64,000 bases of DNA from Vampirovibrio chlorellavorus (lineage in GTDB: Bacteria; Cyanobacteriota; Vampirovibrionia; Vampirovibrionales; Vampirovibrionaceae). How positions within the stretch are numbered: the stretch's first letter is position 1; each line of letters opens with the position of its first letter. Where the stretch lies: assembly GCA_001858525.1 (NCBI GenBank), contig LAPX01000005.1, positions 124,001 to 188,000 on the forward strand, given 5' to 3'. The translations under genes and the position numbers were made by a program. Below are positions 1-64,000 of the stretch, in pieces. The notes under the pieces are model-generated. The model was not told the origin of the DNA. It made no database searches and saw nothing but the letters and a program-made list of their open reading frames with translations.

Positions 1-57
1 GCTTTGGCCGATCAGCAAGCTAAAATGGAAAAACTGGCAGAAACATCGGTTTCCTAA
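1..57 (+). CDS. C-terminal end of an unidentified protein (5' end outside window)
   Basis: Frame 1 is open from the first base and ends at a TAA at 55-57, giving the last 18 residues of a protein. The tail is polar and helix-like, rich in Ala, Gln, Lys and Glu. The fragment is too short to assign a family. It lies on the same strand as the methyltransferase that follows, 78 bases upstream of its chosen start, so the two could share a transcript. Confidence 0.5.
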   Translation, partial: ALADQQAKMEKLAETSVS

Positions 58-134
58 AAGCGGGAAATGACTCTGCCGAATCGTTCCTTCCGGGAGCTTT
101 GCCTGGAACGTCAATTACTCGGGGAATGCACGGC

Positions 135-1145
135 ATGAAAACTCCAGTCCAGCTAACCAGCGATCGCATTCAGGACACCTTATACGCCTTTATGCGCAGC
201 CAGATTTTGTTCACTGCCATTGATTTAGACTTATTTAGTTGCATTGCAGGCGGGGATAATCAACTGGGGGCTTTGCAAGAGCGTTTGGCTCTGGATGAGC
301 GTGGCTTGCGCCTGTTACTGAATGGTTTGGTTGGTATTGGCTTTTTAAAAGTCTCTGCGAGTGGGGTGTATACCTTGCCAGAAGATGTAGCTCACTTCTT
401 GGTGAAGCCAGAATCCACGTATATTGGCGGCATGGTGCATCATTGCAAGTGGCTGTATGAGAATTGGTCCATGTTGACCGATGCGGTCAGCTCCGGACAG
501 CCCGTGGGTGGTGCCCAAAGCTTGGCCCAGCTGGAGATTTACTTCTCTGAACTGGTGAAAGGCCTGTATGTGTCTAACTACCCCACGGCCCAAAAATTGG
601 CTGGGATTTTAGAGATTGGTTCTGCTTATCGCAATCTGGAAATTCTGGATGTGGCCGGTGGCTCTGCGGTTTGGTCCATTGCCCTGCTGGAAAAAGACGC
701 AGGCAGTCAGGCCACGGTGCTGGATTTTCCCTCGGTCACCCATGTGGCAGAAAGTTACGTGGAACAACATGGCTTGAGTGACCGCTTTCGTTACTGGCCG
801 GGTGATTTGGAAGCCATGGACCTCAATGGCGCCCGCTTTGATGTTGTAGTGATGGCCCATATTTGCCACATGTTGGGGCCAACAGCCAGTCAAAAGGCTT
901 TTCAGAAATTGAAAAAAGTATTGAAACCCGGCGGCAGATTGGTGATTGTTGACTTCGTGCCAGATGATCAACGCTCTAAACTGGGATGGCCCTTGGTTTT
1001 TGGTGTGAATATGCTTATTACGACCCCGGAAGGCGATGTCTTTACTGGGGGTGAATACAAACAGTGGCTCCAGGCCGCCGGATTTGAGCAGGTTGCTCTG
1101 CAGGAGATTGATTCTGATGTGACCGTGGTCATTGGTCAGGTGTAA
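135..1145 (+). CDS. SAM-dependent O-methyltransferase (family 2, acetylserotonin/hydroxyneurosporene type)
   Basis: The protein has 336 residues with the two-part layout of family-2 O-methyltransferases. An N-terminal winged-helix/dimerisation region (about residues 10-95) is followed by a class I SAM Rossmann domain. SAM motif I, LDVAGGSAVWS, lies near residue 170. A later segment (KPGGRLVIVDF) is the usual post-motif strand before the C-terminal substrate part. I chose the ATG at 135 because GGGGA at 121-125 gives it a well-spaced ribosome site; an in-frame ATG (126) and TTG (99) lie upstream. The substrate cannot be read from sequence. No neighbouring gene points to a pathway. Confidence 0.8.
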   Translation: MKTPVQLTSDRIQDTLYAFMRSQILFTAIDLDLFSCIAGGDNQLGALQERLALDERGLRLLLNGLVGIGFLKVSASGVYTLPEDVAHFLVKPESTYIGGMVHHCKWLYENWSMLTDAVSSGQPVGGAQSLAQLEIYFSELVKGLYVSNYPTAQKLAGILEIGSAYRNLEILDVAGGSAVWSIALLEKDAGSQATVLDFPSVTHVAESYVEQHGLSDRFRYWPGDLEAMDLNGARFDVVVMAHICHMLGPTASQKAFQKLKKVLKPGGRLVIVDFVPDDQRSKLGWPLVFGVNMLITTPEGDVFTGGEYKQWLQAAGFEQVALQEIDSDVTVVIGQV

Positions 1146-1182
1146 AGCACTATAAAGTTCTGAAGGATTTCGGTTTTAGCGG

Positions 1183-1211
1183 TTGAATCTCAGGGGCAAG
1201 GGTGTTATATT
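1183..1211 (+). promoter_or_regulatory. sigma70-type promoter of tRNA-Leu
   Basis: A TTGAAT -35 box (1183-1188) and a TATATT -10 box (1206-1211) are separated by exactly 17 bases, and the tRNA begins 16 bases further on. This spacing is what a tRNA promoter should show. Confidence 0.65.
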
Positions 1212-1226
1212 TTCCTCAGTTTCCAA

Positions 1227-1310
1227 GCCGGTGTGGCGAAATGGTAGACGCAGTCGACTCAAAATCGACCGTAGCAATACATGTCAGTTCGACTCTGACC
1301 ACCGGCACCA
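1227..1310 (+). tRNA. tRNA-Leu (CAA)
   Basis: The acceptor arms GCCGGTG (1227-1233) and CACCGGC (1300-1306) pair fully, and the CCA is encoded at 1308-1310. The anticodon stem GTCGA/TCGAC (1253-1257/1265-1269) encloses a seven-base loop with anticodon CAA at 1260-1262. A 13-base variable region, longer than in most tRNAs, fits the class II leucine type. The T arm GTCAG/CTGAC spans 1283-1299. It reads UUG codons. Confidence 0.93.
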
Positions 1311-1320
1311 TTTAGTTTTA

Positions 1321-1385
1321 AGCTCCTGACACTTTTAAAAACGAAACAAGCTGTTTCCCCTTTAAAAGCGTCAGGAGCTTTTATT
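1321..1385 (+). terminator. Rho-independent terminator after tRNA-Leu
   Basis: AGCTCCTGAC (1321-1330) pairs with GTCAGGAGCT (1370-1379). The stem continues inward as CTTTTAAA/TTTAAAAG across a one-base mismatch, giving an unusually long stem, and a T-rich tail TTTATT follows. Confidence 0.8.
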
Positions 1386-1473
1386 CTTGAGAGAACAAGG
1401 CTGCAAAGGCCTGCTTTGGATTGGACTAGAGGAGTATTCTCTGGGGCAAGCACTTGAGTCGCGTAGAGGTTGC

Positions 1474-1620
1474 CTAGTAAAAATGGGGATTGGGCTTTCG
1501 CAGGCGAATTTTAATATGCGCCTGCGAAATCAACAGAAAAACCAGGCATAGTATCACTAGTTGGTTAATGATGTCTGAAAGGTCATAGTTCTCAATCAGA
1601 AGCTTTAAAATTTCTGTCAT
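1474..1620 (-). CDS. possible 48-residue single-pass membrane peptide
   Basis: A short minus-strand reading frame starts at an ATG (1618-1620) preceded by GAGGT with four bases between. It encodes an amphipathic N-terminus, one hydrophobic segment (about residues 17-34, INQLVILCLVFLLISQ) and a basic tail rich in Lys, Arg and Pro. I recognise no family. It sits alone between tRNA-Leu and the polysaccharide locus, in a 0.5 kb stretch with no other gene. The ribosome site and the clear membrane segment are the only evidence, so it may not be real. Confidence 0.35.
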   Translation of the reverse strand: MTEILKLLIENYDLSDIINQLVILCLVFLLISQAHIKIRLRKPNPHFY

Positions 1621-1885
1621 GGCGACCTCAATATTTCCAATATGTATATATAAAAACGATATAGCGTTGAGAATTGCCATCTTCATTTTCTTTCGGAGCT
1701 TTGATTTTCATCTGCAAAAAATGGCGCTCGTACCAGTGCCCCACTAGAGGATTCAAAAAGTTTGACGAGAGAGCCCTTAACATCCGCCTATCAAAAACGG
1801 GAATACTGAATATGGGGGAATCGGTTTCTTTTAGAACAAATTCATAATGACCACACGAAGGGAATATCTCTGTGGAGAAAATAGC

Positions 1886-3001
1886 GTGCGTAAAAGGTAT
1901 ACATTGCATTGGTTGACCTGTATCGCTTTGGCAAACAGCCTGTTGTTTTCAGCAGGGGTGCAGGCAGAATCCGAAAAAGCCGCCAACCTGACCGTTCAGG
2001 ATCAGGGAACGACTTTACCCGTTAGCCTGGTGAAAGGGCGTGTTACCAATCAGACTTCCCGTTATATTTTGGGTCCGGGCGATAAGATTGCCTTGAAAAT
2101 TCGGGATCTGGATCAATTTAATCAAAGTGTTACCATTCGCCCCGATGGGTACGCCAGCATCCACCCCTTTGGCGAACATCGGCTCTCCGGGACAGACTTG
2201 CAGAGTCTGCAAAACCTGTTGGTGGATGAATTTAAATTTTATTTGTTGAAGCCCCAAATTAGCATTAACGTGGAAGAAATGCGACCGGCCATGATTTATG
2301 TCAACGGGGGCGTAAAGCGACCGGGGACGTATCAGTTTAACCGTTCCACATCCGGTGCCACATCGGAGGTGGCGCCCGTTCAGGAAGGCATCGAGATGAC
2401 GCTGACCAATGTACTGGGCAAGGCCGGTGGTTTCACCCTGAACGCCGATGTCAGCAATATACAGGTGGTGCATGCTTCCACCGGGGTTACAGAAAACTTT
2501 AACCTGCTGGAATTCCTGTCCCATCAGGATAATCAGACAGATCCCCGACTCCTGCCGGAAGACAAGGTGATTGTCCCTGAAACGGAACACACCATGGATC
2601 AGGTCACCTTCAAGCTCATTAGCAGCTCCACCTACTTCCGGGAAAAATTTCCGGTGGTCGTGCTGGGTGCCGTTCAAAAACAAGGGGAAATCCAGCTGGA
2701 TCCCACCAACAACACCCTCAATGCGGCCATTGCCCAAGCTGGTGGATTCGTGGCGGGCTTGTCTAAACGAGATCTGGTTGTGGTGCAGCGTCCCGGCAAC
2801 AAAGGCGGTTTCAGTCGCTGGGTCGTGCAGCGGGATAAATCCAATCTGGAGCTGATGCCCGGTGATGTGGTTTACATTATGGACTCCAAAGTGGCCCGCA
2901 CCGAGCGGGGCGTGCGATTCCTGAGCGGCATTATTCAGCCCTATTTCCTGGGCGCCTCCGGTACCAACGTATTGCTCAACAGCCTGATCCAGTCACCCTA
3001 G
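1886..3001 (+). CDS. polysaccharide export protein, Wza-like (Poly_export/SLBB)
   Basis: This is the exporter that carries capsule or exopolysaccharide across the outer envelope. I chose the GTG at 1886 over the ATG at 1847: GGAG at 1874-1877 sits eight bases before it, and from there the protein begins with a clean signal peptide ending at AGVQA. Next comes the Poly_export domain, opening YILGPGDKIALKI, and then two SLBB-type repeats, one opening MIYVNGGVKRPGTYQF and one around VVVLGAVQKQGEIQL. No lipobox cysteine is visible after the signal peptide, unlike E. coli Wza. It is the first gene of the locus and 26 bases ahead of manC. Confidence 0.9.
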   Translation: MRKRYTLHWLTCIALANSLLFSAGVQAESEKAANLTVQDQGTTLPVSLVKGRVTNQTSRYILGPGDKIALKIRDLDQFNQSVTIRPDGYASIHPFGEHRLSGTDLQSLQNLLVDEFKFYLLKPQISINVEEMRPAMIYVNGGVKRPGTYQFNRSTSGATSEVAPVQEGIEMTLTNVLGKAGGFTLNADVSNIQVVHASTGVTENFNLLEFLSHQDNQTDPRLLPEDKVIVPETEHTMDQVTFKLISSSTYFREKFPVVVLGAVQKQGEIQLDPTNNTLNAAIAQAGGFVAGLSKRDLVVVQRPGNKGGFSRWVVQRDKSNLELMPGDVVYIMDSKVARTERGVRFLSGIIQPYFLGASGTNVLLNSLIQSP

Positions 3002-3027
3002 CCTGATAGAGAAAGCACTTATCACAT

Positions 3028-4083
3028 ATGCTCTACCCCATTATTCTGTCGGGTGGCTTTGGCGGACGTCTGTGGCCCACCTCAAGAACACATCGTCCCA
3101 AGCAGTTTATCCCGCTCATTTCAGAAAAAACCTTGCTGCAGGAAACCTTAATTCGTCTGGCGGGATTGAAAAATCTGGGTTCCCCCACCTTTATCACCAA
3201 TGTCCGGCATCGCTTTATTGTGGCGGAGCAAGTACGGGCCATTGACCTTCAGCCGCGCCGGATTTACCTGGAGCCGGTGGGAAGAAATACTGCCCCCGCC
3301 ATTGCCATTAGTGCGTTTGACATCGTGGAAAACCATGAAGACGGCCTGCTGCTGGTATTGCCCTCGGATCATGTCATTTTAAACATCCGCAGTTTCCATA
3401 AAGCCATCCGGGAAGCCACAGTATTAGCTAATCATGACTATCTGGTTACTTTTGGCATTTTGCCAACCGCCCCCAAGACCGGATACGGCTATATCCAGCA
3501 AGGCGAACTGCTCAAAAACGGAACCCAGGGCAAAGGGTATCAGGTGGCCGCTTTTGTGGAAAAGCCCAACCGGCACACGGCCCAAAAATACGTGGAAAGC
3601 AAGAATTACCTTTGGAATAGCGGGATTTTCATGTTCAAAGCCTCCCGCTATCTGGAGGAATTAAAAGCACACGCCCCGGCAGTCTATGAGGCCAGCCAGA
3701 AAGCGTATCAGCAGGCACGTCAGGATGTTGACTTCATGTGGCTGGACGAGGATCTCTTCAGCCAATCACCAGACCTTTCCATTGATTACGCCATTATGGA
3801 AAAAACCAGTCAGGCTGCGGTTGTCCCGGTGGATATGGGATGGAGTGATGTCGGCTCCTGGGGGGCCTTATGGGAAGTTGTGAACAAGGATATCCATGGG
3901 AATGCGGCGCTTGGGAATGTTTACATGAAAGAGGTCTCCAACTGTTACATTAGATCTGACAAGGAAATCGTGGCAGCCTTGGGGATTGATGGTTTAATTG
4001 TAATAGATACGGATGACGCTCTTTTAATTGCCCATATGGACAAAGAGCAGGAAGTGAAAGACGTTTTCAAACGGTTGATGTGA
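3028..4083 (+). CDS. manC: mannose-1-phosphate guanylyltransferase
   Basis: The 351-residue enzyme makes GDP-mannose from mannose-1-phosphate and GTP, the entry to GDP-fucose. It opens with the nucleotidyltransferase signature, in which [14 protein letters not shown] leads on to a PKQF segment. The FVEKPN motif lies near residue 170, NSGIFMF follows, and the C-terminal core carries SIDYAIMEK and GWSDVGSW. It lacks the C-terminal cupin/isomerase domain of bifunctional ManC-PMI proteins, so mannose-6-phosphate isomerase must come from elsewhere. Its TGA stop touches the remains of gmd directly. Confidence 0.93.
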
Positions 4084-4087
4084 CAGG

Positions 4088-5089
4088 GAATTCCGAATAA
4101 AGCGAGGTCTGGAAAAAAATTACGAAGTACACGGCATTATTCGCCGTGCCAGCAGCTTTAACACCGGTCGTATCGATCATCTGTACGAGGACTCTTTTCA
4201 GCCCGATGCGCGAATATTTCTGCACTACGGGGATCTGGCCGATGGTACTGTGCTGCGCCGTATTCTGGAAAAAGCCCAGCCCGATGAAGTTTATAACCTG
4301 GGCGCTCAATCTCACGTTAAGGTTTCCTTTGAGGAACCTGAATACACCGTGGATGTGGACGCGCTGGGGACTTTAAGGCTACTGGAAGCCATTCGGGATT
4401 ACAGGGACCGCACGGCGCATGATGTGCGCTTCTGTCAGGCCAGTAGCTCTGAAATGTTTGGCAGTACCGCTCCCCCTCAAAATGAAAATACGCCCTTTCA
4501 TCCCCGCAGCCCCTATGCATGCGCCAAATTATACAGCTACTGGCAAACGGTGAATTACCGGGAAAGCTACAATCTGTTTGCCTGTAACGGCATCTTGTTC
4601 AACCACGAAAGTGAGCGACGGGGAGAGACTTTTGTCACCCGAAAAATTACCCGGGCTGCCACCCGCATAAAGTTGGGCTTACAAGACAAATTGCGACTGG
4701 GCAATCTCAGTGCCCGAAGAGACTGGGGCCATGCCGCCGATTACGTGCGGGCCATGTGGATGATGTTACAGGCTGAGCAACCCGATGATTACGTGGTCTC
4801 CACCAATACGGCCTATTCCGTGCAGGAATTTGTGGACAAGGTTTTCCAGAAGCTGGATTTGGATCCGGCAAAACACGTGGAAGTGGATCCCCGTTATTTT
4901 CGACCGGCGGAAGTGGATTACCTGCTGGGCGACTCCACCAAAATTCGGCAAAAACTGGGCTGGCAGCCCGAAATTTCATTTGATCAGATGATTGAAAGAA
5001 TGATCAACCACGATCTGGAATTGGCCCGGCAGGAAAAAACATTAAGAGACAGTGGCCACAAAGTTTTAAGTGGTGCTAGCCAAACATAA
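4088..5089 (+). pseudogene. gmd: GDP-mannose 4,6-dehydratase lacking its start and NADP-binding N-terminus
   Basis: From about 4112 the frame matches GMD closely: [33 protein letters not shown], the catalytic SSSEMFG, YACAK (the YxxxK pair), [19 protein letters not shown] and [11 protein letters not shown]. What should precede it is absent. The start codon and the ITGITGQDGSYLAE-like glycine loop that binds NADP are missing. In this frame a TGA at 4076-4078 is followed by no ATG, GTG or TTG until 4250, which is deep inside the fold. Only 28 bases separate the manC stop from recognisable GMD. The simplest reading is a small deletion of roughly 50-70 bases; an assembly error would look the same. 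Confidence 0.75.
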
Positions 5090-5120
5090 ATCCACCACAC
5101 CCTTGTTGGAAAAGGCCGCT

Positions 5121-6074
5121 ATGACGCTACAAAAAAACAGTAAGATTTACATCGCTGGTCACCGGGGCATGGTGGGCTCCGCCATCCTGCGCAAGCTGGA
5201 ACGGGAAGGTTACACCAACCTGATTGGCAGAACTTCCCAAGAGCTAGACCTGCGGGATCAAGCAGCCGTCAGTCGATTTTTCCAAACCGAGAAGCCGGAG
5301 TTTGTCTTTCTAGCCGCGGCTAAAGTGGGTGGCATTCTGGCCAATAACACTCAACGCGGTGAATTTATCTATGACAACCTGATGATTGCCAGCAACATCA
5401 TCCATGCGGCGTGGCAACAGGATGTGCAAAAGTTATTGTTCCTGGGCAGTTCCTGTATTTATCCCAAACTGGCTCCTCAGCCCTTGCAGGAAGAATTCCT
5501 GCTCAGTGGCCCTTTGGAAGAAACCAACCAGCCTTATGCCATCGCCAAAATTGCCGGCATCGAACTGTGTAATGCGTACCGTGCCCAGTATGGCTGCAAT
5601 TTTATTTCGGCCATGCCCACCAACCTGTATGGGCCCAATGACAACTATGATCTGAATACCTCGCATGTATTGCCCGCCCTGATTCGAAAAATTCACGAGG
5701 CCAAACATAGGCAAGCTCCTGCTGTGGAAATTTGGGGCACCGGCACACCCCGACGAGAATTTTTGCACGTGGATGACCTGGCCGATGCCTGCTATTTTTT
5801 AATGCGGCATTACAACCAGCCTGACCTGATTAACATTGGCACCGGGGTCGACCTGACCATCCGGGAGTTGGCTGAGCTGATTCAGCAGACAATTGGCTAT
5901 CAGGGTCAACTGCAATTCGATGCCTTCAAACCGGATGGGACGCCTCGAAAGCTGCTGGATGTTTCCCGTTTGGCAGACTTGGGCTGGCAGGCAAGCATTG
6001 CCCTAAGCGATGGTATTGCCAGCACCTATGACTCATTCCTGCAACCGCAAGTTGTAAGCTCAGGGCTGGGGTAA
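5121..6074 (+). CDS. fcl: GDP-L-fucose synthase
   Basis: This enzyme epimerises and reduces GDP-4-keto-6-deoxymannose to GDP-L-fucose with NADPH. The glycine loop is intact (IYIAGHRGMVGSAI), as are AAAKVGGI, the catalytic LGSSCIYP and YAIAK, and the MPTNLYGPNDNYD segment. I start it at the ATG 5121 because a GTG at 5070 would only add residues inside gmd. Its 317 residues are normal for the family. It depends on the product of the preceding gmd, which looks broken, so the pathway may need another gmd copy. Confidence 0.93.
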   Translation: MTLQKNSKIYIAGHRGMVGSAILRKLEREGYTNLIGRTSQELDLRDQAAVSRFFQTEKPEFVFLAAAKVGGILANNTQRGEFIYDNLMIASNIIHAAWQQDVQKLLFLGSSCIYPKLAPQPLQEEFLLSGPLEETNQPYAIAKIAGIELCNAYRAQYGCNFISAMPTNLYGPNDNYDLNTSHVLPALIRKIHEAKHRQAPAVEIWGTGTPRREFLHVDDLADACYFLMRHYNQPDLINIGTGVDLTIRELAELIQQTIGYQGQLQFDAFKPDGTPRKLLDVSRLADLGWQASIALSDGIASTYDSFLQPQVVSSGLG

Positions 6075-6547
6075 TGTTTCAAGGGCTATCGCTGCTGTGC
6101 CTGAGTCCCCTGTGTCTTGTGGGGAGTCTCACACTGGTGAGCCTTTTTGGGGTGTCCTCAGTTCTTTTTGTTTTTGCCTTACTGAAAGCCCGCCAACAAT
6201 CGCATCGTGGACATTGGTGGGGAAAGTTTGTGCTGGGACTGCACGGTGTACTCCAGCCGTTGTATATCACCCTGAGCAAGCATGCACCAGTGGGGGCCCG
6301 GCTCTTAGCGTTTGTCTATCAATGCCTGACATTGCCCTTTGGCATTGAGCTACCGCTGGCCTCTCAGGTGGGACGCGGATTGACACTAAGCCACACGGCT
6401 GGCATTGTGGTACATGCCCAGGCCCGCATTGGCGATTATTGCACCCTGCATTCCGGCGTGGTGCTGGGTAGTAAAAGACAACAAAACCCTCCCTCCATTA
6501 GTACTATTATTCGACCCAATTGCAGGCTGCAAAGGATCGAATCATGA
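6074..6547 (+). CDS. serine-acetyltransferase-like hexapeptide acyltransferase, C-terminally short
   Basis: The ATG overlaps the fcl stop (TAATG). The N-terminus is hydrophobic, with two likely membrane segments before residue 60. From about residue 92 the sequence follows the polysaccharide-linked serine-acetyltransferase pattern (LPFGIELPLASQVGRGLTLSH, then GIVVHAQARIGDYCTLHSGVVLG). After GSKRQQNPPSI, where more left-handed-helix turns (IGDNVxIGAGA repeats) are expected, the frame runs through an unrelated basic tail and stops at 157 residues. The missing last coils normally help form the acetyl-CoA site, so activity is doubtful. It is probably an eroded O-acetyltransferase. Confidence 0.65.
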   Translation: MFQGLSLLCLSPLCLVGSLTLVSLFGVSSVLFVFALLKARQQSHRGHWWGKFVLGLHGVLQPLYITLSKHAPVGARLLAFVYQCLTLPFGIELPLASQVGRGLTLSHTAGIVVHAQARIGDYCTLHSGVVLGSKRQQNPPSISTIIRPNCRLQRIES

Positions 6548-7818
6548 GTTTTCTGAAAGCGCTGTCTCCTAAATTTTTTATTCTGTTGGGCACGGCGGAT
6601 TCCGCCATGATTTCCGCCTCCGGGTTTCTGGTTAACCTGATGGCGGGTCGTTTCTTGAGCATAGAAGCTTACGGCCAATTTTTGATTTTATTTACCCTGG
6701 CCTCTTTCGCCCTTATTTTTCAATCGGCTCTGGTCTCCACCCCTTACAGCATCCTCTCCCAATCCGAAGAGAGTGATTTATCAGGTTGTTTCCGGGGGGC
6801 TTTGGGAATGACCTTACTACTGGGCCTGCTTTCTGCCTTAGGCGGGATCATCGCCTATTTATGCTATGGGGCAACCACCCCCTTTTTGCTGGGGGTCTTT
6901 GCGCTCTATATTTTTCTCAATCTGGTGCAGGATTTTTTCAGAAGGCATTATTACGCCACCCGTCAGGAGGCACAGGCCTTTTTGCTGGATTTCATCAGTT
7001 ACGGTGGACAGGTCATTGTCCTGTTTGCCCAACGATTCACCTTGCAACTGGAAAGCCTGTTCTTCTACCTGAGCATGACCTCATTGCTGGCCGTATTGAT
7101 CAGCACGGGTTTGAATCGTTCATTCAGAAACAGTCACCCGCACACCCCCATCCACCTTATATCGGAGTTCAAGACAACAGCATGCCAGAGTTGGCAACTG
7201 GGCCGATGGTTATTGTTTTCCAATGGGGTTTCATGGTTGGTCAGCCAGTTTTATGTGGTGGTACTGGGGTACACACAACCGGCTTCAGTCACGGCGCAAT
7301 TAGGAGCTGCCCGTTCTATTCCAGGGCTGTCTAATCCAGTCGTGATGGCTTACGAAAGCATGGCCCTGCCTCGCATGTCCAAGGCCTATCAAGGCAATCA
7401 ACCCCAGCTTTTTGGTGGTTACTTCAAGAAGACTCTTTTTCTGGGAAATATTCTTTTTTCACTCGTCGGTGTGGTTGTATTTTTGTTTCCCAACGAAGTG
7501 ATTCATTTGCTATACGGCAAATCGTTCGGAAATATTACGGCATTAGTCAGATTATTCAGCGTTTTGCCCATGCTCTGGCTTACATCAAAGTGTTTTTCGG
7601 TGGGCCTGATCGCCATGAAAGAAACCAGTTCACTGTTGCCGGTTTATGTGGGGGCGGCTTTTATAACCCTATTAACCGGAGGCTGGCTGATTTCTCAATA
7701 TGGCGTACTGGGGGCAGGATTCGGCTTTTTAATGAATGCCATTGTCTTAACCATTGGCTTCGGCGTTCAGTTCATCAAATTTTATCGAGAGTGGAAAATA
7801 AAGAGGCTTGCAGCATGA
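6544..7818 (+). CDS. Wzx-type polysaccharide flippase (MOP superfamily)
   Basis: The 424-residue protein is hydrophobic along its whole length, with about a dozen predicted membrane segments. It opens with the ASGFLVNLMAGRFLSIEAYGQF pattern typical of O-antigen flippases in pieces such as NLMAGRFLSIEAYGQF. It would move lipid-linked repeat units across the inner membrane. The ATG at 6544 overlaps the previous stop by four bases, with AAGGA at 6530-6534 upstream. The position in the operon, ahead of a run of glycosyltransferases, supports the role. Which glycan it carries is unknown. Confidence 0.85.
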   Translation: MSFLKALSPKFFILLGTADSAMISASGFLVNLMAGRFLSIEAYGQFLILFTLASFALIFQSALVSTPYSILSQSEESDLSGCFRGALGMTLLLGLLSALGGIIAYLCYGATTPFLLGVFALYIFLNLVQDFFRRHYYATRQEAQAFLLDFISYGGQVIVLFAQRFTLQLESLFFYLSMTSLLAVLISTGLNRSFRNSHPHTPIHLISEFKTTACQSWQLGRWLLFSNGVSWLVSQFYVVVLGYTQPASVTAQLGAARSIPGLSNPVVMAYESMALPRMSKAYQGNQPQLFGGYFKKTLFLGNILFSLVGVVVFLFPNEVIHLLYGKSFGNITALVRLFSVLPMLWLTSKCFSVGLIAMKETSSLLPVYVGAAFITLLTGGWLISQYGVLGAGFGFLMNAIVLTIGFGVQFIKFYREWKIKRLAA

Positions 7819-8747
7819 AGTTCACCATAATCATACCGGCATTCAACGCTGAAAAACACCTAAAAGAGGCCATTGACAGCACTTTGAAACAAACCCACCC
7901 GGACTTTGAATTGCTCCTTCTGGATGACGGCTCTTCGGATAATACCCTAGCCATCATGCGAGACTATGAAAACAGGGATCCTCGCATTACGGTCTTAACC
8001 CATCAAAATCAGGGAACCGCCCCCACCCTGAACCGGGGACTTCAGGAGGCCAAAACCGAGTGGGTGGTCATTATGCACGCCGATGACATTATGGAGCCTG
8101 ACCGAATTGCCTCTCAAATTCAATTTATTCAGGAAAATCCGGATGTGAAAGTTTCCTCCTGTCTGGCCAAATACATCAGTGAAACAGGTGCTCAGCTTGG
8201 TAAAACGAGCAGCGATCTGTTTTCACGTGAAAAATTCCAGTGGTACGTGGACAATCAGGAAGCGATTGGCTTGCTGCATCCGGGTGTCATTCTGCACCGG
8301 GAAACGGCCCTGCAAGTGGGTGGATACCGGCAAGCATTCTGGCCTGCGGAAGATATTGATCTCTGGAATCGTATCGCCGAAGCGGGCCATTTAATTCTGG
8401 TACAGGACAAACTCCTGATGAACTACCGGATTCATACGGGCTCTGCTTCTACCTCTAAATTCATGACCGCGCGCATGCGCTATGAGTGGGGTCGTGCCTG
8501 CATGAGGGCGCGTCGTGGCGGAAAAGATGAACCCAGCTGGGATCAGTTTGAGCGGGACTGGAACAGTCTGCCGCTTTTCCTGCGCTTGAATCGGGATCGA
8601 AAATGCCACGCCAAAGCACTGTACCATGCCGCTGGACATGACTGCCTCCGCAAAAACTATCTCAATGGCTTCAGTAAACTCGGATTAGCGCTACTTTTGC
8701 AACCCGGTTACGTCCTTCCCCGATTAAAATCACAGGTTATCAAATGA
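7815..8747 (+). CDS. glycosyltransferase family 2
   Basis: The N-terminus KFTIIIPAFNAEKHLKEAID is the GT-A nucleotide-sugar fold opening. It is followed by LLLDDGSSDNT (the first Asp pair) and MHADDIMEPDRI, which holds the DxD-like metal site near residue 90. The ATG overlaps the flippase stop (ATGA). The last 80 residues are basic and lack membrane segments, so the enzyme is likely cytoplasmic at the membrane face. It adds one sugar of the repeat unit; donor and acceptor cannot be read from sequence. Confidence 0.9.
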   Translation: MKFTIIIPAFNAEKHLKEAIDSTLKQTHPDFELLLLDDGSSDNTLAIMRDYENRDPRITVLTHQNQGTAPTLNRGLQEAKTEWVVIMHADDIMEPDRIASQIQFIQENPDVKVSSCLAKYISETGAQLGKTSSDLFSREKFQWYVDNQEAIGLLHPGVILHRETALQVGGYRQAFWPAEDIDLWNRIAEAGHLILVQDKLLMNYRIHTGSASTSKFMTARMRYEWGRACMRARRGGKDEPSWDQFERDWNSLPLFLRLNRDRKCHAKALYHAAGHDCLRKNYLNGFSKLGLALLLQPGYVLPRLKSQVIK

Positions 8748-9820
8748 CACTGGATCTCCCTGAAAAAACGGCCATCGAATTATTCCAGCGGCTGGAAGAT
8801 CAACGGATTCGCTATGCCGTCCTGCGTAACCATGAGAATTTTCCGCAGTTTGGACACGATATTGATCTGGTGATGCACCCTGATGATTTCCCCCGGTGGC
8901 AACAACTGGCCGTGCAATTGGCACAAAATCAACAATGGCAGGCCTTGACCTACTGTTCGCATTGGGCCCAGTCGGCCACCCCTCACCATTGTATTCAGGT
9001 TTATCGTTTTTACAACCAGAATCCCCTGGTTTACCTACAAGTCGATATTTTTCAGGCGTATTTGCTGTGGGCTTTGCCTTTAATGACGGAGTCGGCATTG
9101 TTAAACTCGGCGCAAAAAGATGACAGAGGGTTTTGGCGACTGGATCCTGCTGTGGAGAACATGTTTCGCCTGCTTCAAATCAATAACCTCCTGAAAAATC
9201 CTAATTGCCCTGAGCAGAAAATTATCCGCTATCGTCAGCGGGTTCTGGATTATGCAAACGCCCATGAATCGGTATTTTTGGCACAATTGCAGGCATGTTT
9301 CAGGTCTGATGGCTTGCCCTTGCTCCGGGCACTCCGGGACGAGAGTTATCAAGCGTTTCAGAAGGCTGCTACGACGATCAAATTTAATTATCTCAAACAA
9401 GAATTGAGAAAGCGCCCTGGGCTTACCTTGTCTCGCATGATGGACAGGGCTTTGGATTACTTCAGCAATTTTTTCAGCAACCCTTGTGGGTTTGTGGTCA
9501 ATATTTATGCCGAACCGGATGCGGATTGGACGCAACTGACAAACCTGTTGAACCGGTTGCAGCAAGCCAATTTACTTTATGGCTGGACGGATCGAAATCG
9601 AAACTCAAAAAGCCTTTCCTGGCCGGAGCGAGGCGTTCTTGAGCGAGGAGGCATTGTGCTCAAAACAGTCTCTCAACCACAAGCGGCAAAGTTTATTCTT
9701 AGTGCTCAACCCAATGAACTCGCGCTGGAAACCAGTCTAATCACCCTTTTAATTGACCGTCATGAAACACTGTGCACCTCTTGTACTTCTTCCGTTCAAA
9801 ATCAGGAGGTTTTTTCCTGA
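8744..9820 (+). CDS. nucleotidyltransferase-fold protein (NTP_transf_5-like)
   Basis: The protein has 358 residues. Near residues 25-45 it carries RYAVLRNHENFP followed by FGHDIDLVM, the G-x-D-x-D active-site signature of the nucleotidyltransferase superfamily as seen in the NTP_transf_5 group. Beyond that the sequence is not recognisable to me. The rest is mixed helical with conserved-looking WRLDP and RQRVLDYA patches. ATGA overlaps join it to the GT2 before it and the kinase after it, so the three are probably made together. It may transfer a nucleotide or phosphate-containing group during glycan building; the substrate is unknown. Confidence 0.65.
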   Translation: MTLDLPEKTAIELFQRLEDQRIRYAVLRNHENFPQFGHDIDLVMHPDDFPRWQQLAVQLAQNQQWQALTYCSHWAQSATPHHCIQVYRFYNQNPLVYLQVDIFQAYLLWALPLMTESALLNSAQKDDRGFWRLDPAVENMFRLLQINNLLKNPNCPEQKIIRYRQRVLDYANAHESVFLAQLQACFRSDGLPLLRALRDESYQAFQKAATTIKFNYLKQELRKRPGLTLSRMMDRALDYFSNFFSNPCGFVVNIYAEPDADWTQLTNLLNRLQQANLLYGWTDRNRNSKSLSWPERGVLERGGIVLKTVSQPQAAKFILSAQPNELALETSLITLLIDRHETLCTSCTSSVQNQEVFS

Positions 9821-10404
9821 TGATGATTGTACTTTTAGGACCCGATGGCAGTGGCAAAAGCAGCCTGATAGAAGAGCTCTGCGATGTGCTCAAAGATGAT
9901 TTTCAATCCATCGAGACACATCATCTGCGATTATCCGAACGGACTCAAAAAACATCCAAACGGGCTGATTCCCCCCACGAAAAACCACCTTATTCGTGCT
10001 GGTTATCGATCGTGAAACTGCTTTATTTTCTATGGATTTATCAATCAGGATATTGGCAAAACAGAGCAAAAATTAAAAGCCAAAATCGGTTGATCATTAT
10101 GGATCGCTATTATCATGATTTGCTGGCGGATCCCTTGCGCTATCGCTACGGTGGCCCGCTTTGGTTCGCTCGAGTCATTGGTCGATGGATTCCCGCTCCA
10201 CACTGCTTTATCATCCTACATGCGCCTGCGGAAGTTTTACAACAACGCAAACAGGAAGTGTCAGCCCAGGAGAGCCACCGACAACAACAGGCCTATCTTG
10301 ATCTGGGTCTTGAACTTAACAACGCACTGATTCTGGATACTACCCAGTCGCTGGAGCATTCCGTTCGACTCACTCTTGACTATCTGAGAGAGCGGCTGCC
10401 ATGA
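9820..10404 (+). CDS. thymidylate-kinase-like P-loop kinase
   Basis: The start is the ATG at 9820, which overlaps the previous TGA and has a perfect AGGAGGT at 9804-9810. MIVLLGPDGSGKSSL is a Walker A loop in the first 16 residues. IIMDRYYHDLLADPLRY near residue 90 matches the DRY region of dTMP-kinase folds, and LHAPAEVLQQRKQE resembles the LID/arginine segment. At 194 residues it is the size of a nucleotide kinase, but the usual TMP-binding region is not clear. Setting in a glycan operon suggests a sugar or lipid intermediate, not dTMP, as substrate. Confidence 0.7.
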   Translation: MMIVLLGPDGSGKSSLIEELCDVLKDDFQSIETHHLRLSERTQKTSKRADSPHEKPPYSCWLSIVKLLYFLWIYQSGYWQNRAKIKSQNRLIIMDRYYHDLLADPLRYRYGGPLWFARVIGRWIPAPHCFIILHAPAEVLQQRKQEVSAQESHRQQQAYLDLGLELNNALILDTTQSLEHSVRLTLDYLRERLP

Positions 10405-11546
10405 GCAATGAAGCACTTCAGCCGATAGTTTGCCAAATTTTTAAATCACAGGTTCAACTCGCACCACACCCCAGTGACGTCACCCCCGAAAACCGCTTTT
10501 TGGTCATTCGGGGTAAACACAATATCCTCCGCTGGATTTTACCGGTGAATCCCAAAGAAGGGCTAGCAGGCCTGCAATTTTGGGAGCCTTACGACCTGGC
10601 TTCCCGCATCAAATGGAACACCATTCTGACCGCGTACAAGTTAGGACAATTGCATCACCTGCCGGGTGTCCAGACCATCGGAGTGGATCACGTCGATTTC
10701 AAGCAGTGGTCACATTTAACCGGGCGTGAGAATCAAATGGCCTACACTCCGGTTGTCTATCTGGCCGAACCGTCCCCCCGCCAAAAAGCCGTTGTCTTTC
10801 TGGTGAATCCCTCACGTCAGGAATGCCAGTTCGTTGGCAAATTCCCACTGGGTGCCATTGCCGGGCGAAAAATAAATCATGAGGCTGAGATGTTAATCCA
10901 TGTGGGAGAACAGCATGCAGGCATTGCCCCGAGCTTGTGCCACCAGAATCTCCTCAATGGTACCAGTCTGCAAACAGCACAAGCCTTTCAGGGCACGGGG
11001 CGAGCGCTGACCACACAGCATGTTGAGTGGCTGCTTCAATTCCATTCTGGCAAACGCATGTCTGTATTGGCGGAAACCCATCAACTGATTCAGCGATTGA
11101 CCACACTGGATACCTTACCAGACCCGATTCAACGTTGGGCAATCGCACAATGCGAGCGATTAAACAGACATCCTATGGAAGTACCCATGGTCATTCAGCA
11201 TGGCGATTTTGCACCCTGGAATCTGAAACGATTACCAGGTGGAGCCTTATTTGCGGTGGACTGGGAAGAAGGAAAAATCGAAGGGCTTCCGCTGTATGAT
11301 TTGGTCCATTTTTGTTTCATACAAAATTATCTCCGAGGGCAACAACTGAATATTGTGCCCATCCTTTTGAAGTCTCTTCCCGTTCAAAATTATATCCAAG
11401 CGTTAAGCCTATCACCGGATTATCTGCGTTGGGTTTTTCGCTATTTTTTACTGGACTATTGGTGCAGGCAACTGGAAGAACGAGATGAAGCCAAAGCACA
11501 GCAATTTTATCTGGCCATTCAGCCAATTCTGGCGGAGGGTGACTGA
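10401..11546 (+). CDS. APH/choline-kinase-fold phosphotransferase
   Basis: The C-terminal half carries the aminoglycoside-phosphotransferase catalytic loop IQHGDFAPWNL near residue 270 and the metal-binding VDWEEGK about 15 residues later. The Brenner-type HGDxxPxN pattern is complete, so the enzyme should be active. The N-terminal half (residues 1-150) is not recognisable beyond a possible small lobe. ATGA links it to the kinase upstream and TGATG to the GT4 downstream. I infer that it phosphorylates a small hydroxyl compound or a glycan component. An antibiotic-resistance role is unlikely in this setting. Confidence 0.7.
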   Translation: MSNEALQPIVCQIFKSQVQLAPHPSDVTPENRFLVIRGKHNILRWILPVNPKEGLAGLQFWEPYDLASRIKWNTILTAYKLGQLHHLPGVQTIGVDHVDFKQWSHLTGRENQMAYTPVVYLAEPSPRQKAVVFLVNPSRQECQFVGKFPLGAIAGRKINHEAEMLIHVGEQHAGIAPSLCHQNLLNGTSLQTAQAFQGTGRALTTQHVEWLLQFHSGKRMSVLAETHQLIQRLTTLDTLPDPIQRWAIAQCERLNRHPMEVPMVIQHGDFAPWNLKRLPGGALFAVDWEEGKIEGLPLYDLVHFCFIQNYLRGQQLNIVPILLKSLPVQNYIQALSLSPDYLRWVFRYFLLDYWCRQLEERDEAKAQQFYLAIQPILAEGD

Positions 11547-12769
11547 TGAAAATTTTAATTTCCGCATACGCCTGTGAACCGAATAAAGGCAGCGAACCCG
11601 GTGTCGGATGGCATTGGAGTCTGGAGGCCGCAGCACAGGGTCATGAGGTCTGGGTGCTGACGCGAGCGAATAATCAAAAAGCCATTGAATCTGCGTTTGT
11701 GGATAAAAAGCAACCTGAAAACTTGCACTTTGTTTATTACGATTGCCCTGCCTGGATATTAAAACTCAAGCGTTTAGCCGGGGCCACACAGCTTTATTAT
11801 TTTTGCTGGCAGCTTGGGATTTTTAAAATCGCCCAACACCTCCACCAGCTCATCCAGTTTGATCTGGTTCACCATGTGACCTTTGTTTCAGTGCGTCAGC
11901 CCAGCTTTTTAGGCCTTTTGGGGCTTCCCTTTATATTTGGGCCAGTGGCCGGTGGAGAAGCAACCCCCATGCCCTTAAGGAAAAGTTTTCCTTGGCGGGG
12001 CCAATTAAAAGATGGCGTGCGTGATTTACTCAATTGCCTGATTCGCTTTGATCCGTTGATGCACCTGACTTTTCAGAAAGCTTGCAAAATTTACGTCACC
12101 TCCCAGCAGACCCTGGACTTTATTCCACGGAACTATCAAGGCAAGTGTGCAGTGCAACTGGCCATCGGCACAGAACAACAACCACCCTCCAATACCGCAT
12201 TGCCGATCCACTTTGCTGATTCTGTTTTTCGGGTGCTGTATGTGGGAAACCTCCTGTATCTTAAAGGCATTCATTTGGCCCTGAAAGCCTTTGAGGACTT
12301 TCACAAAAACTATCCCCACAGCCAATTTACCATTTTGGGCAGTGGCCCGGATGAACAATGGTTGAAACAATTGGCGCAAACTCTGCAGTGCCAGGAGTCC
12401 ATTGAGTGGGTTCCCCGCCTGCCGCAAGATCAATTGCCTACCGTTTATCAACAACACGATGTTCTGCTTTTTCCCAGCTTACATGATTCCGGTGGAATGG
12501 TGGTTCTTGAGAGCTTCAGCCATGGTTTGCCCGCTATTTGCCTGGACATTGGCGGACCGGGACTATTGGTGGATGAAACCTGCGGTCAAGTCATTCACAC
12601 CCAGCGTCAAACCGAAGATCGTGTCGTTGAACGCCTTGCGGAGGCGCTTCTGGAAATGGCAAAAACACCTGACTTACTGGCCCAATACAAGCAGGGCGCA
12701 TTGGCCCGAGCCAATTTTTTCACGTGGAAAAAGCACGTTCATAAAATATACGCCGATCTCCCGATTTGA
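11546..12769 (+). CDS. glycosyltransferase family 4 (GT-B)
   Basis: The N-terminus MKILISAYACEPNKGSEPGV is a typical retaining GT4 opening with the glycine-rich acceptor loop. The donor half starts at FRVLYVGNLLYLKGIHLAL near residue 228. It ends in the nucleotide-sugar-binding EX7E-like block around FPSLHDSGGMVVLESFSHG, with both glutamate positions filled by D and E. The start shares TGATG with the preceding gene. Its 407 residues are normal for the family. It is followed by the first real gap (243 bases) in the operon since fcl. Confidence 0.9.
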   Translation: MKILISAYACEPNKGSEPGVGWHWSLEAAAQGHEVWVLTRANNQKAIESAFVDKKQPENLHFVYYDCPAWILKLKRLAGATQLYYFCWQLGIFKIAQHLHQLIQFDLVHHVTFVSVRQPSFLGLLGLPFIFGPVAGGEATPMPLRKSFPWRGQLKDGVRDLLNCLIRFDPLMHLTFQKACKIYVTSQQTLDFIPRNYQGKCAVQLAIGTEQQPPSNTALPIHFADSVFRVLYVGNLLYLKGIHLALKAFEDFHKNYPHSQFTILGSGPDEQWLKQLAQTLQCQESIEWVPRLPQDQLPTVYQQHDVLLFPSLHDSGGMVVLESFSHGLPAICLDIGGPGLLVDETCGQVIHTQRQTEDRVVERLAEALLEMAKTPDLLAQYKQGALARANFFTWKKHVHKIYADLPI

Positions 12770-13012
12770 TCGTTCCAAAATACTTTACCTGTAGGAGTTT
12801 CATTCCGATAGGGGCACCTTATGATGGTATGGTCAGACACTGGTGATTGTTGTTTCCGGGAAGAGAGTCTAGTGAAATGCAGGTCCGTCCATTTTCAATT
12901 CGTCCTGAGCAAGACCTGTATGGATGCTTTGTGTGGCATGGGCTGGATGACAGGACGCGTCATCAAAACGAGCTTTACCTATGCCTGGTAACGGTTTGAG
13001 GCACCCTGTCGT

Positions 13013-13981
13013 ATGACCGATACCCTGTTTCTCAAGCTGATCGCCATCCTGCTGATTACCAACTCACATCTGGATGCGCTGTATCCGATTAAAGGCCTTG
13101 CCTCCGGGGGAGCTTTTGGCAACGCCCTGTTTTTTATGCTCTCTGGATTGGGACTGGCCATTAGCACGCATGCCAATAGGATGGGCAGCATTCTGGAGTG
13201 GTTCAAATACCGCATGAGTCGTATCTTCCCCTCGGTCTGGCTGGTGGTGTTTGTTTTCGCGGTAATCCTTCAAGCCCACTGGAAATATTGGCAGTGGCAG
13301 GATTATGTGCACCATTTTATTTTCCCCACCCGCTACTGGTTTTTGTCCGCTTTAATGTGCTTTTACCTGCTGCTCTACCCCTTGTTTCGGTTTGAGTGGC
13401 GCCGATGGGCTTTGCCCATAAGCATGCTGCTGATTATTCCCTATTTTGGGTTTTACTTTACGGTGGTTGATCTCTCTACCTTCAGCATTGAAAACAATGG
13501 TTTGTTCAAATGGATTTTTTACTTTCAGGTGGTGTTGCTGGGCGTCTGGATTGCTCCCCACTATCAGAGTTGGAAAACCAACGGGCATCAGACTACTCCT
13601 AAAGAAATCGGTGCATTGCTGCTGTGTCTGATGGGTTACGTGGGGTTGAAATTTTTGACGAATAAGCCCGAATATGCCATTTTGCAATTTCTGGTTCAAT
13701 GGATTACGCTACCGCTGCTTTACTTCTCCTTGCGTTGCGCCTTCCACCCCACAATCGAAAAATATTTCAAGGGAGGCCTTCCCCAATTCGTGCTGACGGC
13801 CATTGCTTCCAGCACATTAGAGATTTACTTACTGCAAGCTGACTTCTATACGCTGGCCTGGTTGAATCAACTTGTGTTTCCGCTCAATGTAGCGTTGTTC
13901 TTTGCCTGTGTTCTGCCCTTGGCTTACGGCCTTCAGCGGCTCACGCACCCTCTGCATCACTGGCTGAAAAAGCGCTCATGA
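13013..13981 (+). CDS. membrane O-acyltransferase, acyltransferase-3 family
   Basis: The protein has 322 residues and about ten membrane segments. It opens LKLIAILLITNSHLDALYP, the family's first helix with the conserved catalytic-type His (SHLD). FFMLSGLGLAIS and KYRMSRIFPSVWLV follow, as expected for acyltransferase 3. It probably adds acetyl groups to the polysaccharide from the cytoplasmic acetyl-CoA pool. It is somewhat shorter than many family members. A 4-base ATGA overlap joins it to the next GT4. Confidence 0.85.
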   Translation: MTDTLFLKLIAILLITNSHLDALYPIKGLASGGAFGNALFFMLSGLGLAISTHANRMGSILEWFKYRMSRIFPSVWLVVFVFAVILQAHWKYWQWQDYVHHFIFPTRYWFLSALMCFYLLLYPLFRFEWRRWALPISMLLIIPYFGFYFTVVDLSTFSIENNGLFKWIFYFQVVLLGVWIAPHYQSWKTNGHQTTPKEIGALLLCLMGYVGLKFLTNKPEYAILQFLVQWITLPLLYFSLRCAFHPTIEKYFKGGLPQFVLTAIASSTLEIYLLQADFYTLAWLNQLVFPLNVALFFACVLPLAYGLQRLTHPLHHWLKKRS

Positions 13982-15156
13982 AAATTCTCCTGTTGCACAA
14001 TTATTACCAACAAAAGGGCGGTGAAGACGCTGTCTTTGAGGCCGAAGCAGAATTGCTGCGTCAACAGGGACAAACCGTGGAAACCCTGATTTTTCAGAAC
14101 AAAGACATCAATGGCCCGCTTGACTCTTTGAAAGCAGGCCTCAACAGTTTTTACAATGTGGGATCGGCCAAGCGACTTAAACAGGTGTTGCAACGCTTTC
14201 AACCCGATGTTTTACATGTGCACAATACCTTCCCATTAGCGTCTCCCGCCATTTTCTATACGGCTCAAAAGGCCACGGTTCCCATCGTGATGACCTTGCA
14301 TAATTACAGATTGCTTTGCGCCAACGCCTTACTCTTTGAAAACAATCAGCCCTGTGAACGTTGCGTTCAAGCGCCCATCGCCTGGGAGGGCATTTTAAGA
14401 GGCTGTTACCGCGGCTCCAGACTTCAAAGCGCCGCATTGGCCACCATGACCACCACCCATCGACTGATGGGCACCTGGCACCACACAATTGATGCGTTTA
14501 TCACGCTGACCCAGTTTGCCCAGTCCCGATTCACCCAGTCGGCCTTGGCCCTGCCCCCTGAAAAAATGCATATCAAGCCGAATTTCATTCCCGATCCGGG
14601 CATGATACAGTCCTCCGATCGTCAAGCTCATTTTTTGTTTGTGGGCCGGCTTTCACCGGAAAAGGGAATTTCACTCCTACTGGATGCGGCGAAATCGGGG
14701 GTGTTCCAGTTGAAAGTCATTGGAGCTGGTCCTCTGGCCGAGGACGTTCAGGCTGCTGCCCAAGCGCATCCCAATATTGAGTATCTGGGGTTTCAGGATC
14801 ATTCGGTCATTTTGCAGGCCATGCGCCAGAGTCGGGCGCTGGTGTTGCCTTCGCTCTGCTATGAAGGATTTCCGGTTACACTGTTAGAGGCCTTGGCCAC
14901 TGGTACGCCCATTATTTGCGCAAAAACAGGCGGACTGCCTGAAATAATTCCCCATGAACAAGCCGGACTGTTGTTTGAGTCCGGCTCCTCCGAGGATCTG
15001 TTGAAACAAATCCATCGGCTTCTTGCCGACAACGCCCTGCATGAACGATTGGGCCAACAAGGGCGAGAGCACTACCTGAACCACTTCACCCCAGCGCATA
15101 ATTATCAGGCCCTCATGCGCATTTATCAGCACGTTATGGGAGTCCCCCATGAGTAA
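13978..15156 (+). CDS. glycosyltransferase family 4 (GT-B)
   Basis: The protein begins MKILLLHNYYQQKGGEDAVF, the acceptor-domain start seen in many capsule GT4 enzymes, and HVHNTFPLASPAIF follows near residue 80. The donor domain starts at FLFVGRLSPEKGISLLLDAA and holds the catalytic block LPSLCYEGFPVTLLEALATG. It is a second, separate GT4 from the one at 11546, with different acceptor loops. It overlaps the acyltransferase before it and the WecG-type gene after it, which places it in the same translated operon. Confidence 0.9.
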   Translation: MKILLLHNYYQQKGGEDAVFEAEAELLRQQGQTVETLIFQNKDINGPLDSLKAGLNSFYNVGSAKRLKQVLQRFQPDVLHVHNTFPLASPAIFYTAQKATVPIVMTLHNYRLLCANALLFENNQPCERCVQAPIAWEGILRGCYRGSRLQSAALATMTTTHRLMGTWHHTIDAFITLTQFAQSRFTQSALALPPEKMHIKPNFIPDPGMIQSSDRQAHFLFVGRLSPEKGISLLLDAAKSGVFQLKVIGAGPLAEDVQAAAQAHPNIEYLGFQDHSVILQAMRQSRALVLPSLCYEGFPVTLLEALATGTPIICAKTGGLPEIIPHEQAGLLFESGSSEDLLKQIHRLLADNALHERLGQQGREHYLNHFTPAHNYQALMRIYQHVMGVPHE

Positions 15157-15925
15157 ATACAATTTAATCGGCTCTCTGATCAGCAACGAACCTTATCCCA
15201 TTCTGCTGGAGCGGATCATTCAACAGGCCCAGTCCCATGCCTCGGAATACGTTTGTCTGAGCAATGTGCATATGCTGATTGAATCTTATCGAGATAGTCA
15301 GTTTCAGGCCATTCTGAACGGGGCCAGCATGGCTTTACCTGATGGCAAGCCGGTGGCCGTTTTGATGAACTGGCTATATGGCTCTAAACAACAACGCATG
15401 GCTGGCCCCGATTTAATGCTCGATTTATTCCAACAGGCCAATGATCGGCAGTTGGCCATTTATTTTTATGGCAGCACCCCCGAGGTATTGGCGGCCATGC
15501 AGGTCAAGCTGAGGCAAGAGTATCCCAGCCTGATAATCGCAGGCATGCATTCCCCGCCTTTTAGACCCCTGAGCGATGCGGAAATGGCCGCGGATGTGGA
15601 CGCCATCTGCCAGTCGGGGGCGCATCTGGTTATGGTCGGCTTGGGCTGCCCCAAGCAGGAACGCTGGATGGCTCAAAACCAGGAGAAGATTCCTGCGGTG
15701 ATGTTGGGACTGGGTGCCGCGTTTCCGTTTTACACCGGAGACCTGAAACGCGCGCCACGCTGGATGCAACAGTCGGGGCTGGAATGGTTTTACCGGCTTT
15801 ACAAAGAACCTAATAGATTATTCAAGCGATATCTTACAACCAACGTACAGTTTGTTTGTTTGGCTTCCATGCAATTTTTTCGGATTAAGTGTTTAAATGA
15901 GTCTGAAAGCAGCTGCTTTAAATGA
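15149..15925 (+). CDS. WecG/TagA/CpsF-type glycosyltransferase (GT26)
   Basis: The protein has 258 residues with the family's marks in order: YVCLSNVHMLIES, ALPDGKPV (the PDG near residue 66), AGPDLM, YFYGSTPEV, and the nucleotide-binding GLGCPKQERWM near residue 168. GLGAAFPFYTGDLKRAP and the C-terminal WFYRLYKEPNRLFKRY tail, thought to bind the membrane, close it. It usually adds the second sugar to an undecaprenyl-linked primer, which fits a locus ending in a priming transferase. It overlaps the previous gene by eight bases and is the last of the tightly packed genes. Confidence 0.93.
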   Translation: MSKYNLIGSLISNEPYPILLERIIQQAQSHASEYVCLSNVHMLIESYRDSQFQAILNGASMALPDGKPVAVLMNWLYGSKQQRMAGPDLMLDLFQQANDRQLAIYFYGSTPEVLAAMQVKLRQEYPSLIIAGMHSPPFRPLSDAEMAADVDAICQSGAHLVMVGLGCPKQERWMAQNQEKIPAVMLGLGAAFPFYTGDLKRAPRWMQQSGLEWFYRLYKEPNRLFKRYLTTNVQFVCLASMQFFRIKCLNESESSCFK

Positions 15926-15949
15926 GTGTATCATTTTTAAAGTGCTTCA

Positions 15950-15975
15950 AAAATGCTAGGCATGAGCATTTTCTA
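15950..15975 (+). terminator. possible weak terminator after the glycosyltransferase operon
   Basis: AAAATGCT (15950-15957) and AGCATTTT (15965-15972) pair across a seven-base loop, and the T run lies in the 3' arm. The stem has only two GC pairs, so termination may be partial. Confidence 0.35.
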
Positions 15976-16110
15976 TTTCATCCATTCAAATGATCCGCTG
16001 CAGACCATTAAAAGGGTTTAATAGGATTAATGATTTGAGAGTATCCACTTTAGTTTGATTTTTGTGGTTCAGGTAGTTTTCAAATCAATACGTGCAGGAA
16101 GAAGCGTTCA

Positions 16111-18288
16111 GTGTCCTTTGAGCATTCAAGAGAAGATGAAGGCTCTTTGGTGATTGATATTCACCAAATTGGAGTAGCCTTTCGGAGTAAGTGGCAATGG
16201 GCTGTAGCGGTCCCCGTCGTTTTTGCTTTGATGGCCGCGCTTTATGGGTATTTGATTTTTGAAGAGTCTTACCATTCTTCAGCAAAACTCCTTCTGGATG
16301 TAACGGATGCGCCCAAGTTTGTGTCCAATTTGGATACGGACGAGGCCTTTCTGAAAGGCAGTGGCTCGGAAAGTAGTCCTTACAAAAACCAGGAAGAATT
16401 GTTAAAAAGTCAGCTCATTTTCAATCGAGTGGCTGATACGCTCAAAAAGGATCACATCCGGGTCAAGTATAAAAAGCCGGTTGAACTGTCTGAAAAAGTA
16501 TTTTCAGCCGAGCATATCAAGAATACCAACTTTATTCGCATTGCTGCCACGGCAAACAAGCCTGATACGGCCCAAACGCTGGCCCAACTTTACATGCAAT
16601 CCTATCTGGATTTAATGAATGAGATTTCCTATACTCCTTTGAAACAAAAGCGGAAGCTGTTTGAAACTGAAGTGGCCCGTGCTGAGAATGAACTAGCAGG
16701 GATCAATCGCAAGATTGAACTGTATCAGGAAACGTATGGCATCCTAGATATTAATATCGAAAGTCAGAATCAAATTCGTCAGTTGGTGAATCTGGACAGC
16801 CAAAAGAAAGCCATTCAGGCTGATTTAGCTGAAAAACAGGCGGAAGTCAGCCGGATTCGCAAGCAGCTTAAATTAAAGCGGGGCGATTTTGATGACGTGG
16901 TTCAGGCTGTGGCCAAAGGTCAGGATAGTACGCTGGTTGTATTGCAGGAGAAGCTACAGGATCTGCAGAAGGATTATGACAGCAAGGCTTTGATTTACGC
17001 GCCCACCAATCCTGATATGGTTCAGCTCCAGCGAAAGTTGGACGTGTTAAAAGCACAAATTATCGATCAGCAGATTTTGACGGTGGGTCATGGTTTACCT
17101 CCGAGAACCGGGCAGATCAAAGACAGTGTGCGTACCGATATGGTGAACCGGTTGGCCTTGGCCGATTCTGAAAGTGCCGCTTTGCAGAACAAGTTGGGCA
17201 CCCTTTACATGCAATATGATGAGCTGAAGGGCTCATTGAAAGGGCTGCCCCAGCAGCAACTAGAATATGCCCGATTGAGTCTGGACAAGAAAAACCGCGA
17301 GGATCTTCTGACCCGGCTGAAGCAAAATCTGGCGGAAGCGCAAATGCAAGAAGCTTCTGTGCGCAAGCGTTTAATGGTCATCGATCCGCCCAATCTGCCT
17401 GAAAAACCGGTGGCCCCTTTACGTTGGCATATTATTTTAGGGGCAGCCGCTGCGGGCTTACTTCTGGCTTCTTCTGCGATAGTGGGGCAATCACTCATCA
17501 ATCAGAAATATTTTCGCCCGGAATATATTGAAAAAGTTCTGGATGCCCCTGTTTTGGGATGTATTCCATGGTTAACGGATGATCAGTGGCGATTCCTGCG
17601 CCATAAAAAACGCCTGGAAGTGACTGCCACCGATGTAGATCCCGGTGTTATTAATGCCTATCAGGACTTGGCGCTCAACCTAAAGGTGCGACGGAACGTA
17701 TTGCAAAAAAATACGGCGGTCTTGTCTCAATTACTGACGGAAAAGGGCCATGCCGTGGTTCTGGCCAATCTGGCCTTCTGTTTGGCACAAGGCGGGGAAC
17801 GCGTGATTTTGATCGATGCGGATTTGCGGAATCCTGGCTTGCACGAGGCCTTTAATCACGCTCTGGATTATGAGCGAGGTTTGCCGGAGCTGATTAACGC
17901 TATTTCTGAGCTGATGCATCGCAAGAAGGATGTGCAGGTTGAGGATATTTTGCAGCTGGTCAATGGTTCTGTAACCCCATCCGGCATTCATCCACAGTTG
18001 GAATATCTGAATGCAGGTCTCTCCCTGAATAATACGTTTGAATTTCTTAATGCCAAGAGTTTTGATATCCTGCTGAATGTTTTAAAGGCCAGCTATGACT
18101 GGGTACTGGTGAGTGCTCCCCCCATTTTAAGTCATCCGGATTGTGCTGTGTTACTGGGCTATGTGGATGGTTTATTGATATTGAGTGATCTGGAAACCGA
18201 GGAATTGCAGATGGCTGCGGTTCAAAGGAAAGTAGAGCGCATTGGTTCTATGACCTATGGCGCTATTTTGCGGAACTTATCCGTTTAA
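16111..18288 (+). CDS. Wzz/Wzc-like polysaccharide co-polymerase with a degenerate kinase domain
   Basis: The protein has 725 residues. A GTG start is favoured by GGAAG at 16097-16101. The first membrane helix lies near residues 30-50. A Wzz domain and long coiled coils (residues about 180-280 and 360-430) follow, and the second helix is near 440-460. The C-terminal domain aligns with tyrosine-kinase Wzc, and Walker A' is kept (VILIDADLRNPGL). Walker A is not: where GEGKST is expected, it reads TEKGHAVV, so the ATP-binding Lys and Thr are gone. No C-terminal tyrosine cluster exists (it ends ILRNLSV). It probably sets chain length or scaffolds export without kinase activity. Confidence 0.85.
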   Translation: MSFEHSREDEGSLVIDIHQIGVAFRSKWQWAVAVPVVFALMAALYGYLIFEESYHSSAKLLLDVTDAPKFVSNLDTDEAFLKGSGSESSPYKNQEELLKSQLIFNRVADTLKKDHIRVKYKKPVELSEKVFSAEHIKNTNFIRIAATANKPDTAQTLAQLYMQSYLDLMNEISYTPLKQKRKLFETEVARAENELAGINRKIELYQETYGILDINIESQNQIRQLVNLDSQKKAIQADLAEKQAEVSRIRKQLKLKRGDFDDVVQAVAKGQDSTLVVLQEKLQDLQKDYDSKALIYAPTNPDMVQLQRKLDVLKAQIIDQQILTVGHGLPPRTGQIKDSVRTDMVNRLALADSESAALQNKLGTLYMQYDELKGSLKGLPQQQLEYARLSLDKKNREDLLTRLKQNLAEAQMQEASVRKRLMVIDPPNLPEKPVAPLRWHIILGAAAAGLLLASSAIVGQSLINQKYFRPEYIEKVLDAPVLGCIPWLTDDQWRFLRHKKRLEVTATDVDPGVINAYQDLALNLKVRRNVLQKNTAVLSQLLTEKGHAVVLANLAFCLAQGGERVILIDADLRNPGLHEAFNHALDYERGLPELINAISELMHRKKDVQVEDILQLVNGSVTPSGIHPQLEYLNAGLSLNNTFEFLNAKSFDILLNVLKASYDWVLVSAPPILSHPDCAVLLGYVDGLLILSDLETEELQMAAVQRKVERIGSMTYGAILRNLSV

Positions 18289-18469
18289 TAACAGGGTGAG
18301 TCAGGGAATTTTGGGGTTGAGGGGGTAAGTGTATTTGGCTAGTGATGCTTTCTGGCATTTTTCGACAGCATTTTGATGGGTATGAAAAGAATTTAGTCTT
18401 TTATTAAAGTTTTGGTTGAACCTGACGAAGAGAATTTTACGTAGAAATTGGGAATGTTCATTTTGGCTT

Positions 18470-19579
18470 ATGATGAATCAAAATAGCAATCGTCGAATTC
18501 ATGATGTGCGCTCTGGCAGTCTTCATCGGCAAGGACTGGAAGCAGCACCGAACCTGCAGATTCTCGAGCAGGGCCTGTTTACAGAGGCCAAACCACTCCC
18601 CACACGGGACGTTATTATTAAGGCCGTTCTAATCGACGTATTTCTTCTCACCACAGGTTTTTCTGTGATTATGAGCCTGATGGGCTTTCCGGGCAAGCAT
18701 ATACCGGTTTTGCTGGTTTTAAACCTCGTCATTGGTATGATTTGCGCCCAGCAGTCGGATTATTACAATCCGGCAACCAGTCGTCACAGCTTGGGCAAGG
18801 CGGCTTTCATTACCTCCATTCTGTTTTTGGTCAACCTTGTTGTTTTCCCTTTGTTAGGGGCCTCGTTTCACGTTTGGGGTGCCGCCGTGTTGTTTGGATT
18901 TTTGGCTGTGAAAGCCATTGTGTCGGCATTTTGTCACTACGAGTCGGGCACTCTTTATCGGTTGAATCAATCTGCCACAATTTTCTACTCAATAGAAAAA
19001 GTCATTAAGCGTGGTTTTGATCTGTTCTGGGTCAGTGGTGGCTTGATTTGCCTCTCTCCGCTTTTGGCAACTGTAGCGTTGTTACTGTGGCTGGAAGGCA
19101 AAGGCTCGCCACTTTTTTGTCAGACCCGTATTGGGCTGGGTGAGCAACCGTTTAAAATGTATAAATTCCGCTCTATGGTGAAAAATGCCGAATTGATGAC
19201 CCGTAGTAACAATACGGTTCTGTTCAAGCGACAGGACGATCCTCGCATTACGCCCATGGGCCATATTATTCGTAAGTGGAGTATTGACGAGCTGCCTCAA
19301 TTGTTGAACGTGATTACCGGCGATATGTCTCTGGTGGGCCCTCGTCCGCCCATCCCTTCGGAATACGAATTAATGAACACCTATCACTGCCGGAAGTTTG
19401 AAGCCGTGCCGGGCTTGACCGGCTTGTGGCAGATTGTGGGGCGGGTTAAAAATCAGCGAGATTTTAATTCAGTGGCTGCCTATGACGTTTTTTACATTGA
19501 GAACTGGTGCCTGATTGAGGACTTAAAAATTCTGTTCAAGACTGTGCCGGTTGTTTTGCTTCATCGGGGCGCCTGCTGA
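18470..19579 (+). CDS. undecaprenyl-phosphate sugar-1-phosphate transferase (WcaJ-type priming enzyme)
   Basis: The start is uncertain: ATG at 18470 or 18473, or TTG at 18416. The first 170 residues hold about four membrane segments. The bacterial sugar-transferase domain then opens at KRGFDLFWVSGGLICLSPLL, with the re-entrant helix pattern. FCQTRIGLG, YKFRSMV, WSIDELPQLLNV, MSLVGPRPP and PGLTGLWQ follow in the usual order. It starts repeat-unit assembly by moving a hexose-phosphate onto the lipid carrier. It is the last gene of the polysaccharide locus, 181 bases after the co-polymerase. Confidence 0.92.
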   Translation: MMNQNSNRRIHDVRSGSLHRQGLEAAPNLQILEQGLFTEAKPLPTRDVIIKAVLIDVFLLTTGFSVIMSLMGFPGKHIPVLLVLNLVIGMICAQQSDYYNPATSRHSLGKAAFITSILFLVNLVVFPLLGASFHVWGAAVLFGFLAVKAIVSAFCHYESGTLYRLNQSATIFYSIEKVIKRGFDLFWVSGGLICLSPLLATVALLLWLEGKGSPLFCQTRIGLGEQPFKMYKFRSMVKNAELMTRSNNTVLFKRQDDPRITPMGHIIRKWSIDELPQLLNVITGDMSLVGPRPPIPSEYELMNTYHCRKFEAVPGLTGLWQIVGRVKNQRDFNSVAAYDVFYIENWCLIEDLKILFKTVPVVLLHRGAC

Positions 19580-19605
19580 GCTTTACCGTTTAAAATCCAG
19601 AAGCT

Positions 19606-19755
19606 CTCTAAGAAACGTCCGAAAAGCTTCCATTCCCTGCGTCTCCTACGTTCGTGCGCTGCTCAGTTTCGTTACTTATTCGTATAAGCGCCTTGCTTGC
19701 GCTGCTTCGGCCTTGTAGCAACACCGGACTAAAAACTTTCCGGATAGTCTCTAAG
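19606..19755 (+). repeat. possible 150-base element with imperfect terminal inverted repeats
   Basis: The 302-base gap between the priming transferase and the next gene holds no reading frame I trust. It does hold an imperfect inverted pair, 19606-19626 against 19736-19755, whose best core is CCGAAAAG against CTTTCCGG. The right end itself contains CCGGA...TCCGG. Between them, GCGCTGCT occurs twice (19656 region and 19700 region) and AGCGC/GCGCT can fold. This looks like a small mobile or dispersed non-coding repeat, but only one copy lies in the window. Confidence 0.3.
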
Positions 19756-19881
19756 GGGCTATCATGATGGCGCACATTTCTTTTTAGCTCAGGAGGTCAG
19801 AACCATAAGCCGCCTCGATAATCTGTTGATACAGGGTGCTTTGTGAAATAATGATAATCAGCTATCAAAGTGAGACTCTCA

Positions 19882-20265
19882 ATGTCTAAAGGCTGGGTTC
19901 TTTATGATGGAAATTGTCGCTTGTGTCTGGATTTTATTCAACGTTTCCAGCCACTGTTAAACCGTCTTGGCTTTGAGACAGTTCCCCAACAAACGGGTTG
20001 GGTCAAAGAAAAAATGGGCTTCAGCGCTGACCATGAATTGACCCAAGGTCAATTGAATGAAATGCGAGTTTTAACGTCTTCCGGCATATTTTACGGGGGA
20101 GGCAATGCCCTTATTTATCTTTCCCAGTTTATTTGGTGGGGTAAGCCATTGTATTGGGCTTCTTGTATTCCTGGTGTGCGCTGGATTATTGGAAAAATTT
20201 ACCAGTTCATAGCCCGTAATCGACACTGCTATGGGAAGGTCTGTGCCCTTAAAGACATGAAGTAA
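19882..20265 (+). CDS. DCC-family thiol-disulfide oxidoreductase (DUF393)
   Basis: The 127-residue protein opens with GWVLYDGNCRLCLDF. The DGNCxxC near residues 8-13 is the DCC motif that names the family, in which a thioredoxin-like CxxC is placed at the N-terminus. The remainder (FYGGGNALIYL, RWIIGKIYQFIARNR) also matches. The family's substrate is not established. I start it at the ATG 19882 and not the GTG 19870, because GTGAG then serves as a ribosome site. The gene stands alone between the possible repeat and a convergent pair. Confidence 0.85.
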   Translation: MSKGWVLYDGNCRLCLDFIQRFQPLLNRLGFETVPQQTGWVKEKMGFSADHELTQGQLNEMRVLTSSGIFYGGGNALIYLSQFIWWGKPLYWASCIPGVRWIIGKIYQFIARNRHCYGKVCALKDMK

Positions 20266-20385
20266 CGCTAGAAAAAGTCCAAAGAGCCAAGCCTATCCCC
20301 GGGACACCGCTACATTGCTTGCAACTTGAACCAGAGGCCATAAAAACGTAGGTTTAGGGATATCTTTTTGCTGATTCTGGGAAGC

Positions 20386-20724
20386 TTAGCCCTTGAGCCC
20401 TTTAGAGAGCATCACGCCTGCAGCACTGATCCCGCAGCAAAAGGCGGGAATGGCAAGTGCAGGCAGTATGAAACTACCCACTCCCAGACAAACCGTGGCA
20501 AACCATAACACGCCCGCCATCTTGTTTTTTGTTTGATTCCCAACAGGAACGATGGTGGTGTTCAAAACGCGTGCACATTGGTCTTTATCATTCACCCTTA
20601 GGTTCATAATCTCCGCCACATCCCCGTTTTCCTTGACAACAGTGGCCCAGGGCTTGTAACGCTTGGATTTTGCCCCGGTTCCCTCCACCGTGTCAAGTGC
20701 TCCAAAACGAGGCTGTGTTGTCAT
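20386..20724 (-). CDS. unassigned small membrane protein A
   Basis: The protein has 112 residues from the ATG at 20724; an in-frame ATG at 20754 is an alternative. A polar N-terminus (TTQPRFGALDTVEG) leads to about residue 60. From there a hydrophobic hairpin or two membrane segments (WFATVCLGVGSFILPALAIP, then FCCGISAAGVML) finish the protein with a short basic tail. I know no family. Its reading frame ends in the gap next to the DCC gene. It lies just downstream of small protein B on the same strand, so they are probably co-transcribed. Confidence 0.6.
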   Translation of the reverse strand: MTTQPRFGALDTVEGTGAKSKRYKPWATVVKENGDVAEIMNLRVNDKDQCARVLNTTIVPVGNQTKNKMAGVLWFATVCLGVGSFILPALAIPAFCCGISAAGVMLSKGLKG

Positions 20725-20766
20725 TGCATAACTATTCTCTTTGGAATTGAGCATAATCAATGATTA

Positions 20767-21180
20767 CTAAGCTTTCTGAGACAATGTTCCAGCATTTTTC
20801 AAGGCATTAAGGTCCACATTGGTCATAAAAATGCGCTGAGTGTACTGATTAGAATGCTTCATCGACATTGGAAATAGTGCCATAAAACTGCCTATACCTA
20901 ATAATCCCATAGGCCACTGGATGGCCTTAAGCGAAATTTTTTGGCCCGCTCTGGCAGAAAGCTTTTTGAGTCCTCCATGTAATTGAGGGCTGAGTCCATA
21001 ACCCAAAATTCCCAAGCAGGAGGCGGCAAGCACCTTTAGAAGTCTAACTTGCTGCTTTTGCCCCTCCGGCGGGGTTTCTGTATAAGTAATGGCAACCACA
21101 TTCTGCTTTGGCTGATTCACTACACATTGAGAGACCGCAAAGCTGAGAGGCTTTTGAGAGCGGCTAAAGGAAATAGTCAT
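20767..21180 (-). CDS. unassigned small membrane protein B
   Basis: The protein has 137 residues. The start ATG has AGGAG 12 bases upstream and a purine run closer. The N-terminus MTISFSRSQKPLSFAVS is polar. Two hydrophobic stretches follow, near residues 48-62 (LLKVLAASCLGILGYG) and 88-104 (MGLLGIGSFMALFP), with a basic linker between. No family is recognised. It is divergent from the ABC exporter across a 226-base region with a perfect dyad, so common control is possible. The last 25 residues are polar. Confidence 0.6.
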   Translation of the reverse strand: MTISFSRSQKPLSFAVSQCVVNQPKQNVVAITYTETPPEGQKQQVRLLKVLAASCLGILGYGLSPQLHGGLKKLSARAGQKISLKAIQWPMGLLGIGSFMALFPMSMKHSNQYTQRIFMTNVDLNALKNAGTLSQKA

Positions 21181-21300
21181 CTTCTCTTCAATCTCCTAAC
21201 CTATATTTGATTTTATTTATTTTATTTATTTTATTTTTGCCAGGGACATTAAACCCAGCAAACGTTTTTTTGTGCCATTTGAATGCTCAGGCAATACTCA

Positions 21301-21320
21301 AATAAGGTGAGGACCTTATT
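21301..21320. promoter_or_regulatory. perfect dyad AATAAGGT-GAGG-ACCTTATT (operator candidate)
   Basis: Two eight-base arms are exact inverse complements across a four-base GAGG centre. The site lies about 100 bases before the ABC exporter gene and about 120 bases before the divergent small membrane protein gene. No T run follows, so it is not a terminator. It could bind a dimeric regulator or fold in RNA. Confidence 0.45.
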
Positions 21321-21346
21321 GCTATGTCTGTAGTTTTAATTAAAGG

Positions 21347-21376
21347 TTGCTCAGTCACCTTGAATTCGCCTATTAT
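21347..21376 (+). promoter_or_regulatory. putative sigma70 promoter of the ABC/HlyD/TolC operon
   Basis: TTGCTC (21347-21352) and TATTAT (21371-21376) are separated by 18 bases, with the start codon about 30 bases further. It is the best pair in the gap, and the dyad at 21301-21320 lies just upstream, where an activator would sit. Confidence 0.4.
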
Positions 21377-21406
21377 GGACATTACTTGTCAATCCGCTAA
21401 GTGACT

Positions 21407-23194
21407 ATGGCCTCACATCATCACGCTGAAAATGGATTTCATTCTTCCGCGGGAGAGCACATCAGTCCTTTCCAGCGACTGCGTGTTCTCATCAGAGAAG
21501 ACAAAAAAGACCTGCTTATCCTGGTTCTTTACACCACGTTGGCGGGCCTTCTTACGCTGGCTGTTCCATTGACTGCCCAGGCTCTGGTGAATACCATTGC
21601 GGCCGGTGTCTTTTTGCAACCGGTGGTGGTACTGACCACCTTGCTGTTTATTGGCATGTTGTTTATCGGCTTACTGAGGATTTCCCAATTTTTTTTGGTG
21701 GAAGTGCTGCAGCAGCGGGTATTTGCCCGTGTTGCCCTCCGGCTGGCGGGCCAGGTGCCTTTTGTTCAGCACAAGGCTCTGATGAGTGATTATCCGCCAG
21801 AGTTGATGAATCGCTTCTTTGATATTATCCAGACCCAGAAGGCCATGTCCAAATTACTGATGGACGGGCCTGCCACCGTGTTGCAGATTCTGGTTGGCTT
21901 GATACTGATGGCTGTCTACAGTCCTATTCTGCTGGGTTTCGACTTATTTATCATCTTCTTTCTGGCCTTTACGGCCTTTGTACTGGGTCGTAACGCGGTT
22001 AATACCAGCATTGATGAATCCGTACAGAAGTACCGGGTGGCTGGATGGTTACAAGAATTGGCCCGATGCCAGGTCAGCTTTAAGGTGGATGGCATTCCGG
22101 GTTACCTGTTTCGGAAAGCTGATGAGCAGGTGGTTGACTATATTAAGGCTCGTCATTCTCACTTTCGGATTTTGTTTCGTCAGGTGGCGGCCAATTACTT
22201 TTTTCAGGCCCTGGCCAGTGCGGGCATTTTGGGGATTGGTGGCTGGCTGGTCATTAATCGACAATTGACATTGGGCCAGCTGGTGGCTTCCGAGTTGGTT
22301 ATTCTGATTCTGATTTCAGCCATGGATAAATTGGTGATGATGTTTCAGGATTGGTATGACCTGCTTACTGCGGTCGAAAAAATTGGACACCTGACTGACC
22401 TACCGCTGGAACGTGAAGGCGGAACTTTGTTGCCGCGCCAGGAAGACGGGGCTCATGTTGTTTGTCAGGATCTGTACTTTGATTACACTCATCCCGACAC
22501 TAGGATTCTGAAGGGCCTGAGCTTATCCCTGAAGCCGGGAGAGATGGTCTGCCTGGTTGGAGCCAGTGGTGCCGGTAAATCGACCTTGGCGGAAATTTTA
22601 TGCGGCTTACTGGAGCCCAAGTCGGGTGTGGTTCGAATCAACGGGTTTGATGTTCGGAATCTGGATCTGAACAGTTTACGGCAGGTGGTGGCTCTGGTGA
22701 GCGATGGCAACGAGATTTTTGACGGCACCGTCGAAGAAAACATTGTGGTAGGCAGACCTCACGTTCGCCCAGAGTACATTCACTGGGCCTTGGAAATAAC
22801 ACAGTTGACGGATGAGATCATGGCTTTGCCAGATGGGCTACAAACCAGTTTGATCAGTGCTGGCAGGAATTTGTCCCGAGGGCAAATGCAGCGCTTGATG
22901 ATTGCCCGTGCCATTGTGGATCGGCCCAATTTACTCATTCTGGATGAAGCGTTCATCGGCATTGATGAACGCACCAAACTGCAGATTCTGGATGCCCTGT
23001 TAGATCCTGCAAATCGCTGGACAGTGATTGGTATTTCACACGATGCAGATGTGGTGATTCGGGCGGATCATATTATGGTGCTGGCCGATGGGGTAATTGC
23101 TGAATCCGCCTCGCTCAATGCCTTGTCCTTACAGCCCAACAGTCGCTTTTCGGGGCTGTTCCCTAATTTGCTTTCCAGTCTGGGAGGGCGATAG
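21407..23194 (+). CDS. ABC transporter, fused membrane and ATPase domains (type I secretion-like)
   Basis: The protein has 595 residues. About six membrane segments (residues 35-330) precede an ATPase domain with Walker A GASGAGKST near 385, signature LSRGQMQRLMIARA near 490, Walker B LLILDEAF and the switch His in GISHD. No C39 peptidase domain is present, so it does not trim double-glycine leaders. It starts at ATG 21407, with a GTG six bases upstream as the alternative. The next two genes code for a membrane-fusion protein and a TolC-family protein. Together they form a complete tripartite exporter with unknown cargo. Confidence 0.88.
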   Translation: MASHHHAENGFHSSAGEHISPFQRLRVLIREDKKDLLILVLYTTLAGLLTLAVPLTAQALVNTIAAGVFLQPVVVLTTLLFIGMLFIGLLRISQFFLVEVLQQRVFARVALRLAGQVPFVQHKALMSDYPPELMNRFFDIIQTQKAMSKLLMDGPATVLQILVGLILMAVYSPILLGFDLFIIFFLAFTAFVLGRNAVNTSIDESVQKYRVAGWLQELARCQVSFKVDGIPGYLFRKADEQVVDYIKARHSHFRILFRQVAANYFFQALASAGILGIGGWLVINRQLTLGQLVASELVILILISAMDKLVMMFQDWYDLLTAVEKIGHLTDLPLEREGGTLLPRQEDGAHVVCQDLYFDYTHPDTRILKGLSLSLKPGEMVCLVGASGAGKSTLAEILCGLLEPKSGVVRINGFDVRNLDLNSLRQVVALVSDGNEIFDGTVEENIVVGRPHVRPEYIHWALEITQLTDEIMALPDGLQTSLISAGRNLSRGQMQRLMIARAIVDRPNLLILDEAFIGIDERTKLQILDALLDPANRWTVIGISHDADVVIRADHIMVLADGVIAESASLNALSLQPNSRFSGLFPNLLSSLGGR

Positions 23195-23197
23195 TCA

Positions 23198-24592
23198 ATG
23201 CGTATTGGGTTTATGAACTCCAAATCCCAACAACAACTGGTCTCTCCCCGCTTTTTTACCTGGTTGGTTTTATGGACCTCATTAATGTTGCTGTTTGGGG
23301 TGGTGGCCCTTATTTTTGTGCCCTGGCAGCAAACGGTTACTGGTACTGGCAAAGTGACCGTGTTCTCTCCCATGCAGCGTCCCCAGGCTATTGAAGCCCA
23401 AATTTCCGGACGGTTAAGGCAATGGTACGTGCTGGAAGGGCAAACCGTCAAAGCAGGGCAGATCATTGCCGATTTGGCCGATATTGACCCTAAGTTTCTG
23501 GATGTCAATCAGATTAAGACGCTGGAAGCCCAAAGGACAGCATTGGAAGCCCGTAAGTCTGCCGCCGAGACCCGAATTGTTGCTTTAGAAAGTCAAATGA
23601 GCGCCTTGGGTCAATCCCGGCAATCGGCCATTCCCGGTGCGGGCGAAAAAATAGGACAGAATCAGGATCGTATTCTGGCAGCTCAGCAGGGGCTCACCGC
23701 TGCCCGGCAGAATCTGGATACGGCGCTGTTTAATTACAGCCGGGTCAAGGATCTTTACCAGAAAGGGCTGCGCTCCAAACGGGATTTTGAATTGACGGAA
23801 CTAGATAAGGTTCGGGCAGAAACTGGCGTCCAGCAGGCCGAAGCTCAACTTCGCGTTTCTCAGCGGGATGTGAAGGTGGCTCAGTTTGATCAAGGCAAAG
23901 TAACTGGCGACACAGCGGCGGCGCTGGCCAATGTGGCTGCGTCCCTGGCCTCGGCGCAGGAAACCATTGCCTCCACCGTCAGCGATATTGCCAAGTTGAA
24001 TGTGGATATCCAGAATCTGCGGCAACGTACCGGGCAACGTCAGATTAAAGCGCCTGTCACGGGTAAAGTGGTTCGCCTATTACAGGTAGGCACTGGAGAA
24101 ACCGTGGCCGAAGGCGAGGTTTTGGCCGTTGTGGTCCCGGAAACCAAGGATCAGGCCGTAGAACTCTACGTTTCTGACTGGGATGTGCCGCTGGTTTCTG
24201 AAGGGCGCTTGGTGCGTCTGCAATTTGCCGGATGGCCGGCCATTCAGTTTTCGGGTTGGCCCTCAATTGCCAGTGGGACTTTTGGCGGCCGGGTGGCCGT
24301 AGTGGATGCCGTTGACGATGGTCGGGGGCGTTATCGTATTTTGGTTAAACCGGATTTGAAGTCCATTGCCTCCGGTAGAGATGAACCCTGGCCTAGCGGT
24401 AACTATTTGCGTCCGGGCACTGAGGCCACCGGCTGGATTTTGCTGGATACGGTTCCTTTGGGCTATGAACTGTGGCGTCAATTTAACGCTTTCCCGCCCA
24501 CCCTGAAAGAAAAGCCGGATTCCGGCAAGGACGGAGACTATAACGCCGACTCTGGGAAGGAAAAGCCGGTAAAACGGAAAGTGAAAAAATGA
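23198..24592 (+). CDS. HlyD-type membrane-fusion (periplasmic adaptor) protein
   Basis: The protein has 464 residues. One N-terminal anchor helix (about residues 24-46) is followed by the first lipoyl half (ISGRLRQWYVLEGQTVKAGQ). A long helical hairpin rich in Gln, Ala and Arg covers about residues 105-270. The second lipoyl half is KAPVTGKVVRLLQVGTGETV, and a beta-barrel region follows. The last 30 residues are very charged with repeated DSGK and EKP patches. GGAGG at 23183-23187 supports the ATG at 23198. It bridges the ABC protein and the TolC-like channel. Confidence 0.9.
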   Translation: MRIGFMNSKSQQQLVSPRFFTWLVLWTSLMLLFGVVALIFVPWQQTVTGTGKVTVFSPMQRPQAIEAQISGRLRQWYVLEGQTVKAGQIIADLADIDPKFLDVNQIKTLEAQRTALEARKSAAETRIVALESQMSALGQSRQSAIPGAGEKIGQNQDRILAAQQGLTAARQNLDTALFNYSRVKDLYQKGLRSKRDFELTELDKVRAETGVQQAEAQLRVSQRDVKVAQFDQGKVTGDTAAALANVAASLASAQETIASTVSDIAKLNVDIQNLRQRTGQRQIKAPVTGKVVRLLQVGTGETVAEGEVLAVVVPETKDQAVELYVSDWDVPLVSEGRLVRLQFAGWPAIQFSGWPSIASGTFGGRVAVVDAVDDGRGRYRILVKPDLKSIASGRDEPWPSGNYLRPGTEATGWILLDTVPLGYELWRQFNAFPPTLKEKPDSGKDGDYNADSGKEKPVKRKVKK

Positions 24593-26046
24593 GATTTTGT
24601 CTCTTCAGCTGGATGCTTTCCCTGTTGTGCCTGCTGCTTCCAGCTGCAGTGCTAGCTGAACCATTGCTTGAAGTGGAACTCAAAGAGCTGAAAACGCAAA
24701 ATGAGCAGTCCAAAGAGCAGGGATTAACCCTGGACAGGGTACTGGATCAGGTACGCCAGAACCATCCCAAGCTGTTTAGCGCGGATTTGGAGCGTCGCAT
24801 TGCCGGGGCCAAATTACTGGAGAAACAAGGGGCTTTTGACCCGGGTATCTCCCTGGAGACGGATTATTTGCGTTACAACGATTTCAGCAAACGGGGCAAA
24901 ATAAGTAAAACGTTTGACAACGATTTGTCATTCAACTGGCTAACGCGTTCCGGCCTGAAAGTGATGACCGGCGGGCGCTATAACACTGGAGATGTTAAGC
25001 CTCCTTTGTACCCTACCGGAGACTCCGGGGAGTACTATATTGGTGCCAAGCTGCCGTTGTTGCGGGGCTTTCGGATGAACGACAAGGTGGCCGCCGAGAT
25101 GCAGGCCGAAATTGGCATTCCAATGGCCGATGCAGCTTACACAGAGACCCGGCTTTCTGTTTTGCTGCAAGCTGCCTACGCTTACTGGAATTGGGCGGTA
25201 GCCGATCGCAAAGTGACTGTGGCCAAGAATATTTTGAGTCTGGCCGAAGTGCGTTGCAAGGCCATTGAGGAACGGGTTCGCCAGGGGGATTTACCCAGAA
25301 TTGACGCGATAGAGGCGTGCCAGGAAGTGCAGCGTCGCCAGGGAAATTTGTATAAATCCACCCGAGAGTTCGAGAAAAATGTGTTCAAGCTGTCTCGCTA
25401 CTTGTGGGAACCCGGTGGAAATCCCAGTCCATTACCCAAGGCCGCGGAAATACCCGTTCAATTGCCCGAGCCACTGGCTTTTAGCGAGGAAGACTGGATG
25501 GAAGGGCGCAAGGCCGCGCTGGAAAAGCGACCGGAGCTGAAAGAGTTAAATCTTCAAAAAGAAATGACCGAGGTGGATTTGAAATCTGCCAAAAACCAAC
25601 GCCTGCCTGTTCTGGATTTGTTTGCCACCCCTGGTTATGACACGGGGGGATCTTCCATTGGCCCCAGCATCAAGGCGGGTGTGGTTTTAACTGTCCCCTT
25701 AAGGCAGCGCACCGCCAAAGGGCTCATAGCAGCAGCCCAGTTCAAGATTCAAAAACTGGATTTGGAGCAGCGGCTTTTATTGCAACAGGTTTTGCTAGAG
25801 GTGGATGATGCCGTTTCAGCCATTAATGCCGCCTACCAGCAGTATCTGGCTGCCCGGCAGGAGTATGCGTTAGCCCGTGAGCTGGAGCAAGGTGAACGGG
25901 ATCGCTTTGATTACGGGGATAGTACTTTGTTTCTGGTCAACCAGCGGGAGCGTTTGACCTTTGAGGCGGCTGTAAAGCTTTTGGATTTGGAAGCAGAGTA
26001 CCATCAGGCCAAAGTTAATTTTCAGGCCGTCACCGGGCAACTGTAA
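24589..26046 (+). CDS. TolC-family outer-membrane efflux protein
   Basis: The ATG overlaps the previous stop (ATGA). A signal peptide ends near ALPAAVLA at about residue 23. Paired helical repeats typical of the outer-membrane efflux domain follow: LDRVLDQVRQNHPKL at the start of the first, LNLQKEMTEVDLKSAKNQRLPVLDL at the start of the second. The GNPS-containing strands lie between them. Its 485 residues are normal for the family. It supplies the outer-membrane exit for the exporter encoded just upstream. Confidence 0.9.
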   Translation: MRFCLFSWMLSLLCLLLPAAVLAEPLLEVELKELKTQNEQSKEQGLTLDRVLDQVRQNHPKLFSADLERRIAGAKLLEKQGAFDPGISLETDYLRYNDFSKRGKISKTFDNDLSFNWLTRSGLKVMTGGRYNTGDVKPPLYPTGDSGEYYIGAKLPLLRGFRMNDKVAAEMQAEIGIPMADAAYTETRLSVLLQAAYAYWNWAVADRKVTVAKNILSLAEVRCKAIEERVRQGDLPRIDAIEACQEVQRRQGNLYKSTREFEKNVFKLSRYLWEPGGNPSPLPKAAEIPVQLPEPLAFSEEDWMEGRKAALEKRPELKELNLQKEMTEVDLKSAKNQRLPVLDLFATPGYDTGGSSIGPSIKAGVVLTVPLRQRTAKGLIAAAQFKIQKLDLEQRLLLQQVLLEVDDAVSAINAAYQQYLAARQEYALARELEQGERDRFDYGDSTLFLVNQRERLTFEAAVKLLDLEAEYHQAKVNFQAVTGQL

Positions 26047-26466
26047 CTATTTGCCTACAGTGCTTTAAGCTTGAAGAAGCGTGCTCATTAGCTTGTTAAG
26101 CATTGTTTTGTTCCAATGGGCGATTAGGTCACTCTAAAGCGACTTCAATTGACGGAGACCTGCCCATTAATAGGCCTAGTTTAGCTACAGGTGGACCTAG
26201 AGGCCATGCTGGAGAAAGTCTTGTTAATATTTACCCTGAAGAGGGCTGCTGGTGAAGGCACACGACCCAAGGGAATAGTAAAAAGCATTGATAACCCAGT
26301 GCTTTACTCTTTTCTTTGGAAAACTATATGGATAGGTCAAGTTTACCTCGTTTAATATTTGTTAAAAAAAACTAAAGTTTTTATATTGCAGTCCGAATAG
26401 GTAAGAGATGAGCAGTAATCAATACAAGTCTTACTGACAGTAAGCACTTAACAATGGTCACGATGC
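26047..26466. other. 420-base non-coding gap with one promoter
   Basis: No gene is convincing here. A 49-codon frame near 26205 lacks a proper ribosome site. The region turns AT-rich from about 26300 towards the promoter at 26359-26387. I see no terminator after the TolC gene. Confidence 0.5.
26359..26387 (+). promoter_or_regulatory. strong sigma70-type promoter of the pilin-like gene
   Basis: TTGTTA (26359-26364) and TATATT (26382-26387) stand 17 bases apart with an A-rich spacer. The start codon is 80 bases downstream, leaving an untranslated leader of about 70 bases. Confidence 0.6.
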
Positions 26467-27390
26467 ATGCCCAATATCAAAAGGCCCAACGGACACCACC
26501 CTCAGATGCCTAGTGGACAAGGGCTCGTGGAATACTCCTTAATTGGCCTTCTTGTTCTGATTGTCTGTGTCGGTGCCTTGAAAATACTCAGTGGTGGTAT
26601 CGATGGCCTCATGCAAAGGCTACATGCTTCAACGGAAGTGACCCAGGAGCAAAAGATTGCGATTGCAAACCAGCAGGCCCGTCCCAGTACGCCTTCGAGT
26701 GGTCAGGGACGGCAATTTGTCACCCTGAAGGGCAGCACCATTTCACTGCCCCCCGCTATCGATGACATGGGCACGACCATTAAGACATTAGGTTCCAACG
26801 GTACCACTTCCATTCTGGCAACCAGCCTGGAAGTATTAGTCGCAGAGCTGGTGGCAAACAATGAGCTCACTGAACAACAGGCACAATCTTTGATTGAACT
26901 GGCCAACAAAGGACACTCCATTGCCGTATCGCAAAAACTATTTGAAGACATTATCGCCAACACAAAAACGACCAAGGCATATCGAGCTATCATTGAGAAA
27001 GATGCAACCCTGACGTTTTTCGATGGGGAATCTTTCAACTACCTTCTCGGTTATTATGTTCCAAGTGCTGGAGATCCCTTACAACCAGGTGTCGAGTCTC
27101 ACGGCGCAGCCGGGGAGTTACTTGATGCTTACCATGCTGCAGTAGCAAGTGGGGCCCTTGATGACCCTGCCGTGCGGGCAGTTGTGGATGCCTTGACGCG
27201 AAATATTACCAATTTAACTCATACTTCGGCGCACACTTTTGCATCGCTCGCCAGAGACGAAATCGTGCACAGTGAAGTCAATGGGGTGATTGCTGAAAAT
27301 ATCGAGGAAACCCATAACAATTCCACCCAAATATGTAGCACTGGAAATGGTAAGGATACCGGCAAACAGTGCTCTGGCAAACAAGGATAA
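26467..27390 (+). CDS. pilin-like protein with Flp/TadE-type N-terminus
   Basis: After a basic 17-residue leader comes GQGLVEYSLIGLLVLIVCVG. This is the G-x-E+5 arrangement of class III (Flp/TadE) prepilins, with the cleavage Gly just before the hydrophobic helix and Glu at its fifth-type position. The remaining 260 residues are soluble and mostly helical, and I recognise no domain. The tail has two cysteines spaced by a glycine-rich loop (ICSTGNGKDTGKQC) that could form a disulfide. Flp pilins are usually 50-80 residues, so this is a large relative. No pilus-assembly genes are nearby. Confidence 0.65.
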   Translation: MPNIKRPNGHHPQMPSGQGLVEYSLIGLLVLIVCVGALKILSGGIDGLMQRLHASTEVTQEQKIAIANQQARPSTPSSGQGRQFVTLKGSTISLPPAIDDMGTTIKTLGSNGTTSILATSLEVLVAELVANNELTEQQAQSLIELANKGHSIAVSQKLFEDIIANTKTTKAYRAIIEKDATLTFFDGESFNYLLGYYVPSAGDPLQPGVESHGAAGELLDAYHAAVASGALDDPAVRAVVDALTRNITNLTHTSAHTFASLARDEIVHSEVNGVIAENIEETHNNSTQICSTGNGKDTGKQCSGKQG

Positions 27391-27448
27391 AATGGACTTG
27401 AAAATTCAGGCCGGTGATTCTTTTTGGCGTTTCGTTTCAGAAATAATC

Positions 27449-27488
27449 AAAACGGTAAGACCGGAGATTGATTCGGTCTTACCGTTTT
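27449..27488. terminator. bidirectional Rho-independent terminator
   Basis: AAAACGGTAAGACCG (27449-27463) and its exact inverse (27474-27488) form a 15-pair stem with a ten-base loop. It is flanked by A on one side and T on the other, so it can end both the pilin-like transcript (+) and the tRNA transcript (-). Confidence 0.8.
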
Positions 27489-27496
27489 GAAAGATT

Positions 27497-27572
27497 TGGA
27501 GCGGGAGACGGGGCTCGAACCCGCAACATCTTGCTTGGAAGGCAAGTACTCTACCAATTGAGTTACTCCCGC
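27497..27572 (-). tRNA. tRNA-Gly (TCC)
   Basis: On the minus strand GCGGGAG pairs with CTCCCGC as acceptor stem and the CCA is encoded (27497-27499). The anticodon stem CTTGC/GCAAG encloses a loop with TCC (27537-27539 on the plus strand reads GGA). The T arm GCGGGTTCGAGCCCCG-like pattern is standard. It shares a transcript with tRNA-Pro 56 bases upstream. Confidence 0.95.
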
Positions 27573-27628
27573 AAGGAGGCCTCATTACATCAGTTATAAA
27601 CCAGCTATCAACACAAACCAAGAGAGAA

Positions 27629-27705
27629 TGGTCGGGATGACAGGATTCGAACCTGCGACCCTCTGCTCCCAAAGCAGATGCGCTACCAAGCTGCGCTACA
27701 TCCCG
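27629..27705 (-). tRNA. tRNA-Pro (TGG)
   Basis: Acceptor CGGGATG/CATCCCG, encoded CCA and the loop CTTTGGG with anticodon TGG are all present on the minus strand. The T arm contains GGTTCGAATCC. It is the first gene of the two-tRNA transcript. Confidence 0.95.
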
Positions 27706-27734
27706 GTTTATAAACCTGATGAGAGACTACGCTA

Positions 27735-27763
27735 ATCCTACAACAATGTTTGGTACGTGTCTA
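27735..27763 (-). promoter_or_regulatory. promoter of the tRNA-Pro/tRNA-Gly transcript
   Basis: Read on the minus strand, TAGACA (27758-27763) and TAGGAT (27735-27740) are 17 bases apart, and tRNA-Pro begins 30 bases on. Confidence 0.5.
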
Positions 27764-27817
27764 TTCTCGGCAGTAAAGCGGCCCCGGTGATATTACACTT
27801 GACTGCGCCCTCTAGGA

Positions 27818-28036
27818 TTAGCTTGCTTTCAGCATTTTATGGGCCTGATACTGCTGATCCAGCAGATTCAGCCGTTGCTGTAGACGTTCCATTTTTTGAG
27901 ACATGTTGGGTAAAGGCCAAAATTGAGCAAGAATTTCCACAAATTCCATTTCGTTGCGAAGTCCTTGAATTTGTTTGGACAATTGCTTGAGTTGTTGTTC
28001 ACGGAATTTTTGGTCAGCACGCTTTTGAAATTGCAT
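27818..28036 (-). CDS. unassigned 72-residue coiled-coil protein
   Basis: The protein is almost entirely heptad-like helix, rich in Gln, Leu, Arg and Lys (QFQKRADQKFREQQLKQLSK, then SQKMERLQQRLNLLDQQ). AAGGGG lies about eight bases before the ATG, a good ribosome site. No family is recognised. It reads towards the tRNA promoter on the same strand, and no terminator is visible between them. The overlapping plus-strand frame has no coding character. Confidence 0.55.
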   Translation of the reverse strand: MQFQKRADQKFREQQLKQLSKQIQGLRNEMEFVEILAQFWPLPNMSQKMERLQQRLNLLDQQYQAHKMLKAS

Positions 28037-28399
28037 GAAATGCCCCTTTCACTCTGCTTGAATGCCGATTACGGACGCTTCCAGCGTTGATCCTGAACGA
28101 TTGAGCCTCATTGAAGGCGTTTAATGCTTTAGGCGATCTGGAGGGATGATGATTCTGTGATGATAGATATACTATATATAAAAATTTGAGGGCCAAAGAA
28201 TTGCCTTTTCCCTCCCTGCAGCGGTATGAATAGTTACAAACTGTTACATGAATAACTGTTAGTGGGTTTTGAGTAAAGGGTGCAATTCCACCGGGGTTCA
28301 GGGTAAGATGTTAAACCATTTGATTACGTGCTGATTGCGCACACTGACGCACGGCGGCCCAATGTCTTTTGGGGCAGCAAAAGTGAGGCTTTTCCCAGT
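28037..28399. other. 363-base non-coding gap with short direct repeats
   Basis: No gene is seen. TATACTATATATA (28168-28180) could serve as a -10 region in either direction. AACTGTTA occurs at 28239-28246 and 28254-28261, fifteen bases apart, with a related AGTTACA just before. They may be a regulator site ahead of the nucleotidyltransferase gene. Confidence 0.4.
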
Positions 28400-29731
28400 A
28401 TGAATGTTTTACAATCCTGCGTTTTAAATACCCCGATTGAGGCCAACCGCCTGAGCCTGAACCCTGCGGCGCAGCAGCCTCACTTTGAGATCCTGGATAC
28501 GCAAACCGGTCAGTGTTTAGGGCGGCTCAATCAGCTTGAAAATGCCACCCACACGGTAGAGCTCTTCTGGGGGAAGGGTGGGTTTATGGGCATGGTGACC
28601 TCCCCTAAGGGCGGGCATTATTTTGCATTGCCGGGATCTTCAGTTTCCGTGGGTGGGGTTGAGCTTTCGCTTCCAGGGAAACCAATCACCGGGAATCCTG
28701 CCAAGCAGCCGTCCTCGCCAAAAGCCTACAATCCCCAGACCCATTCCGTGCAGGCCACAATCTTGGGGGCCGGTTTGGCCACCCGATTCGAGCGTATTTC
28801 AGGGGACAGCACGCACTACTCCAAGCCCGCTGTGCCGCTGGCCGGGCAGCGCAGTGTGATTGAGTGCATTGCCAATAACCTGGTGGCTCACGGATTCCGT
28901 AACATCATGGTCAACACCTACTTTAAGCCAGAATCCCTGATGGCCAGCTTGACCCGCTGCAAAGACGGACAAGTAACCTATATCCATGAGGCGGAGCCCT
29001 CTGGCACCGCTGGAGGACTGCGAAAAATGCTGACAGACCCTCAGTATCAGTCCCTTCTGGATCTCAATCAGCCTTTGCTGGTGGTGCAAGGGGACTCGGT
29101 CACTGACGCGGACTTTAGCGAATTGATGGAAGCCCATATGGCCCAGAATGCCCTATTGACCATTGGCTGTCAGTGGGTGGATGAACAGGATGTGGATAAA
29201 TTCGGCATCATTGTCACCGATCAGTCCGGTGCGGACGGTCAATCCGGTAAAATTGTGGCTTTTCAGGAAAAGCCCAAGCGGGAAGAGGCCAAATCCCGAC
29301 TGGCCAATACCGGCTTTTATATTTTCTCCCCCCGTAGCTTCCCCCTGATTGTCGAAATTTATAACGAGGCCTTGGCCAAGGCCCAACAAAATGCCCGTCA
29401 AGCTGGCGTCCCTGTCCCCAGTGAAGTCGCCCTGGATTTTGCCACCGATATTTTCCCGGTTATGTTGCAGCGGAGCCTGACCCAACCGGAATTGGGCGCT
29501 TTTTGGGCCCAAAAAGTGGAGGGATACTGGAGTGATATTGGCAATCCCGTCCAGTACCTTGAAACCATTCACGATTTATACGCCGGCAAAGTGCAAATCC
29601 CCTTGCCGGAAGAAAAAAGTCTGTACTACCGGGATGGGATTGTTTATTGGGAAGGTGCTCAGGCCATGGCGCAGGCGGAACAAGCCGTGCTTCAGGGCAA
29701 TGTGTTGGTGGCCCTGCCCTTTTCCGGTTAA
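28400..29731 (+). CDS. sugar-1-phosphate nucleotidyltransferase with an extra N-terminal domain
   Basis: The enzyme domain begins near residue 115 with QATILGAGLATRFERIS, the nucleotide-binding GxG-x-RF loop. GFRNIMVNTYFKPE, VQGDSVTDADF, FQEKPKREEA, NTGFYIFSPR and YWSDIGNPVQYLE follow, the order seen in GlmU/RfbA/GMP-pyrophosphorylase-type enzymes. The first 110 residues are a beta-rich region I cannot assign. ATG 28400 is preferred to GTG 28328 because only it has a GTGAGG-like site. The substrate sugar is unknown. It stands apart from the polysaccharide locus. Confidence 0.8.
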   Translation: MNVLQSCVLNTPIEANRLSLNPAAQQPHFEILDTQTGQCLGRLNQLENATHTVELFWGKGGFMGMVTSPKGGHYFALPGSSVSVGGVELSLPGKPITGNPAKQPSSPKAYNPQTHSVQATILGAGLATRFERISGDSTHYSKPAVPLAGQRSVIECIANNLVAHGFRNIMVNTYFKPESLMASLTRCKDGQVTYIHEAEPSGTAGGLRKMLTDPQYQSLLDLNQPLLVVQGDSVTDADFSELMEAHMAQNALLTIGCQWVDEQDVDKFGIIVTDQSGADGQSGKIVAFQEKPKREEAKSRLANTGFYIFSPRSFPLIVEIYNEALAKAQQNARQAGVPVPSEVALDFATDIFPVMLQRSLTQPELGAFWAQKVEGYWSDIGNPVQYLETIHDLYAGKVQIPLPEEKSLYYRDGIVYWEGAQAMAQAEQAVLQGNVLVALPFSG

Positions 29732-29889
29732 GAATTCTCACTTTTTCCCCGTTTTTGATCGACTTTTATCCACTCAGTGATCTTGTTTGTGCTTTCATGG
29801 CATCAAATTATCTTCAGACGCCTTTCTATTCATTGATACTTTCAGATACCATATCCACCAACCGGTCTTGAATAAAGGTACTTAAGGGC

Positions 29890-32562
29890 ATGTCTGCTCC
29901 AACCGGGATGGGCGCTTCGCCTATTCAGACAAAATCCATTCAAAAGCAGCCTGTGGCAGCCACCGCTTCCACCTTGACTTGGTCTGGTCAGAATTCGGCC
30001 AGTCCTCGCCAGCCCCGTTTTTCCGGTTTTGCCGATGTGGCAGGTTCATTGCTGGCCCGGGGGAATACCCCCAATTGGTTGCAAGAGACCTTTCTGTTTA
30101 CGTCCAAGGAAGGCGCCAATGCGGTTCTACCGTTGGAAGCCGCCGTGGTAGCAGGACGCACCCATAGCGCTTATCGCCGGGATGGCTGGATGGAAGTGCA
30201 AGAACGGGTATTTGAGGAGCTGGCCGCTGCTGCCATCTGGCTGAAGGGCGTGGATTTTCTAAAGGATCGCTTCAAATCCGCCCAGATACGCTTTTTACCT
30301 CAGTATAAGCATCTGAGCCCCGATATCGCCTGGAATCGCCCCTGGGGTAAACTGCAAAGCGTGGACTTAACCGCTCAGGAGCTCTTTGCAAAAGACAGCA
30401 AGGAGGTTTCTTCCCTGCTACGATTGAAATCCGCCCGTTGGCTTTTTAGTGTTGGGATGGCCTTGACTGGTGTGGCTTATGTGGTGCCCACCCTGAACCA
30501 GTTGAAAACCAAGGCCATTATGAGCTATCAATTGTCCCGTAGAAAGCGTTCACAGGAAGGCGATAACGTCCAATTCGGCGATCCGCGTTTGCTGGGTGCC
30601 ACGGCTTCCCCTCAGGGATTGCCAACGGGCCTGAATCACCATGCCTTCGGTCAACAATTGAGTCGAGTGGCCATTTCTGCCAACGCACTCAATCCCACAT
30701 TCAACCCTGTATCCAGTCCATTATCGATCCAATTAGCCAATTCCGGGAGTTCAATCAATCAGCCCTATCGGGGTGTTGCCTTTAGTCCTAACGGCTCTGC
30801 CAAGGGATTCTCGCCTGCCGCTTTTGGGCCGTTGACCAATGGTCAGCCGGTTCGCTTTGGCGGTTTTTCCGGCGGATCGTCCGTCACCCAGGCTCTGGGG
30901 CATTTGGTGGATCAAACCCCCTATGGTAGCATTTTGGTGGTGGATGCCGGTATTGCCGGTGGCAGAGGCTACGTGGCCAGTAAGCGTAGCGGCTTTGAGA
31001 CCGTGGAAGTAATTGTCCGCGATTTGGGCTCGCTGTATTTCTACATTTTATCGGTCCCGCACATTATGAAGGGGCTGGGTATGGCTGCGGATAGCGCCTT
31101 TAAAACCAGTATTCAGCTGGAGCCCAAAATTGCGGAGGCCTTGCACGATCAGTTAAAACAAGCGAATAGCCTCTCTGCGGTAAAAATGGTGCTGCATGGC
31201 CATACCCATCCAGGAATGATGCTGCCGGAAAGCTGGCTGAAAACACGCCTGCGCACAGCCCCAGCAGCGGCCTTGGCTGACTGGTTGACCCTGGAAGCGC
31301 CGGTATACTTGAACGGGGGGGGAGCTCAGGGCTTTATTGAATCGATACGCCAAAAGGGCGGCGGCGTCATGCCGGATCAGATTCAGGATTGGCTTAACGA
31401 AATCAAGGAGGGCAAGGGTGCTTTCCAAGGCTGGGCCGCAGAAGAACGCAAAAATATGGGCATCGCTCTCAAGCAGGCGTTCCGGCACAGCGTGGGCCTG
31501 GATGTTGACTGGAAAACGTCCCACAGCTTTGTGGATTTGTTGGAAAAGCATGCGCCCGGTTTTGCCGAGGCCTTTAAGGCCATGGGTTCAACCGGTCAGG
31601 ATGCCTTTAAGTCCAGACTCCGGGCGATGGTCCAGACGGATGCCTTGGATCAGGCCCATGTCATTTTCCAGCGCTCCATCAATCTCTTGCGCGGAACGCT
31701 GAAGGGCTTTGATTTTACCGAAGCGGATCGACTGGCTGAATGGTTGAATCAAGTTAAAAACCGGGGCTTGCTCTTGAAACAACTGGCAGCGTTAGAGCCC
31801 AAAGAAGGCCTGCATAAAACCGGCCGCAGCCAGACCCTGGAAATGATGAACAAGCTGCTCGCCCAGGCCGAAGGTGCTGGTCTGCAATCCAAGCCGGAAG
31901 GCCGGTTACTCAAGGCGTATCAGCAACAACTCAGCGGGTTGTTATCGGAGGACACCGGGCGATTGTTCTCCTTGGCCACCCAGGCCGGAGAGCCCGGACT
32001 CACCCAAAAACTGCGGGAGTTACTGCAGGGCGGTCTGGTGAATGATACCGCCTTTCTGCGGCAAGCCCAAAGCCTGATGGGGCAGTTCAAGCCGGATTCC
32101 CGAGAGTTTGCCGACCCGGCCCGGGCCCACAAAATGCGGGAGGCCATTGGCAAATACAGCGAGGCCTTGTTGAATTATCTTTCCGAACACGGAAAAACTG
32201 ACGTTAAAACAGGCTTGGATCGCTTCTTTAAGCTGAACCGCAACTTGAATTACACGGCGCGTTCGGTGGCGTTGCTGGGTACCATGGCCTGTTTGGGCTG
32301 GTTGGTGCCCCATGTACAAACCACCATTACCAAGCGCTTGACCGGGCAGGATAAAAACCCCGGCATTGCCAGCACCGCTGACCAATTGGGGTACGGCGAT
32401 GTGAAAACGGCGGCGGCCAAGGAAGAAGCATCCGCTGTGAGCGGAGAATCCAAGGGCATTAAGCCGGCTTCTATACCGTCAGCGTTGACCAACGGCATTT
32501 TCGTGGGGCAAACCCTACCCCGTTTTTATCCCCGTGTGGGGCAAACGGCCTACCAGAACTAG
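29890..32562 (+). CDS. unassigned 890-residue protein with two hydrophobic segments
   Basis: I recognise no family. The first 45 residues are low-complexity and end in a PRFSGFAD patch. A hydrophobic segment lies near 186-206 (FSVGMALTGVAYVVPTL), followed by a basic linker. Residues 215-330 are Gly/Ser/Phe/Asn-rich. A globular part around VVDAGIAGGRGYVASKR and RDLGSLYFYIL and long helical stretches follow. A second hydrophobic segment sits near 789-807 (VALLGTMACLGWLVPHV), again followed by TITKRLTG. The two segments resemble each other. It may be anchored at both ends with a large domain between. It is monocistronic as far as can be seen. Confidence 0.75.
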   Translation: MSAPTGMGASPIQTKSIQKQPVAATASTLTWSGQNSASPRQPRFSGFADVAGSLLARGNTPNWLQETFLFTSKEGANAVLPLEAAVVAGRTHSAYRRDGWMEVQERVFEELAAAAIWLKGVDFLKDRFKSAQIRFLPQYKHLSPDIAWNRPWGKLQSVDLTAQELFAKDSKEVSSLLRLKSARWLFSVGMALTGVAYVVPTLNQLKTKAIMSYQLSRRKRSQEGDNVQFGDPRLLGATASPQGLPTGLNHHAFGQQLSRVAISANALNPTFNPVSSPLSIQLANSGSSINQPYRGVAFSPNGSAKGFSPAAFGPLTNGQPVRFGGFSGGSSVTQALGHLVDQTPYGSILVVDAGIAGGRGYVASKRSGFETVEVIVRDLGSLYFYILSVPHIMKGLGMAADSAFKTSIQLEPKIAEALHDQLKQANSLSAVKMVLHGHTHPGMMLPESWLKTRLRTAPAAALADWLTLEAPVYLNGGGAQGFIESIRQKGGGVMPDQIQDWLNEIKEGKGAFQGWAAEERKNMGIALKQAFRHSVGLDVDWKTSHSFVDLLEKHAPGFAEAFKAMGSTGQDAFKSRLRAMVQTDALDQAHVIFQRSINLLRGTLKGFDFTEADRLAEWLNQVKNRGLLLKQLAALEPKEGLHKTGRSQTLEMMNKLLAQAEGAGLQSKPEGRLLKAYQQQLSGLLSEDTGRLFSLATQAGEPGLTQKLRELLQGGLVNDTAFLRQAQSLMGQFKPDSREFADPARAHKMREAIGKYSEALLNYLSEHGKTDVKTGLDRFFKLNRNLNYTARSVALLGTMACLGWLVPHVQTTITKRLTGQDKNPGIASTADQLGYGDVKTAAAKEEASAVSGESKGIKPASIPSALTNGIFVGQTLPRFYPRVGQTAYQN

Positions 32563-32963
32563 GGTTTAGCCCAGGCTTCCGCTGATAGTCACTAGCGGGG
32601 TATCCGCCGAAGGGGACCCGTTGGAGACCTGTGGCCCGACATAGCAAATGAGATAGGTCAAAGCGCAAAACAGGCTTATCCATTCTAAAGCGTATTCTGT
32701 GTTTCGCCCTGAATATTGCATGATGATACTGCCCGATCCTTAATAACCTCTATAATAAAAAATAAAACAACTGAAAAATTGCCCTCCCCTGCGTATTTTG
32801 CTTGCCGGACTGCTTTTTCAAGTGCCAAGCCATTTTTCAAGTATCAAGCAAGGTTTTGTTCCATATTACGTTTTGTCCGACTTCCCCAGACAAAGGATTG
32901 ATCTTGATAGGGTCGATGGCTATACTATAACAAGTAAAGTAATTTTTATAAGGATACGAATGC
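32563..32963. other. 401-base non-coding gap before the HxlR regulator
   Basis: No credible gene is seen. A small hairpin (CCGCT...AGCGG near 32578) follows the large gene but has no T run. An AT-rich stretch with several A runs near 32750 leads to the promoter at 32898-32926. Confidence 0.5.
32898..32926 (+). promoter_or_regulatory. promoter of the HxlR-type regulator
   Basis: TTGATC (32898-32903) and TATACT (32921-32926) are 17 bases apart. The -10 box is part of TATACTATAA. A leader of about 30 bases precedes AAGGA at 32950-32954. Confidence 0.5.
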
Positions 32964-33401
32964 GTGTCGAAGACGGCGGATCAAATGACTGAAAACCTTA
33001 CGGAACAAACGATTGAAGCCCAATCGCTGCAGGATGTCACTGAGAACCTGAACCGTTTGATGCACGCGGGCCTTTATGGCGTGGAATCGCCCATTGAGCG
33101 GGCCATGGAGCTAATTGGCGACAAGTATTCCTTCCAGATTATTCACTTGCTTTACCAACTGGAGCGTCAGCGCTTTGTGGAGCTGGAGCAGCAAATTACG
33201 GGGATTTCCCCACGTACCCTCAGCGCCCGGCTGAAGCATCTGGAAAAGTTTCGTTTGATCAACCGGCACCAGTTCCCCACCATCCCTCCCAAGGTGGAGT
33301 ATGAGTTGACGGAACGGGGACGGGATTTGGCCAGTACCCTGAACCACCTGGAAACCTGGGTCAATCGCTGGTTCCCTTACGCCCCTTCCACCGAATCCTA
33401 G
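32964..33401 (+). CDS. HxlR-family winged-helix transcriptional regulator
   Basis: The 145-residue protein has the HxlR core: PIERAMELIGDKYSFQIIHLL, then FVELEQQITGISPRTLSARL (the recognition helix) and PPKVEYELTERGRDL (the wing). The first 45 residues are an extra polar extension. GTG 32964 is chosen because AAGGA at 32950-32954 is well spaced. An ATG four bases upstream opens a ten-codon out-of-frame peptide ending at the ATGACTGA, which could be a tiny leader. The signal it senses is unknown; two permease genes follow 169 bases downstream. Confidence 0.85.
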   Translation: MSKTADQMTENLTEQTIEAQSLQDVTENLNRLMHAGLYGVESPIERAMELIGDKYSFQIIHLLYQLERQRFVELEQQITGISPRTLSARLKHLEKFRLINRHQFPTIPPKVEYELTERGRDLASTLNHLETWVNRWFPYAPSTES

Positions 33402-33569
33402 TCGATTTTTGTTAAGGGCTCTGTTTGTCTGGCTTGTTTGTCTGGCTTGTTTTCTGGCGAGTTATAAGCGGGCCTTGCTCCGTTTTGGGGATTCCAGAGT
33501 GGAAAGTTAGCGCTGTTTTGTGTTAATCCGCTAGAATAGTAGGGATAGAGAGAGTATTCATTAGGCGCT

Positions 33570-34502
33570 ATGTTTCGCAAGCAAACCCCGTATCTCTACC
33601 TGATTTTGCCGGCTATCTTCATGGTCAGTTTCTTTTTTCTGCCCCTGCTAATGGCTTTTGGCATCAGTTTGTCCGATTACTCCCGGGATATCTATCATCC
33701 CAGTTTTGTGGGCTTGCTGAATTACGCCCGACTGGCCCATTCCGCCCCGTTCTGGAGTGCCTTGCGCAATACCTTTGTGTTTTTGCTGGGGGTGGTTCCG
33801 GCCATGGTGGTTCTGCCTATCTTTTTGGCCTTGTTGCTCAATGGCAAGCTTAAGGGCATTGCCATTTTCCGCAGCCTGATTTACATTCCGGTGGTCATTT
33901 CCATGGTGGTGGTGGGCATTGCCTGGCGCTGGTTGTATGCCGATGACGGTCTGATCAACTGGTTCCTGTCTCTGTTTCACTGGCCCAAGGTGGGTTGGCT
34001 GGTCAGCCCGGACATTGCCCTTTATAGCGTCATGAGCGTGGTGGTTTGGAAGGGGCTGGCCTATTACATGATGATGTATCTGGCGCATTTGCAAAGCCTG
34101 TCTTCGGATTTATACGAGGCCGCCGAGATTGACGGGGCCAACCTGTGGCAGAAGCACTGGCACGTCACCCTGCCCCACTTGCAGCCCACCATGGTTATGG
34201 TGGGTATTATCAGCACCATTGGCAGCCTGAAGGTGTTTACGGAAATTTATGTGATGACCCGGGGCGGCCCGGTGGGGGCCACCAAAACGCTGGTGTACTA
34301 CATTTACGAGCGAGCTTTTGAAAATCTGGATCTGGGGATTGCCAGTGCTGCAGGCATTGTCCTGATGTTGATTCTGCTGGCCTTTAGCCTGCTGGAAATG
34401 AAACTTTCTCCCAAGGAGGATACACCCCTGAAAGTCCTGAAGCCTAAGGCTGAGAGTCGTATTTCCCCACAGAGCGCCGCTGTGAGTAAGGTGGGAACAT
34501 GA
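33570..34502 (+). CDS. sugar ABC transporter permease, MalF/UgpA type
   Basis: The 310-residue protein has six or so membrane segments. The cytoplasmic EAA loop is YEAAEIDGANLWQKHWHV near residue 188, and TLPHLQP follows, as in family-1 sugar and glycerol-phosphate importers. GGPVGATKTLVYYIYERAF is also typical. The C-terminal 30 residues are a polar extension. It overlaps the next permease gene by four bases. No binding protein or ATPase gene is in the window, so the importer depends on genes elsewhere. Confidence 0.9.
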   Translation: MFRKQTPYLYLILPAIFMVSFFFLPLLMAFGISLSDYSRDIYHPSFVGLLNYARLAHSAPFWSALRNTFVFLLGVVPAMVVLPIFLALLLNGKLKGIAIFRSLIYIPVVISMVVVGIAWRWLYADDGLINWFLSLFHWPKVGWLVSPDIALYSVMSVVVWKGLAYYMMMYLAHLQSLSSDLYEAAEIDGANLWQKHWHVTLPHLQPTMVMVGIISTIGSLKVFTEIYVMTRGGPVGATKTLVYYIYERAFENLDLGIASAAGIVLMLILLAFSLLEMKLSPKEDTPLKVLKPKAESRISPQSAAVSKVGT

Positions 34503-35329
34503 AAAAAACGCTGCAGTACATACTACTTAGTTTATTGGTGCTGCTTTCCGTCTTTCCTTTTCTGTGGCTGCTATCCACGGCCCTCAAAAGCCCCTCAGAG
34601 AATGTATTTGCCTACCCGCCCCAGTTTATTCCGGCCCAGCCCACCCTGCAAAATTTTATCAGTGTGTGGCAGAAGGTGCCCATGCCATGGTTTTTCATCA
34701 ACAGTATTGTGGTCACTTTGCTGACCATCGTGTTTAACATCGCCCTGAGCGTAATGGCCGCCTATCCCTTGGCCCGCATGAGATTCAAGGGGCAGAACAC
34801 TATCTTTTTCAGTATTTTGGCCACCATGATGATTCCCTTTCAGGTGTTGATGATTCCCCTGTACCTGATTTGCCTGAAGCTGAATCTCACCGATGCCGCT
34901 GGCATAGTCAATGGCTGGTTGGGCCTGGTGCTGCCCTTTGCCGTCAGTGGGTTTGGCATCTTCTTTGTACGGCAAGCGCTGGTCACTTTGCCCAAGGAGC
35001 TGGAAGAGTCAGCGGTGCTGGATGGTTGTAACAGTCTGCAAATTCTGTGGCACGTGTTGTTGCCCCTCATTCGGCCCACTTTGGCCACGCTGGCTGTGTT
35101 TGCCTTTATGGCCACCTGGGGAGAATTCCTGTGGCCCAGTATTATTCTATCGGAACCCAGTCACTTTACCCTGCCAGTGGGCCTGGTGCAGTTGCAAAGC
35201 GCCTTTAGCGCCGATTGGAAGCTGATTGCCGCAGGGACTTTGCTGTCCATGGTGCCCATGCTGGTCTTTTTCTTTGCCCTGCAAAAGTACTTTGTGTCCG
35301 GGGCCACCAGTGGTGCGGTTAAAGGCTAG
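34499..35329 (+). CDS. sugar ABC transporter permease, MalG/UgpE type
   Basis: The 276-residue partner of the preceding permease starts at an overlapping ATGA. It has six membrane segments and the EAA-type loop EESAVLDGCNSLQILWHV near residue 167, followed by LLPLIRPTLATL. FPFLWLLSTALKSP at the N-terminus and PMLVFFFALQKYFVSG at the C-terminus are hallmarks. The two permeases would form a heterodimeric channel. The transported sugar cannot be named. Confidence 0.9.
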   Translation: MKKTLQYILLSLLVLLSVFPFLWLLSTALKSPSENVFAYPPQFIPAQPTLQNFISVWQKVPMPWFFINSIVVTLLTIVFNIALSVMAAYPLARMRFKGQNTIFFSILATMMIPFQVLMIPLYLICLKLNLTDAAGIVNGWLGLVLPFAVSGFGIFFVRQALVTLPKELEESAVLDGCNSLQILWHVLLPLIRPTLATLAVFAFMATWGEFLWPSIILSEPSHFTLPVGLVQLQSAFSADWKLIAAGTLLSMVPMLVFFFALQKYFVSGATSGAVKG

Positions 35330-35347
35330 CAGACACTAAACAGGAAC

Positions 35348-35974
35348 CTAAAAACCAACCAGCGTACTCACCGGGTCGTAGTACATGTCGCTTTCGGTTT
35401 CGCTGGCGTAGGTCTGCTTCAGGCCAATCTTAAAAGCTGCGCCCCCTTGGGCCAGTTGAGTTCCATCAATCGAAGCGGAATGCCCATTTGTGGTGGGGGT
35501 GGTTTCAATTGTTGTAGCAGTGGCACCAAGACTCTTGTGTTGCTGGGCCTTGGCGTGTAGGGGTGACTCTGTGGAGCGCGTCAGAGAGACAGGACTATGG
35601 GGCATTAGCAGAGGCACTGCAATGGCCAGAATGAGCACCGCTGCGGCTACGGGCGTGTATTGTTTCCAGAAAAAGCGTTGCGAGGAAACCTGGGTGGGTT
35701 TGGCTGCCATGGGACCGGTTTCGGCGATTTGAGCCAGGATGCGATCGGCCAGCCCCACCGGGACGGCCACAGGCTCCAGGTTGCTCATTGACGCGGTGAG
35801 ATGCTTCAAGTCGTTCTGATAAGCTTGGCAAGCGGCGCATTGCTTTAAATGGTCGGATAAGCCAGTTTGCGCTGCTTCCGAAACCGGTTCGCCTTCCTGT
35901 AGGCTGAAAATTAGGTCCTGAGCCTGTTCACAGTTATGTTGGGGGTGATTGGGTGGCTGCACGGGTGTGGTCAT
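35348..35974 (-). CDS. zinc-binding anti-sigma factor
   Basis: The cytoplasmic N-terminal domain contains the HxxxCxxC zinc motif (HLKQCAAC, about residues 43-50), typical of ZAS anti-sigma factors. A single membrane helix lies near residues 110-127 (VAAAVLILAIAVPLLMP). A periplasmic tail of about 80 residues has no recognised sensor. It overlaps the sigma-factor gene by four bases (ATGA), so the two are made together. It should hold the sigma factor inactive until a stress signal arrives. Confidence 0.85.
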   Translation of the reverse strand: MTTPVQPPNHPQHNCEQAQDLIFSLQEGEPVSEAAQTGLSDHLKQCAACQAYQNDLKHLTASMSNLEPVAVPVGLADRILAQIAETGPMAAKPTQVSSQRFFWKQYTPVAAAVLILAIAVPLLMPHSPVSLTRSTESPLHAKAQQHKSLGATATTIETTPTTNGHSASIDGTQLAQGGAAFKIGLKQTYASETESDMYYDPVSTLVGF

Positions 35975-36561
35975 GAGGCCATCTCCTTTACGGCGTGTTT
36001 AAGCTTTTCGGTACCGCGCTTAATCCAGGTGCGCACGGTGTTGAGGGGAATGCCCAGAGTCTCGGCCACTGCTTCGTAGCTGAGATCTTGCTGATAGCGT
36101 AGCAGCAGGGCTTGTCGGTATTTATCGTCCAGTGTTTCCAGTGCCTTCAGTACTGCTTCGGTGGAGAGTTTGCGCTCCAGTTGTACCACCACATCGTCGG
36201 CGGTTTGATGCTCTGGCTCTGTCCAGGCGCCCTCTTCCTCCATGGCATTGAGGGAAACCAGTTTGGATTGCTTTCGCAACTGGCTGATGGCGGCGTTGGA
36301 GGCGATGCGAAGAATCCAGGGCTTAAAGGGCCTCTGGCGGTCAAAGTTTTTCAGGTTTTGGTAGGCTTTCACAAAGGCCTCCTGGGCAATCTCTTCGCTG
36401 AGTTCGTGATTCTGGGTCATTCGGTACAGGTAGTTGTAAACGGCTTGGAGATAACGCTGCATCAGTTGGGAAAACGCCTTCTGATCCCCGCACAAGGTAC
36501 GGTCAATCAACGCCGAATCATCGGGTTGCAGTGCCGGGTTGGGAGAGAAGGTCAGGGTCAT
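35971..36561 (-). CDS. ECF-type RNA polymerase sigma factor
   Basis: The 196-residue protein has region 2 (FSQLMQRYLQAVYNYLYRMT, then EIAQEAFVKAYQNL and PFKPWILRIASNAAI) and region 4 (ETLDDKYRQALLLRY, then YEAVAETLGIPLNTVRTWIKRG, the helix-turn-helix). These are joined by a charged linker, as in the RpoE group. It lies between a Spy-like gene and its anti-sigma gene, all on one strand. I see no strong ribosome site before the ATG, so translation may depend on upstream reading. Confidence 0.92.
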   Translation of the reverse strand: MTLTFSPNPALQPDDSALIDRTLCGDQKAFSQLMQRYLQAVYNYLYRMTQNHELSEEIAQEAFVKAYQNLKNFDRQRPFKPWILRIASNAAISQLRKQSKLVSLNAMEEEGAWTEPEHQTADDVVVQLERKLSTEAVLKALETLDDKYRQALLLRYQQDLSYEAVAETLGIPLNTVRTWIKRGTEKLKHAVKEMAS

Positions 36562-36616
36562 CGCATGGCAGGCTTTGCATCAACAGAACAGACAGGGGGC
36601 ACGATGGGCAGTGAGC

Positions 36617-37135
36617 TTAGTAATCCTCTGGTGGGTGTGGATGCCCCCCAGACTTTGAGCGTTGGGCCCATTGCTTGGCCTTGATGGCCTGGAGTTTTTG
36701 CAATTGCTCCGGGTTCAGTTGGGAGCGCATGCTGAACCAGGTTTTCAGGCGAACTTCACTGAGTCGTCGCTGCAGATCGTTGATCTCGCTGTTCAGATTG
36801 CGAGCGCCTGCTTCAGTGGCGTTGGGTGTTTGCAGGTACTGCATCATGGCCTTGCGCTTGGTTTTGAGCTGTTCTCTTAGCGTTTGGCTTTGGGCTCGTC
36901 CCTGCTCCATGGTGCTTTTAACCTTTTGCCCTTGCTCTGGGCTGAGGCCTAAATTTTTTATCATCTGCTGATGGCGCTCATCGGAAGCGCTGGCGGAAGG
37001 GTGGGAAGTCCGATTCTGCATACGCCCGCCCTGACTGGATGGATCTGCCGTGGCTAAGCCCGGTAGCAAATTCAACAACAAGGCCAGCGGTAGCGCCAGA
37101 ACAGCCAGCTTTTGCAAAGGCATCCGGTTATACAT
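36617..37135 (-). CDS. Spy/CpxP-like periplasmic protein (LTxxQ type)
   Basis: I start it at the ATG 37135, which has AGGAGAT four bases upstream, not at the longer frame. A signal peptide ends near LPGLATA at residue 31. The 172-residue protein is then helical, with two LTxxQ-like repeats, LSPEQGQKVK and LNPEQLQKLQ, that define the CpxP/Spy family. Those members bind unfolded proteins or metals in the periplasm. It heads the sigma/anti-sigma operon, so it is probably the main regulated output or sensor. Confidence 0.8.
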   Translation of the reverse strand: MYNRMPLQKLAVLALPLALLLNLLPGLATADPSSQGGRMQNRTSHPSASASDERHQQMIKNLGLSPEQGQKVKSTMEQGRAQSQTLREQLKTKRKAMMQYLQTPNATEAGARNLNSEINDLQRRLSEVRLKTWFSMRSQLNPEQLQKLQAIKAKQWAQRSKSGGHPHPPEDY

Positions 37136-37163
37136 GCTGATCTCCTGATTGGTGTGGACAACT

Positions 37164-37193
37164 ATAATACACGGCAACCCCCTAAAAAGTTTC
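37164..37193 (-). promoter_or_regulatory. ECF-like promoter upstream of the Spy-like gene
   Basis: On the minus strand GAAACTT (37187-37193) and TATTAT (37164-37169) are 17 bases apart. The AAC-containing -35 is the mark of RpoE-type promoters, and the start codon follows about 30 bases on. It would let the sigma factor drive its own operon. Confidence 0.45.
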
Positions 37194-37230
37194 AGCAGCT
37201 TCCGCCAGCGATTATCAGGGGATGCGGGGC

Positions 37231-37944
37231 TTAGTCCAGCAGGCAGGCGCTGATGTAGGTTTCAACGGTTTTGGACATCATGTGCCGGAACACCTGCTTG
37301 CGCAGCCAGGCTTGATAATACCCGGATTGCTCGCCAAACAGCATCTTGGCCGCATCGCCCTTGAACAGTGCATCCACAGTTAAAGAATGACAAAAGGCGG
37401 TCATGGCTTTCACAGAACCAAACAGGGAACGTAGCAAGGCCTCGGCCTCCCCCACTTCAAAGTGAGTCACCGCTTTACAGGCATATACCCGAAAATTCTC
37501 GGCGTACTCTTCCTGAATGTCCTGTAAACGGGCTTCACTGAGATCGCCCCTGTAAAGGGAACGGGTGGCCTCTAGCAGCCAACGGGCCAGATTCTCCACC
37601 AGCTTTAATTCGGTTGCGGTAAAGGGGTAGTTCTCGCTGGAGGCCCGTCCGGCCCCGGCCAGCCGGATACTGCGGCCGTCCAGGTAGGTTTTGCGAAACA
37701 GCAAGACGTTTCGCTCCATATCAATTTCAAACTCTTCATCCAAAATGTCCAGTACGGCCTGATCGGAGAAGCCAAACAGCACCACACCCCAGTTTTCCAC
37801 GCCCAAGAGGGCCTGATATCGATCGAGCATGTCCGATGGGCTCAAATCGAGATAAGCTTGCGTATCGGCACGCCCTTCCTCTTCCCAGGGGGCCGATAAA
37901 ATGGCAAATTTGGCCGCCAGATTTCTCACGCACTCACCCAACAC
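37231..37944 (-). CDS. unassigned 237-residue soluble protein
   Basis: The GTG start is supported by a TATAAT about 20 bases upstream. The protein has mixed composition without membrane segments. FTATELKLVENLARWLL and YACKAVTHFEVGEAEALL are helical, and WGVVLFGFSDQAVLDILD with a following DMERNVLLFRKTYLDG forms an alpha/beta part. I recognise no family, although the middle has the look of a chemotaxis-class or motility-linked adaptor only in general shape. It follows the Spy-like gene on the same strand by 95 bases. Confidence 0.7.
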   Translation of the reverse strand: MLGECVRNLAAKFAILSAPWEEEGRADTQAYLDLSPSDMLDRYQALLGVENWGVVLFGFSDQAVLDILDEEFEIDMERNVLLFRKTYLDGRSIRLAGAGRASSENYPFTATELKLVENLARWLLEATRSLYRGDLSEARLQDIQEEYAENFRVYACKAVTHFEVGEAEALLRSLFGSVKAMTAFCHSLTVDALFKGDAAKMLFGEQSGYYQAWLRKQVFRHMMSKTVETYISACLLD

Positions 37945-38298
37945 GCTGCTTTCACTAGAGTTTATTATAGTGGATTTTCATCGGGGGGAGAGCGTTTAAA
38001 GTTCCCTGCTCCGCTGGTTCTTTTCGGATCAATCTCACTGAAGAAAAGGGTAATCCCTGGACTTTGCGTGGAGATGTCTTGGCCTCCTGTTTTCTCAACA
38101 GGTGGGTGTCCTCCGTGGTCATCGAGGTTTCCAACAGGCTTGCTTGCGCAAGGTTGGTATACGGTGATGCCATCGCGTTATCAGGACTCCCGATTATGGC
38201 GGGTAGAGTCAAGACATCGAACCACATCCAGGGATTGCATCTATTATCCCCCATGACAGGATTGGCTCGCAACGGCTTTTTTGAATTTGAATTAAAAA
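37945..38298. other. 354-base gap
   Basis: No gene is convincing. A minus-strand frame of about 55 codons (start near 38122, MTTEDTHLLRKQEAK) has only a weak ribosome site. A TATAAT (minus strand, 37964 region) likely serves the gene at 37231-37944. Confidence 0.4.
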
Positions 38299-38541
38299 TC
38301 AGCCGGATAGGCTAGTTTCATCGTCGTGTCGGATCACTTGCAATTCAGCCCGCTCCCGTAGAATCTTCCGCAGCAGGTGGATGGATTCGGGCCGGTGGGC
38401 GTTTTCGTTGATGAGTTGGTTCATAATGTCCAGAGATTGTCTGAGTTGTCGCTCCCGGTGCAGCTGTAGCGTTTCCGGGGTACTGTTCTCCCGAATCCAG
38501 GCCAATTGGCGAATGACATGAGACGGTTTCTCTTTAGACAC
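38299..38541 (-). CDS. unassigned 80-residue charged helical protein
   Basis: The GTG start has AAAGGGG seven bases upstream. The protein is a helix-rich, Arg/Glu/Leu-rich chain (RQLAWIRENSTPETLQLHRE, then SIHLLRKILRERAELQVIRHD). It has no signal peptide or membrane segment. No family is recognised. It lies between two larger genes on the same strand. The codon use is similar to its neighbours, which supports its being real. Confidence 0.5.
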   Translation of the reverse strand: MSKEKPSHVIRQLAWIRENSTPETLQLHRERQLRQSLDIMNQLINENAHRPESIHLLRKILRERAELQVIRHDDETSLSG

Positions 38542-38701
38542 GCGATACCCCTTTCCAAAACCACTTGAAGCGGTTATCCACTCGTTCCTGATGAATCACA
38601 CGGGACTCATAACCCCATCATGACCCAGCTTGTTCCCCCCTTCATCGGGCAGACGATTTAGCTCCCGGGATATAGACCGTTTGGCATCTTATAGGGTTAA
38701 G

Positions 38702-40144
38702 CTAGGGCTCAGCGACCACCCAAACCCCGGATTCCGGCAGCAGGGGCAAGTGGGCCGCCTGAATGCGTTCACCGGGCATTAAAACAGGGATACCCGGCGG
38801 GCAATGCACCACGGTTTCCTTGGCAATTCGGTTCAGTGCTGATGCGATGGAGACTTTGTGTCCTTTGCGGAAAAAGGCCTCTCTGGGGGATAAAGCCATT
38901 TGCGGTAAGCAAATCTCGGCGCAATCGACCGCTTCTTTCCGGTGCGCTGAGGGGGAGCGTTCGGCTGCGCGTAGGGCTTCATCCTCTGCCACTACAATGG
39001 TCTGGAAGGCTTCAAAATCGGCTTCGGTCAGGCCCAGATTAGCCAGATACAGCACGCCGCCCGGTTTGGCCGATTCGTAGGCCAATTGATGGGCCTCTTC
39101 TACATGGGCGCCCCAGTCTTCGCCAGTTTCCAGCGGATGGCTGAGATAAAACTTGCAGGGGTCCCAGAACTGGGCGGCTGTCCTCTGAGGCTGATACAGT
39201 CTTATCTGGCTCAGATTGGCGTGCAAAGCACTTCTAACCGTGTGCACTTGCGACAACAGCCATTCGATTCGGGCTTGTCCAGCGGTGCTGCCCAGAAAGC
39301 CACAAGCGGCATCCAGACTGGCCATCAGCAAATACGACGGGCTGGTGCTTTGCAAGGTATTCAAGGCTTGTTGAAACAGGGTGGGATCTACGCAAGAACC
39401 TTGCGGTAAGTGGGCCAAGGCGCTCTGGGTCAGGCTACCCCCGCTTTTGTGCAGGGAGTGGATCACCACATCCGCCCCGCTGTGGCAGGCAGAGGCAGGT
39501 AGTTGATCGCTCAGTGGCCACAGGCTGCCATGGGCCTCATCCACCACCAGCGCCACCCCATGGGCTTTACACAGGTTGGCAATGGCTTGGATATTACTGC
39601 CCAGTCCTTCGTAAGTAGGCGAGGTCAGGAATAGAGCCTGAGCATCCGGGTGTTGCTGAAATTGGACCTGCACTTGCGCCACAGTCAGCGGGCCCCACAA
39701 GTCCCAGTCTGGCAAATGGCTGGGCAAAAACCAAACCGGCTGGGCACCGGATACAATCAGTCCACTTAAAACTGCCCGATGGGCGTTTCGGGGGATGAGC
39801 ACCTTGGCCCCCGGCTGGGCCACGCACAACATGGCCGCCATTAGGCCCACCGAAGCCCCGTTAATCAGCATAAAGCTATGGGCAACGCCAAACAGACTGG
39901 CCATGCGTTGCTGGGTTTCTAAAATCACCCCATCCGGCTCAGACAAAACATCCAGCCCATCCAGTTCGGTCAAATCGTAGCGAAACGGATGGTTCCAGAC
40001 CGTAGAATCCTCATATAAACATTGACCGGCATGGGCCGGCACATGGAAGCGCCTGCGGTCATGCCGGTCATAAGTTTTTAACGCATCAACCAGAGGGGTC
40101 TCTAGTTGATGCGTTTCTACTTTTTTAGTTGGGGCTGGCTGCAC
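38702..40144 (-). CDS. Orn/Lys/Arg decarboxylase-family PLP enzyme
   Basis: The 480-residue protein has the fold-I PLP layout of the SpeA/YaaO group. RRFHVPAHAGQ lies near residue 32 and ELDGLDVL near 60. INGASVGLMAAML and the NAHRAVLSGL helix follow. DEAHG near 202 holds the PLP-binding Asp, and SLHKSGGSLTQSA holds the Schiff-base Lys at about 233. The GTG start lies inside the end of pnp (20-base overlap), with GGAG seven bases upstream. Arginine, lysine or ornithine may be the substrate; sequence alone cannot decide. Confidence 0.88.
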   Translation of the reverse strand: MQPAPTKKVETHQLETPLVDALKTYDRHDRRRFHVPAHAGQCLYEDSTVWNHPFRYDLTELDGLDVLSEPDGVILETQQRMASLFGVAHSFMLINGASVGLMAAMLCVAQPGAKVLIPRNAHRAVLSGLIVSGAQPVWFLPSHLPDWDLWGPLTVAQVQVQFQQHPDAQALFLTSPTYEGLGSNIQAIANLCKAHGVALVVDEAHGSLWPLSDQLPASACHSGADVVIHSLHKSGGSLTQSALAHLPQGSCVDPTLFQQALNTLQSTSPSYLLMASLDAACGFLGSTAGQARIEWLLSQVHTVRSALHANLSQIRLYQPQRTAAQFWDPCKFYLSHPLETGEDWGAHVEEAHQLAYESAKPGGVLYLANLGLTEADFEAFQTIVVAEDEALRAAERSPSAHRKEAVDCAEICLPQMALSPREAFFRKGHKVSIASALNRIAKETVVHCPPGIPVLMPGERIQAAHLPLLPESGVWVVAEP

Positions 40145-42311
40145 TCAGAGGCTCCAGACCATGCTGGGCGCGCTCTGCGTCGTTGACACCCTTCATGGTG
40201 AGGTTGATGCGGCCGCGCTCGTCAATGTCTACGACCTTGACCAGCACTTCATCGCCCACTTTGACCACATCTTCAACCGCTTGTACCCGTTGTTGGGACA
40301 GTTGGGAGATGTGAACCATGCCATCCTTGCCCGGGAACAGTTCCACGAAAGCGCCAATGGGGATGGTGCGGACGACTTTGCCCATGACCACTTGGCCACG
40401 TTCAATCTTGCGGGTCAAACGCTCGATGATGTCTTTGGCACGGGTAGCCCCTTCGCCATCCACCGAGGTGATGGTGACTAGACCGCTGTCTTCGATGTCA
40501 ATGCTAGCGCCAGTTTCATCGATAATGGAGCGAATCATTTTACCGCCAGGCCCAATGACAGAACCAATCTGGTCTTTGTCGATGGTCACGGTAATGATGC
40601 GAGGTGCCCACGGGGACAGTTCCGAACGAGGACCGGCCAATACGGCAGTCATGCGCTCCAGAATGGTCAGGCGACCTACTTTGGCTTGATCCAGAGCTGT
40701 TTTCATAATCTCCAGAGAGATACCCTGAATTTTGATGTCCATTTGCAGGGCGGTAACGCCTTCACGGGTACCAATGACTTTGAAGTCCATATCGCCCAGG
40801 AAGTCTTCCACCCCTTGGATGTCGGACAACACAACGGATTTGGCGCCTTCTTTAATCAGACCCATGGCAATACCGCCGACCGGGGCTTTAATGGGAACGC
40901 CAGCATCCATCAAGGCCAGTGTGGCGCCGCAAGTGGAGGCCATGCTGGTGGAACCGTTGGATTCCAGAATGTCGGAGTTGACCCGAATGGTATAGCCGAA
41001 TTCCTCTTTGGAGGGCAGAACGGGCAAAATGCCGCGCTCAACCAAAGCACCGTGACCGATTTCCCGACGGCCAGCGCCCCGCATGGGCTTTACTTCGCCT
41101 ACGGAGTAACCTGGGAAGGTGTAATGGTGCATCCAGCGCTTTTCAGTGGCGGGATCGACGCCATCCAGACGCTGGGCTTCGCCCGGGGAACCCAGGGTCG
41201 CCACGGAGAGCGCTTGGGTGTTACCACGGGTAAACAGGCCGCTACCATGCACTCTGGGTAGAATACTGGTCTGGCAGTTGATGGGGCGAATGTCTTCGTT
41301 GCGACGACCGTCGGCCCGCACGCCTTCTTCAATGATCATGGTGCGCATAATGCGTTTTTCCACTTTCTTGAAGGACTCACCCAGGTAATCCAGAGGCTGG
41401 GCCAACAGGAATGCCTTGATGGGATCGGTGTCCGCTTTGGCTTCCAGAGCGCTTTTCACTTTTTGTTTGGCGGCTTCCAGCATTTCCTTGCGGCGGCTGC
41501 GATCAAATTCGTGGTAGGCGCTGAAAATGTCTTTTTCCGCGGTTTCTTCCACGAAAGCCAACACCTTTTTAACATCCGCTTCCAGTGCGAAAGCAAAAGG
41601 TTTCTTTTCAACACCACACTGGGCGGTAAATTCACGTTGGACTTTCACTTGCTCACGAATGTGATCGTGGGCGAAAGCCAGCGCTTTCAGCAGATCTTCT
41701 TCGGAAATGAAGTTGGCACCGGCTTCCACCATCATGATGGAGTCTTCGGTTCCGGCTACAACCAGGTCCAGATCGCTTTCTTCGGTTTGTTTGAATGTGG
41801 GGTTGACGATGAACTGTCCGTTCAGACGAGCCACACGCACACCACCAACCGGGCCGGAGAATGGTAGGCCGGAAAGCTCCAGGGCCATAGAGGCACCGAA
41901 AATGGCCAGTACATCAGGCTGGATACTGCTATCCATGCTCATCAGGGTGGAGACAACTTGCACGTCGTTGCGGTAGCCATCGGGCCACAAGGGACGGATG
42001 GGGCGGTCAATCAGACGAGAGGTCAAGGTCGCCTTGTCGGAAGGTTTGCCTTCCCGCTTCAGGTAACCACCGGGCAAGCGGCCCACGGAGTACATTTTTT
42101 CTTCAAAGTCGACCAGCAGCGGAAAGAAGTCGATGCCGGGACGAGGAGATTCACTACCAGTGGCGGTGACTAGAAGTACGGTGTCATCGCAACGGACTAG
42201 CACGGAGCCGGTGGCGGCCTTGGCTAAGCGTCCGCTTTCAAGGTGAACTTCTTTGTCACCAATTTTAAAAGTTTTGGTCTGCAGGTTCGGAAACAGGATT
42301 TGTTCGTTCAT
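40125..42311 (-). CDS. pnp: polynucleotide phosphorylase
   Basis: The 728-residue exoribonuclease has two RNase PH-like domains, an intervening helical domain, a KH domain (IGSVIGPGGKMIRSI) and an S1 domain (GQVVMGKVVRTIPIGAFVEL). Its opening (GRLPGGYLKREGKPSDK) and DRPIRPLWPDGY are canonical. It degrades RNA with phosphate, as part of the RNA-decay machinery. It follows rpsO on the same strand, the arrangement seen in many bacteria, with a terminator between them. Confidence 0.98.
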   Translation of the reverse strand: MNEQILFPNLQTKTFKIGDKEVHLESGRLAKAATGSVLVRCDDTVLLVTATGSESPRPGIDFFPLLVDFEEKMYSVGRLPGGYLKREGKPSDKATLTSRLIDRPIRPLWPDGYRNDVQVVSTLMSMDSSIQPDVLAIFGASMALELSGLPFSGPVGGVRVARLNGQFIVNPTFKQTEESDLDLVVAGTEDSIMMVEAGANFISEEDLLKALAFAHDHIREQVKVQREFTAQCGVEKKPFAFALEADVKKVLAFVEETAEKDIFSAYHEFDRSRRKEMLEAAKQKVKSALEAKADTDPIKAFLLAQPLDYLGESFKKVEKRIMRTMIIEEGVRADGRRNEDIRPINCQTSILPRVHGSGLFTRGNTQALSVATLGSPGEAQRLDGVDPATEKRWMHHYTFPGYSVGEVKPMRGAGRREIGHGALVERGILPVLPSKEEFGYTIRVNSDILESNGSTSMASTCGATLALMDAGVPIKAPVGGIAMGLIKEGAKSVVLSDIQGVEDFLGDMDFKVIGTREGVTALQMDIKIQGISLEIMKTALDQAKVGRLTILERMTAVLAGPRSELSPWAPRIITVTIDKDQIGSVIGPGGKMIRSIIDETGASIDIEDSGLVTITSVDGEGATRAKDIIERLTRKIERGQVVMGKVVRTIPIGAFVELFPGKDGMVHISQLSQQRVQAVEDVVKVGDEVLVKVVDIDERGRINLTMKGVNDAERAQHGLEPLSAASPN

Positions 42312-42482
42312 AAAGTTTTATCTTCTTTCTATACTTCGATGTTTTATTCCGTGGTTGATGCAGCTATTTTACAGCCTTTTGAGGGGCTTCGTCAGCATCA
42401 ATGGCGAAAGTTGCTGTGGCTATTGGATTTCCCCTCGTGATGTTCCCATAGATCGGCGGAAAGCCGAAGGACTGGAAAAATG

Positions 42483-42507
42483 AAAAACGGGCACAAGGCC
42501 CGTTTTT
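42483..42507 (-). terminator. Rho-independent terminator after rpsO
   Basis: AAAAACGGGC (42483-42492) and GCCCGTTTTT (42498-42507) pair across a five-base loop. On the minus strand the T run follows the stem directly. It lies ten bases after the rpsO stop, so readthrough or another promoter must supply pnp. Confidence 0.85.
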
Positions 42508-42516
42508 CTGGGAGTT

Positions 42517-42789
42517 TTACTTCCGGATACCCAATTTGGTAATCAGTTCTTTGTAGGCTTCCGGGGTTGAAGTCTTTTTGAAGTAGTTCAGGTAGCGACG
42601 ACGACGACCTACCAGAATTTGCAGGCCACGCTGGCAAGCAAAATCCTTGCGATTTTCTTTCAGGTGCTCGGTCAGCTCGCTAATGCGCTTGCTCAACATG
42701 GCAATTTGCACCGGGGCGCTGCCAGTGTCATTGGCGCTAACGGCATGCTCTTTAGAAATTTCTTTTTTTTGTTCGGAAGTCAGGGGCAT
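42517..42789 (-). CDS. rpsO: 30S ribosomal protein S15
   Basis: The 90-residue protein shows the S15 pattern: APVQIAMLSKRISELTEHL, then KDFACQRGLQILVGRRRRYL and YLNYFKKTS. It binds the central domain of 16S rRNA in the small subunit. It is divergent from the TPR lipoprotein gene, and the two promoters share a -10 region. Confidence 0.97.
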   Translation of the reverse strand: MPLTSEQKKEISKEHAVSANDTGSAPVQIAMLSKRISELTEHLKENRKDFACQRGLQILVGRRRRYLNYFKKTSTPEAYKELITKLGIRK

Positions 42790-42817
42790 ATTTCTTTTAT
42801 CGCCTTTTGATTTTGGA

Positions 42818-42846
42818 TTTACTTCGAGTAATATGGAGCCTATTAT
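42818..42846 (+). promoter_or_regulatory. promoter of the TPR lipoprotein gene
   Basis: TTTACT (42818-42823) and TATTAT (42841-42846) are 17 bases apart, 36 bases before the start codon. Confidence 0.5.
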
Positions 42847-42869
42847 GTACGGTGATAAGAAAATTACAA
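42842..42869 (-). promoter_or_regulatory. promoter of rpsO
   Basis: On the minus strand TTGTAA (42864-42869) and CATAAT (42842-42847) are 16 bases apart. The -10 box overlaps the -10 of the divergent promoter almost completely. Confidence 0.5.
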
Positions 42870-42882
42870 TAGCACCTTAAAA

Positions 42883-43701
42883 ATGACTACCCAATATCGC
42901 GCATTTTGCAACATTTTTAAACAGGCAGTACCGTTGAGTTTGAGTTTGGCAGTGATGGCTCTAAGCCTGACCGGCTGCCAGAACAATGCCTCCAACGGGG
43001 AAAGCGCCCAGCTACGCAAGGCCAAGCAGCTGATTGAGCAGGGAAACTTTGAAGAGGCCTTTGTCGAACTGAATCAGGCACTGGATGAGGCTCCCAAGGA
43101 CCCTAACCTGCATATCAATATGGGCTGGCTGTATTTGTACACCAACGATCTGGAGAACGCTTCCAAGGAGCTAACCCTGGCGGAAACCTTAGGGCCAGAT
43201 CTGTCGGAAACCTATCATCTACGGGGGGCGCTTCTGAATTATCAGGCGCAACACAGTAAAGACAAGGAACAGGCCCGATTGTTACAGGAAGAGGCCGTCC
43301 AGAACTTTCAACAGGCTTTAAAGCGGGATGAAAAGAATAATCAGACATACCTTGACCTGGCCAACAGTCTATCGGCTCTGAACCGGCAGGAAGATGCCTT
43401 GACCATGCTGGACAAGGGGTTTCAGTACATCCCGGACAAGGATTTGGAAACGCAGGTGAATTTTCAAATTGCCACCTGTGCCGCCGAGGCTCAATTACAA
43501 CGCTATGACGAGGCCATCGAGGATTGCAATCAGGCGTTGGAGTTTACCACCAATCCGGCGTCCCGAGAGCGCATTACCGACATGATTGAAAACATGAAGC
43601 TAATGAACCCGGGCTTGTCTCAAAAGATTGAGGCTCAGCAGGCGGAAAAAGACCGTCAAGCGGAAGAAAACGCTATCATTGATACAGCCGCTTCCGACTA
43701 G
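42883..43701 (+). CDS. TPR-repeat lipoprotein
   Basis: The 272-residue protein has a signal peptide ending in a lipobox (ALSLTGC, Cys near residue 30), so it should be lipid-anchored in the envelope. At least four tetratricopeptide units follow, starting at LRKAKQLIEQGNFEEAFVEL. Others include NPNLHINMGWLYLYTNDL-type and DLANSLSALNRQEDALTML. The C-terminus is Gln/Glu-rich coil. It may be a scaffold for an envelope complex; the partner is not known. No ribosome site is visible before the ATG. Confidence 0.8.
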   Translation: MTTQYRAFCNIFKQAVPLSLSLAVMALSLTGCQNNASNGESAQLRKAKQLIEQGNFEEAFVELNQALDEAPKDPNLHINMGWLYLYTNDLENASKELTLAETLGPDLSETYHLRGALLNYQAQHSKDKEQARLLQEEAVQNFQQALKRDEKNNQTYLDLANSLSALNRQEDALTMLDKGFQYIPDKDLETQVNFQIATCAAEAQLQRYDEAIEDCNQALEFTTNPASRERITDMIENMKLMNPGLSQKIEAQQAEKDRQAEENAIIDTAASD

Positions 43702-43743
43702 GAAACTGAATTTTTGGGTGATGATTGTGCTGGGAGCACGCTC

Positions 43744-44550
43744 TTAAGAGAGCGGATGGTTTTGCAGCAGCCAGAAAAACGCAATGGCCACGATAATGCG
43801 GTAAATGCCAAAGGGGGCCATGGAGGTTCTCTGCAGCATCAGGATGAAGGTTTTGACGGCCAGCAAGGCGGATACAAAGGCCACTAAAAAGCCTAGGGCA
43901 AAGGCGCTCATATCGCCGGGGCTCAGCTTGTCCCAAATTTCCAGCAGATCCTTGAGACAAACGATCATCATGATGGGCACTGCGGCTAAAAATGAATACT
44001 CTGCGGCGACGGTGCGTTGCAGCCCGGTGAACATGCCCCCGATAATGGTGCTGGCCGCCCGAGAGACCCCAGGGCACAAGGCCAGACATTGAAACAGCCC
44101 GATTTTGAAAGCGCTTTTTACATCCAGTTCATCCAGGGAGGTCATTGCATTCTGGAAGCGCAGTCGCTCAATGAAAATTAAGACCACCCCTCCCAATGCC
44201 AAAGCCCAGGAGACCGTTAACGGGTTAAACAGGTGGCTTTTAATGTTGTGCTCCAGTAATTTCCCCAGTACCAGAATGGGCAATGAGGTGACAGCCAGCA
44301 TCAGCCAGCCTTGCAGTCCTTGAAAGCCCCCTTTGGCTTTGAAGTTAAACAGACAGGCAAAGCGGTGCCGGTACAGTACCACTACGGCCAAAATGGCCCC
44401 CAGTTGGATGAATACCTCAAAGGCGTTGACCACCTCGCCCTTAATGCCCAGCAGGTAGCTGGTCAAAATCATGTGCCCGGTGGAAGAGATGGGCAGAAAC
44501 TCGGTGACCCCTTCCACAATGCCTAGAATCAGGCTATGAATCAGTTCCAT
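43744..44550 (-). CDS. uppP: undecaprenyl-diphosphatase
   Basis: The 268-residue membrane enzyme recycles the lipid carrier used for peptidoglycan and polysaccharide building. It opens HSLILGIVEGVTEFLPISST, the first conserved block, and PGVSRAASTIIGG near residue 158 is the second block. The usual SRS is SRA here, but the Arg and the flanking Gly/Thr are kept. Seven or eight membrane helices are predicted. It is convergent with the TPR gene and 36 bases after the carbamate kinase gene on the same strand. Confidence 0.95.
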   Translation of the reverse strand: MELIHSLILGIVEGVTEFLPISSTGHMILTSYLLGIKGEVVNAFEVFIQLGAILAVVVLYRHRFACLFNFKAKGGFQGLQGWLMLAVTSLPILVLGKLLEHNIKSHLFNPLTVSWALALGGVVLIFIERLRFQNAMTSLDELDVKSAFKIGLFQCLALCPGVSRAASTIIGGMFTGLQRTVAAEYSFLAAVPIMMIVCLKDLLEIWDKLSPGDMSAFALGFLVAFVSALLAVKTFILMLQRTSMAPFGIYRIIVAIAFFWLLQNHPLS

Positions 44551-44585
44551 TCAGTTAATCCTCTAGCAATCAACGGATTAAGATA

Positions 44586-45524
44586 CTAACTGCCCGCGTG
44601 AATTTCAGTGCCAGCCTGTCCGGCCAGGGCTTCCACTGTTTTTTCCAGGCTGGTGATAAAGGCGCGTTTTCCGCCGTGTTTGACGTAATCAATCATGGCC
44701 GCCACTTTTGGCCCCATGCTGCCTGCCCCAAAGTGCCCTTCCGCCTGATATTGCTCGGCCTCAGTCAGAGAAAGACGCAGCAGGGCTTTTTGATCGGGCT
44801 GGCCGAAGTTGAGATAGACATTCTCCACCTCAGTACAGATGATCAGGTTCTCGATTTTCAAGGTCTTGGCCAGCAAGCAGGAGGTGAAATCCTTGTCAAT
44901 GACCGCCTCAATACCTTGCAGAACGCCATCTTTCCGGTAAACGGGTATACCGCCACCGCCGCAGCACAACACAATGGCTTGCTGCTCAATCAGGGCTTTA
45001 ATGGGGCTGGCTTCCAAAATGCGCAAGGGCCGGGGGGAGGGGACCATGCGCCGGTAGCCCCGGTTGGCGTCCGGACCAATGATCCAGCCCCGTTCATCAT
45101 ACAGGCGCTGGGCCTCATCGGCACTGATGAAGCGGCCCACCGGCTTACTGGGTTTTTGAAAGGCCGGATCCGCAGGATCTACTTCCACCAACGTATTAAC
45201 AGCCATCACTGGTTTTTCCAGTCCGGCCTGTAACAGTTGCTTGTTCAGTTCACGGGTCAGCCAGTAGCCAATCTCACCCTGCGTCCAGGAGACGCAGGTA
45301 TCCAGAGGAATGGGGTTTTCAAACAGTCGGGCCGAGGTTTCAGCCATATCCAGCAGATTGCCTACTTGAGGGCCGTTGCCAAAGGTTATGACCGGCAAGT
45401 AGCCGCTTTGATAGACTTGCACAATTTTTTGACAAACCGCTTGCACCATTTTGGGGTTGAGATTATCCCCGCTTTGTTTGTCATAGAGGGCGTTCCCCCC
45501 AATGGCGATTAAGACCGATTCCAT
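44586..45524 (-). CDS. arcC: carbamate kinase
   Basis: The 312-residue enzyme interconverts carbamoyl phosphate plus ADP with carbamate plus ATP. ESVLIAIGGNALYDKQ opens the amino-acid-kinase fold. FGNGPQVGNLL is the carbamate-binding loop, and CCGGGGIPVYRK and GHFGAGSMGPKVAA follow as in ArcC. I start it at the ATG 45524; a longer frame to 45590 has no support. Neither arginine deiminase nor ornithine carbamoyltransferase is adjacent, so its pathway here is not clear. Confidence 0.93.
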   Translation of the reverse strand: MESVLIAIGGNALYDKQSGDNLNPKMVQAVCQKIVQVYQSGYLPVITFGNGPQVGNLLDMAETSARLFENPIPLDTCVSWTQGEIGYWLTRELNKQLLQAGLEKPVMAVNTLVEVDPADPAFQKPSKPVGRFISADEAQRLYDERGWIIGPDANRGYRRMVPSPRPLRILEASPIKALIEQQAIVLCCGGGGIPVYRKDGVLQGIEAVIDKDFTSCLLAKTLKIENLIICTEVENVYLNFGQPDQKALLRLSLTEAEQYQAEGHFGAGSMGPKVAAMIDYVKHGGKRAFITSLEKTVEALAGQAGTEIHAGS

Positions 45525-45702
45525 GCGCACACGCTCACTATTTCCACCGATACGGTTCGATTTGCTTGCTAGCTCGTAACTCTCTGGCAATGGCCTCGGG
45601 CTTTCCGTTGGCGCTGGATTTGCCTATAATCAAAACGATAGCATAATTCGGCCCTTTGCAACTATCTTGAAACCGTCCATAAACCCGGTCACACGCATTC
45701 TT

Positions 45703-46908
45703 ATGACTACCACCCCGTCCCCTCGCATTTATCTGGATCACGCCGCCACCACCCCGGTGGAGCCCTCGGTGCTGGAAGTGATGCTGCCCTTTTTGCAAGG
45801 TCAGTTTGGCAATCCCTCCAGTTTGCACTTTTGGGGGCGAGAAGCCAGAAAAGCCTTACAAGCGGCTCGGGACAGTGTAGCTAAGACGCTACATTGCCAA
45901 CCTTCGGAAATTATTTTTACCAGCGGGGCCACCGAAGCCAACAATTTGGCCCTGGTGGGCGTGGCTGAAGTACTGAAGGCCAAAGGGCGGCACATTATTA
46001 CCACTCAGATTGAACATGCCGCAGTGCAAGCACCCTGTCAGTGGCTGGAAGCTCATGGCTGGGAGGTGACCTGGTTACCCGTAGATTCGGAGGGCTTCGT
46101 GTCGGTGGCCTCGGTGCTAGAGGCATTGCGGCCCGATACGGTGTTGGTTTCCATCATTCACGGCAATAATGAGATTGGCACCCTTCAGGATATTCAAGCC
46201 ATTGGGGAAGCTCTGAAATCCCGATCCGGCTCCCAAAACGCCTTGCTGCACGTGGATGCGGTGCAAACCGTGGGCAAACTTCCGCTGGATTTATCAACTT
46301 TGCCGGTGGATTACCTCAGTTTGTCCGGGCATAAGGTCTATGGTCCCAAGGGGGTGGGCGCCTTGTTCATCCGAGACGGCGCCCCCTTACCAGCATCGCA
46401 GATTCGAGGTGGCGGGCAAGAGGCCGATGTGCGCTCTGGTACGGAAAATCTGGCTGGCATTGTGGGCTTGGCCAAGGCATTGGAAATTGCTCAGGAGCGT
46501 ATGGGCGCCGATTTGCCACGACTCAGAACGCTGCAAAAAGGCTTGATAGAGGTCATTCGAGCGGCTGCCCTTGAGGCGGTGCTGAACGGGCCAGAGGATC
46601 TGAATGCTCGGGTGCCGGGAAATGTGCATTTTTCCTTCCCCGGTGTGGAGGGTGAGGGCATGGTTCTCCACCTGGACCTGAAAGGCATTGCCGCCTCCAG
46701 TGGATCCGCTTGCCACAGTGCGGTGATTGAGCCTTCTCGAATTGTCAAAGCGCTGGGTAAATCAGACAGTCTGGCCAAGGGGACGGTGCGATTCTCCCTG
46801 GGGCGTGGCAATACGGAAGCGGATCTTCAACGGGTTAGTGAGGTGCTACCCGCCATATATGCCCGGTTGAGCCTTTCTGGCGCTGAAAAGAGCGGCATCA
46901 AATCTTAA
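45703..46908 (+). CDS. cysteine desulfurase (NifS/IscS family)
   Basis: The 401-residue PLP enzyme takes sulfur from cysteine for Fe-S clusters and other thio-cofactors. RIYLDHAATTPVEPSV opens it. IIFTSGATEANNLAL, HVDAVQTVGKL and the PLP-binding LSGHKVYGPKG (Lys near 210) follow. The mobile catalytic loop SSGSACHS has its Cys near residue 337. I start it at the ATG 45703. The family member (IscS, NifS or SufS-like) cannot be fixed here. No scaffold gene (iscU or sufU) follows. Confidence 0.93.
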   Translation: MTTTPSPRIYLDHAATTPVEPSVLEVMLPFLQGQFGNPSSLHFWGREARKALQAARDSVAKTLHCQPSEIIFTSGATEANNLALVGVAEVLKAKGRHIITTQIEHAAVQAPCQWLEAHGWEVTWLPVDSEGFVSVASVLEALRPDTVLVSIIHGNNEIGTLQDIQAIGEALKSRSGSQNALLHVDAVQTVGKLPLDLSTLPVDYLSLSGHKVYGPKGVGALFIRDGAPLPASQIRGGGQEADVRSGTENLAGIVGLAKALEIAQERMGADLPRLRTLQKGLIEVIRAAALEAVLNGPEDLNARVPGNVHFSFPGVEGEGMVLHLDLKGIAASSGSACHSAVIEPSRIVKALGKSDSLAKGTVRFSLGRGNTEADLQRVSEVLPAIYARLSLSGAEKSGIKS

Positions 46909-46945
46909 GGTGGGACTGCCCCACTCAGCTGAAATGCTTCGAGTT

Positions 46946-46973
46946 TTGTCGTAAAAGCGTTTTGTTGTATAGT
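46946..46973 (+). promoter_or_regulatory. putative promoter of the 47131 gene
   Basis: TTGTCG (46946-46951) and TATAGT (46968-46973) are 16 bases apart. A leader of about 150 bases would follow before the start codon. Confidence 0.4.
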
Positions 46974-47130
46974 TGGGCCATTCAATCGACTTCAGTGGGA
47001 AAATTGGGTTTCGTCACTACCTGACCGTTTTTCGGCCTTGGTATCGTGTCCGTTCATCGTCCCCCGTGAATATCAAGACTGGTTAATATCAACAAGAGTC
47101 AGCATCAAGAGTATGTGGGAGCTTTAATCA

Positions 47131-47415
47131 ATGCGTAGTGTGAATTTTTCGGGCGGTTCTGTGTCCAAATTCAGACCTTGGCAGACTTTACCGGCTAAGC
47201 AAAGTGAGCCAGAGCTGGCGTCTTTTGCCATGCAATACCAACCGTTGCCTGCCCAGCCAAAGTCGTCACTGACTGAGCTTCCCTTGATGGAACGACTGAA
47301 GAAAGCCTTCTCCCTGAGAGAAGATCACGTGAAGTGGATGGAAAAAGCTCAGTCGGGTTTGGGCTTACCGGCTTCTATGAGCCTTAGTTTGCTTGAAAAA
47401 AGTGGCCGTCGGTAA
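47131..47415 (+). CDS. unassigned 94-residue protein upstream of ruvB
   Basis: GGGAGC lies about nine bases before the ATG. The protein begins [17 protein letters not shown], then a Pro/Gln/Leu-rich polar stretch. A helical C-terminus ([20 protein letters not shown]) ends in a basic SGRR. No family is recognised and there is no membrane segment. It is 119 bases ahead of ruvB on the same strand. Confidence 0.55.
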
Positions 47416-47534
47416 GACTACCATTAAGGCCAAGCCTTTCCCAACAGACGCTGGCTGGGGCCGGGTGTTACAATAGGATTCAAGCCGAAAGTGAACCCTC
47501 GGTATTAATAGCCATCAGCCCCGAAAGCGCCACT

Positions 47535-48713
47535 GTGACCATTCAGTTTTCATCCAATTCCTCATCCAAAAAGCCGGATAAAGCTGGCGGCAAAATATCT
47601 GGCAAAGTCTCTGCCGAGCAAGTTCAGGCTGCCGTTCGTCAGGCCTTGGGGGATAAAGCATCGCCCGTGGAGCGGCCCGGCTTGCTGAAGGACACGGAAA
47701 CGGCTTACGACAACCGGCTGGAAAGCACCATTCGGCCTAAAACGCTGGCCGATTACATTGGGCAGTCCGCCTTGAAAGACAGTATTCAAATCGGTCTGGA
47801 TGCGGCCAAAAGCCGGGAGGAGGCACTGGATCACCTGTTGCTGTATGGCCCGCCCGGTTTGGGAAAAACCACCTTGGCCATGGTCATTGCCCAGGAAATG
47901 GCCGCTGAAATTCACATCACCTCCGCCCCTGCCCTGGAACGGCCTCGGGATATTCTGGGCATTTTAATGAGCATGAAGCCGGGCAGCGTCTTGTTCATTG
48001 ATGAAATTCATCGTCTGAACAAAGTGGCTGAGGAGATTTTGTACCCGGCCATGGAAGATTTCGCTCTGGATCGTACCATCGGCAAGGGAGAAGGAACCAA
48101 AATCCTGCGGGTGCCTTTGCCACGCTTTACCCTGATTGGGGCCACCACCAAGGCCGGCTCTCTGTCTGGCCCGTTGCGGGATCGCTTTGGCCTGATTTAC
48201 CGCTTGAACTTTTACAGTGAGCAGGAGTTGGCCAATATCATTTTGCGCTCGGCCCGTATTTTAAACATTGAGGCCAGCCCGGAAGGGGCGTTGGCCATTG
48301 CCAGTCGTTCCCGAGGGACACCACGCATTGCCAATCGTTTACTGCGCCGGGTGCGGGATTTTATGGCTGTCAAAAAAGCCGGGGAAAGTAGGGTCAATGA
48401 GCCGATTGCCCGTGAGGCTCTCGATTTATTTGATATCGATCCCATTGGGCTGGACCCCACCGATCGGCAGTTGTTGAAGTTGATCATCGAGAATTTTTCC
48501 GGGGGACCGGTGGGCCTGGATACATTGGCCTCTACTCTGGGAGAAGATCCCCGCACGCTGGAAGATGTCTATGAACCGTACTTGCTGCAGGCCGGGTTAA
48601 TCAACCGAACCCCCCGTGGGCGGACGGTAACTGGCAATGCTTACCGGCATTTGGGCTATCGGGTGCCCACCGGCTTTGCCGAACAGGCCCAATTGGAATT
48701 GGAGTCACTATAA
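47535..48713 (+). CDS. ruvB: Holliday junction branch-migration ATPase RuvB, N-terminally extended
   Basis: The motor of RuvAB-driven branch migration. The conserved protein begins at [17 protein letters not shown] near residue 60. Walker [12 protein letters not shown] is near 105, Walker [11 protein letters not shown] near 156, and sensor GATTKAGSL follows. The last 80 residues hold the winged-helix DNA-binding part (RTPRGRTVT). About 55 residues come before the usual start: [19 protein letters not shown] and a helical stretch. The GTG at 47535 is the only start upstream of the core that keeps this extension, so it may be real or mis-called. Confidence 0.95.
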
Positions 48714-48775
48714 CGAGCGCTTGAGCGGGAAGCGGGTCTGGCATAGACGGCTAGAGTGAAGGAGAGTGAGAACGC

Positions 48776-50023
48776 GTGCCTGAAGTGAAATTCGAAAAGC
48801 TGCTGCCAGTGGGGTTCAGGCTGTGTTTGGTTCTGCTTTGTCTTTTGCTGGGCTGGATTTTTTTACCAACGGGACAAAGCGCCCCGGTCAAATCGGTGCT
48901 TCGGTTGTCGCCTGCCAAAACCGCCAAATCGACACCCGCGCCCCAGAAAGCCACTGGTCCCACGGAAGGTGAGGTTTATGGACTGGTACTCAAGGTGGAA
49001 GCGGCCCATGAGGCTCCTACTCCTAAACCCGTGAGCCGCCCGATGGCTGAGGGGCCGGAAGCGCTGCAACGGGTGACCATTCGGCTGGAAGGTAGTCTGA
49101 AAACCTTGGGTCTGCGCAGCGATATCATTCAGGTGGAGAACGTACTGGGAGAAAATCCCTTCTACAATATTCCCCTCAAGCCGGGTGCCCGTGTGCTACT
49201 ACATGCGGAGAAGGATGTGAAGACGGGGCAGTGGCAATTGAATATTGCCAATCGCAACCGAACACCGGCCCTGATGATATTGATGACCCTGACTATTATG
49301 GCCATTTTACTGTTGGGCGGTGTGGAAGTGGCTAAGCATGCCTTGTTGGTGACGTTAATGCTCATTGGGTGCTACAAAGCGGTCTTTCCTGCGGTGTTAG
49401 CCGGGGAACATGGCCCTTGGTGGATTTTCCTGATGTGTGGCATGTTTACCATTCTGGCTACATTTATTTATCAGCAGCCCGGGCAAAAGGCTTTCAGCCG
49501 GGAACAGTGTGTGGTTATTTTGGGCACCACTGGCGGTTTATTGATGCTGACGGCCATTTTGTGGGTGATGGGCGACATTACCCCGTTGAACGGCTATTCC
49601 AGTGAGCTACTGGCCGGCTTGTGGTACCGTTCGCCCAAAATGGATTACTGGGCCTTTTTTATGGCCGGATTACTATTCGCCTATCAGGGTTTTCTGTTTT
49701 ACCTGTGCTGGACACTTGCCCAAAACCGGAAAGAGAGTGAACCGGTCAGTTTTCAGCAGCGCTTTGGTATTGTTATGCTGCGGGGGCGGCGCTTGATGGG
49801 GCCGTTGATCTCCTGTCTGGGTCTGCTGTTTTTGGGCTTGTTTATGCCCATTTTGCTGCAAATGGAAGGCACACCCACCGCTCAGTTCGTCAATTTGGAA
49901 AGCACTGCTTCCATGATGACCTTTGCCTTTGCCGGCGCCTTGACTCTGATATTGACGGTGCCTTTAACCGCCTTGATTGCGGCCTGGTTACTGACGGAGG
50001 CACCGGCCAAGGATGCCGCCTAA
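48776..50023 (+). CDS. YibE/F-family membrane protein
   Basis: GTG start with AGGAG about eleven bases upstream. An N-terminal membrane segment near residues 12-30 is followed by a soluble domain of about 110 residues. The YibE/F-type run of seven or eight membrane helices follows (LMILMTLTIMAILLLGGVE, then FTILATFIYQQPGQ and MMTFAFAGALTLILTVP). The function of the family is not established. The final Ala-rich tail is short. It follows ruvB by 62 bases on the same strand. Confidence 0.7.
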   Translation: MPEVKFEKLLPVGFRLCLVLLCLLLGWIFLPTGQSAPVKSVLRLSPAKTAKSTPAPQKATGPTEGEVYGLVLKVEAAHEAPTPKPVSRPMAEGPEALQRVTIRLEGSLKTLGLRSDIIQVENVLGENPFYNIPLKPGARVLLHAEKDVKTGQWQLNIANRNRTPALMILMTLTIMAILLLGGVEVAKHALLVTLMLIGCYKAVFPAVLAGEHGPWWIFLMCGMFTILATFIYQQPGQKAFSREQCVVILGTTGGLLMLTAILWVMGDITPLNGYSSELLAGLWYRSPKMDYWAFFMAGLLFAYQGFLFYLCWTLAQNRKESEPVSFQQRFGIVMLRGRRLMGPLISCLGLLFLGLFMPILLQMEGTPTAQFVNLESTASMMTFAFAGALTLILTVPLTALIAAWLLTEAPAKDAA

Positions 50024-50037
50024 GTGCTAAATGACCC

Positions 50038-50065
50038 TTGGTCTGGATGCTGGACTTGCTATAAT
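50038..50065 (+). promoter_or_regulatory. putative promoter of the 50221 methyltransferase
   Basis: TTGGTC (50038-50043) and TATAAT (50060-50065) are 16 bases apart. A leader of about 150 bases precedes AAGGA at 50208-50212. Confidence 0.45.
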
Positions 50066-50220
50066 GAAACCTGTAATGCTCTTAGTGATCGCCCAGCAGA
50101 ATATAAATGCAGTGGTAGATTGAGGGTAGCAGGCTGAGGGGCAAAGGCTTCTCAGCGAAGCATTGAAAGCACAGTTTAAGCTAATAATTTTTTAAAATAT
50201 GAGCGATAAGGATATGAGCG

Positions 50221-50844
50221 ATGGTTGAGTCTACACGGGTACCGTCAGAGCAGGAACAGTTTTGGGCCGGAGAATTTGGCAGTGAATATACGGTTCGTAA
50301 CGCCATTCTGCCGGAACAGCGGACCAAGTTTTTTAAGAATATTTTGAATCACGCCCCCGGTATTCAGAGTGTGTGCGAATTGGGAGCCAACAAGGGGCAT
50401 AACCTGCTGGCCATTCAGTCTGTGGACGCCAATGTTCAATTGACGGGCCTGGAGTTGAACCCCAGTGCCTTGAAAGAACTGCAATCTCACCCGGGACTGG
50501 AAGGCTTTCAGGGGGCCATTCAATCCTTTAACCCCAATCGCACCTTCGATTTGGTCTATACCTGTGGCGTACTCATTCACCTCAACCCCGATGACTTGAC
50601 GGCCGTCTATCAAAAAATGCTGGCCTTATCCAACCGCTATGTGATGATCAACGAGTACTACAACCCCAGCCCTGTGGAATTGTCCTACCGTGGGCATGAC
50701 GGCAAATTGTTCAAGCGGGATTTTGGCGGCGAGTTCTGGGATGCCAATGCCGGTCAAGTGAAACTGGTGGATTATGGTTTCCTATGGCAGCGGGTGGAAC
50801 CCAGTTGGGACAACACCACTTGGTGGCTGTTCGAGAAAGTTTAG
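50221..50844 (+). CDS. SAM-dependent methyltransferase (pseudaminic-acid-associated methylase type)
   Basis: The 207-residue protein starts EQEQFWAGEFGSEYTVRN and carries the SAM loop VCELGANKGHNLLAIQ near residue 60. GLELNPSAL and FDLVYTCGVLIHLNPDDL follow. It ends in a region where EYYNPSPVELSYRGHDGKL leads on to KRDFGGEFW. This combination is that of the methylases often found beside pseudaminic-acid or glycan genes. AAGGA at 50208-50212 is well placed for the ATG. No glycan gene is adjacent here, so its substrate is open. Confidence 0.8.
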   Translation: MVESTRVPSEQEQFWAGEFGSEYTVRNAILPEQRTKFFKNILNHAPGIQSVCELGANKGHNLLAIQSVDANVQLTGLELNPSALKELQSHPGLEGFQGAIQSFNPNRTFDLVYTCGVLIHLNPDDLTAVYQKMLALSNRYVMINEYYNPSPVELSYRGHDGKLFKRDFGGEFWDANAGQVKLVDYGFLWQRVEPSWDNTTWWLFEKV

Positions 50845-50860
50845 CAACTGTCTGTAAACT

Positions 50861-52900
50861 TTAGGAAACACCCTGATTTTCCAGCGCTTTTTTGAAGGCC
50901 ACCATCTGATCCCGCAGGCGGGCCGCTTTCTCAAACTCCAGCATGCGGGCGGCGGCCTTCATTTCGAGTTCCAGCTCGGCAATTAAAGCCGGTAAATCCT
51001 TGGCCGGAATGTCATCGGCAGCGGCCTGCTCCGGCTTGCGGTTCCCCTTGCGTCCCCCATGCCGCCCATCGCCGTTGGAATCTTCATCCCCACCCATATT
51101 GCCAATCATTTCCAGCAAGCCGTAGCCAATGTCCTTTTGGATGGTTTTGGGGGTAATGCCGTTGCGCTTGTTGTAGGCCATTTGCAAATCCCGACGGCGA
51201 GAGGTCTCATCCATGGCTTTTTGCATGCTGTCCGTAATTTTATCGGCGTATAAAATTACCATGCCCGCCGCGTTTCGAGCGGCCCGCCCGATGGTCTGAA
51301 TCAAGCTGGATTCAGAGCGCAGGAAGCCTTCCTTATCAGCATCCAGAATCACCACCAGAGTGACCTCAGGCAAGTCCAGACCTTCCCGCAGCAGGTTGAC
51401 CCCAATCAGCACGTCAAAATCTCCCAGCCGCAAATCCCGGATGATCTCCATACGCTCAATGGGCTTAATTTCACTGTGCAAATAGCGCACTTTCACGCTC
51501 AGCGTTTCAAAGTATTCGGTTAAATCTTCGGCCATGCGTTTGGTCAGGGTGGTAATCAGCACCCGCTCGTTGCGGGCCACCCGGGCTTGAATCTCTTCCA
51601 GCAGGTTGTCCACTTGATTGGCCGTGGGGCGCACTTCCACGATGGGGTCTAGCAGGCCGGTGGGGCGAATGATTTGCTGGGCAATCTGCCCGGATTCCCG
51701 GATTTCATACTGGGCCGGGGTGGCAGACACATAGATGCGCTGGCCCACGCGCTCCCAAAATTCCTCAAACATCAGGGGGCGGTTGTCTTTGGCGCATGGC
51801 AGCCGAAAGCCATAATCCACCAACGTTTCCTTACGGGCCCGGTCCCCGTGGTACATGCCCCGCAACTGCGGAATGGTCACGTGGGACTCATCAATGATCA
51901 GTAAAAAATCATCGGAAAAGTAATCCAGCAGGGTTTTGGGCGGGGTGCCGGGCGGGCGATCCTCAAAAATACGGCTGTAATTCTCAATGCCGTTGCAGTA
52001 GCCCACTTCCCGAATCATTTCCAGGTCTCGAATGGTACGCTGTTCCAGCCGTTGGGCCTCCAGCATTTTACCCATGTCATACAGTTCCCGCAGGCGCTCA
52101 TCCAGTTCAAACTGAATCTGTCGGGTGGCCCGCTCCACGTCATCCCGGTTGGCCACGTAGTGAATGGCCGGATAAATGACCACTTCCTCTGGCATCTCCA
52201 GCACCTCGCCCGTTTCCGGGTCCACCATGCTGATGCGCTCCAGTTCATCGCCAAACAATTCCAGGCGAATAATCACTTCCTCATGAGCCGGATGAATCTC
52301 GATAATATCGCCACGCGCCCGGAAGTGGGCCCGTTTTAAATCCAGATCGTTGCGCTGGTACTGGTTGCGAATCAGGGTCATTAGCAGTTCGTCCCGATCC
52401 GTTTCACCCCCCACGTGCAGGCGAATGGCCGCTTTGAAGTAGTTGTCCGGCAAGCCCAAGCCGTAAATGCAGCTGACGCTGGAGACCACAATCACATCCC
52501 GTCGTTCAAACAAGCTGCGGGTGGTGGAGTGGCGCAGGCGGTCGATTTCTTCGTTGATGCTGGCCGTTTTCTCAATGTAGGTGTCGGTGCGGGGAATGTA
52601 GGCTTCCGGCTGGTAATAATCGTAGTAGCTAATGAAGTATTCCACGGCGTTATTGGGGAAAAACTCTCGCAACTCGTTGTAAAGCTGGGCGGCCAATGTC
52701 TTGTTGTGGGAAACCACCAGGGTGGGTCGTTGCACCTGTTGAACCACGTTGGCCATGGTAAACGTTTTCCCTGAACCCGTGACCCCCAGCAGGGTTTGGG
52801 CAGCCAGCCCATCATTCAAGCCTTGGCACAGCAGCTCAATGGCCTGCGGTTGATCACCGGAGGGTTGGTAATTGGAAGTCAGGGAAAAGGGTTTGCTCAT
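50861..52900 (-). CDS. uvrB: excinuclease ABC subunit B
   Basis: The 679-residue damage-recognition helicase of nucleotide excision repair. [10 protein letters not shown] (residues about 39-48) is Walker A, and [13 protein letters not shown] follows. The [12 protein letters not shown] beta-hairpin is present, as are the DESHVTIPQ Walker B region and the helicase motifs [13 protein letters not shown] and RAARNAAG. The UVR motif is at the C-terminus ([16 protein letters not shown]). A Gly/Asp/Asn-rich insertion near residues 590-625 is longer than usual. Confidence 0.98.
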
Positions 52901-52944
52901 AGTCCCTGATCATCCCCGTGCCAGCCTGCTTTGGCAAGTACTTT

Positions 52945-54093
52945 TTATGGGCGGCTCTGGAATTCAAACTGACCGGCAGTGTCCTTGTTCAGCTTGGAAC
53001 GCTTGTAAATCAGCTGAAAACAATGATAACCCTTGGGGTGTTGGTAAAACGCTCGATAAGTCTTGTCCAAAGATGTATCGGTATCAAACGTGGTACACAA
53101 CTGAAAAGTCTCAGGGCCTGCTTTGTGATACTCGTACGTCAATCCCAGTGAAGGATCAGAGGACAGGTTTTTTGCGTTCGGTACCTCATCCAGAGTTTTG
53201 GGAAGATTTCCATCTTCCAGGTACTTCATTTCGATGGTCGACTTCAGCGTTTCTAAATTTTCTGCGCGTAAGTTATCTATGCGCCTGAGCCGTTGAGTGT
53301 GGGGACTTCCCGTGATGAAAAATGTCGTGGCAATGGTTGCCAGAATTAAAATTAAACCAAACCATCCCAGGTAGCGCTGGCCAGCGTGTTTCTGTTCCAG
53401 GGCTGGATCGGCCGCGTCATCCGATGTCGCAGTTACTTCTTTCCGCCCTTTGACCATGCGATCATCCCGCTGCATTTCCAGAAAGTAATAGGAGAAAATC
53501 AGTGAAGCGATTCCCAGAATCACCCCGGCCCGGGCTGCAAAGCGAATGGTCAATTCCCCTTGCAGAAAAGAGTTCACCGCAAAAATCAAATCACACAACG
53601 CCACCAGAACGGTCATTCCTAAAATGAGATAAATTAGGAATTTTCGGATAAAGGATTCTCGCTTTTCAGGATAACGCTCCAGCGCTTGCTGGGTAAATCG
53701 CTCCAAAAAGAAAAAGGCAGGAACAACCACGATTAATTGGGCCAGCCCCCATTGAAAACTGCGACTGCCAATTCTTGACGAATAATAAATGGTATCCACA
53801 TCGGGAAACCAGTGTTCAATTAATTCAAAACACAAAGTGCCAAAGGCAAAAGCAATTAAATTGAGTGTCACAAAGGTCAATAAATAAACAAAAAAATCGC
53901 GGGCAATTTGGTGTGCCTGCAAACGCGCGGCCGGAATGGGCACGCCAAAGGGATCAACGCCCGTAAATTGCTCCAGTGTTTTTTGAACAATACCCAGGGC
54001 CCAACCCGATTGGGTCAGTGTTTCCGCAATCTGTTCTTTGGAGGCTCCCTTGGCCAAGGCCTCTTTAATATACTGTCTCAGCTCTAACGACAT
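52945..54093 (-). CDS. DUF5671-like membrane protein with an extracytoplasmic C-terminal domain
   Basis: The first 40 residues form a helix-turn-helix-like start (LRQYIKEALAKGASKEQI). Five membrane segments (residues about 70-230) match the DUF5671 pattern (FVYLLTFVTLNLIAFAFGTL). A further membrane segment near residue 255 leads to a C-terminal part of about 120 residues with NLRAENLETLKSTIEMKYLE and TLDEVPNAKNL. This tail resembles the helical and strand start of pilin-like or type II secretion pseudopilin folds, but that is only an impression. Function unknown. It lies after the accC terminator on the same strand. Confidence 0.65.
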   Translation of the reverse strand: MSLELRQYIKEALAKGASKEQIAETLTQSGWALGIVQKTLEQFTGVDPFGVPIPAARLQAHQIARDFFVYLLTFVTLNLIAFAFGTLCFELIEHWFPDVDTIYYSSRIGSRSFQWGLAQLIVVVPAFFFLERFTQQALERYPEKRESFIRKFLIYLILGMTVLVALCDLIFAVNSFLQGELTIRFAARAGVILGIASLIFSYYFLEMQRDDRMVKGRKEVTATSDDAADPALEQKHAGQRYLGWFGLILILATIATTFFITGSPHTQRLRRIDNLRAENLETLKSTIEMKYLEDGNLPKTLDEVPNAKNLSSDPSLGLTYEYHKAGPETFQLCTTFDTDTSLDKTYRAFYQHPKGYHCFQLIYKRSKLNKDTAGQFEFQSRP

Positions 54094-54133
54094 GGAACCT
54101 CACACATACTTGGAATGGTATTCAATAACCCTG

Positions 54134-54181
54134 TAAAAAATCCCACCCTGATTATAAAAGTATAAAGCAAGGCGGGATTTT
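54134..54181 (-). terminator. terminator after accC
   Basis: On the minus strand AAATCCCGCC and GGTGGGATTT (54171-54180 and 54138-54147 on the plus strand) pair with one GT pair across a 23-base loop. TTTTTT follows. Confidence 0.7.
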
Positions 54182-54198
54182 AAATTAGATTTGGCAGG

Positions 54199-55545
54199 TT
54201 ATGCCAGGGCGTGCCGGGCGATAAAGTCAGTGTACACTTCCTTGCCATCAATAAAGTGCGGGTTGTCCATCAGTTTAATGTGGAAAGGAATGGTGGTTTT
54301 AATACCGGTGACCGCGTATTCGTTGAGGGCACGCTTCATGCGGGCAATGGCCTCTTCCCGATCAGCGCCCCACACAATCAGTTTGGATACCAGGGAATCG
54401 TAATACGGCGGGATTTTGTAGCCAGGGTACACATGGCTATCCACACGCACGCCCGGACCACCGGGGGCTACATAGCCGTCAATGGGGCCGGGGCAAGGCA
54501 TAAAGTTCTTATCCGGGTCTTCGGCGTTAATGCGGCATTCAATGGCATGGCCCCGCAGCACCACGTCATCCTGAGTAAAGCGCAGCGGTTCGCCCGCAGC
54601 TACCCGAATCTGTTCCTTCAGCAGGTCGATGCCGGTAATCATCTCGGTCACCGGGTGCTCAACCTGAATCCGGGTGTTCATTTCCATAAAGTAGAAGTTC
54701 AAATCGCTGTCGCACAGCAATTCGATGGTGCCAACGCCCTCATAACCAATTTTGCGGATGGCTTTGAGGATGATATTACCCACCCGCTCCCGGATTTCGG
54801 GAGTAACCACGGGGCTGGGGCCTTCTTCCAGCAGTTTTTGATGGCGGCGCTGGATGGAGCAATCCCGTTCACCCAGGTGAACCACGTTGCCGTACTGGTC
54901 GGCCAACACCTGAAACTCCACGTGGCGTGGGTTGATGACAAACTTCTCGATGTAAACCTCATCGTTGCCGAAAGCGGCTTTGGCTTCAGCTCGAGCCATT
55001 TCCAGCTGAGTTTCCACCTCGTCTTCGCTTTTTACAAGGCGCATGCCCTTACCGCCGCCGCCTGCGGTGGCTTTAATGATGATGGGATAGCCCGCATGCT
55101 TGGCCCAGCCTTTGACCAGCTCGGCATCGGCAATGGTGCCATCCAAACCGGGAACCACAGGAACGCCCACATCGGCCATGGTTTTCTTGGCGGTGGCCTT
55201 GTCGCCCATCATGCGAATCATGTGGGCAGACGGGCCGATGAACTTGATTTGGTGATCGGCGCAAATTTCAGCAAAGGCTGCGTTTTCGGCCAAAAAGCCG
55301 TAGCCGGGGTGTATGGCATCCGCACCTGACATCAGCGCCACGCTCATGATGTTGGGCACGTTCAGGTAGCTTTTGGCAGATTGAGCCGGACCCACGCAAT
55401 AGGCCTCATCGGCCAACTGGACGTGTAAACTGTCTTCATCAGCCTGAGAGTAAACGGCAACGGTCTTGATGCCCAGTTCATGACAGGCACGGATAATGCG
55501 AAGCGCAATTTCGCCCCGATTGGCAACGAGCACCTTGTTGAACAT
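54199..55545 (-). CDS. accC: acetyl-CoA carboxylase, biotin carboxylase subunit
   Basis: The 448-residue ATP-grasp enzyme carboxylates biotin, the first step of malonyl-CoA formation. [20 protein letters not shown] opens it. [28 protein letters not shown] (glycine-rich loop), [26 protein letters not shown] and [15 protein letters not shown] are all present. It is the last gene of the efp-accB-accC group on the minus strand, 88 bases after accB, and ends in a terminator. Confidence 0.98.
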
Positions 55546-55633
55546 GCGGTACGTTTCCTTTAATCGCTTTGCTAATGATGTACAAGTAAAGACAAACGGA
55601 TGCCGGGAATTGATCCGTGGTGATGAGGCGCCG

Positions 55634-56134
55634 TTAAGCGGGCTCCACCAGCAGCAGCACTTGGCCGAATTCCACGGGCTGACCGTTCTCTACCATGATG
55701 CGGGCCACCTTGCCGGAGACTTCCGATTCCAGCTCGTTCATCATCTTCATGGCTTCAATGATGCAAACCGTTTGTCCTTTTGACAAGGCCTGGCCTACAG
55801 CCACAAATGGCGGAGAGTCCGGAGATGGGGCTGCATAGAATGTACCGACCATGGGGGCGGTAATTTTAATCAGCTTGTCATCCGCAGAGGCCTGTTTGCT
55901 GGCTTCGGTGGCCACGGTGTGTGAGGAAACCGCTGGCAGTTCAGCCATAGGCTGCGGTGCCGAGGGGGTATATACCACCTGTTGAGGGGCTGGCTGGTGC
56001 AACATGGGTTGAATGTTGTAACCCGGCAGCTTGATGGTCACACTTTTGTCGCCATCGGCCACAATTAGCTCGGCCAGCTTTTTTTCCAGGGCTAAATCGG
56101 CTAATTCACGAATTTTTTCGGTATTAATGTCCAT
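55634..56134 (-). CDS. accB: acetyl-CoA carboxylase, biotin carboxyl carrier protein
   Basis: The 166-residue BCCP has the N-terminal helical part ([19 protein letters not shown]), a Pro/Gln/Ala linker, and the biotinyl domain near the C-terminus. [15 protein letters not shown] holds the biotinylated Lys, and [17 protein letters not shown] closes the barrel. It carries CO2 between AccC and the carboxyltransferase. It begins 13 bases after efp, and both are probably translated from one message. Confidence 0.98.
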
Positions 56135-56147
56135 GATGTACTGTCAC

Positions 56148-56705
56148 CTATACCCGATCCAGATATTTGTTGTCGCGTGTGTCCACACGAATAGTGGTTC
56201 CAATCTCTACGAAGAAGGGAACGTTGACCACAGCACCGGTTTCTAGGGTGGCCGGTTTGGTGCCGCCTTGGGCCGTGTTGCCTTTTTCCGCCGGTGGGGT
56301 GTCTACCACCTTTAATTCCACGTGAGACGGAATATCCACGCCAATGATCTTGGTGCCGTGGAAGAGCACGTGCACGTTCATTTGTTCTTTCAGGTACTTC
56401 ACACCGTCGCCAATGGCGGCTTTAGGAATGGCCACCTGATCAAAGGTGGAGGTGTTCATAAAGGTGAACTCTTCACCATCGGTGTACAAAAACTGCATTT
56501 CGTTCTTTTCCAGGTGAGCAGTTTCAACTTTTTCGCCAGCCCGGAAGGTTTTTTCCAGTACCTGACCCGTTTCCACGTTCCGCAGCTTGCTACGCACAAA
56601 GGCAGCGCCTTTTCCCGGTTTCACGTGCAAAAATTCCACAATCTGCCAGAGGTTGGTGTCTACGATAATGGTTAAACCGGTTTTAAAGTCGTTACTGGAA
56701 ATCAT
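56148..56705 (-). CDS. efp: translation elongation factor P
   Basis: The 185-residue protein frees ribosomes stalled at proline runs. The KOW domain has HVKPGKGAAFVRSKLRNVETG, in which the modifiable Lys is about residue 32. The rest (FRAGEKVETA, LYTDGEEFTFMN, VELKVVDTPPAEKGNT, INVPFFVEIGTTIRVDT-like end) follows the family. No epmA-type modification gene is nearby. It heads the efp-accB-accC group. Confidence 0.98.
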   Translation of the reverse strand: MISSNDFKTGLTIIVDTNLWQIVEFLHVKPGKGAAFVRSKLRNVETGQVLEKTFRAGEKVETAHLEKNEMQFLYTDGEEFTFMNTSTFDQVAIPKAAIGDGVKYLKEQMNVHVLFHGTKIIGVDIPSHVELKVVDTPPAEKGNTAQGGTKPATLETGAVVNVPFFVEIGTTIRVDTRDNKYLDRV

Positions 56706-56942
56706 TTCAGTCTTTATTCCCTATTCACTGATAAGTTTTGGGGGAGCCGGTAACTCGGTAACGCTGGATGGAACGGGCCTCCCCGAAAGGCCTTCCCGTT
56801 GAACCAACAGGCACCAAAATAACACGCACACGCGAGAATTTACTAGATTACCCGGCTCAAGTCGCGGAATCAAGCAGGCTTCTGTTTGATTCCAGATTGG
56901 TATAAGGTTACCATATCCATAGCACTTTCAAAGACTTAAAAT

Positions 56943-57464
56943 ATGGCCGTTCTCCCCTATCAATCCTCACTTCTGATTCCTTCTTTGGCTGACTTGGCCT
57001 CGTTTTGTGAGGCCTTGGCTCTATTTTTAAAGCCCGGCGATGTCTTGGCACTGGATGGGCCATTGGGCGCTGGAAAAACCACACTGAGTCAGAACCTGTT
57101 ACGGGTTTTGGGGGTTCAGGAGCCGGTTAACAGTCCCACGTTTGTGCTGATGAATGAGTACACCAGCACCTGCTGCCCGGTGGTGCATGTGGATCTATAT
57201 CGGCTGGGGCCAGAACGGGCGGACTCGTTGTCCCATGAGCTTACCACCATTGCTGATGAAGGCCGTTCTTTGTTGCTGGTGGAGTGGGCCTGTTATGGGG
57301 ATTTCTTGCAAGAATTGGTCACTATTCAGATTGCCATTCAGCCGGTTTGGGACGAGGCTGAGCCAGAAGCCCCTGACTCCCGGGGCCATGAGCAACGGCG
57401 TGTGGCACTTGCGGCCAATCGACTCTTGCCTGAAGCCTTGCGTCGTTTTGAGGTGTCCTGCTGA
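56943..57464 (+). CDS. tsaE: tRNA t6A-forming ATPase TsaE
   Basis: The 173-residue ATPase works with TsaB, TsaC and TsaD to make t6A in tRNAs. Walker A is GPLGAGKTTL near residue 40. VNSPTFVLMNEY and HVDLYRLGPERADSL follow, and LLVEWACYGDFLQ is the conserved end block. It overlaps tsaB by one base (TGATG), and the two are divergent from the efp group. Confidence 0.95.
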   Translation: MAVLPYQSSLLIPSLADLASFCEALALFLKPGDVLALDGPLGAGKTTLSQNLLRVLGVQEPVNSPTFVLMNEYTSTCCPVVHVDLYRLGPERADSLSHELTTIADEGRSLLLVEWACYGDFLQELVTIQIAIQPVWDEAEPEAPDSRGHEQRRVALAANRLLPEALRRFEVSC

Positions 57465-58141
57465 TGGGGCCTGAGACGATACTGAATAATGAAACGGTGC
57501 TGCATTTGGACACCACCACGGCTCAGTTGCATGTGGCCCTCAGCCAGGATGGCCGCTTTCTTTTTGAGCAGTGCTTGCCTTGTGAATCTCATCGCTATCA
57601 TTCGGCCATGTTGGTTCCGGCCATTCAGGAGTTGCTAAAATCGGCTGGCTTGTCCGTGAACGCTTTAACTGCTTTGGCCGTTAATCAGGGGCCAGGGAGC
57701 TTTACCGGCATTCGGACCGGGGTTATTACTGCCCGTACCATGGCTCAGTTTTTGAAGGTACCGGTCTATCAGTTCAATGCTTTTGAACTGTTAGCCGCTC
57801 AGCACGATGCCCCTGTGGCCGTTTATCTAGATGCTTTACGGGGGCGCGCTTATCACGCCCATCTCCAAATCGAGCCATCGGGCACCCGCTACCAACAGGC
57901 TCCCACGCTGGTTCAACTGGAGGCGGCGGCTTTACCGGATGCGGATACCCTGTGTATCATCTCGCCGGGCTTGGCTGAATCTTTTTCGGGTCGTTCTGTT
58001 CACCTTATCGCTGAGGATTGGCGCCCTCAGGCCACCATGCTCCGTTTGATGGGACAAAATCCCGCTGCATATCGGCAGGACTGGTCTGCGGTGCGGCCAC
58101 TTTATATTCAAGAGCCCAGCATCACCTTGAAAAAGAAATAA
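57464..58141 (+). CDS. tsaB: tRNA t6A-forming protein TsaB
   Basis: The 225-residue inactive ASKHA-fold partner of TsaD. TVLHLDTTTAQLHVALSQDG opens the phosphate-binding part. LCESHRYHSAMLVPAIQELL-type segment and ALAVNQGPGSFTGIRTGV are the known motifs. The later half is short of the second nucleotide-binding part, as expected for TsaB. It directly follows tsaE. Confidence 0.95.
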   Translation: MGPETILNNETVLHLDTTTAQLHVALSQDGRFLFEQCLPCESHRYHSAMLVPAIQELLKSAGLSVNALTALAVNQGPGSFTGIRTGVITARTMAQFLKVPVYQFNAFELLAAQHDAPVAVYLDALRGRAYHAHLQIEPSGTRYQQAPTLVQLEAAALPDADTLCIISPGLAESFSGRSVHLIAEDWRPQATMLRLMGQNPAAYRQDWSAVRPLYIQEPSITLKKK

Positions 58142-58331
58142 TTTCAAATTTCCGAATAACAAACTAATCTCTTGTCTTGCTCTTTCTAGCCGACTGGCTA
58201 CCGACTTTTGGGGCTTATGGAAACGTTTTTTTAGAACTAGAATGAACTCGTTGTCGGAGAAAACGCTGTATTTTCAGTGTGATTCGGGGTCAACCCCTGA
58301 AAATTACTTTCTGGAATGTGAGGGTTAATTT

Positions 58332-58484
58332 ATGTTGTGGTCGATTTTTGCCGTTTTATTGGTGCTTTGGCTTTTAGGTATGGTGACTAATTACACAATG
58401 GGCGGCTTTATACATATTTTGCTGGTTGTTGCCATTGCTGTTTTCCTGATCCGAGTTATTGGAGGGGGTAAAACACACGTTTGA
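58332..58484 (+). CDS. lmo0937-family small membrane protein
   Basis: The 50-residue protein begins MLWSIFAVLLVLWLLGMVTN and has a second hydrophobic segment (FIHILLVVAIAVFLIRVI) with a short basic end. Two membrane segments of this kind are the mark of the lmo0937 group, found near stress genes. AGGGTTAA upstream is a weak ribosome site. It is 85 bases before the Dps-like gene, so a common stress setting is likely. Confidence 0.75.
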   Translation: MLWSIFAVLLVLWLLGMVTNYTMGGFIHILLVVAIAVFLIRVIGGGKTHV

Positions 58485-58568
58485 ATAATAGTTTAAGCAT
58501 TTAATTACGTTCAAACACGCTTTTTGAAAGGGCGTGCCAAATAATAGTTGCAAGGAGGAGAGAGACAC

Positions 58569-59081
58569 ATGGCGACAAGTTCCAAGCTATCTACGAAAAG
58601 CGGGCTCCACGATTCTCACATCGATATTTCCGAGCCCACCCGCAGCCGGGTGATTACTCTGCTGAATCAATCGTTGGCCACCACTGTGGACCTGTACACC
58701 CAGCTGAAGCAGGCCCACTGGAACGTAAAAGGGACTGGTTTTTATCAGTTGCACACCTTGTTTGATGATATTGCCGAAGAAGTGGAAGCCTTCGTGGATC
58801 TGATAGCGGAACGCCTGACCGCACTGGGAGGGACTGCCTTGGGGACGGCTCGCATTGCCGCGCAGCAATCGCTTTTACAGGAATACCCGCTAGACGTGTT
58901 CTCCGGCCCTGAGCACATCAAGGCCTTGGTCAGTCGTATGGCGCTCTATGCCGGTCATATCCGCTCAGCCATTGATACCTGTGATGGCTTGGGCGAGCCT
59001 ACCAGCACCGATTTGTACACGCAGGTTTCCAGATCTGTGGATAAACAGTTGTGGCTGCTGGAAGCGCATCTTCAGGCCTAG
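58569..59081 (+). CDS. dps: Dps-family ferritin-like protein
   Basis: The 170-residue protein should form a 12-subunit iron-storing and DNA-protecting shell. LKQAHWNVKGTGFYQLHTLFDD holds the ferroxidase His and Asp; EEVEAFVDLIAERLTALGG holds the second Asp/Glu pair. The start ATG 58569 has AAGGAGG about 10 bases upstream, a strong site. The N-terminus is basic and short, and the C-terminus is normal. A good terminator follows, so it is probably its own transcript or the last gene after lmo0937. Confidence 0.9.
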   Translation: MATSSKLSTKSGLHDSHIDISEPTRSRVITLLNQSLATTVDLYTQLKQAHWNVKGTGFYQLHTLFDDIAEEVEAFVDLIAERLTALGGTALGTARIAAQQSLLQEYPLDVFSGPEHIKALVSRMALYAGHIRSAIDTCDGLGEPTSTDLYTQVSRSVDKQLWLLEAHLQA

Positions 59082-59116
59082 TGGCTTTGCTTTGAAATTA
59101 AAACGCCTGAAAAAAG

Positions 59117-59147
59117 AAATAACCGCATTCCCTGCGGTTATTTTTTT
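59117..59147 (+). terminator. Rho-independent terminator after dps
   Basis: AAATAACCGCA (59117-59127) and TGCGGTTATTT (59133-59143) pair across a five-base loop, followed by a T run to 59147. Confidence 0.85.
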
Positions 59148-59384
59148 GGACGTTTTAATTAAGGAAGGAAAGAAGAAGAGAAAGTAATCCGAACCGATTG
59201 ACAAGGTTTAAATACCCTGGACTCGACTGCTAAAAACAGAAGACTTTTAAATTTTAACGTTTCTTCATAAAGGCTCCGTAATTATCGTGGAAAAGCTTTT
59301 TTGCCTGCTTTTGCTTTACACTGCTCTCAAGTATTTCTGCCGCACGATACAATTCGACAATTTCGCCCAATTTGAGGGGCAGAC

Positions 59385-59651
59385 ATGAACACTAGATTCA
59401 ATAATATATGCTATACGCCATCGACCTCTCTACAAAGTTCAGTCAAAAAGCCTGAATCAAGTATCTTAGTTCGATTTGGCCAGTCAAGAAACAAATCACA
59501 ACCGAACACGAAAACTGAAAAGTTGACGTGGACGGAAGTGGTTGTTTATGTGCTTGGGACTATTGGTACTCTTTTTTCACAAGTCTTTGCTTTTATTTTT
59601 CTGCCTCTTGAAATGATTTACAATTTTTTAAAAAATAAAAAAAAGTGTTAA
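59385..59651 (+). CDS. unassigned 88-residue single-pass membrane protein
   Basis: GAGGGGC about four bases before the ATG gives a good ribosome site. The first 55 residues are polar and Ser/Thr/Lys-rich, with a VRFGQSRNK patch near residue 30. A hydrophobic stretch (VVYVLGTIGTLFSQVFAFIF) and a Lys-rich end with a final Cys complete it. No family is recognised. It is AT-richer than its neighbours. Confidence 0.6.
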   Translation: MNTRFNNICYTPSTSLQSSVKKPESSILVRFGQSRNKSQPNTKTEKLTWTEVVVYVLGTIGTLFSQVFAFIFLPLEMIYNFLKNKKKC

Positions 59652-59829
59652 AAGTATTCTCGGCTCAGGAGTATTTGCTTTGTGGTGGCTGAACATAGCG
59701 CTGCCCTTGGGCTTTGTGTTATATAAAGGTAGTTTTTACCCCAAAATTCTGAACGTGCCCTGTCCCCGGTGCGTTGAACAGATTTTCGTGATCGCTCCGT
59801 GTTAAGCACCATAAAGGAACCAACCGGCC

Positions 59830-61110
59830 ATGACCACCCTTTCTCAAGCCCAATCCGCTGATTTTAGCGTGAAAAGCCTTTATTCTGACTACTGCGCCAA
59901 TATGGAAACTTACATCATGTTCCGCATTGCCGCCCGGGTGGTGGAGTTGACCCCGGAACTGGAGAAAAAAGGCCGGGCCCCCATTAAAATGAGCATCGGC
60001 GCCCCCACCGTGGAGCCCCCCAAAGTCCTGCTGGATTATTTCATCAAAACGTTGTCCGAGCCCAATATCCATACCTATTCAGTTCCCAAGGGCGAAAAAT
60101 TTCTGCTGGACGCCATTGCCCAACGCATGAAAAGTCGCTTTGGCGTGGATGTGAATCCGGCCACCGAAGTGACCTCGGTCATCGGCTCCAAAGAAGGCTT
60201 GGCCAATATGTTCCGGGCCATCATCACCCCTCGCCTGGACAAGAAGGAACAAGACATCATCCTGACCCCGGACCCCGGCTACGCTTCCTATGTGGATGCC
60301 ATTGAAGTGGCTGGTGGGCACAGTTACCCCACCCCCTTAAACCTGGAAAACAACTACCTGCCGGATTTGGATGTGGCCGTTGAGAATCTGAAAAAGGATG
60401 GCTTTGACCCGGCTCGTCTGAAAGCGGTAATTATCAATTACCCCAGCAACCCCATTGGGGCCACCGCTCCCTTCAGCTACTATGAGAAGGTGGTTGAATT
60501 TGCCCGCAAGCACCGTATTTTGGTCATTAGCGACGTGGCTTATTCCGAGATGTACTTTGAGGGCCAGGAAGCCCCGCACAGTATTCTGGAAGTGGCCGGG
60601 GCCAAGGAGCTCTCGATTGAATTCCACAGTTTGAGCAAGCCTTATGCCATGACTGGCTGGCGGATTGGGTTCGCGGTGGGTAACGCCGATGCCGTGGGTA
60701 TTTTGGCCAAGATGAAAGGCACCATGGACAGCGGTATTTTCCGCGCCGTGCAAAAGGCGGCTGCCTTTGCCTTAACCAGCCCTGAATGCGATGCCTACAT
60801 TAAAGAGTGCAATAAAATGTACGCGGAAAACCAGAAGCTGATGGTGGCTGGGTTCAAGCGTCTGGGCTGGCCCGTGGAAGAGCTTAACCCGCCCAAGGCC
60901 ACCTTTTACCTGTGGTTGCCTATTCCCCGCAATTACACCTCCTGCGAGAAATTTGCCGCCGATGTGCTGGAGAAGTCCGGGGTGGTGCTGGTACCCGGTA
61001 CCGCCTTCGGTAAAACCGGTGAAGGCTTTGTTCGCTTATCGCTGGTAAACCCCAAGCATGAATTGGAAGCGGTTATTGACCGCATGGAAACGGACGGCTT
61101 CCTCTACTAG
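59830..61110 (+). CDS. dapL: class I/II aminotransferase, LL-diaminopimelate aminotransferase type
   Basis: The 426-residue PLP enzyme has the fold-I order. PIKMSIGAPTVEPPKVLLDY opens it, NYPSNPIGATA follows near residue 215, and FHSLSKPYAMTGWRIGF near 265-280 has the PLP Lys. GTAFGKTGEGFVRLSL closes it. The pattern fits LL-DAP aminotransferase (DapL) of the lysine pathway, which is known in cyanobacteria, plants and some other bacteria. Closely related aspartate-type enzymes cannot be ruled out from sequence alone. Confidence 0.75.
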   Translation: MTTLSQAQSADFSVKSLYSDYCANMETYIMFRIAARVVELTPELEKKGRAPIKMSIGAPTVEPPKVLLDYFIKTLSEPNIHTYSVPKGEKFLLDAIAQRMKSRFGVDVNPATEVTSVIGSKEGLANMFRAIITPRLDKKEQDIILTPDPGYASYVDAIEVAGGHSYPTPLNLENNYLPDLDVAVENLKKDGFDPARLKAVIINYPSNPIGATAPFSYYEKVVEFARKHRILVISDVAYSEMYFEGQEAPHSILEVAGAKELSIEFHSLSKPYAMTGWRIGFAVGNADAVGILAKMKGTMDSGIFRAVQKAAAFALTSPECDAYIKECNKMYAENQKLMVAGFKRLGWPVEELNPPKATFYLWLPIPRNYTSCEKFAADVLEKSGVVLVPGTAFGKTGEGFVRLSLVNPKHELEAVIDRMETDGFLY

Positions 61111-61127
61111 TCTGATGAACCGATTCA

Positions 61128-61162
61128 AAAGCCCGCTTTTCCTGATGGGAGAGGCGGGCTTT
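61128..61162 (+). terminator. terminator after the dapL-like gene
   Basis: AAAGCCCGC (61128-61136) and GCGGGCTTT (61154-61162) form a nine-pair stem; the T run is short, so termination may be partial. Confidence 0.55.
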
Positions 61163-61296
61163 CCCCATTTTGCAAAAAAGAATTTGAATGGTGGATGTAC
61201 TGTCCCCAAAGGCTTTGTATAATAAAAAAGAGGCTTTTAGTAAAAACTTCCCCAAAGAAATTTCCCCCAAAAAAATTCCAAGGAGTACCCTTCGGT

Positions 61297-61773
61297 ATGG
61301 CATCCCTTCAGCCAGCCCCACAATCGCGCTATCACCAGGAAGCAGGCACGTTTCTCTCTACCATGGGGGAAATGGCGCCCCAGGTTGGTTTGGATTATTC
61401 GGTCGAAAGCTTGCAACGGCTGGATCAGTTCATTAGCGAGCATTTTGATAGTAACAGCACCCAACAGGCCAGCGAAACTTTGTTACTGCGGGTGGGCAGC
61501 TACCTGGGAGAAGTCATTATCCGCCATTTGGGCGGTTACTGGAATGAATCCGGTCAGCCAGAAATTAACGAAGTAGGCCCCATTTCGGCGATTCATCCGT
61601 TGGAGAAGGCCAAATTGCGGTTTCAAAACGGCAAGGTAGACTCCCTGTCTTGGTATTATCACGCCCTGGCCAAACAAGCCTACGAGGAAGACTCGAAGGA
61701 AATGACGCCCAAGGCTGCCATGTCCGGAGAAGATGGCTTGTTGGGCCTGTTTAAAGGCATCTTCAAGAAATAA
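61297..61773 (+). CDS. unassigned 158-residue protein
   Basis: AAGGAGT about 10 bases before the ATG 61297 supports this start over the longer frame. A TATAAT at 61218-61223 is a likely -10. The protein has no membrane segment or signal peptide. LLLRVGSYLGEVIIRHLGGYW near residue 70 is a helical block with a Trp end, and a helical LRFQNGKVDSLSWYYHALAKQAY follows. I recognise no family with confidence. It ends 8 bases before the convergent Nudix gene. Confidence 0.6.
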   Translation: MASLQPAPQSRYHQEAGTFLSTMGEMAPQVGLDYSVESLQRLDQFISEHFDSNSTQQASETLLLRVGSYLGEVIIRHLGGYWNESGQPEINEVGPISAIHPLEKAKLRFQNGKVDSLSWYYHALAKQAYEEDSKEMTPKAAMSGEDGLLGLFKGIFKK

Positions 61774-61781
61774 GAACGCGC

Positions 61782-62417
61782 TTAATCGAAATCGGTGGGG
61801 CGATGGGGATCGTGGTAATGCTGAAAGAGCATGGTGATTTGCTCGTGGGTAATGCGATGACTGGAGAGTTCTGGTAAGTCGTGCGGGCTGAAAAAGCCTA
61901 CCCCTTGGGATTCCAGACCGGTGGAAATCTCACCGCTCACAATCTCACAGTGCATAAACACCTTGTAAATATGGTAGGGCGATGCCGGGTGCGGATAGAA
62001 TTTTTTATCCAGCATGGCTAGCATTTTAACCGGTTTTACAATCAGCCCAGCTTCTTCCTGCACTTCTTTGGCGGCCACCTCAGCAGGGCTCAAGCCAATA
62101 TCGGCCCAGCCACCGGGAATGGTCCAGCGTCCATCCCACTTTTCCTGCACCATCAACAGCTTGCCTTCCTGAAAGACCACCCCACGCACGTCCACTTTGG
62201 GGGTTAAATAACCCACTTCATTGGCAAATAGCGCCTCAATGCGGGAAGTATCCAGCTGGGCAAAGTCGGCCATCATCTCCACGCTCAGCTTCAGTAGCAC
62301 TTCATAGCGCTCCAGGTCGAAGGGATCCTTGGCGTAGGTCAGCCCCCAACGGGCAATGGCGTGGACTTGCTTGATCCACTCCAGCCAGGGGTGCGCATCT
62401 GCCACGGGACGGGTCAC
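61782..62417 (-). CDS. Nudix hydrolase (ADP-ribose-pyrophosphatase type)
   Basis: The 211-residue protein has an N-terminal helical extension (about 70 residues) often seen in ADP-ribose-like Nudix enzymes. The Nudix box runs from G103 to L125 (GGWADIGLSPAEVAAKEVQE, then EAGL). Its metal-binding EExxG part is complete, but the first conserved Glu is Leu109 and the Arg is Lys117. The start GTG shares one base with the hppD stop (TAGTG), so the two are translated together. The substrate is unknown. Confidence 0.85.
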   Translation of the reverse strand: MTRPVADAHPWLEWIKQVHAIARWGLTYAKDPFDLERYEVLLKLSVEMMADFAQLDTSRIEALFANEVGYLTPKVDVRGVVFQEGKLLMVQEKWDGRWTIPGGWADIGLSPAEVAAKEVQEEAGLIVKPVKMLAMLDKKFYPHPASPYHIYKVFMHCEIVSGEISTGLESQGVGFFSPHDLPELSSHRITHEQITMLFQHYHDPHRPTDFD

Positions 62418-63514
62418 TACAGTACGCCCCGGCGTTCCTGATCCCGCTCGATGGATTCAAACAGGGCCTTGAAGTTCCCTTCGCCAAAGGCGTGATGGTT
62501 TTTGCGCTGTATCATTTCAATAAAAATCGGACCAAACAGGTTCTTGGTGAAAATTTGCAGCAAGTAGCCCTCTTCATCGCCATCCACCAGAATTTGTAAG
62601 CGCTGAATGCGGGCCTGATCTTCGGTGACATTGGGCACCCGTTTGAAGACTTCGCTGTAGTAATTCTCGCTGATATCGAGGGTTTCAATGCCAGTGCCCT
62701 GCAATTTTTCCACGGAATCCAGCAAATCCGCGGTCAGGAAGGCCAAGTGCTGCACCCCAGCGCCTCGGTACTCCCGCAGGTACTCTTCAATTTGCGACTT
62801 GGACTCATTGCCCTCGTTAATGGGGATGGAGAAAGAGCCATCGGGGGAGCGCAGGGCAAAGGAGGTCAGCCCGGTTTTTTGCCCCTTGATGTCGAAGTAG
62901 CGCACCTCGTTGAAACCAAAAATCTGTTTGTAGAAGTTGGCCCAGTAGGCCATGGTGTTTTTGTACACGTTATTGGTGAGGTGATCTACCACCAAAAAGC
63001 CTTTGTCCGGGACAATTTCAGGCGATTCCAGAGGTACAAAGCCTTCGCTTTGCAAAAAGCTGCTTTGGCTGGGGTTGCTGGGGTCCAGTTTGACGGATTG
63101 ATCGGTACCCACCAAGTAAATCACGCTGTCCCCGATGCCGTAGATGCGGGGCAGGGACAAATCACAATCGCCGATTTTACCGGGCTCAAACGGGGAAGCT
63201 CCCAGACGAACTGCTTCTTCATAAGCCGTCTCGGCATTTTCCACCCGCCAGCCCATGGCACAAATGGAGGTGCCGTGTTGTTCGGCGAACGCTCTCTCGA
63301 AGCCGGTTTCCCCATGATTGACCAGCACATGAATGTCGTTTTGCCGGTAGTAGAACAGATTTTTTTCCCGGTGCTTCATGAGTTTGGAGAAGCCGAAGCC
63401 CTTCAGCACCCGGTCCACGTACTCCGGCTCGTGGGTGGCGAACTGGATGAATTCAATGCCCTTTAGCCCCAGTGGATTAAAACTTTCCTCGTGATAGTCC
63501 GATACGTGACCCAT
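62417..63514 (-). CDS. hppD: 4-hydroxyphenylpyruvate dioxygenase
   Basis: The 365-residue non-haem iron enzyme turns 4-hydroxyphenylpyruvate into homogentisate. The three iron ligands are all visible: His178 in VVDHLTNN, His256 in GVQHLAFLT and Glu333 in FIEMIQR. The N-terminal vicinal-oxygen-chelate half starts at IEFIQFATHEPEYVD. The ATG 63514 has GGAGGGC about eight bases before it. A longer frame to 63595 has no support. A TATAAT (minus strand, 63618-63623) is a likely -10 box. Confidence 0.95.
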   Translation of the reverse strand: MGHVSDYHEESFNPLGLKGIEFIQFATHEPEYVDRVLKGFGFSKLMKHREKNLFYYRQNDIHVLVNHGETGFERAFAEQHGTSICAMGWRVENAETAYEEAVRLGASPFEPGKIGDCDLSLPRIYGIGDSVIYLVGTDQSVKLDPSNPSQSSFLQSEGFVPLESPEIVPDKGFLVVDHLTNNVYKNTMAYWANFYKQIFGFNEVRYFDIKGQKTGLTSFALRSPDGSFSIPINEGNESKSQIEEYLREYRGAGVQHLAFLTADLLDSVEKLQGTGIETLDISENYYSEVFKRVPNVTEDQARIQRLQILVDGDEEGYLLQIFTKNLFGPIFIEMIQRKNHHAFGEGNFKALFESIERDQERRGVL

Positions 63515-63894
63515 CTTGATGCCCTCCCAAAGCGTTCCACGACATGATGGGTAGCATAGCAAAAAGCGGCCCGGAACCCAAGGCAAAGGACACAACTCTT
63601 TTAGGAAGTTTGTTTATATTATAGCGGTAGTGTTGTTTAAATACGAAAGGTCTGTTTGTACTCTAAAAACAGACTGATACACTTTCCCAAAAGGGCTTTT
63701 TCTTGCTCAGATAATTGATCAAAAAGTTAGTGGGTCATTCCATCTAGATAATTATTTTTAGTACAATCAATTGATTGTTTTTATTCTGAATTGTTCTCTA
63801 CTAGCAACTTTTCATGTTGCTCTGTTTTGGGTATGCATGACACCACCTATAAATACCCACTCATTCGTTAATCAGTCCACGGAGAAGAGAACAA
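63515..63894. other. 380-base AT-rich gap between hppD and the last partial gene
   Basis: This divergent gap holds a -10 for hppD (63618-63623 on the minus strand) and a perfect palindrome at 63763-63778. No gene is seen in it. Confidence 0.5.
63763..63778. promoter_or_regulatory. perfect 16-base palindrome ACAATCAATTGATTGT
   Basis: The site reads the same on both strands and lies about 120 bases before the start of the last gene and about 250 before hppD. It resembles a dimeric-regulator operator. No factor is known. Confidence 0.35.
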
Positions 63895-64000
63895 ATGTTA
63901 TTAGTAGGGCGACCTAATTCCGATATTCAACACTTTCAATATAATCCTAAAATGCAAGAAGCAATCATTCAGGCAAGCCCATCTTTTACCTCAAATGCTT
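63895..64000 (+). CDS. N-terminal part of an unidentified gene (3' end outside window)
   Basis: GGAG at 63881-63884 and GAAGAG closer to the start precede an ATG at 63895, and the frame stays open to the window end (35 residues). The start MLLVGRPNSDIQHFQYNP is polar and has no signal peptide. It is too short to name. Confidence 0.5.
   Translation, partial: MLLVGRPNSDIQHFQYNPKMQEAIIQASPSFTSNA

Follow-up and report, generated by a model that had tools for sequence, protein, structure and literature searches.

The window analysed here is a stretch of 64,000 nucleotides from the genome of Vampirovibrio chlorellavorus, which belongs to the non-photosynthetic relatives of cyanobacteria. It contains an open reading frame of 725 aa with a GTG start, the translation of which includes ...TAVLSQLLTEKGHAVVLANLAFCLAQGGERVILIDADLRNPG... 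and which encodes a Wzc-like polysaccharide co-polymerase (PCP). The genes and features considered are the following:

1847..3001, + strand: Wza-type outer-membrane polysaccharide export (OPX) protein, from domain matches (Poly_export and SLBB)
6520..7818, + strand: probable Wzx-type flippase (seven predicted TM helices, no Pfam match)
15149..15925, + strand: WecG/TagA/CpsF glycosyltransferase, next gene upstream of the PCP gene (PF03808, 2.9e-60)
16111..18288, + strand: Wzc-like PCP with a C-terminal BY-pseudokinase domain (Pfam Wzz, AAA_31 and GNVR; NCBIfam TIGR01007)
16153..16440, + strand: Wzz N-terminal region of the PCP, aa 15-110, including TM1 at aa 32-50 (Pfam, TM prediction)
17257..17487, + strand: GNVR region, aa 383-458, merging into TM2 at aa 441-459 (Pfam, TM prediction)
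17518..18285, + strand: cytoplasmic BY-kinase-fold domain, aa 470-725 (AlphaFold2, Foldseek)
17656..17682, + strand: helix-2 stretch AYQDLALNL, replacing the EX2RX2R oligomerisation motif (alignment; role of the motif from PMC3795738)
17734..17760, + strand: degenerate Walker A, LTEKGHAVV, aa 542-550, in which EKGHAV (17740-17757) stands for GEGKST (translation, alignments)
17809..17829, + strand: retained Walker A', LIDADLR, aa 567-573 (translation, alignment)
18031..18051, + strand: NTFEFLN, at the site of PPNPxELL in BY-kinases and invariant in four orthologs (alignment)
18103..18123, + strand: degenerate Walker B, VLVSAPP, aa 665-671, compared with VIIDTPP (Asp replaced by Ser; alignment)
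18416..19579, + strand: polyprenyl-phosphate sugar transferase (PGT), next gene downstream of the PCP gene (PF02397, 2.8e-59)

This is the genomic setting of a PCP-2a protein, with genes for an OPX protein, a flippase (assigned as Wzx from its TM pattern only), a PGT, and glycosyltransferases. The PGT also matched TIGR03025 (6e-75), below the cut-off of that model. In a related V. chlorellavorus MAG (L109), the PCP gene is likewise flanked by wecG upstream and the PGT gene downstream, with one acyltransferase gene on the opposite strand between wecG and the PCP gene. The same MAG carries a Wzy_C gene (L109:3134-4546), and none was found at the corresponding positions of the window (12769-13013). 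A weak Wzy_C match, approximately 12 kb upstream of the window, and another OPX gene lie in a region 11-14 kb upstream of it (C24:110601-112750).

The 725-aa protein has the makeup of a PCP-2a or Wzc-type co-polymerase: a Wzz domain, a GNVR segment, two predicted TM helices, and a cytoplasmic C-terminal domain. The Wzz match was above the Pfam cut-off (1.6e-07), the GNVR match was slightly below it (1.2e-05, 25.5 bits against a cut-off of 27.7), and AAA_31 was matched at 2.2e-06 and 28 bits. Against TIGR01007, which describes the polysaccharide biosynthesis tyrosine autokinases, the C-terminal domain reached 76.6 bits, below the cut-off of 108.05. An AlphaFold2 model of this domain, made from an alignment of 13 rows, had a pLDDT of 91.7 and a pTM of 0.90, and its best solved match in Foldseek was the kinase domain of E. 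coli Wzc (3la6, TM 0.81). The order of the domains, the 2 TM helices, and the fold of the kinase domain are thus as in Wzc, a PCP-2a tyrosine autokinase. Wzc has intact Walker motifs, an EX2RX2R motif, a Tyr tail, and phosphorylation cycling (PMC8285477), however, and in these respects the window protein differs from it.

A sequence-only reading of the locus had described a Wzc-like protein with EKGHAV at the site of GEGKST, an intact IDADLR strand, and no Tyr cluster at its C-terminus. Each of these observations was borne out, by translation and, for the P-loop, by alignment to CapB and to class relatives. In the profile alignment to CapB (4jlv, 3bfv), the LTEKGHAVV stretch falls on the kinase P-loop, in a single register that also covers NLA, the segment AQxG, and LIDADLR, and a MAFFT alignment with class relatives bearing EGKST gave the same P-loop register. 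With the three landmarks NLA, AQxG, and LIDADLR aligned, the last of them beyond the loop, we consider this register secure. The P-loop Lys is replaced by His, and the Ser/Thr by Ala/Val. An alternative or shifted P-loop ([AG]x4GK[ST]) was sought across the whole 725-aa protein, and none was found. The last 30 residues hold one Tyr and no cluster. The earlier list of losses was right but short, as it overlooked those of the Walker B Asp and of EX2RX2R, a motif that contributes roughly half of the interface within the CapB and Wzc octamers (PMC3795738). In all, the protein lacks Walker A (GxxGK[ST]), Walker B (hhhD), the Tyr cluster, and EX2RX2R and stays below the TIGR01007 cut-off; Walker A' (hhhDxDxR) is the sole BY-kinase sequence motif that it still has. 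A predicted BY-kinase fold from which the catalytic residues and the Tyr tail are missing is characteristic of BY pseudokinases of the EcpK and HfsB kind, and the motif content agrees with the pseudokinase assignment that had been made earlier.

The same change is found in close relatives, as the sequence-only reading had suggested checking: orthologs at 46, 37, and 34% identity in three other genomes, the nearest named ones being V. chlorellavorus and Vampirovibrio sp. MAGs, also lack the P-loop. As these orthologs share the loss, the change in the window protein is neither due to chance nor a base error. Across the four orthologs (the window protein and these three), the loop residues differ in every case (EKGHAV, PSGCSV, DPSESF, and ANEQAN), with no Gly in common. 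Mean identity in the P-loop window is 0.17 compared with 0.44 for the domain, which places the P-loop in the bottom 4% of 9-aa windows, while the AYQxLALNL stretch of helix 2 stands at 0.73 and NTFEFLN at 1.00. On the basis of these differences in 4 sequences, it looks as if the nucleotide site, rather than the domain, has been released from selection, with the fold and some surfaces still held. The Walker B Asp is present in the three closest orthologs and missing in the window copy.

The genome containing the window (3.03 Mb, 99.6% complete) encodes five PCP-like proteins, of which three carry a dead domain and two have no kinase domain. The former are the window copy, a degenerate copy on C14 (GGKRSL), and a degenerate copy on C25 in which Wzz, GNVR, pseudokinase, and WecG parts form one chain of approximately 990 aa (L113:6574-9540; PF03808, 1.3e-66). 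The latter lie on C1 and C3, and each of the four PCP genes outside the window adjoins an OPX gene. The protein on C3 (L115:8130-10826) is an 898-aa PCP with a long C-terminal extension without a Pfam match in place of the kinase domain. No catalytic BY-kinase was recognised in this genome, nor any protein above the TIGR01007 cut-off. Its AAA_31-related proteins with a P-loop are MinD, CpaE-like, Mrp, and ParA-like proteins and more distant P-loop enzymes, while the Wzc-like ones are degenerate. Two LMW-PTP homologs are encoded as well (G000:C27:204236-204673 and G000:C13:70689-71075), members of a family that is common across the order.

The fusion of PCP, pseudokinase, and WecG was found in five genomes of the genus, namely this one and four congeners (L117, L118, L119, and L014), and was not seen outside the genus among the other genomes of the phylum that were searched. 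Two apparent fusions in photosynthetic cyanobacteria were rejected, since stop codons separate a PCP-kinase gene from a wecG gene that follows it.

To describe the spread of the loss, the order Vampirovibrionales was sampled with 18 genomes from three families. Wherever a PCP-attached domain covers the P-loop stretch in the alignment (21 of 21 rows), the P-loop Lys is missing, most copies still having the Walker A' Asp, and none of the 18 genomes contained a protein above the TIGR01007 cut-off. For the whole class, this figure was 11 of 240 genomes. Outside the order, class relatives keep GKS in all 8 copies of family f8, where the copies inspected also keep a Tyr-rich tail, and in 4 of 5 copies of family f4. 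In a tree of the domain, the copies that lost the Lys group together (3 changes compared with 10.8 in shuffles), in a topology with long and weakly supported deep branches. The P-loop Lys is missing from at least one f4 copy as well. Half-degenerate P-loops, with Gly kept and Lys gone, were seen in L054 (G014:C33; GSGTTF) and L130 (G076:C111, family f4; GDGATM). Since the latter copy belongs to another family, its sequence suggests that the class has probably seen more than one loss of the Lys. Two genomes of family f2 (L098 and L099) have stand-alone domains with a displaced GKS and no Tyr tail. These BY-kinase-like proteins (L120:6671-7465, GAGKSSS; L121:3329-4111, FQGKSAS) are encoded directly downstream of a PGT gene and are possible intermediates in the loss.

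In the standard model, PCP-2 proteins depend for their function on repeated rounds of tyrosine phosphorylation. The octamer of Wzc comes apart when its tail is phosphorylated, and export ceases; the K540M variant, from which the P-loop Lys is removed, forms a stable octamer (PMC8285477). Without the P-loop, the tail, and EX2RX2R, the window protein is therefore unable to run this cycle. EcpK of Myxococcus xanthus and HfsB of Caulobacter are BY pseudokinases that have been proposed to act as phosphorylation-independent scaffolds with a PCP-2 (PMC12004946). Like the window protein, they have a BY-kinase fold without catalytic motifs or a Tyr tail, and they work with PCP-2 proteins in the Wzx/Wzy pathway. 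They are stand-alone proteins, however, whereas the domain in the window is joined to the PCP, and EcpK has also lost the Walker A' that the window protein retains. Single chains of PCP-2 and BY pseudokinase have been described in Sinorhizobium (SMc01795) and Vibrio vulnificus (VV1_2305) (Cuthbertson 2009, via PMC12004946). Going by that description, these resemble the window protein in carrying a PCP and a dead BY-kinase domain in one chain, while the case in the Vampirovibrionales spans an order without BY-kinases above the cut-off in 18 genomes and has kept Walker A'. The PCP-pseudokinase type is thus already known, and what is new here is an unusually lineage-wide example, marked by loss throughout an order and by the fusion of a paralog with WecG.

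We consider it likely that the 725-aa protein is a PCP-2a-type co-polymerase that has retained the predicted fold and lost both the phospho-switch and catalysis, with the domain serving as a phosphorylation-independent scaffold; the pseudokinase part of this model is more certain than the scaffold part. The domain would form a cytoplasmic base that organises the PCP with the OPX protein (Wza), the flippase, and glycan-building enzymes by protein-protein contacts. Assembly and chain length would then not depend on tyrosine phosphorylation, in line with the proposals made for EcpK and HfsB, and a regulation of polymer length by structure, suggested in the sequence-only reading, is plausible. As the P-loop has been lost in all export-linked domains found in the order while the domain is folded and conserved, the lineage offers a natural experiment on non-phosphorylating roles, and the active-looking f8 copies allow gain and loss to be compared inside one class.

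Some observations do not fit easily with a pseudokinase scaffold. S. aureus CapB1, at one time described as a pseudokinase, later proved to be active (PMC6441080 compared with PMC3795738), although CapB1 has active-site residues. Furthermore, the Walker A' Asp found in most copies and the Walker B Asp of the three closest orthologs would be needless in a fully released site. The retained Walker A' Asp could indicate that nucleotide still serves the domain as a regulatory ligand, bound in an unusual mode that does without the P-loop Lys. Atypical ParA-like proteins with degenerate P-loops, such as TadZ, are known and provide a precedent, and the fusion orthologs have KPxxGGAYHLAQC in common at the loop. 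These are 60-81% identical overall, however, so that conservation of their loop means little. The different nucleotide mode put forward earlier found no support in the four-ortholog alignment, where the loop is different in each sequence, without a common Gly, and its place among the 4% least conserved windows fits a loss; we regard such binding as improbable.

The LMW-PTP homologs also speak against the scaffold reading, as they leave room for tyrosine phosphorylation or for another use of that fold. Together with the f2 stand-alone domains bearing a displaced GKS, they could point to a heteromeric pair in which the dead copy regulates, or is regulated by, an active kinase in trans. The f2 copies lack a Tyr tail, however, and the genome containing the window, nearly complete, has neither such a stand-alone copy nor a protein above the TIGR01007 cut-off. 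The catalytic Wzc partner that the sequence-only reading had named as a possible refutation was thus not found there, and for this genome the pairing, which we hold to be very unlikely, is largely refuted. Simple decay or a sequencing error might be suspected where several motifs are gone together, yet the open frame is full-length, the fold is predicted with high confidence, the C-terminal domain is 43-51% identical to that of two orthologs, and the same loss recurs lineage-wide in independent assemblies. Conservation of the domain across genera rules this explanation out, leaving it next to no probability.

In a more specific version of the scaffold model, the dead domain would act as a docking hub, holding WecG/TagA and PGT enzymes at the co-polymerase and so coupling initiation to export. 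The C25 paralog and its counterparts in four congeners, with WecG on the same chain, suggest that the domain offers the enzymes of lipid-linked glycan synthesis a surface to dock on, as do the placement of wecG and the PGT gene on either side of the window PCP, kept in L109, and that of the f2 domains directly after a PGT gene. Similarly, in a cyanobacterial family (f19), the gene of a PCP with an intact GDGKST precedes a WecG-type gene that is separate from it, and the PGT CapM is a target of CapAB in S. aureus (PMC6441080). However, wecG, PGT, and PCP genes share biosynthesis clusters anyway, and no glycan cluster was recognised around the orthologs in L110 and L111. For the soluble pseudokinase-WecG part of the fusion, AlphaFold gave a poor model (pLDDT 63, pTM 0.46), in which no packing could be seen. 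We therefore put the docking hub forward tentatively, as a doubtful special case. Equally speculative is the wider proposal that the whole order gave up the control of export by tyrosine kinases, with PCPs that have a dead domain or none, and that the dead domain became a docking platform, made explicit in the WecG fusion. The fusion does make the scaffold idea directly testable.

Further downstream in the window, an 890-aa protein without a convincing family match is encoded at 29890-32562. Between this gene and the PCP locus, genes for an ABC exporter, an HlyD-type protein, and a TolC-type protein lie in a row (21401-26046), and in another family (L123), homologs of these exporter genes at 59% identity occur close to a PCP gene.
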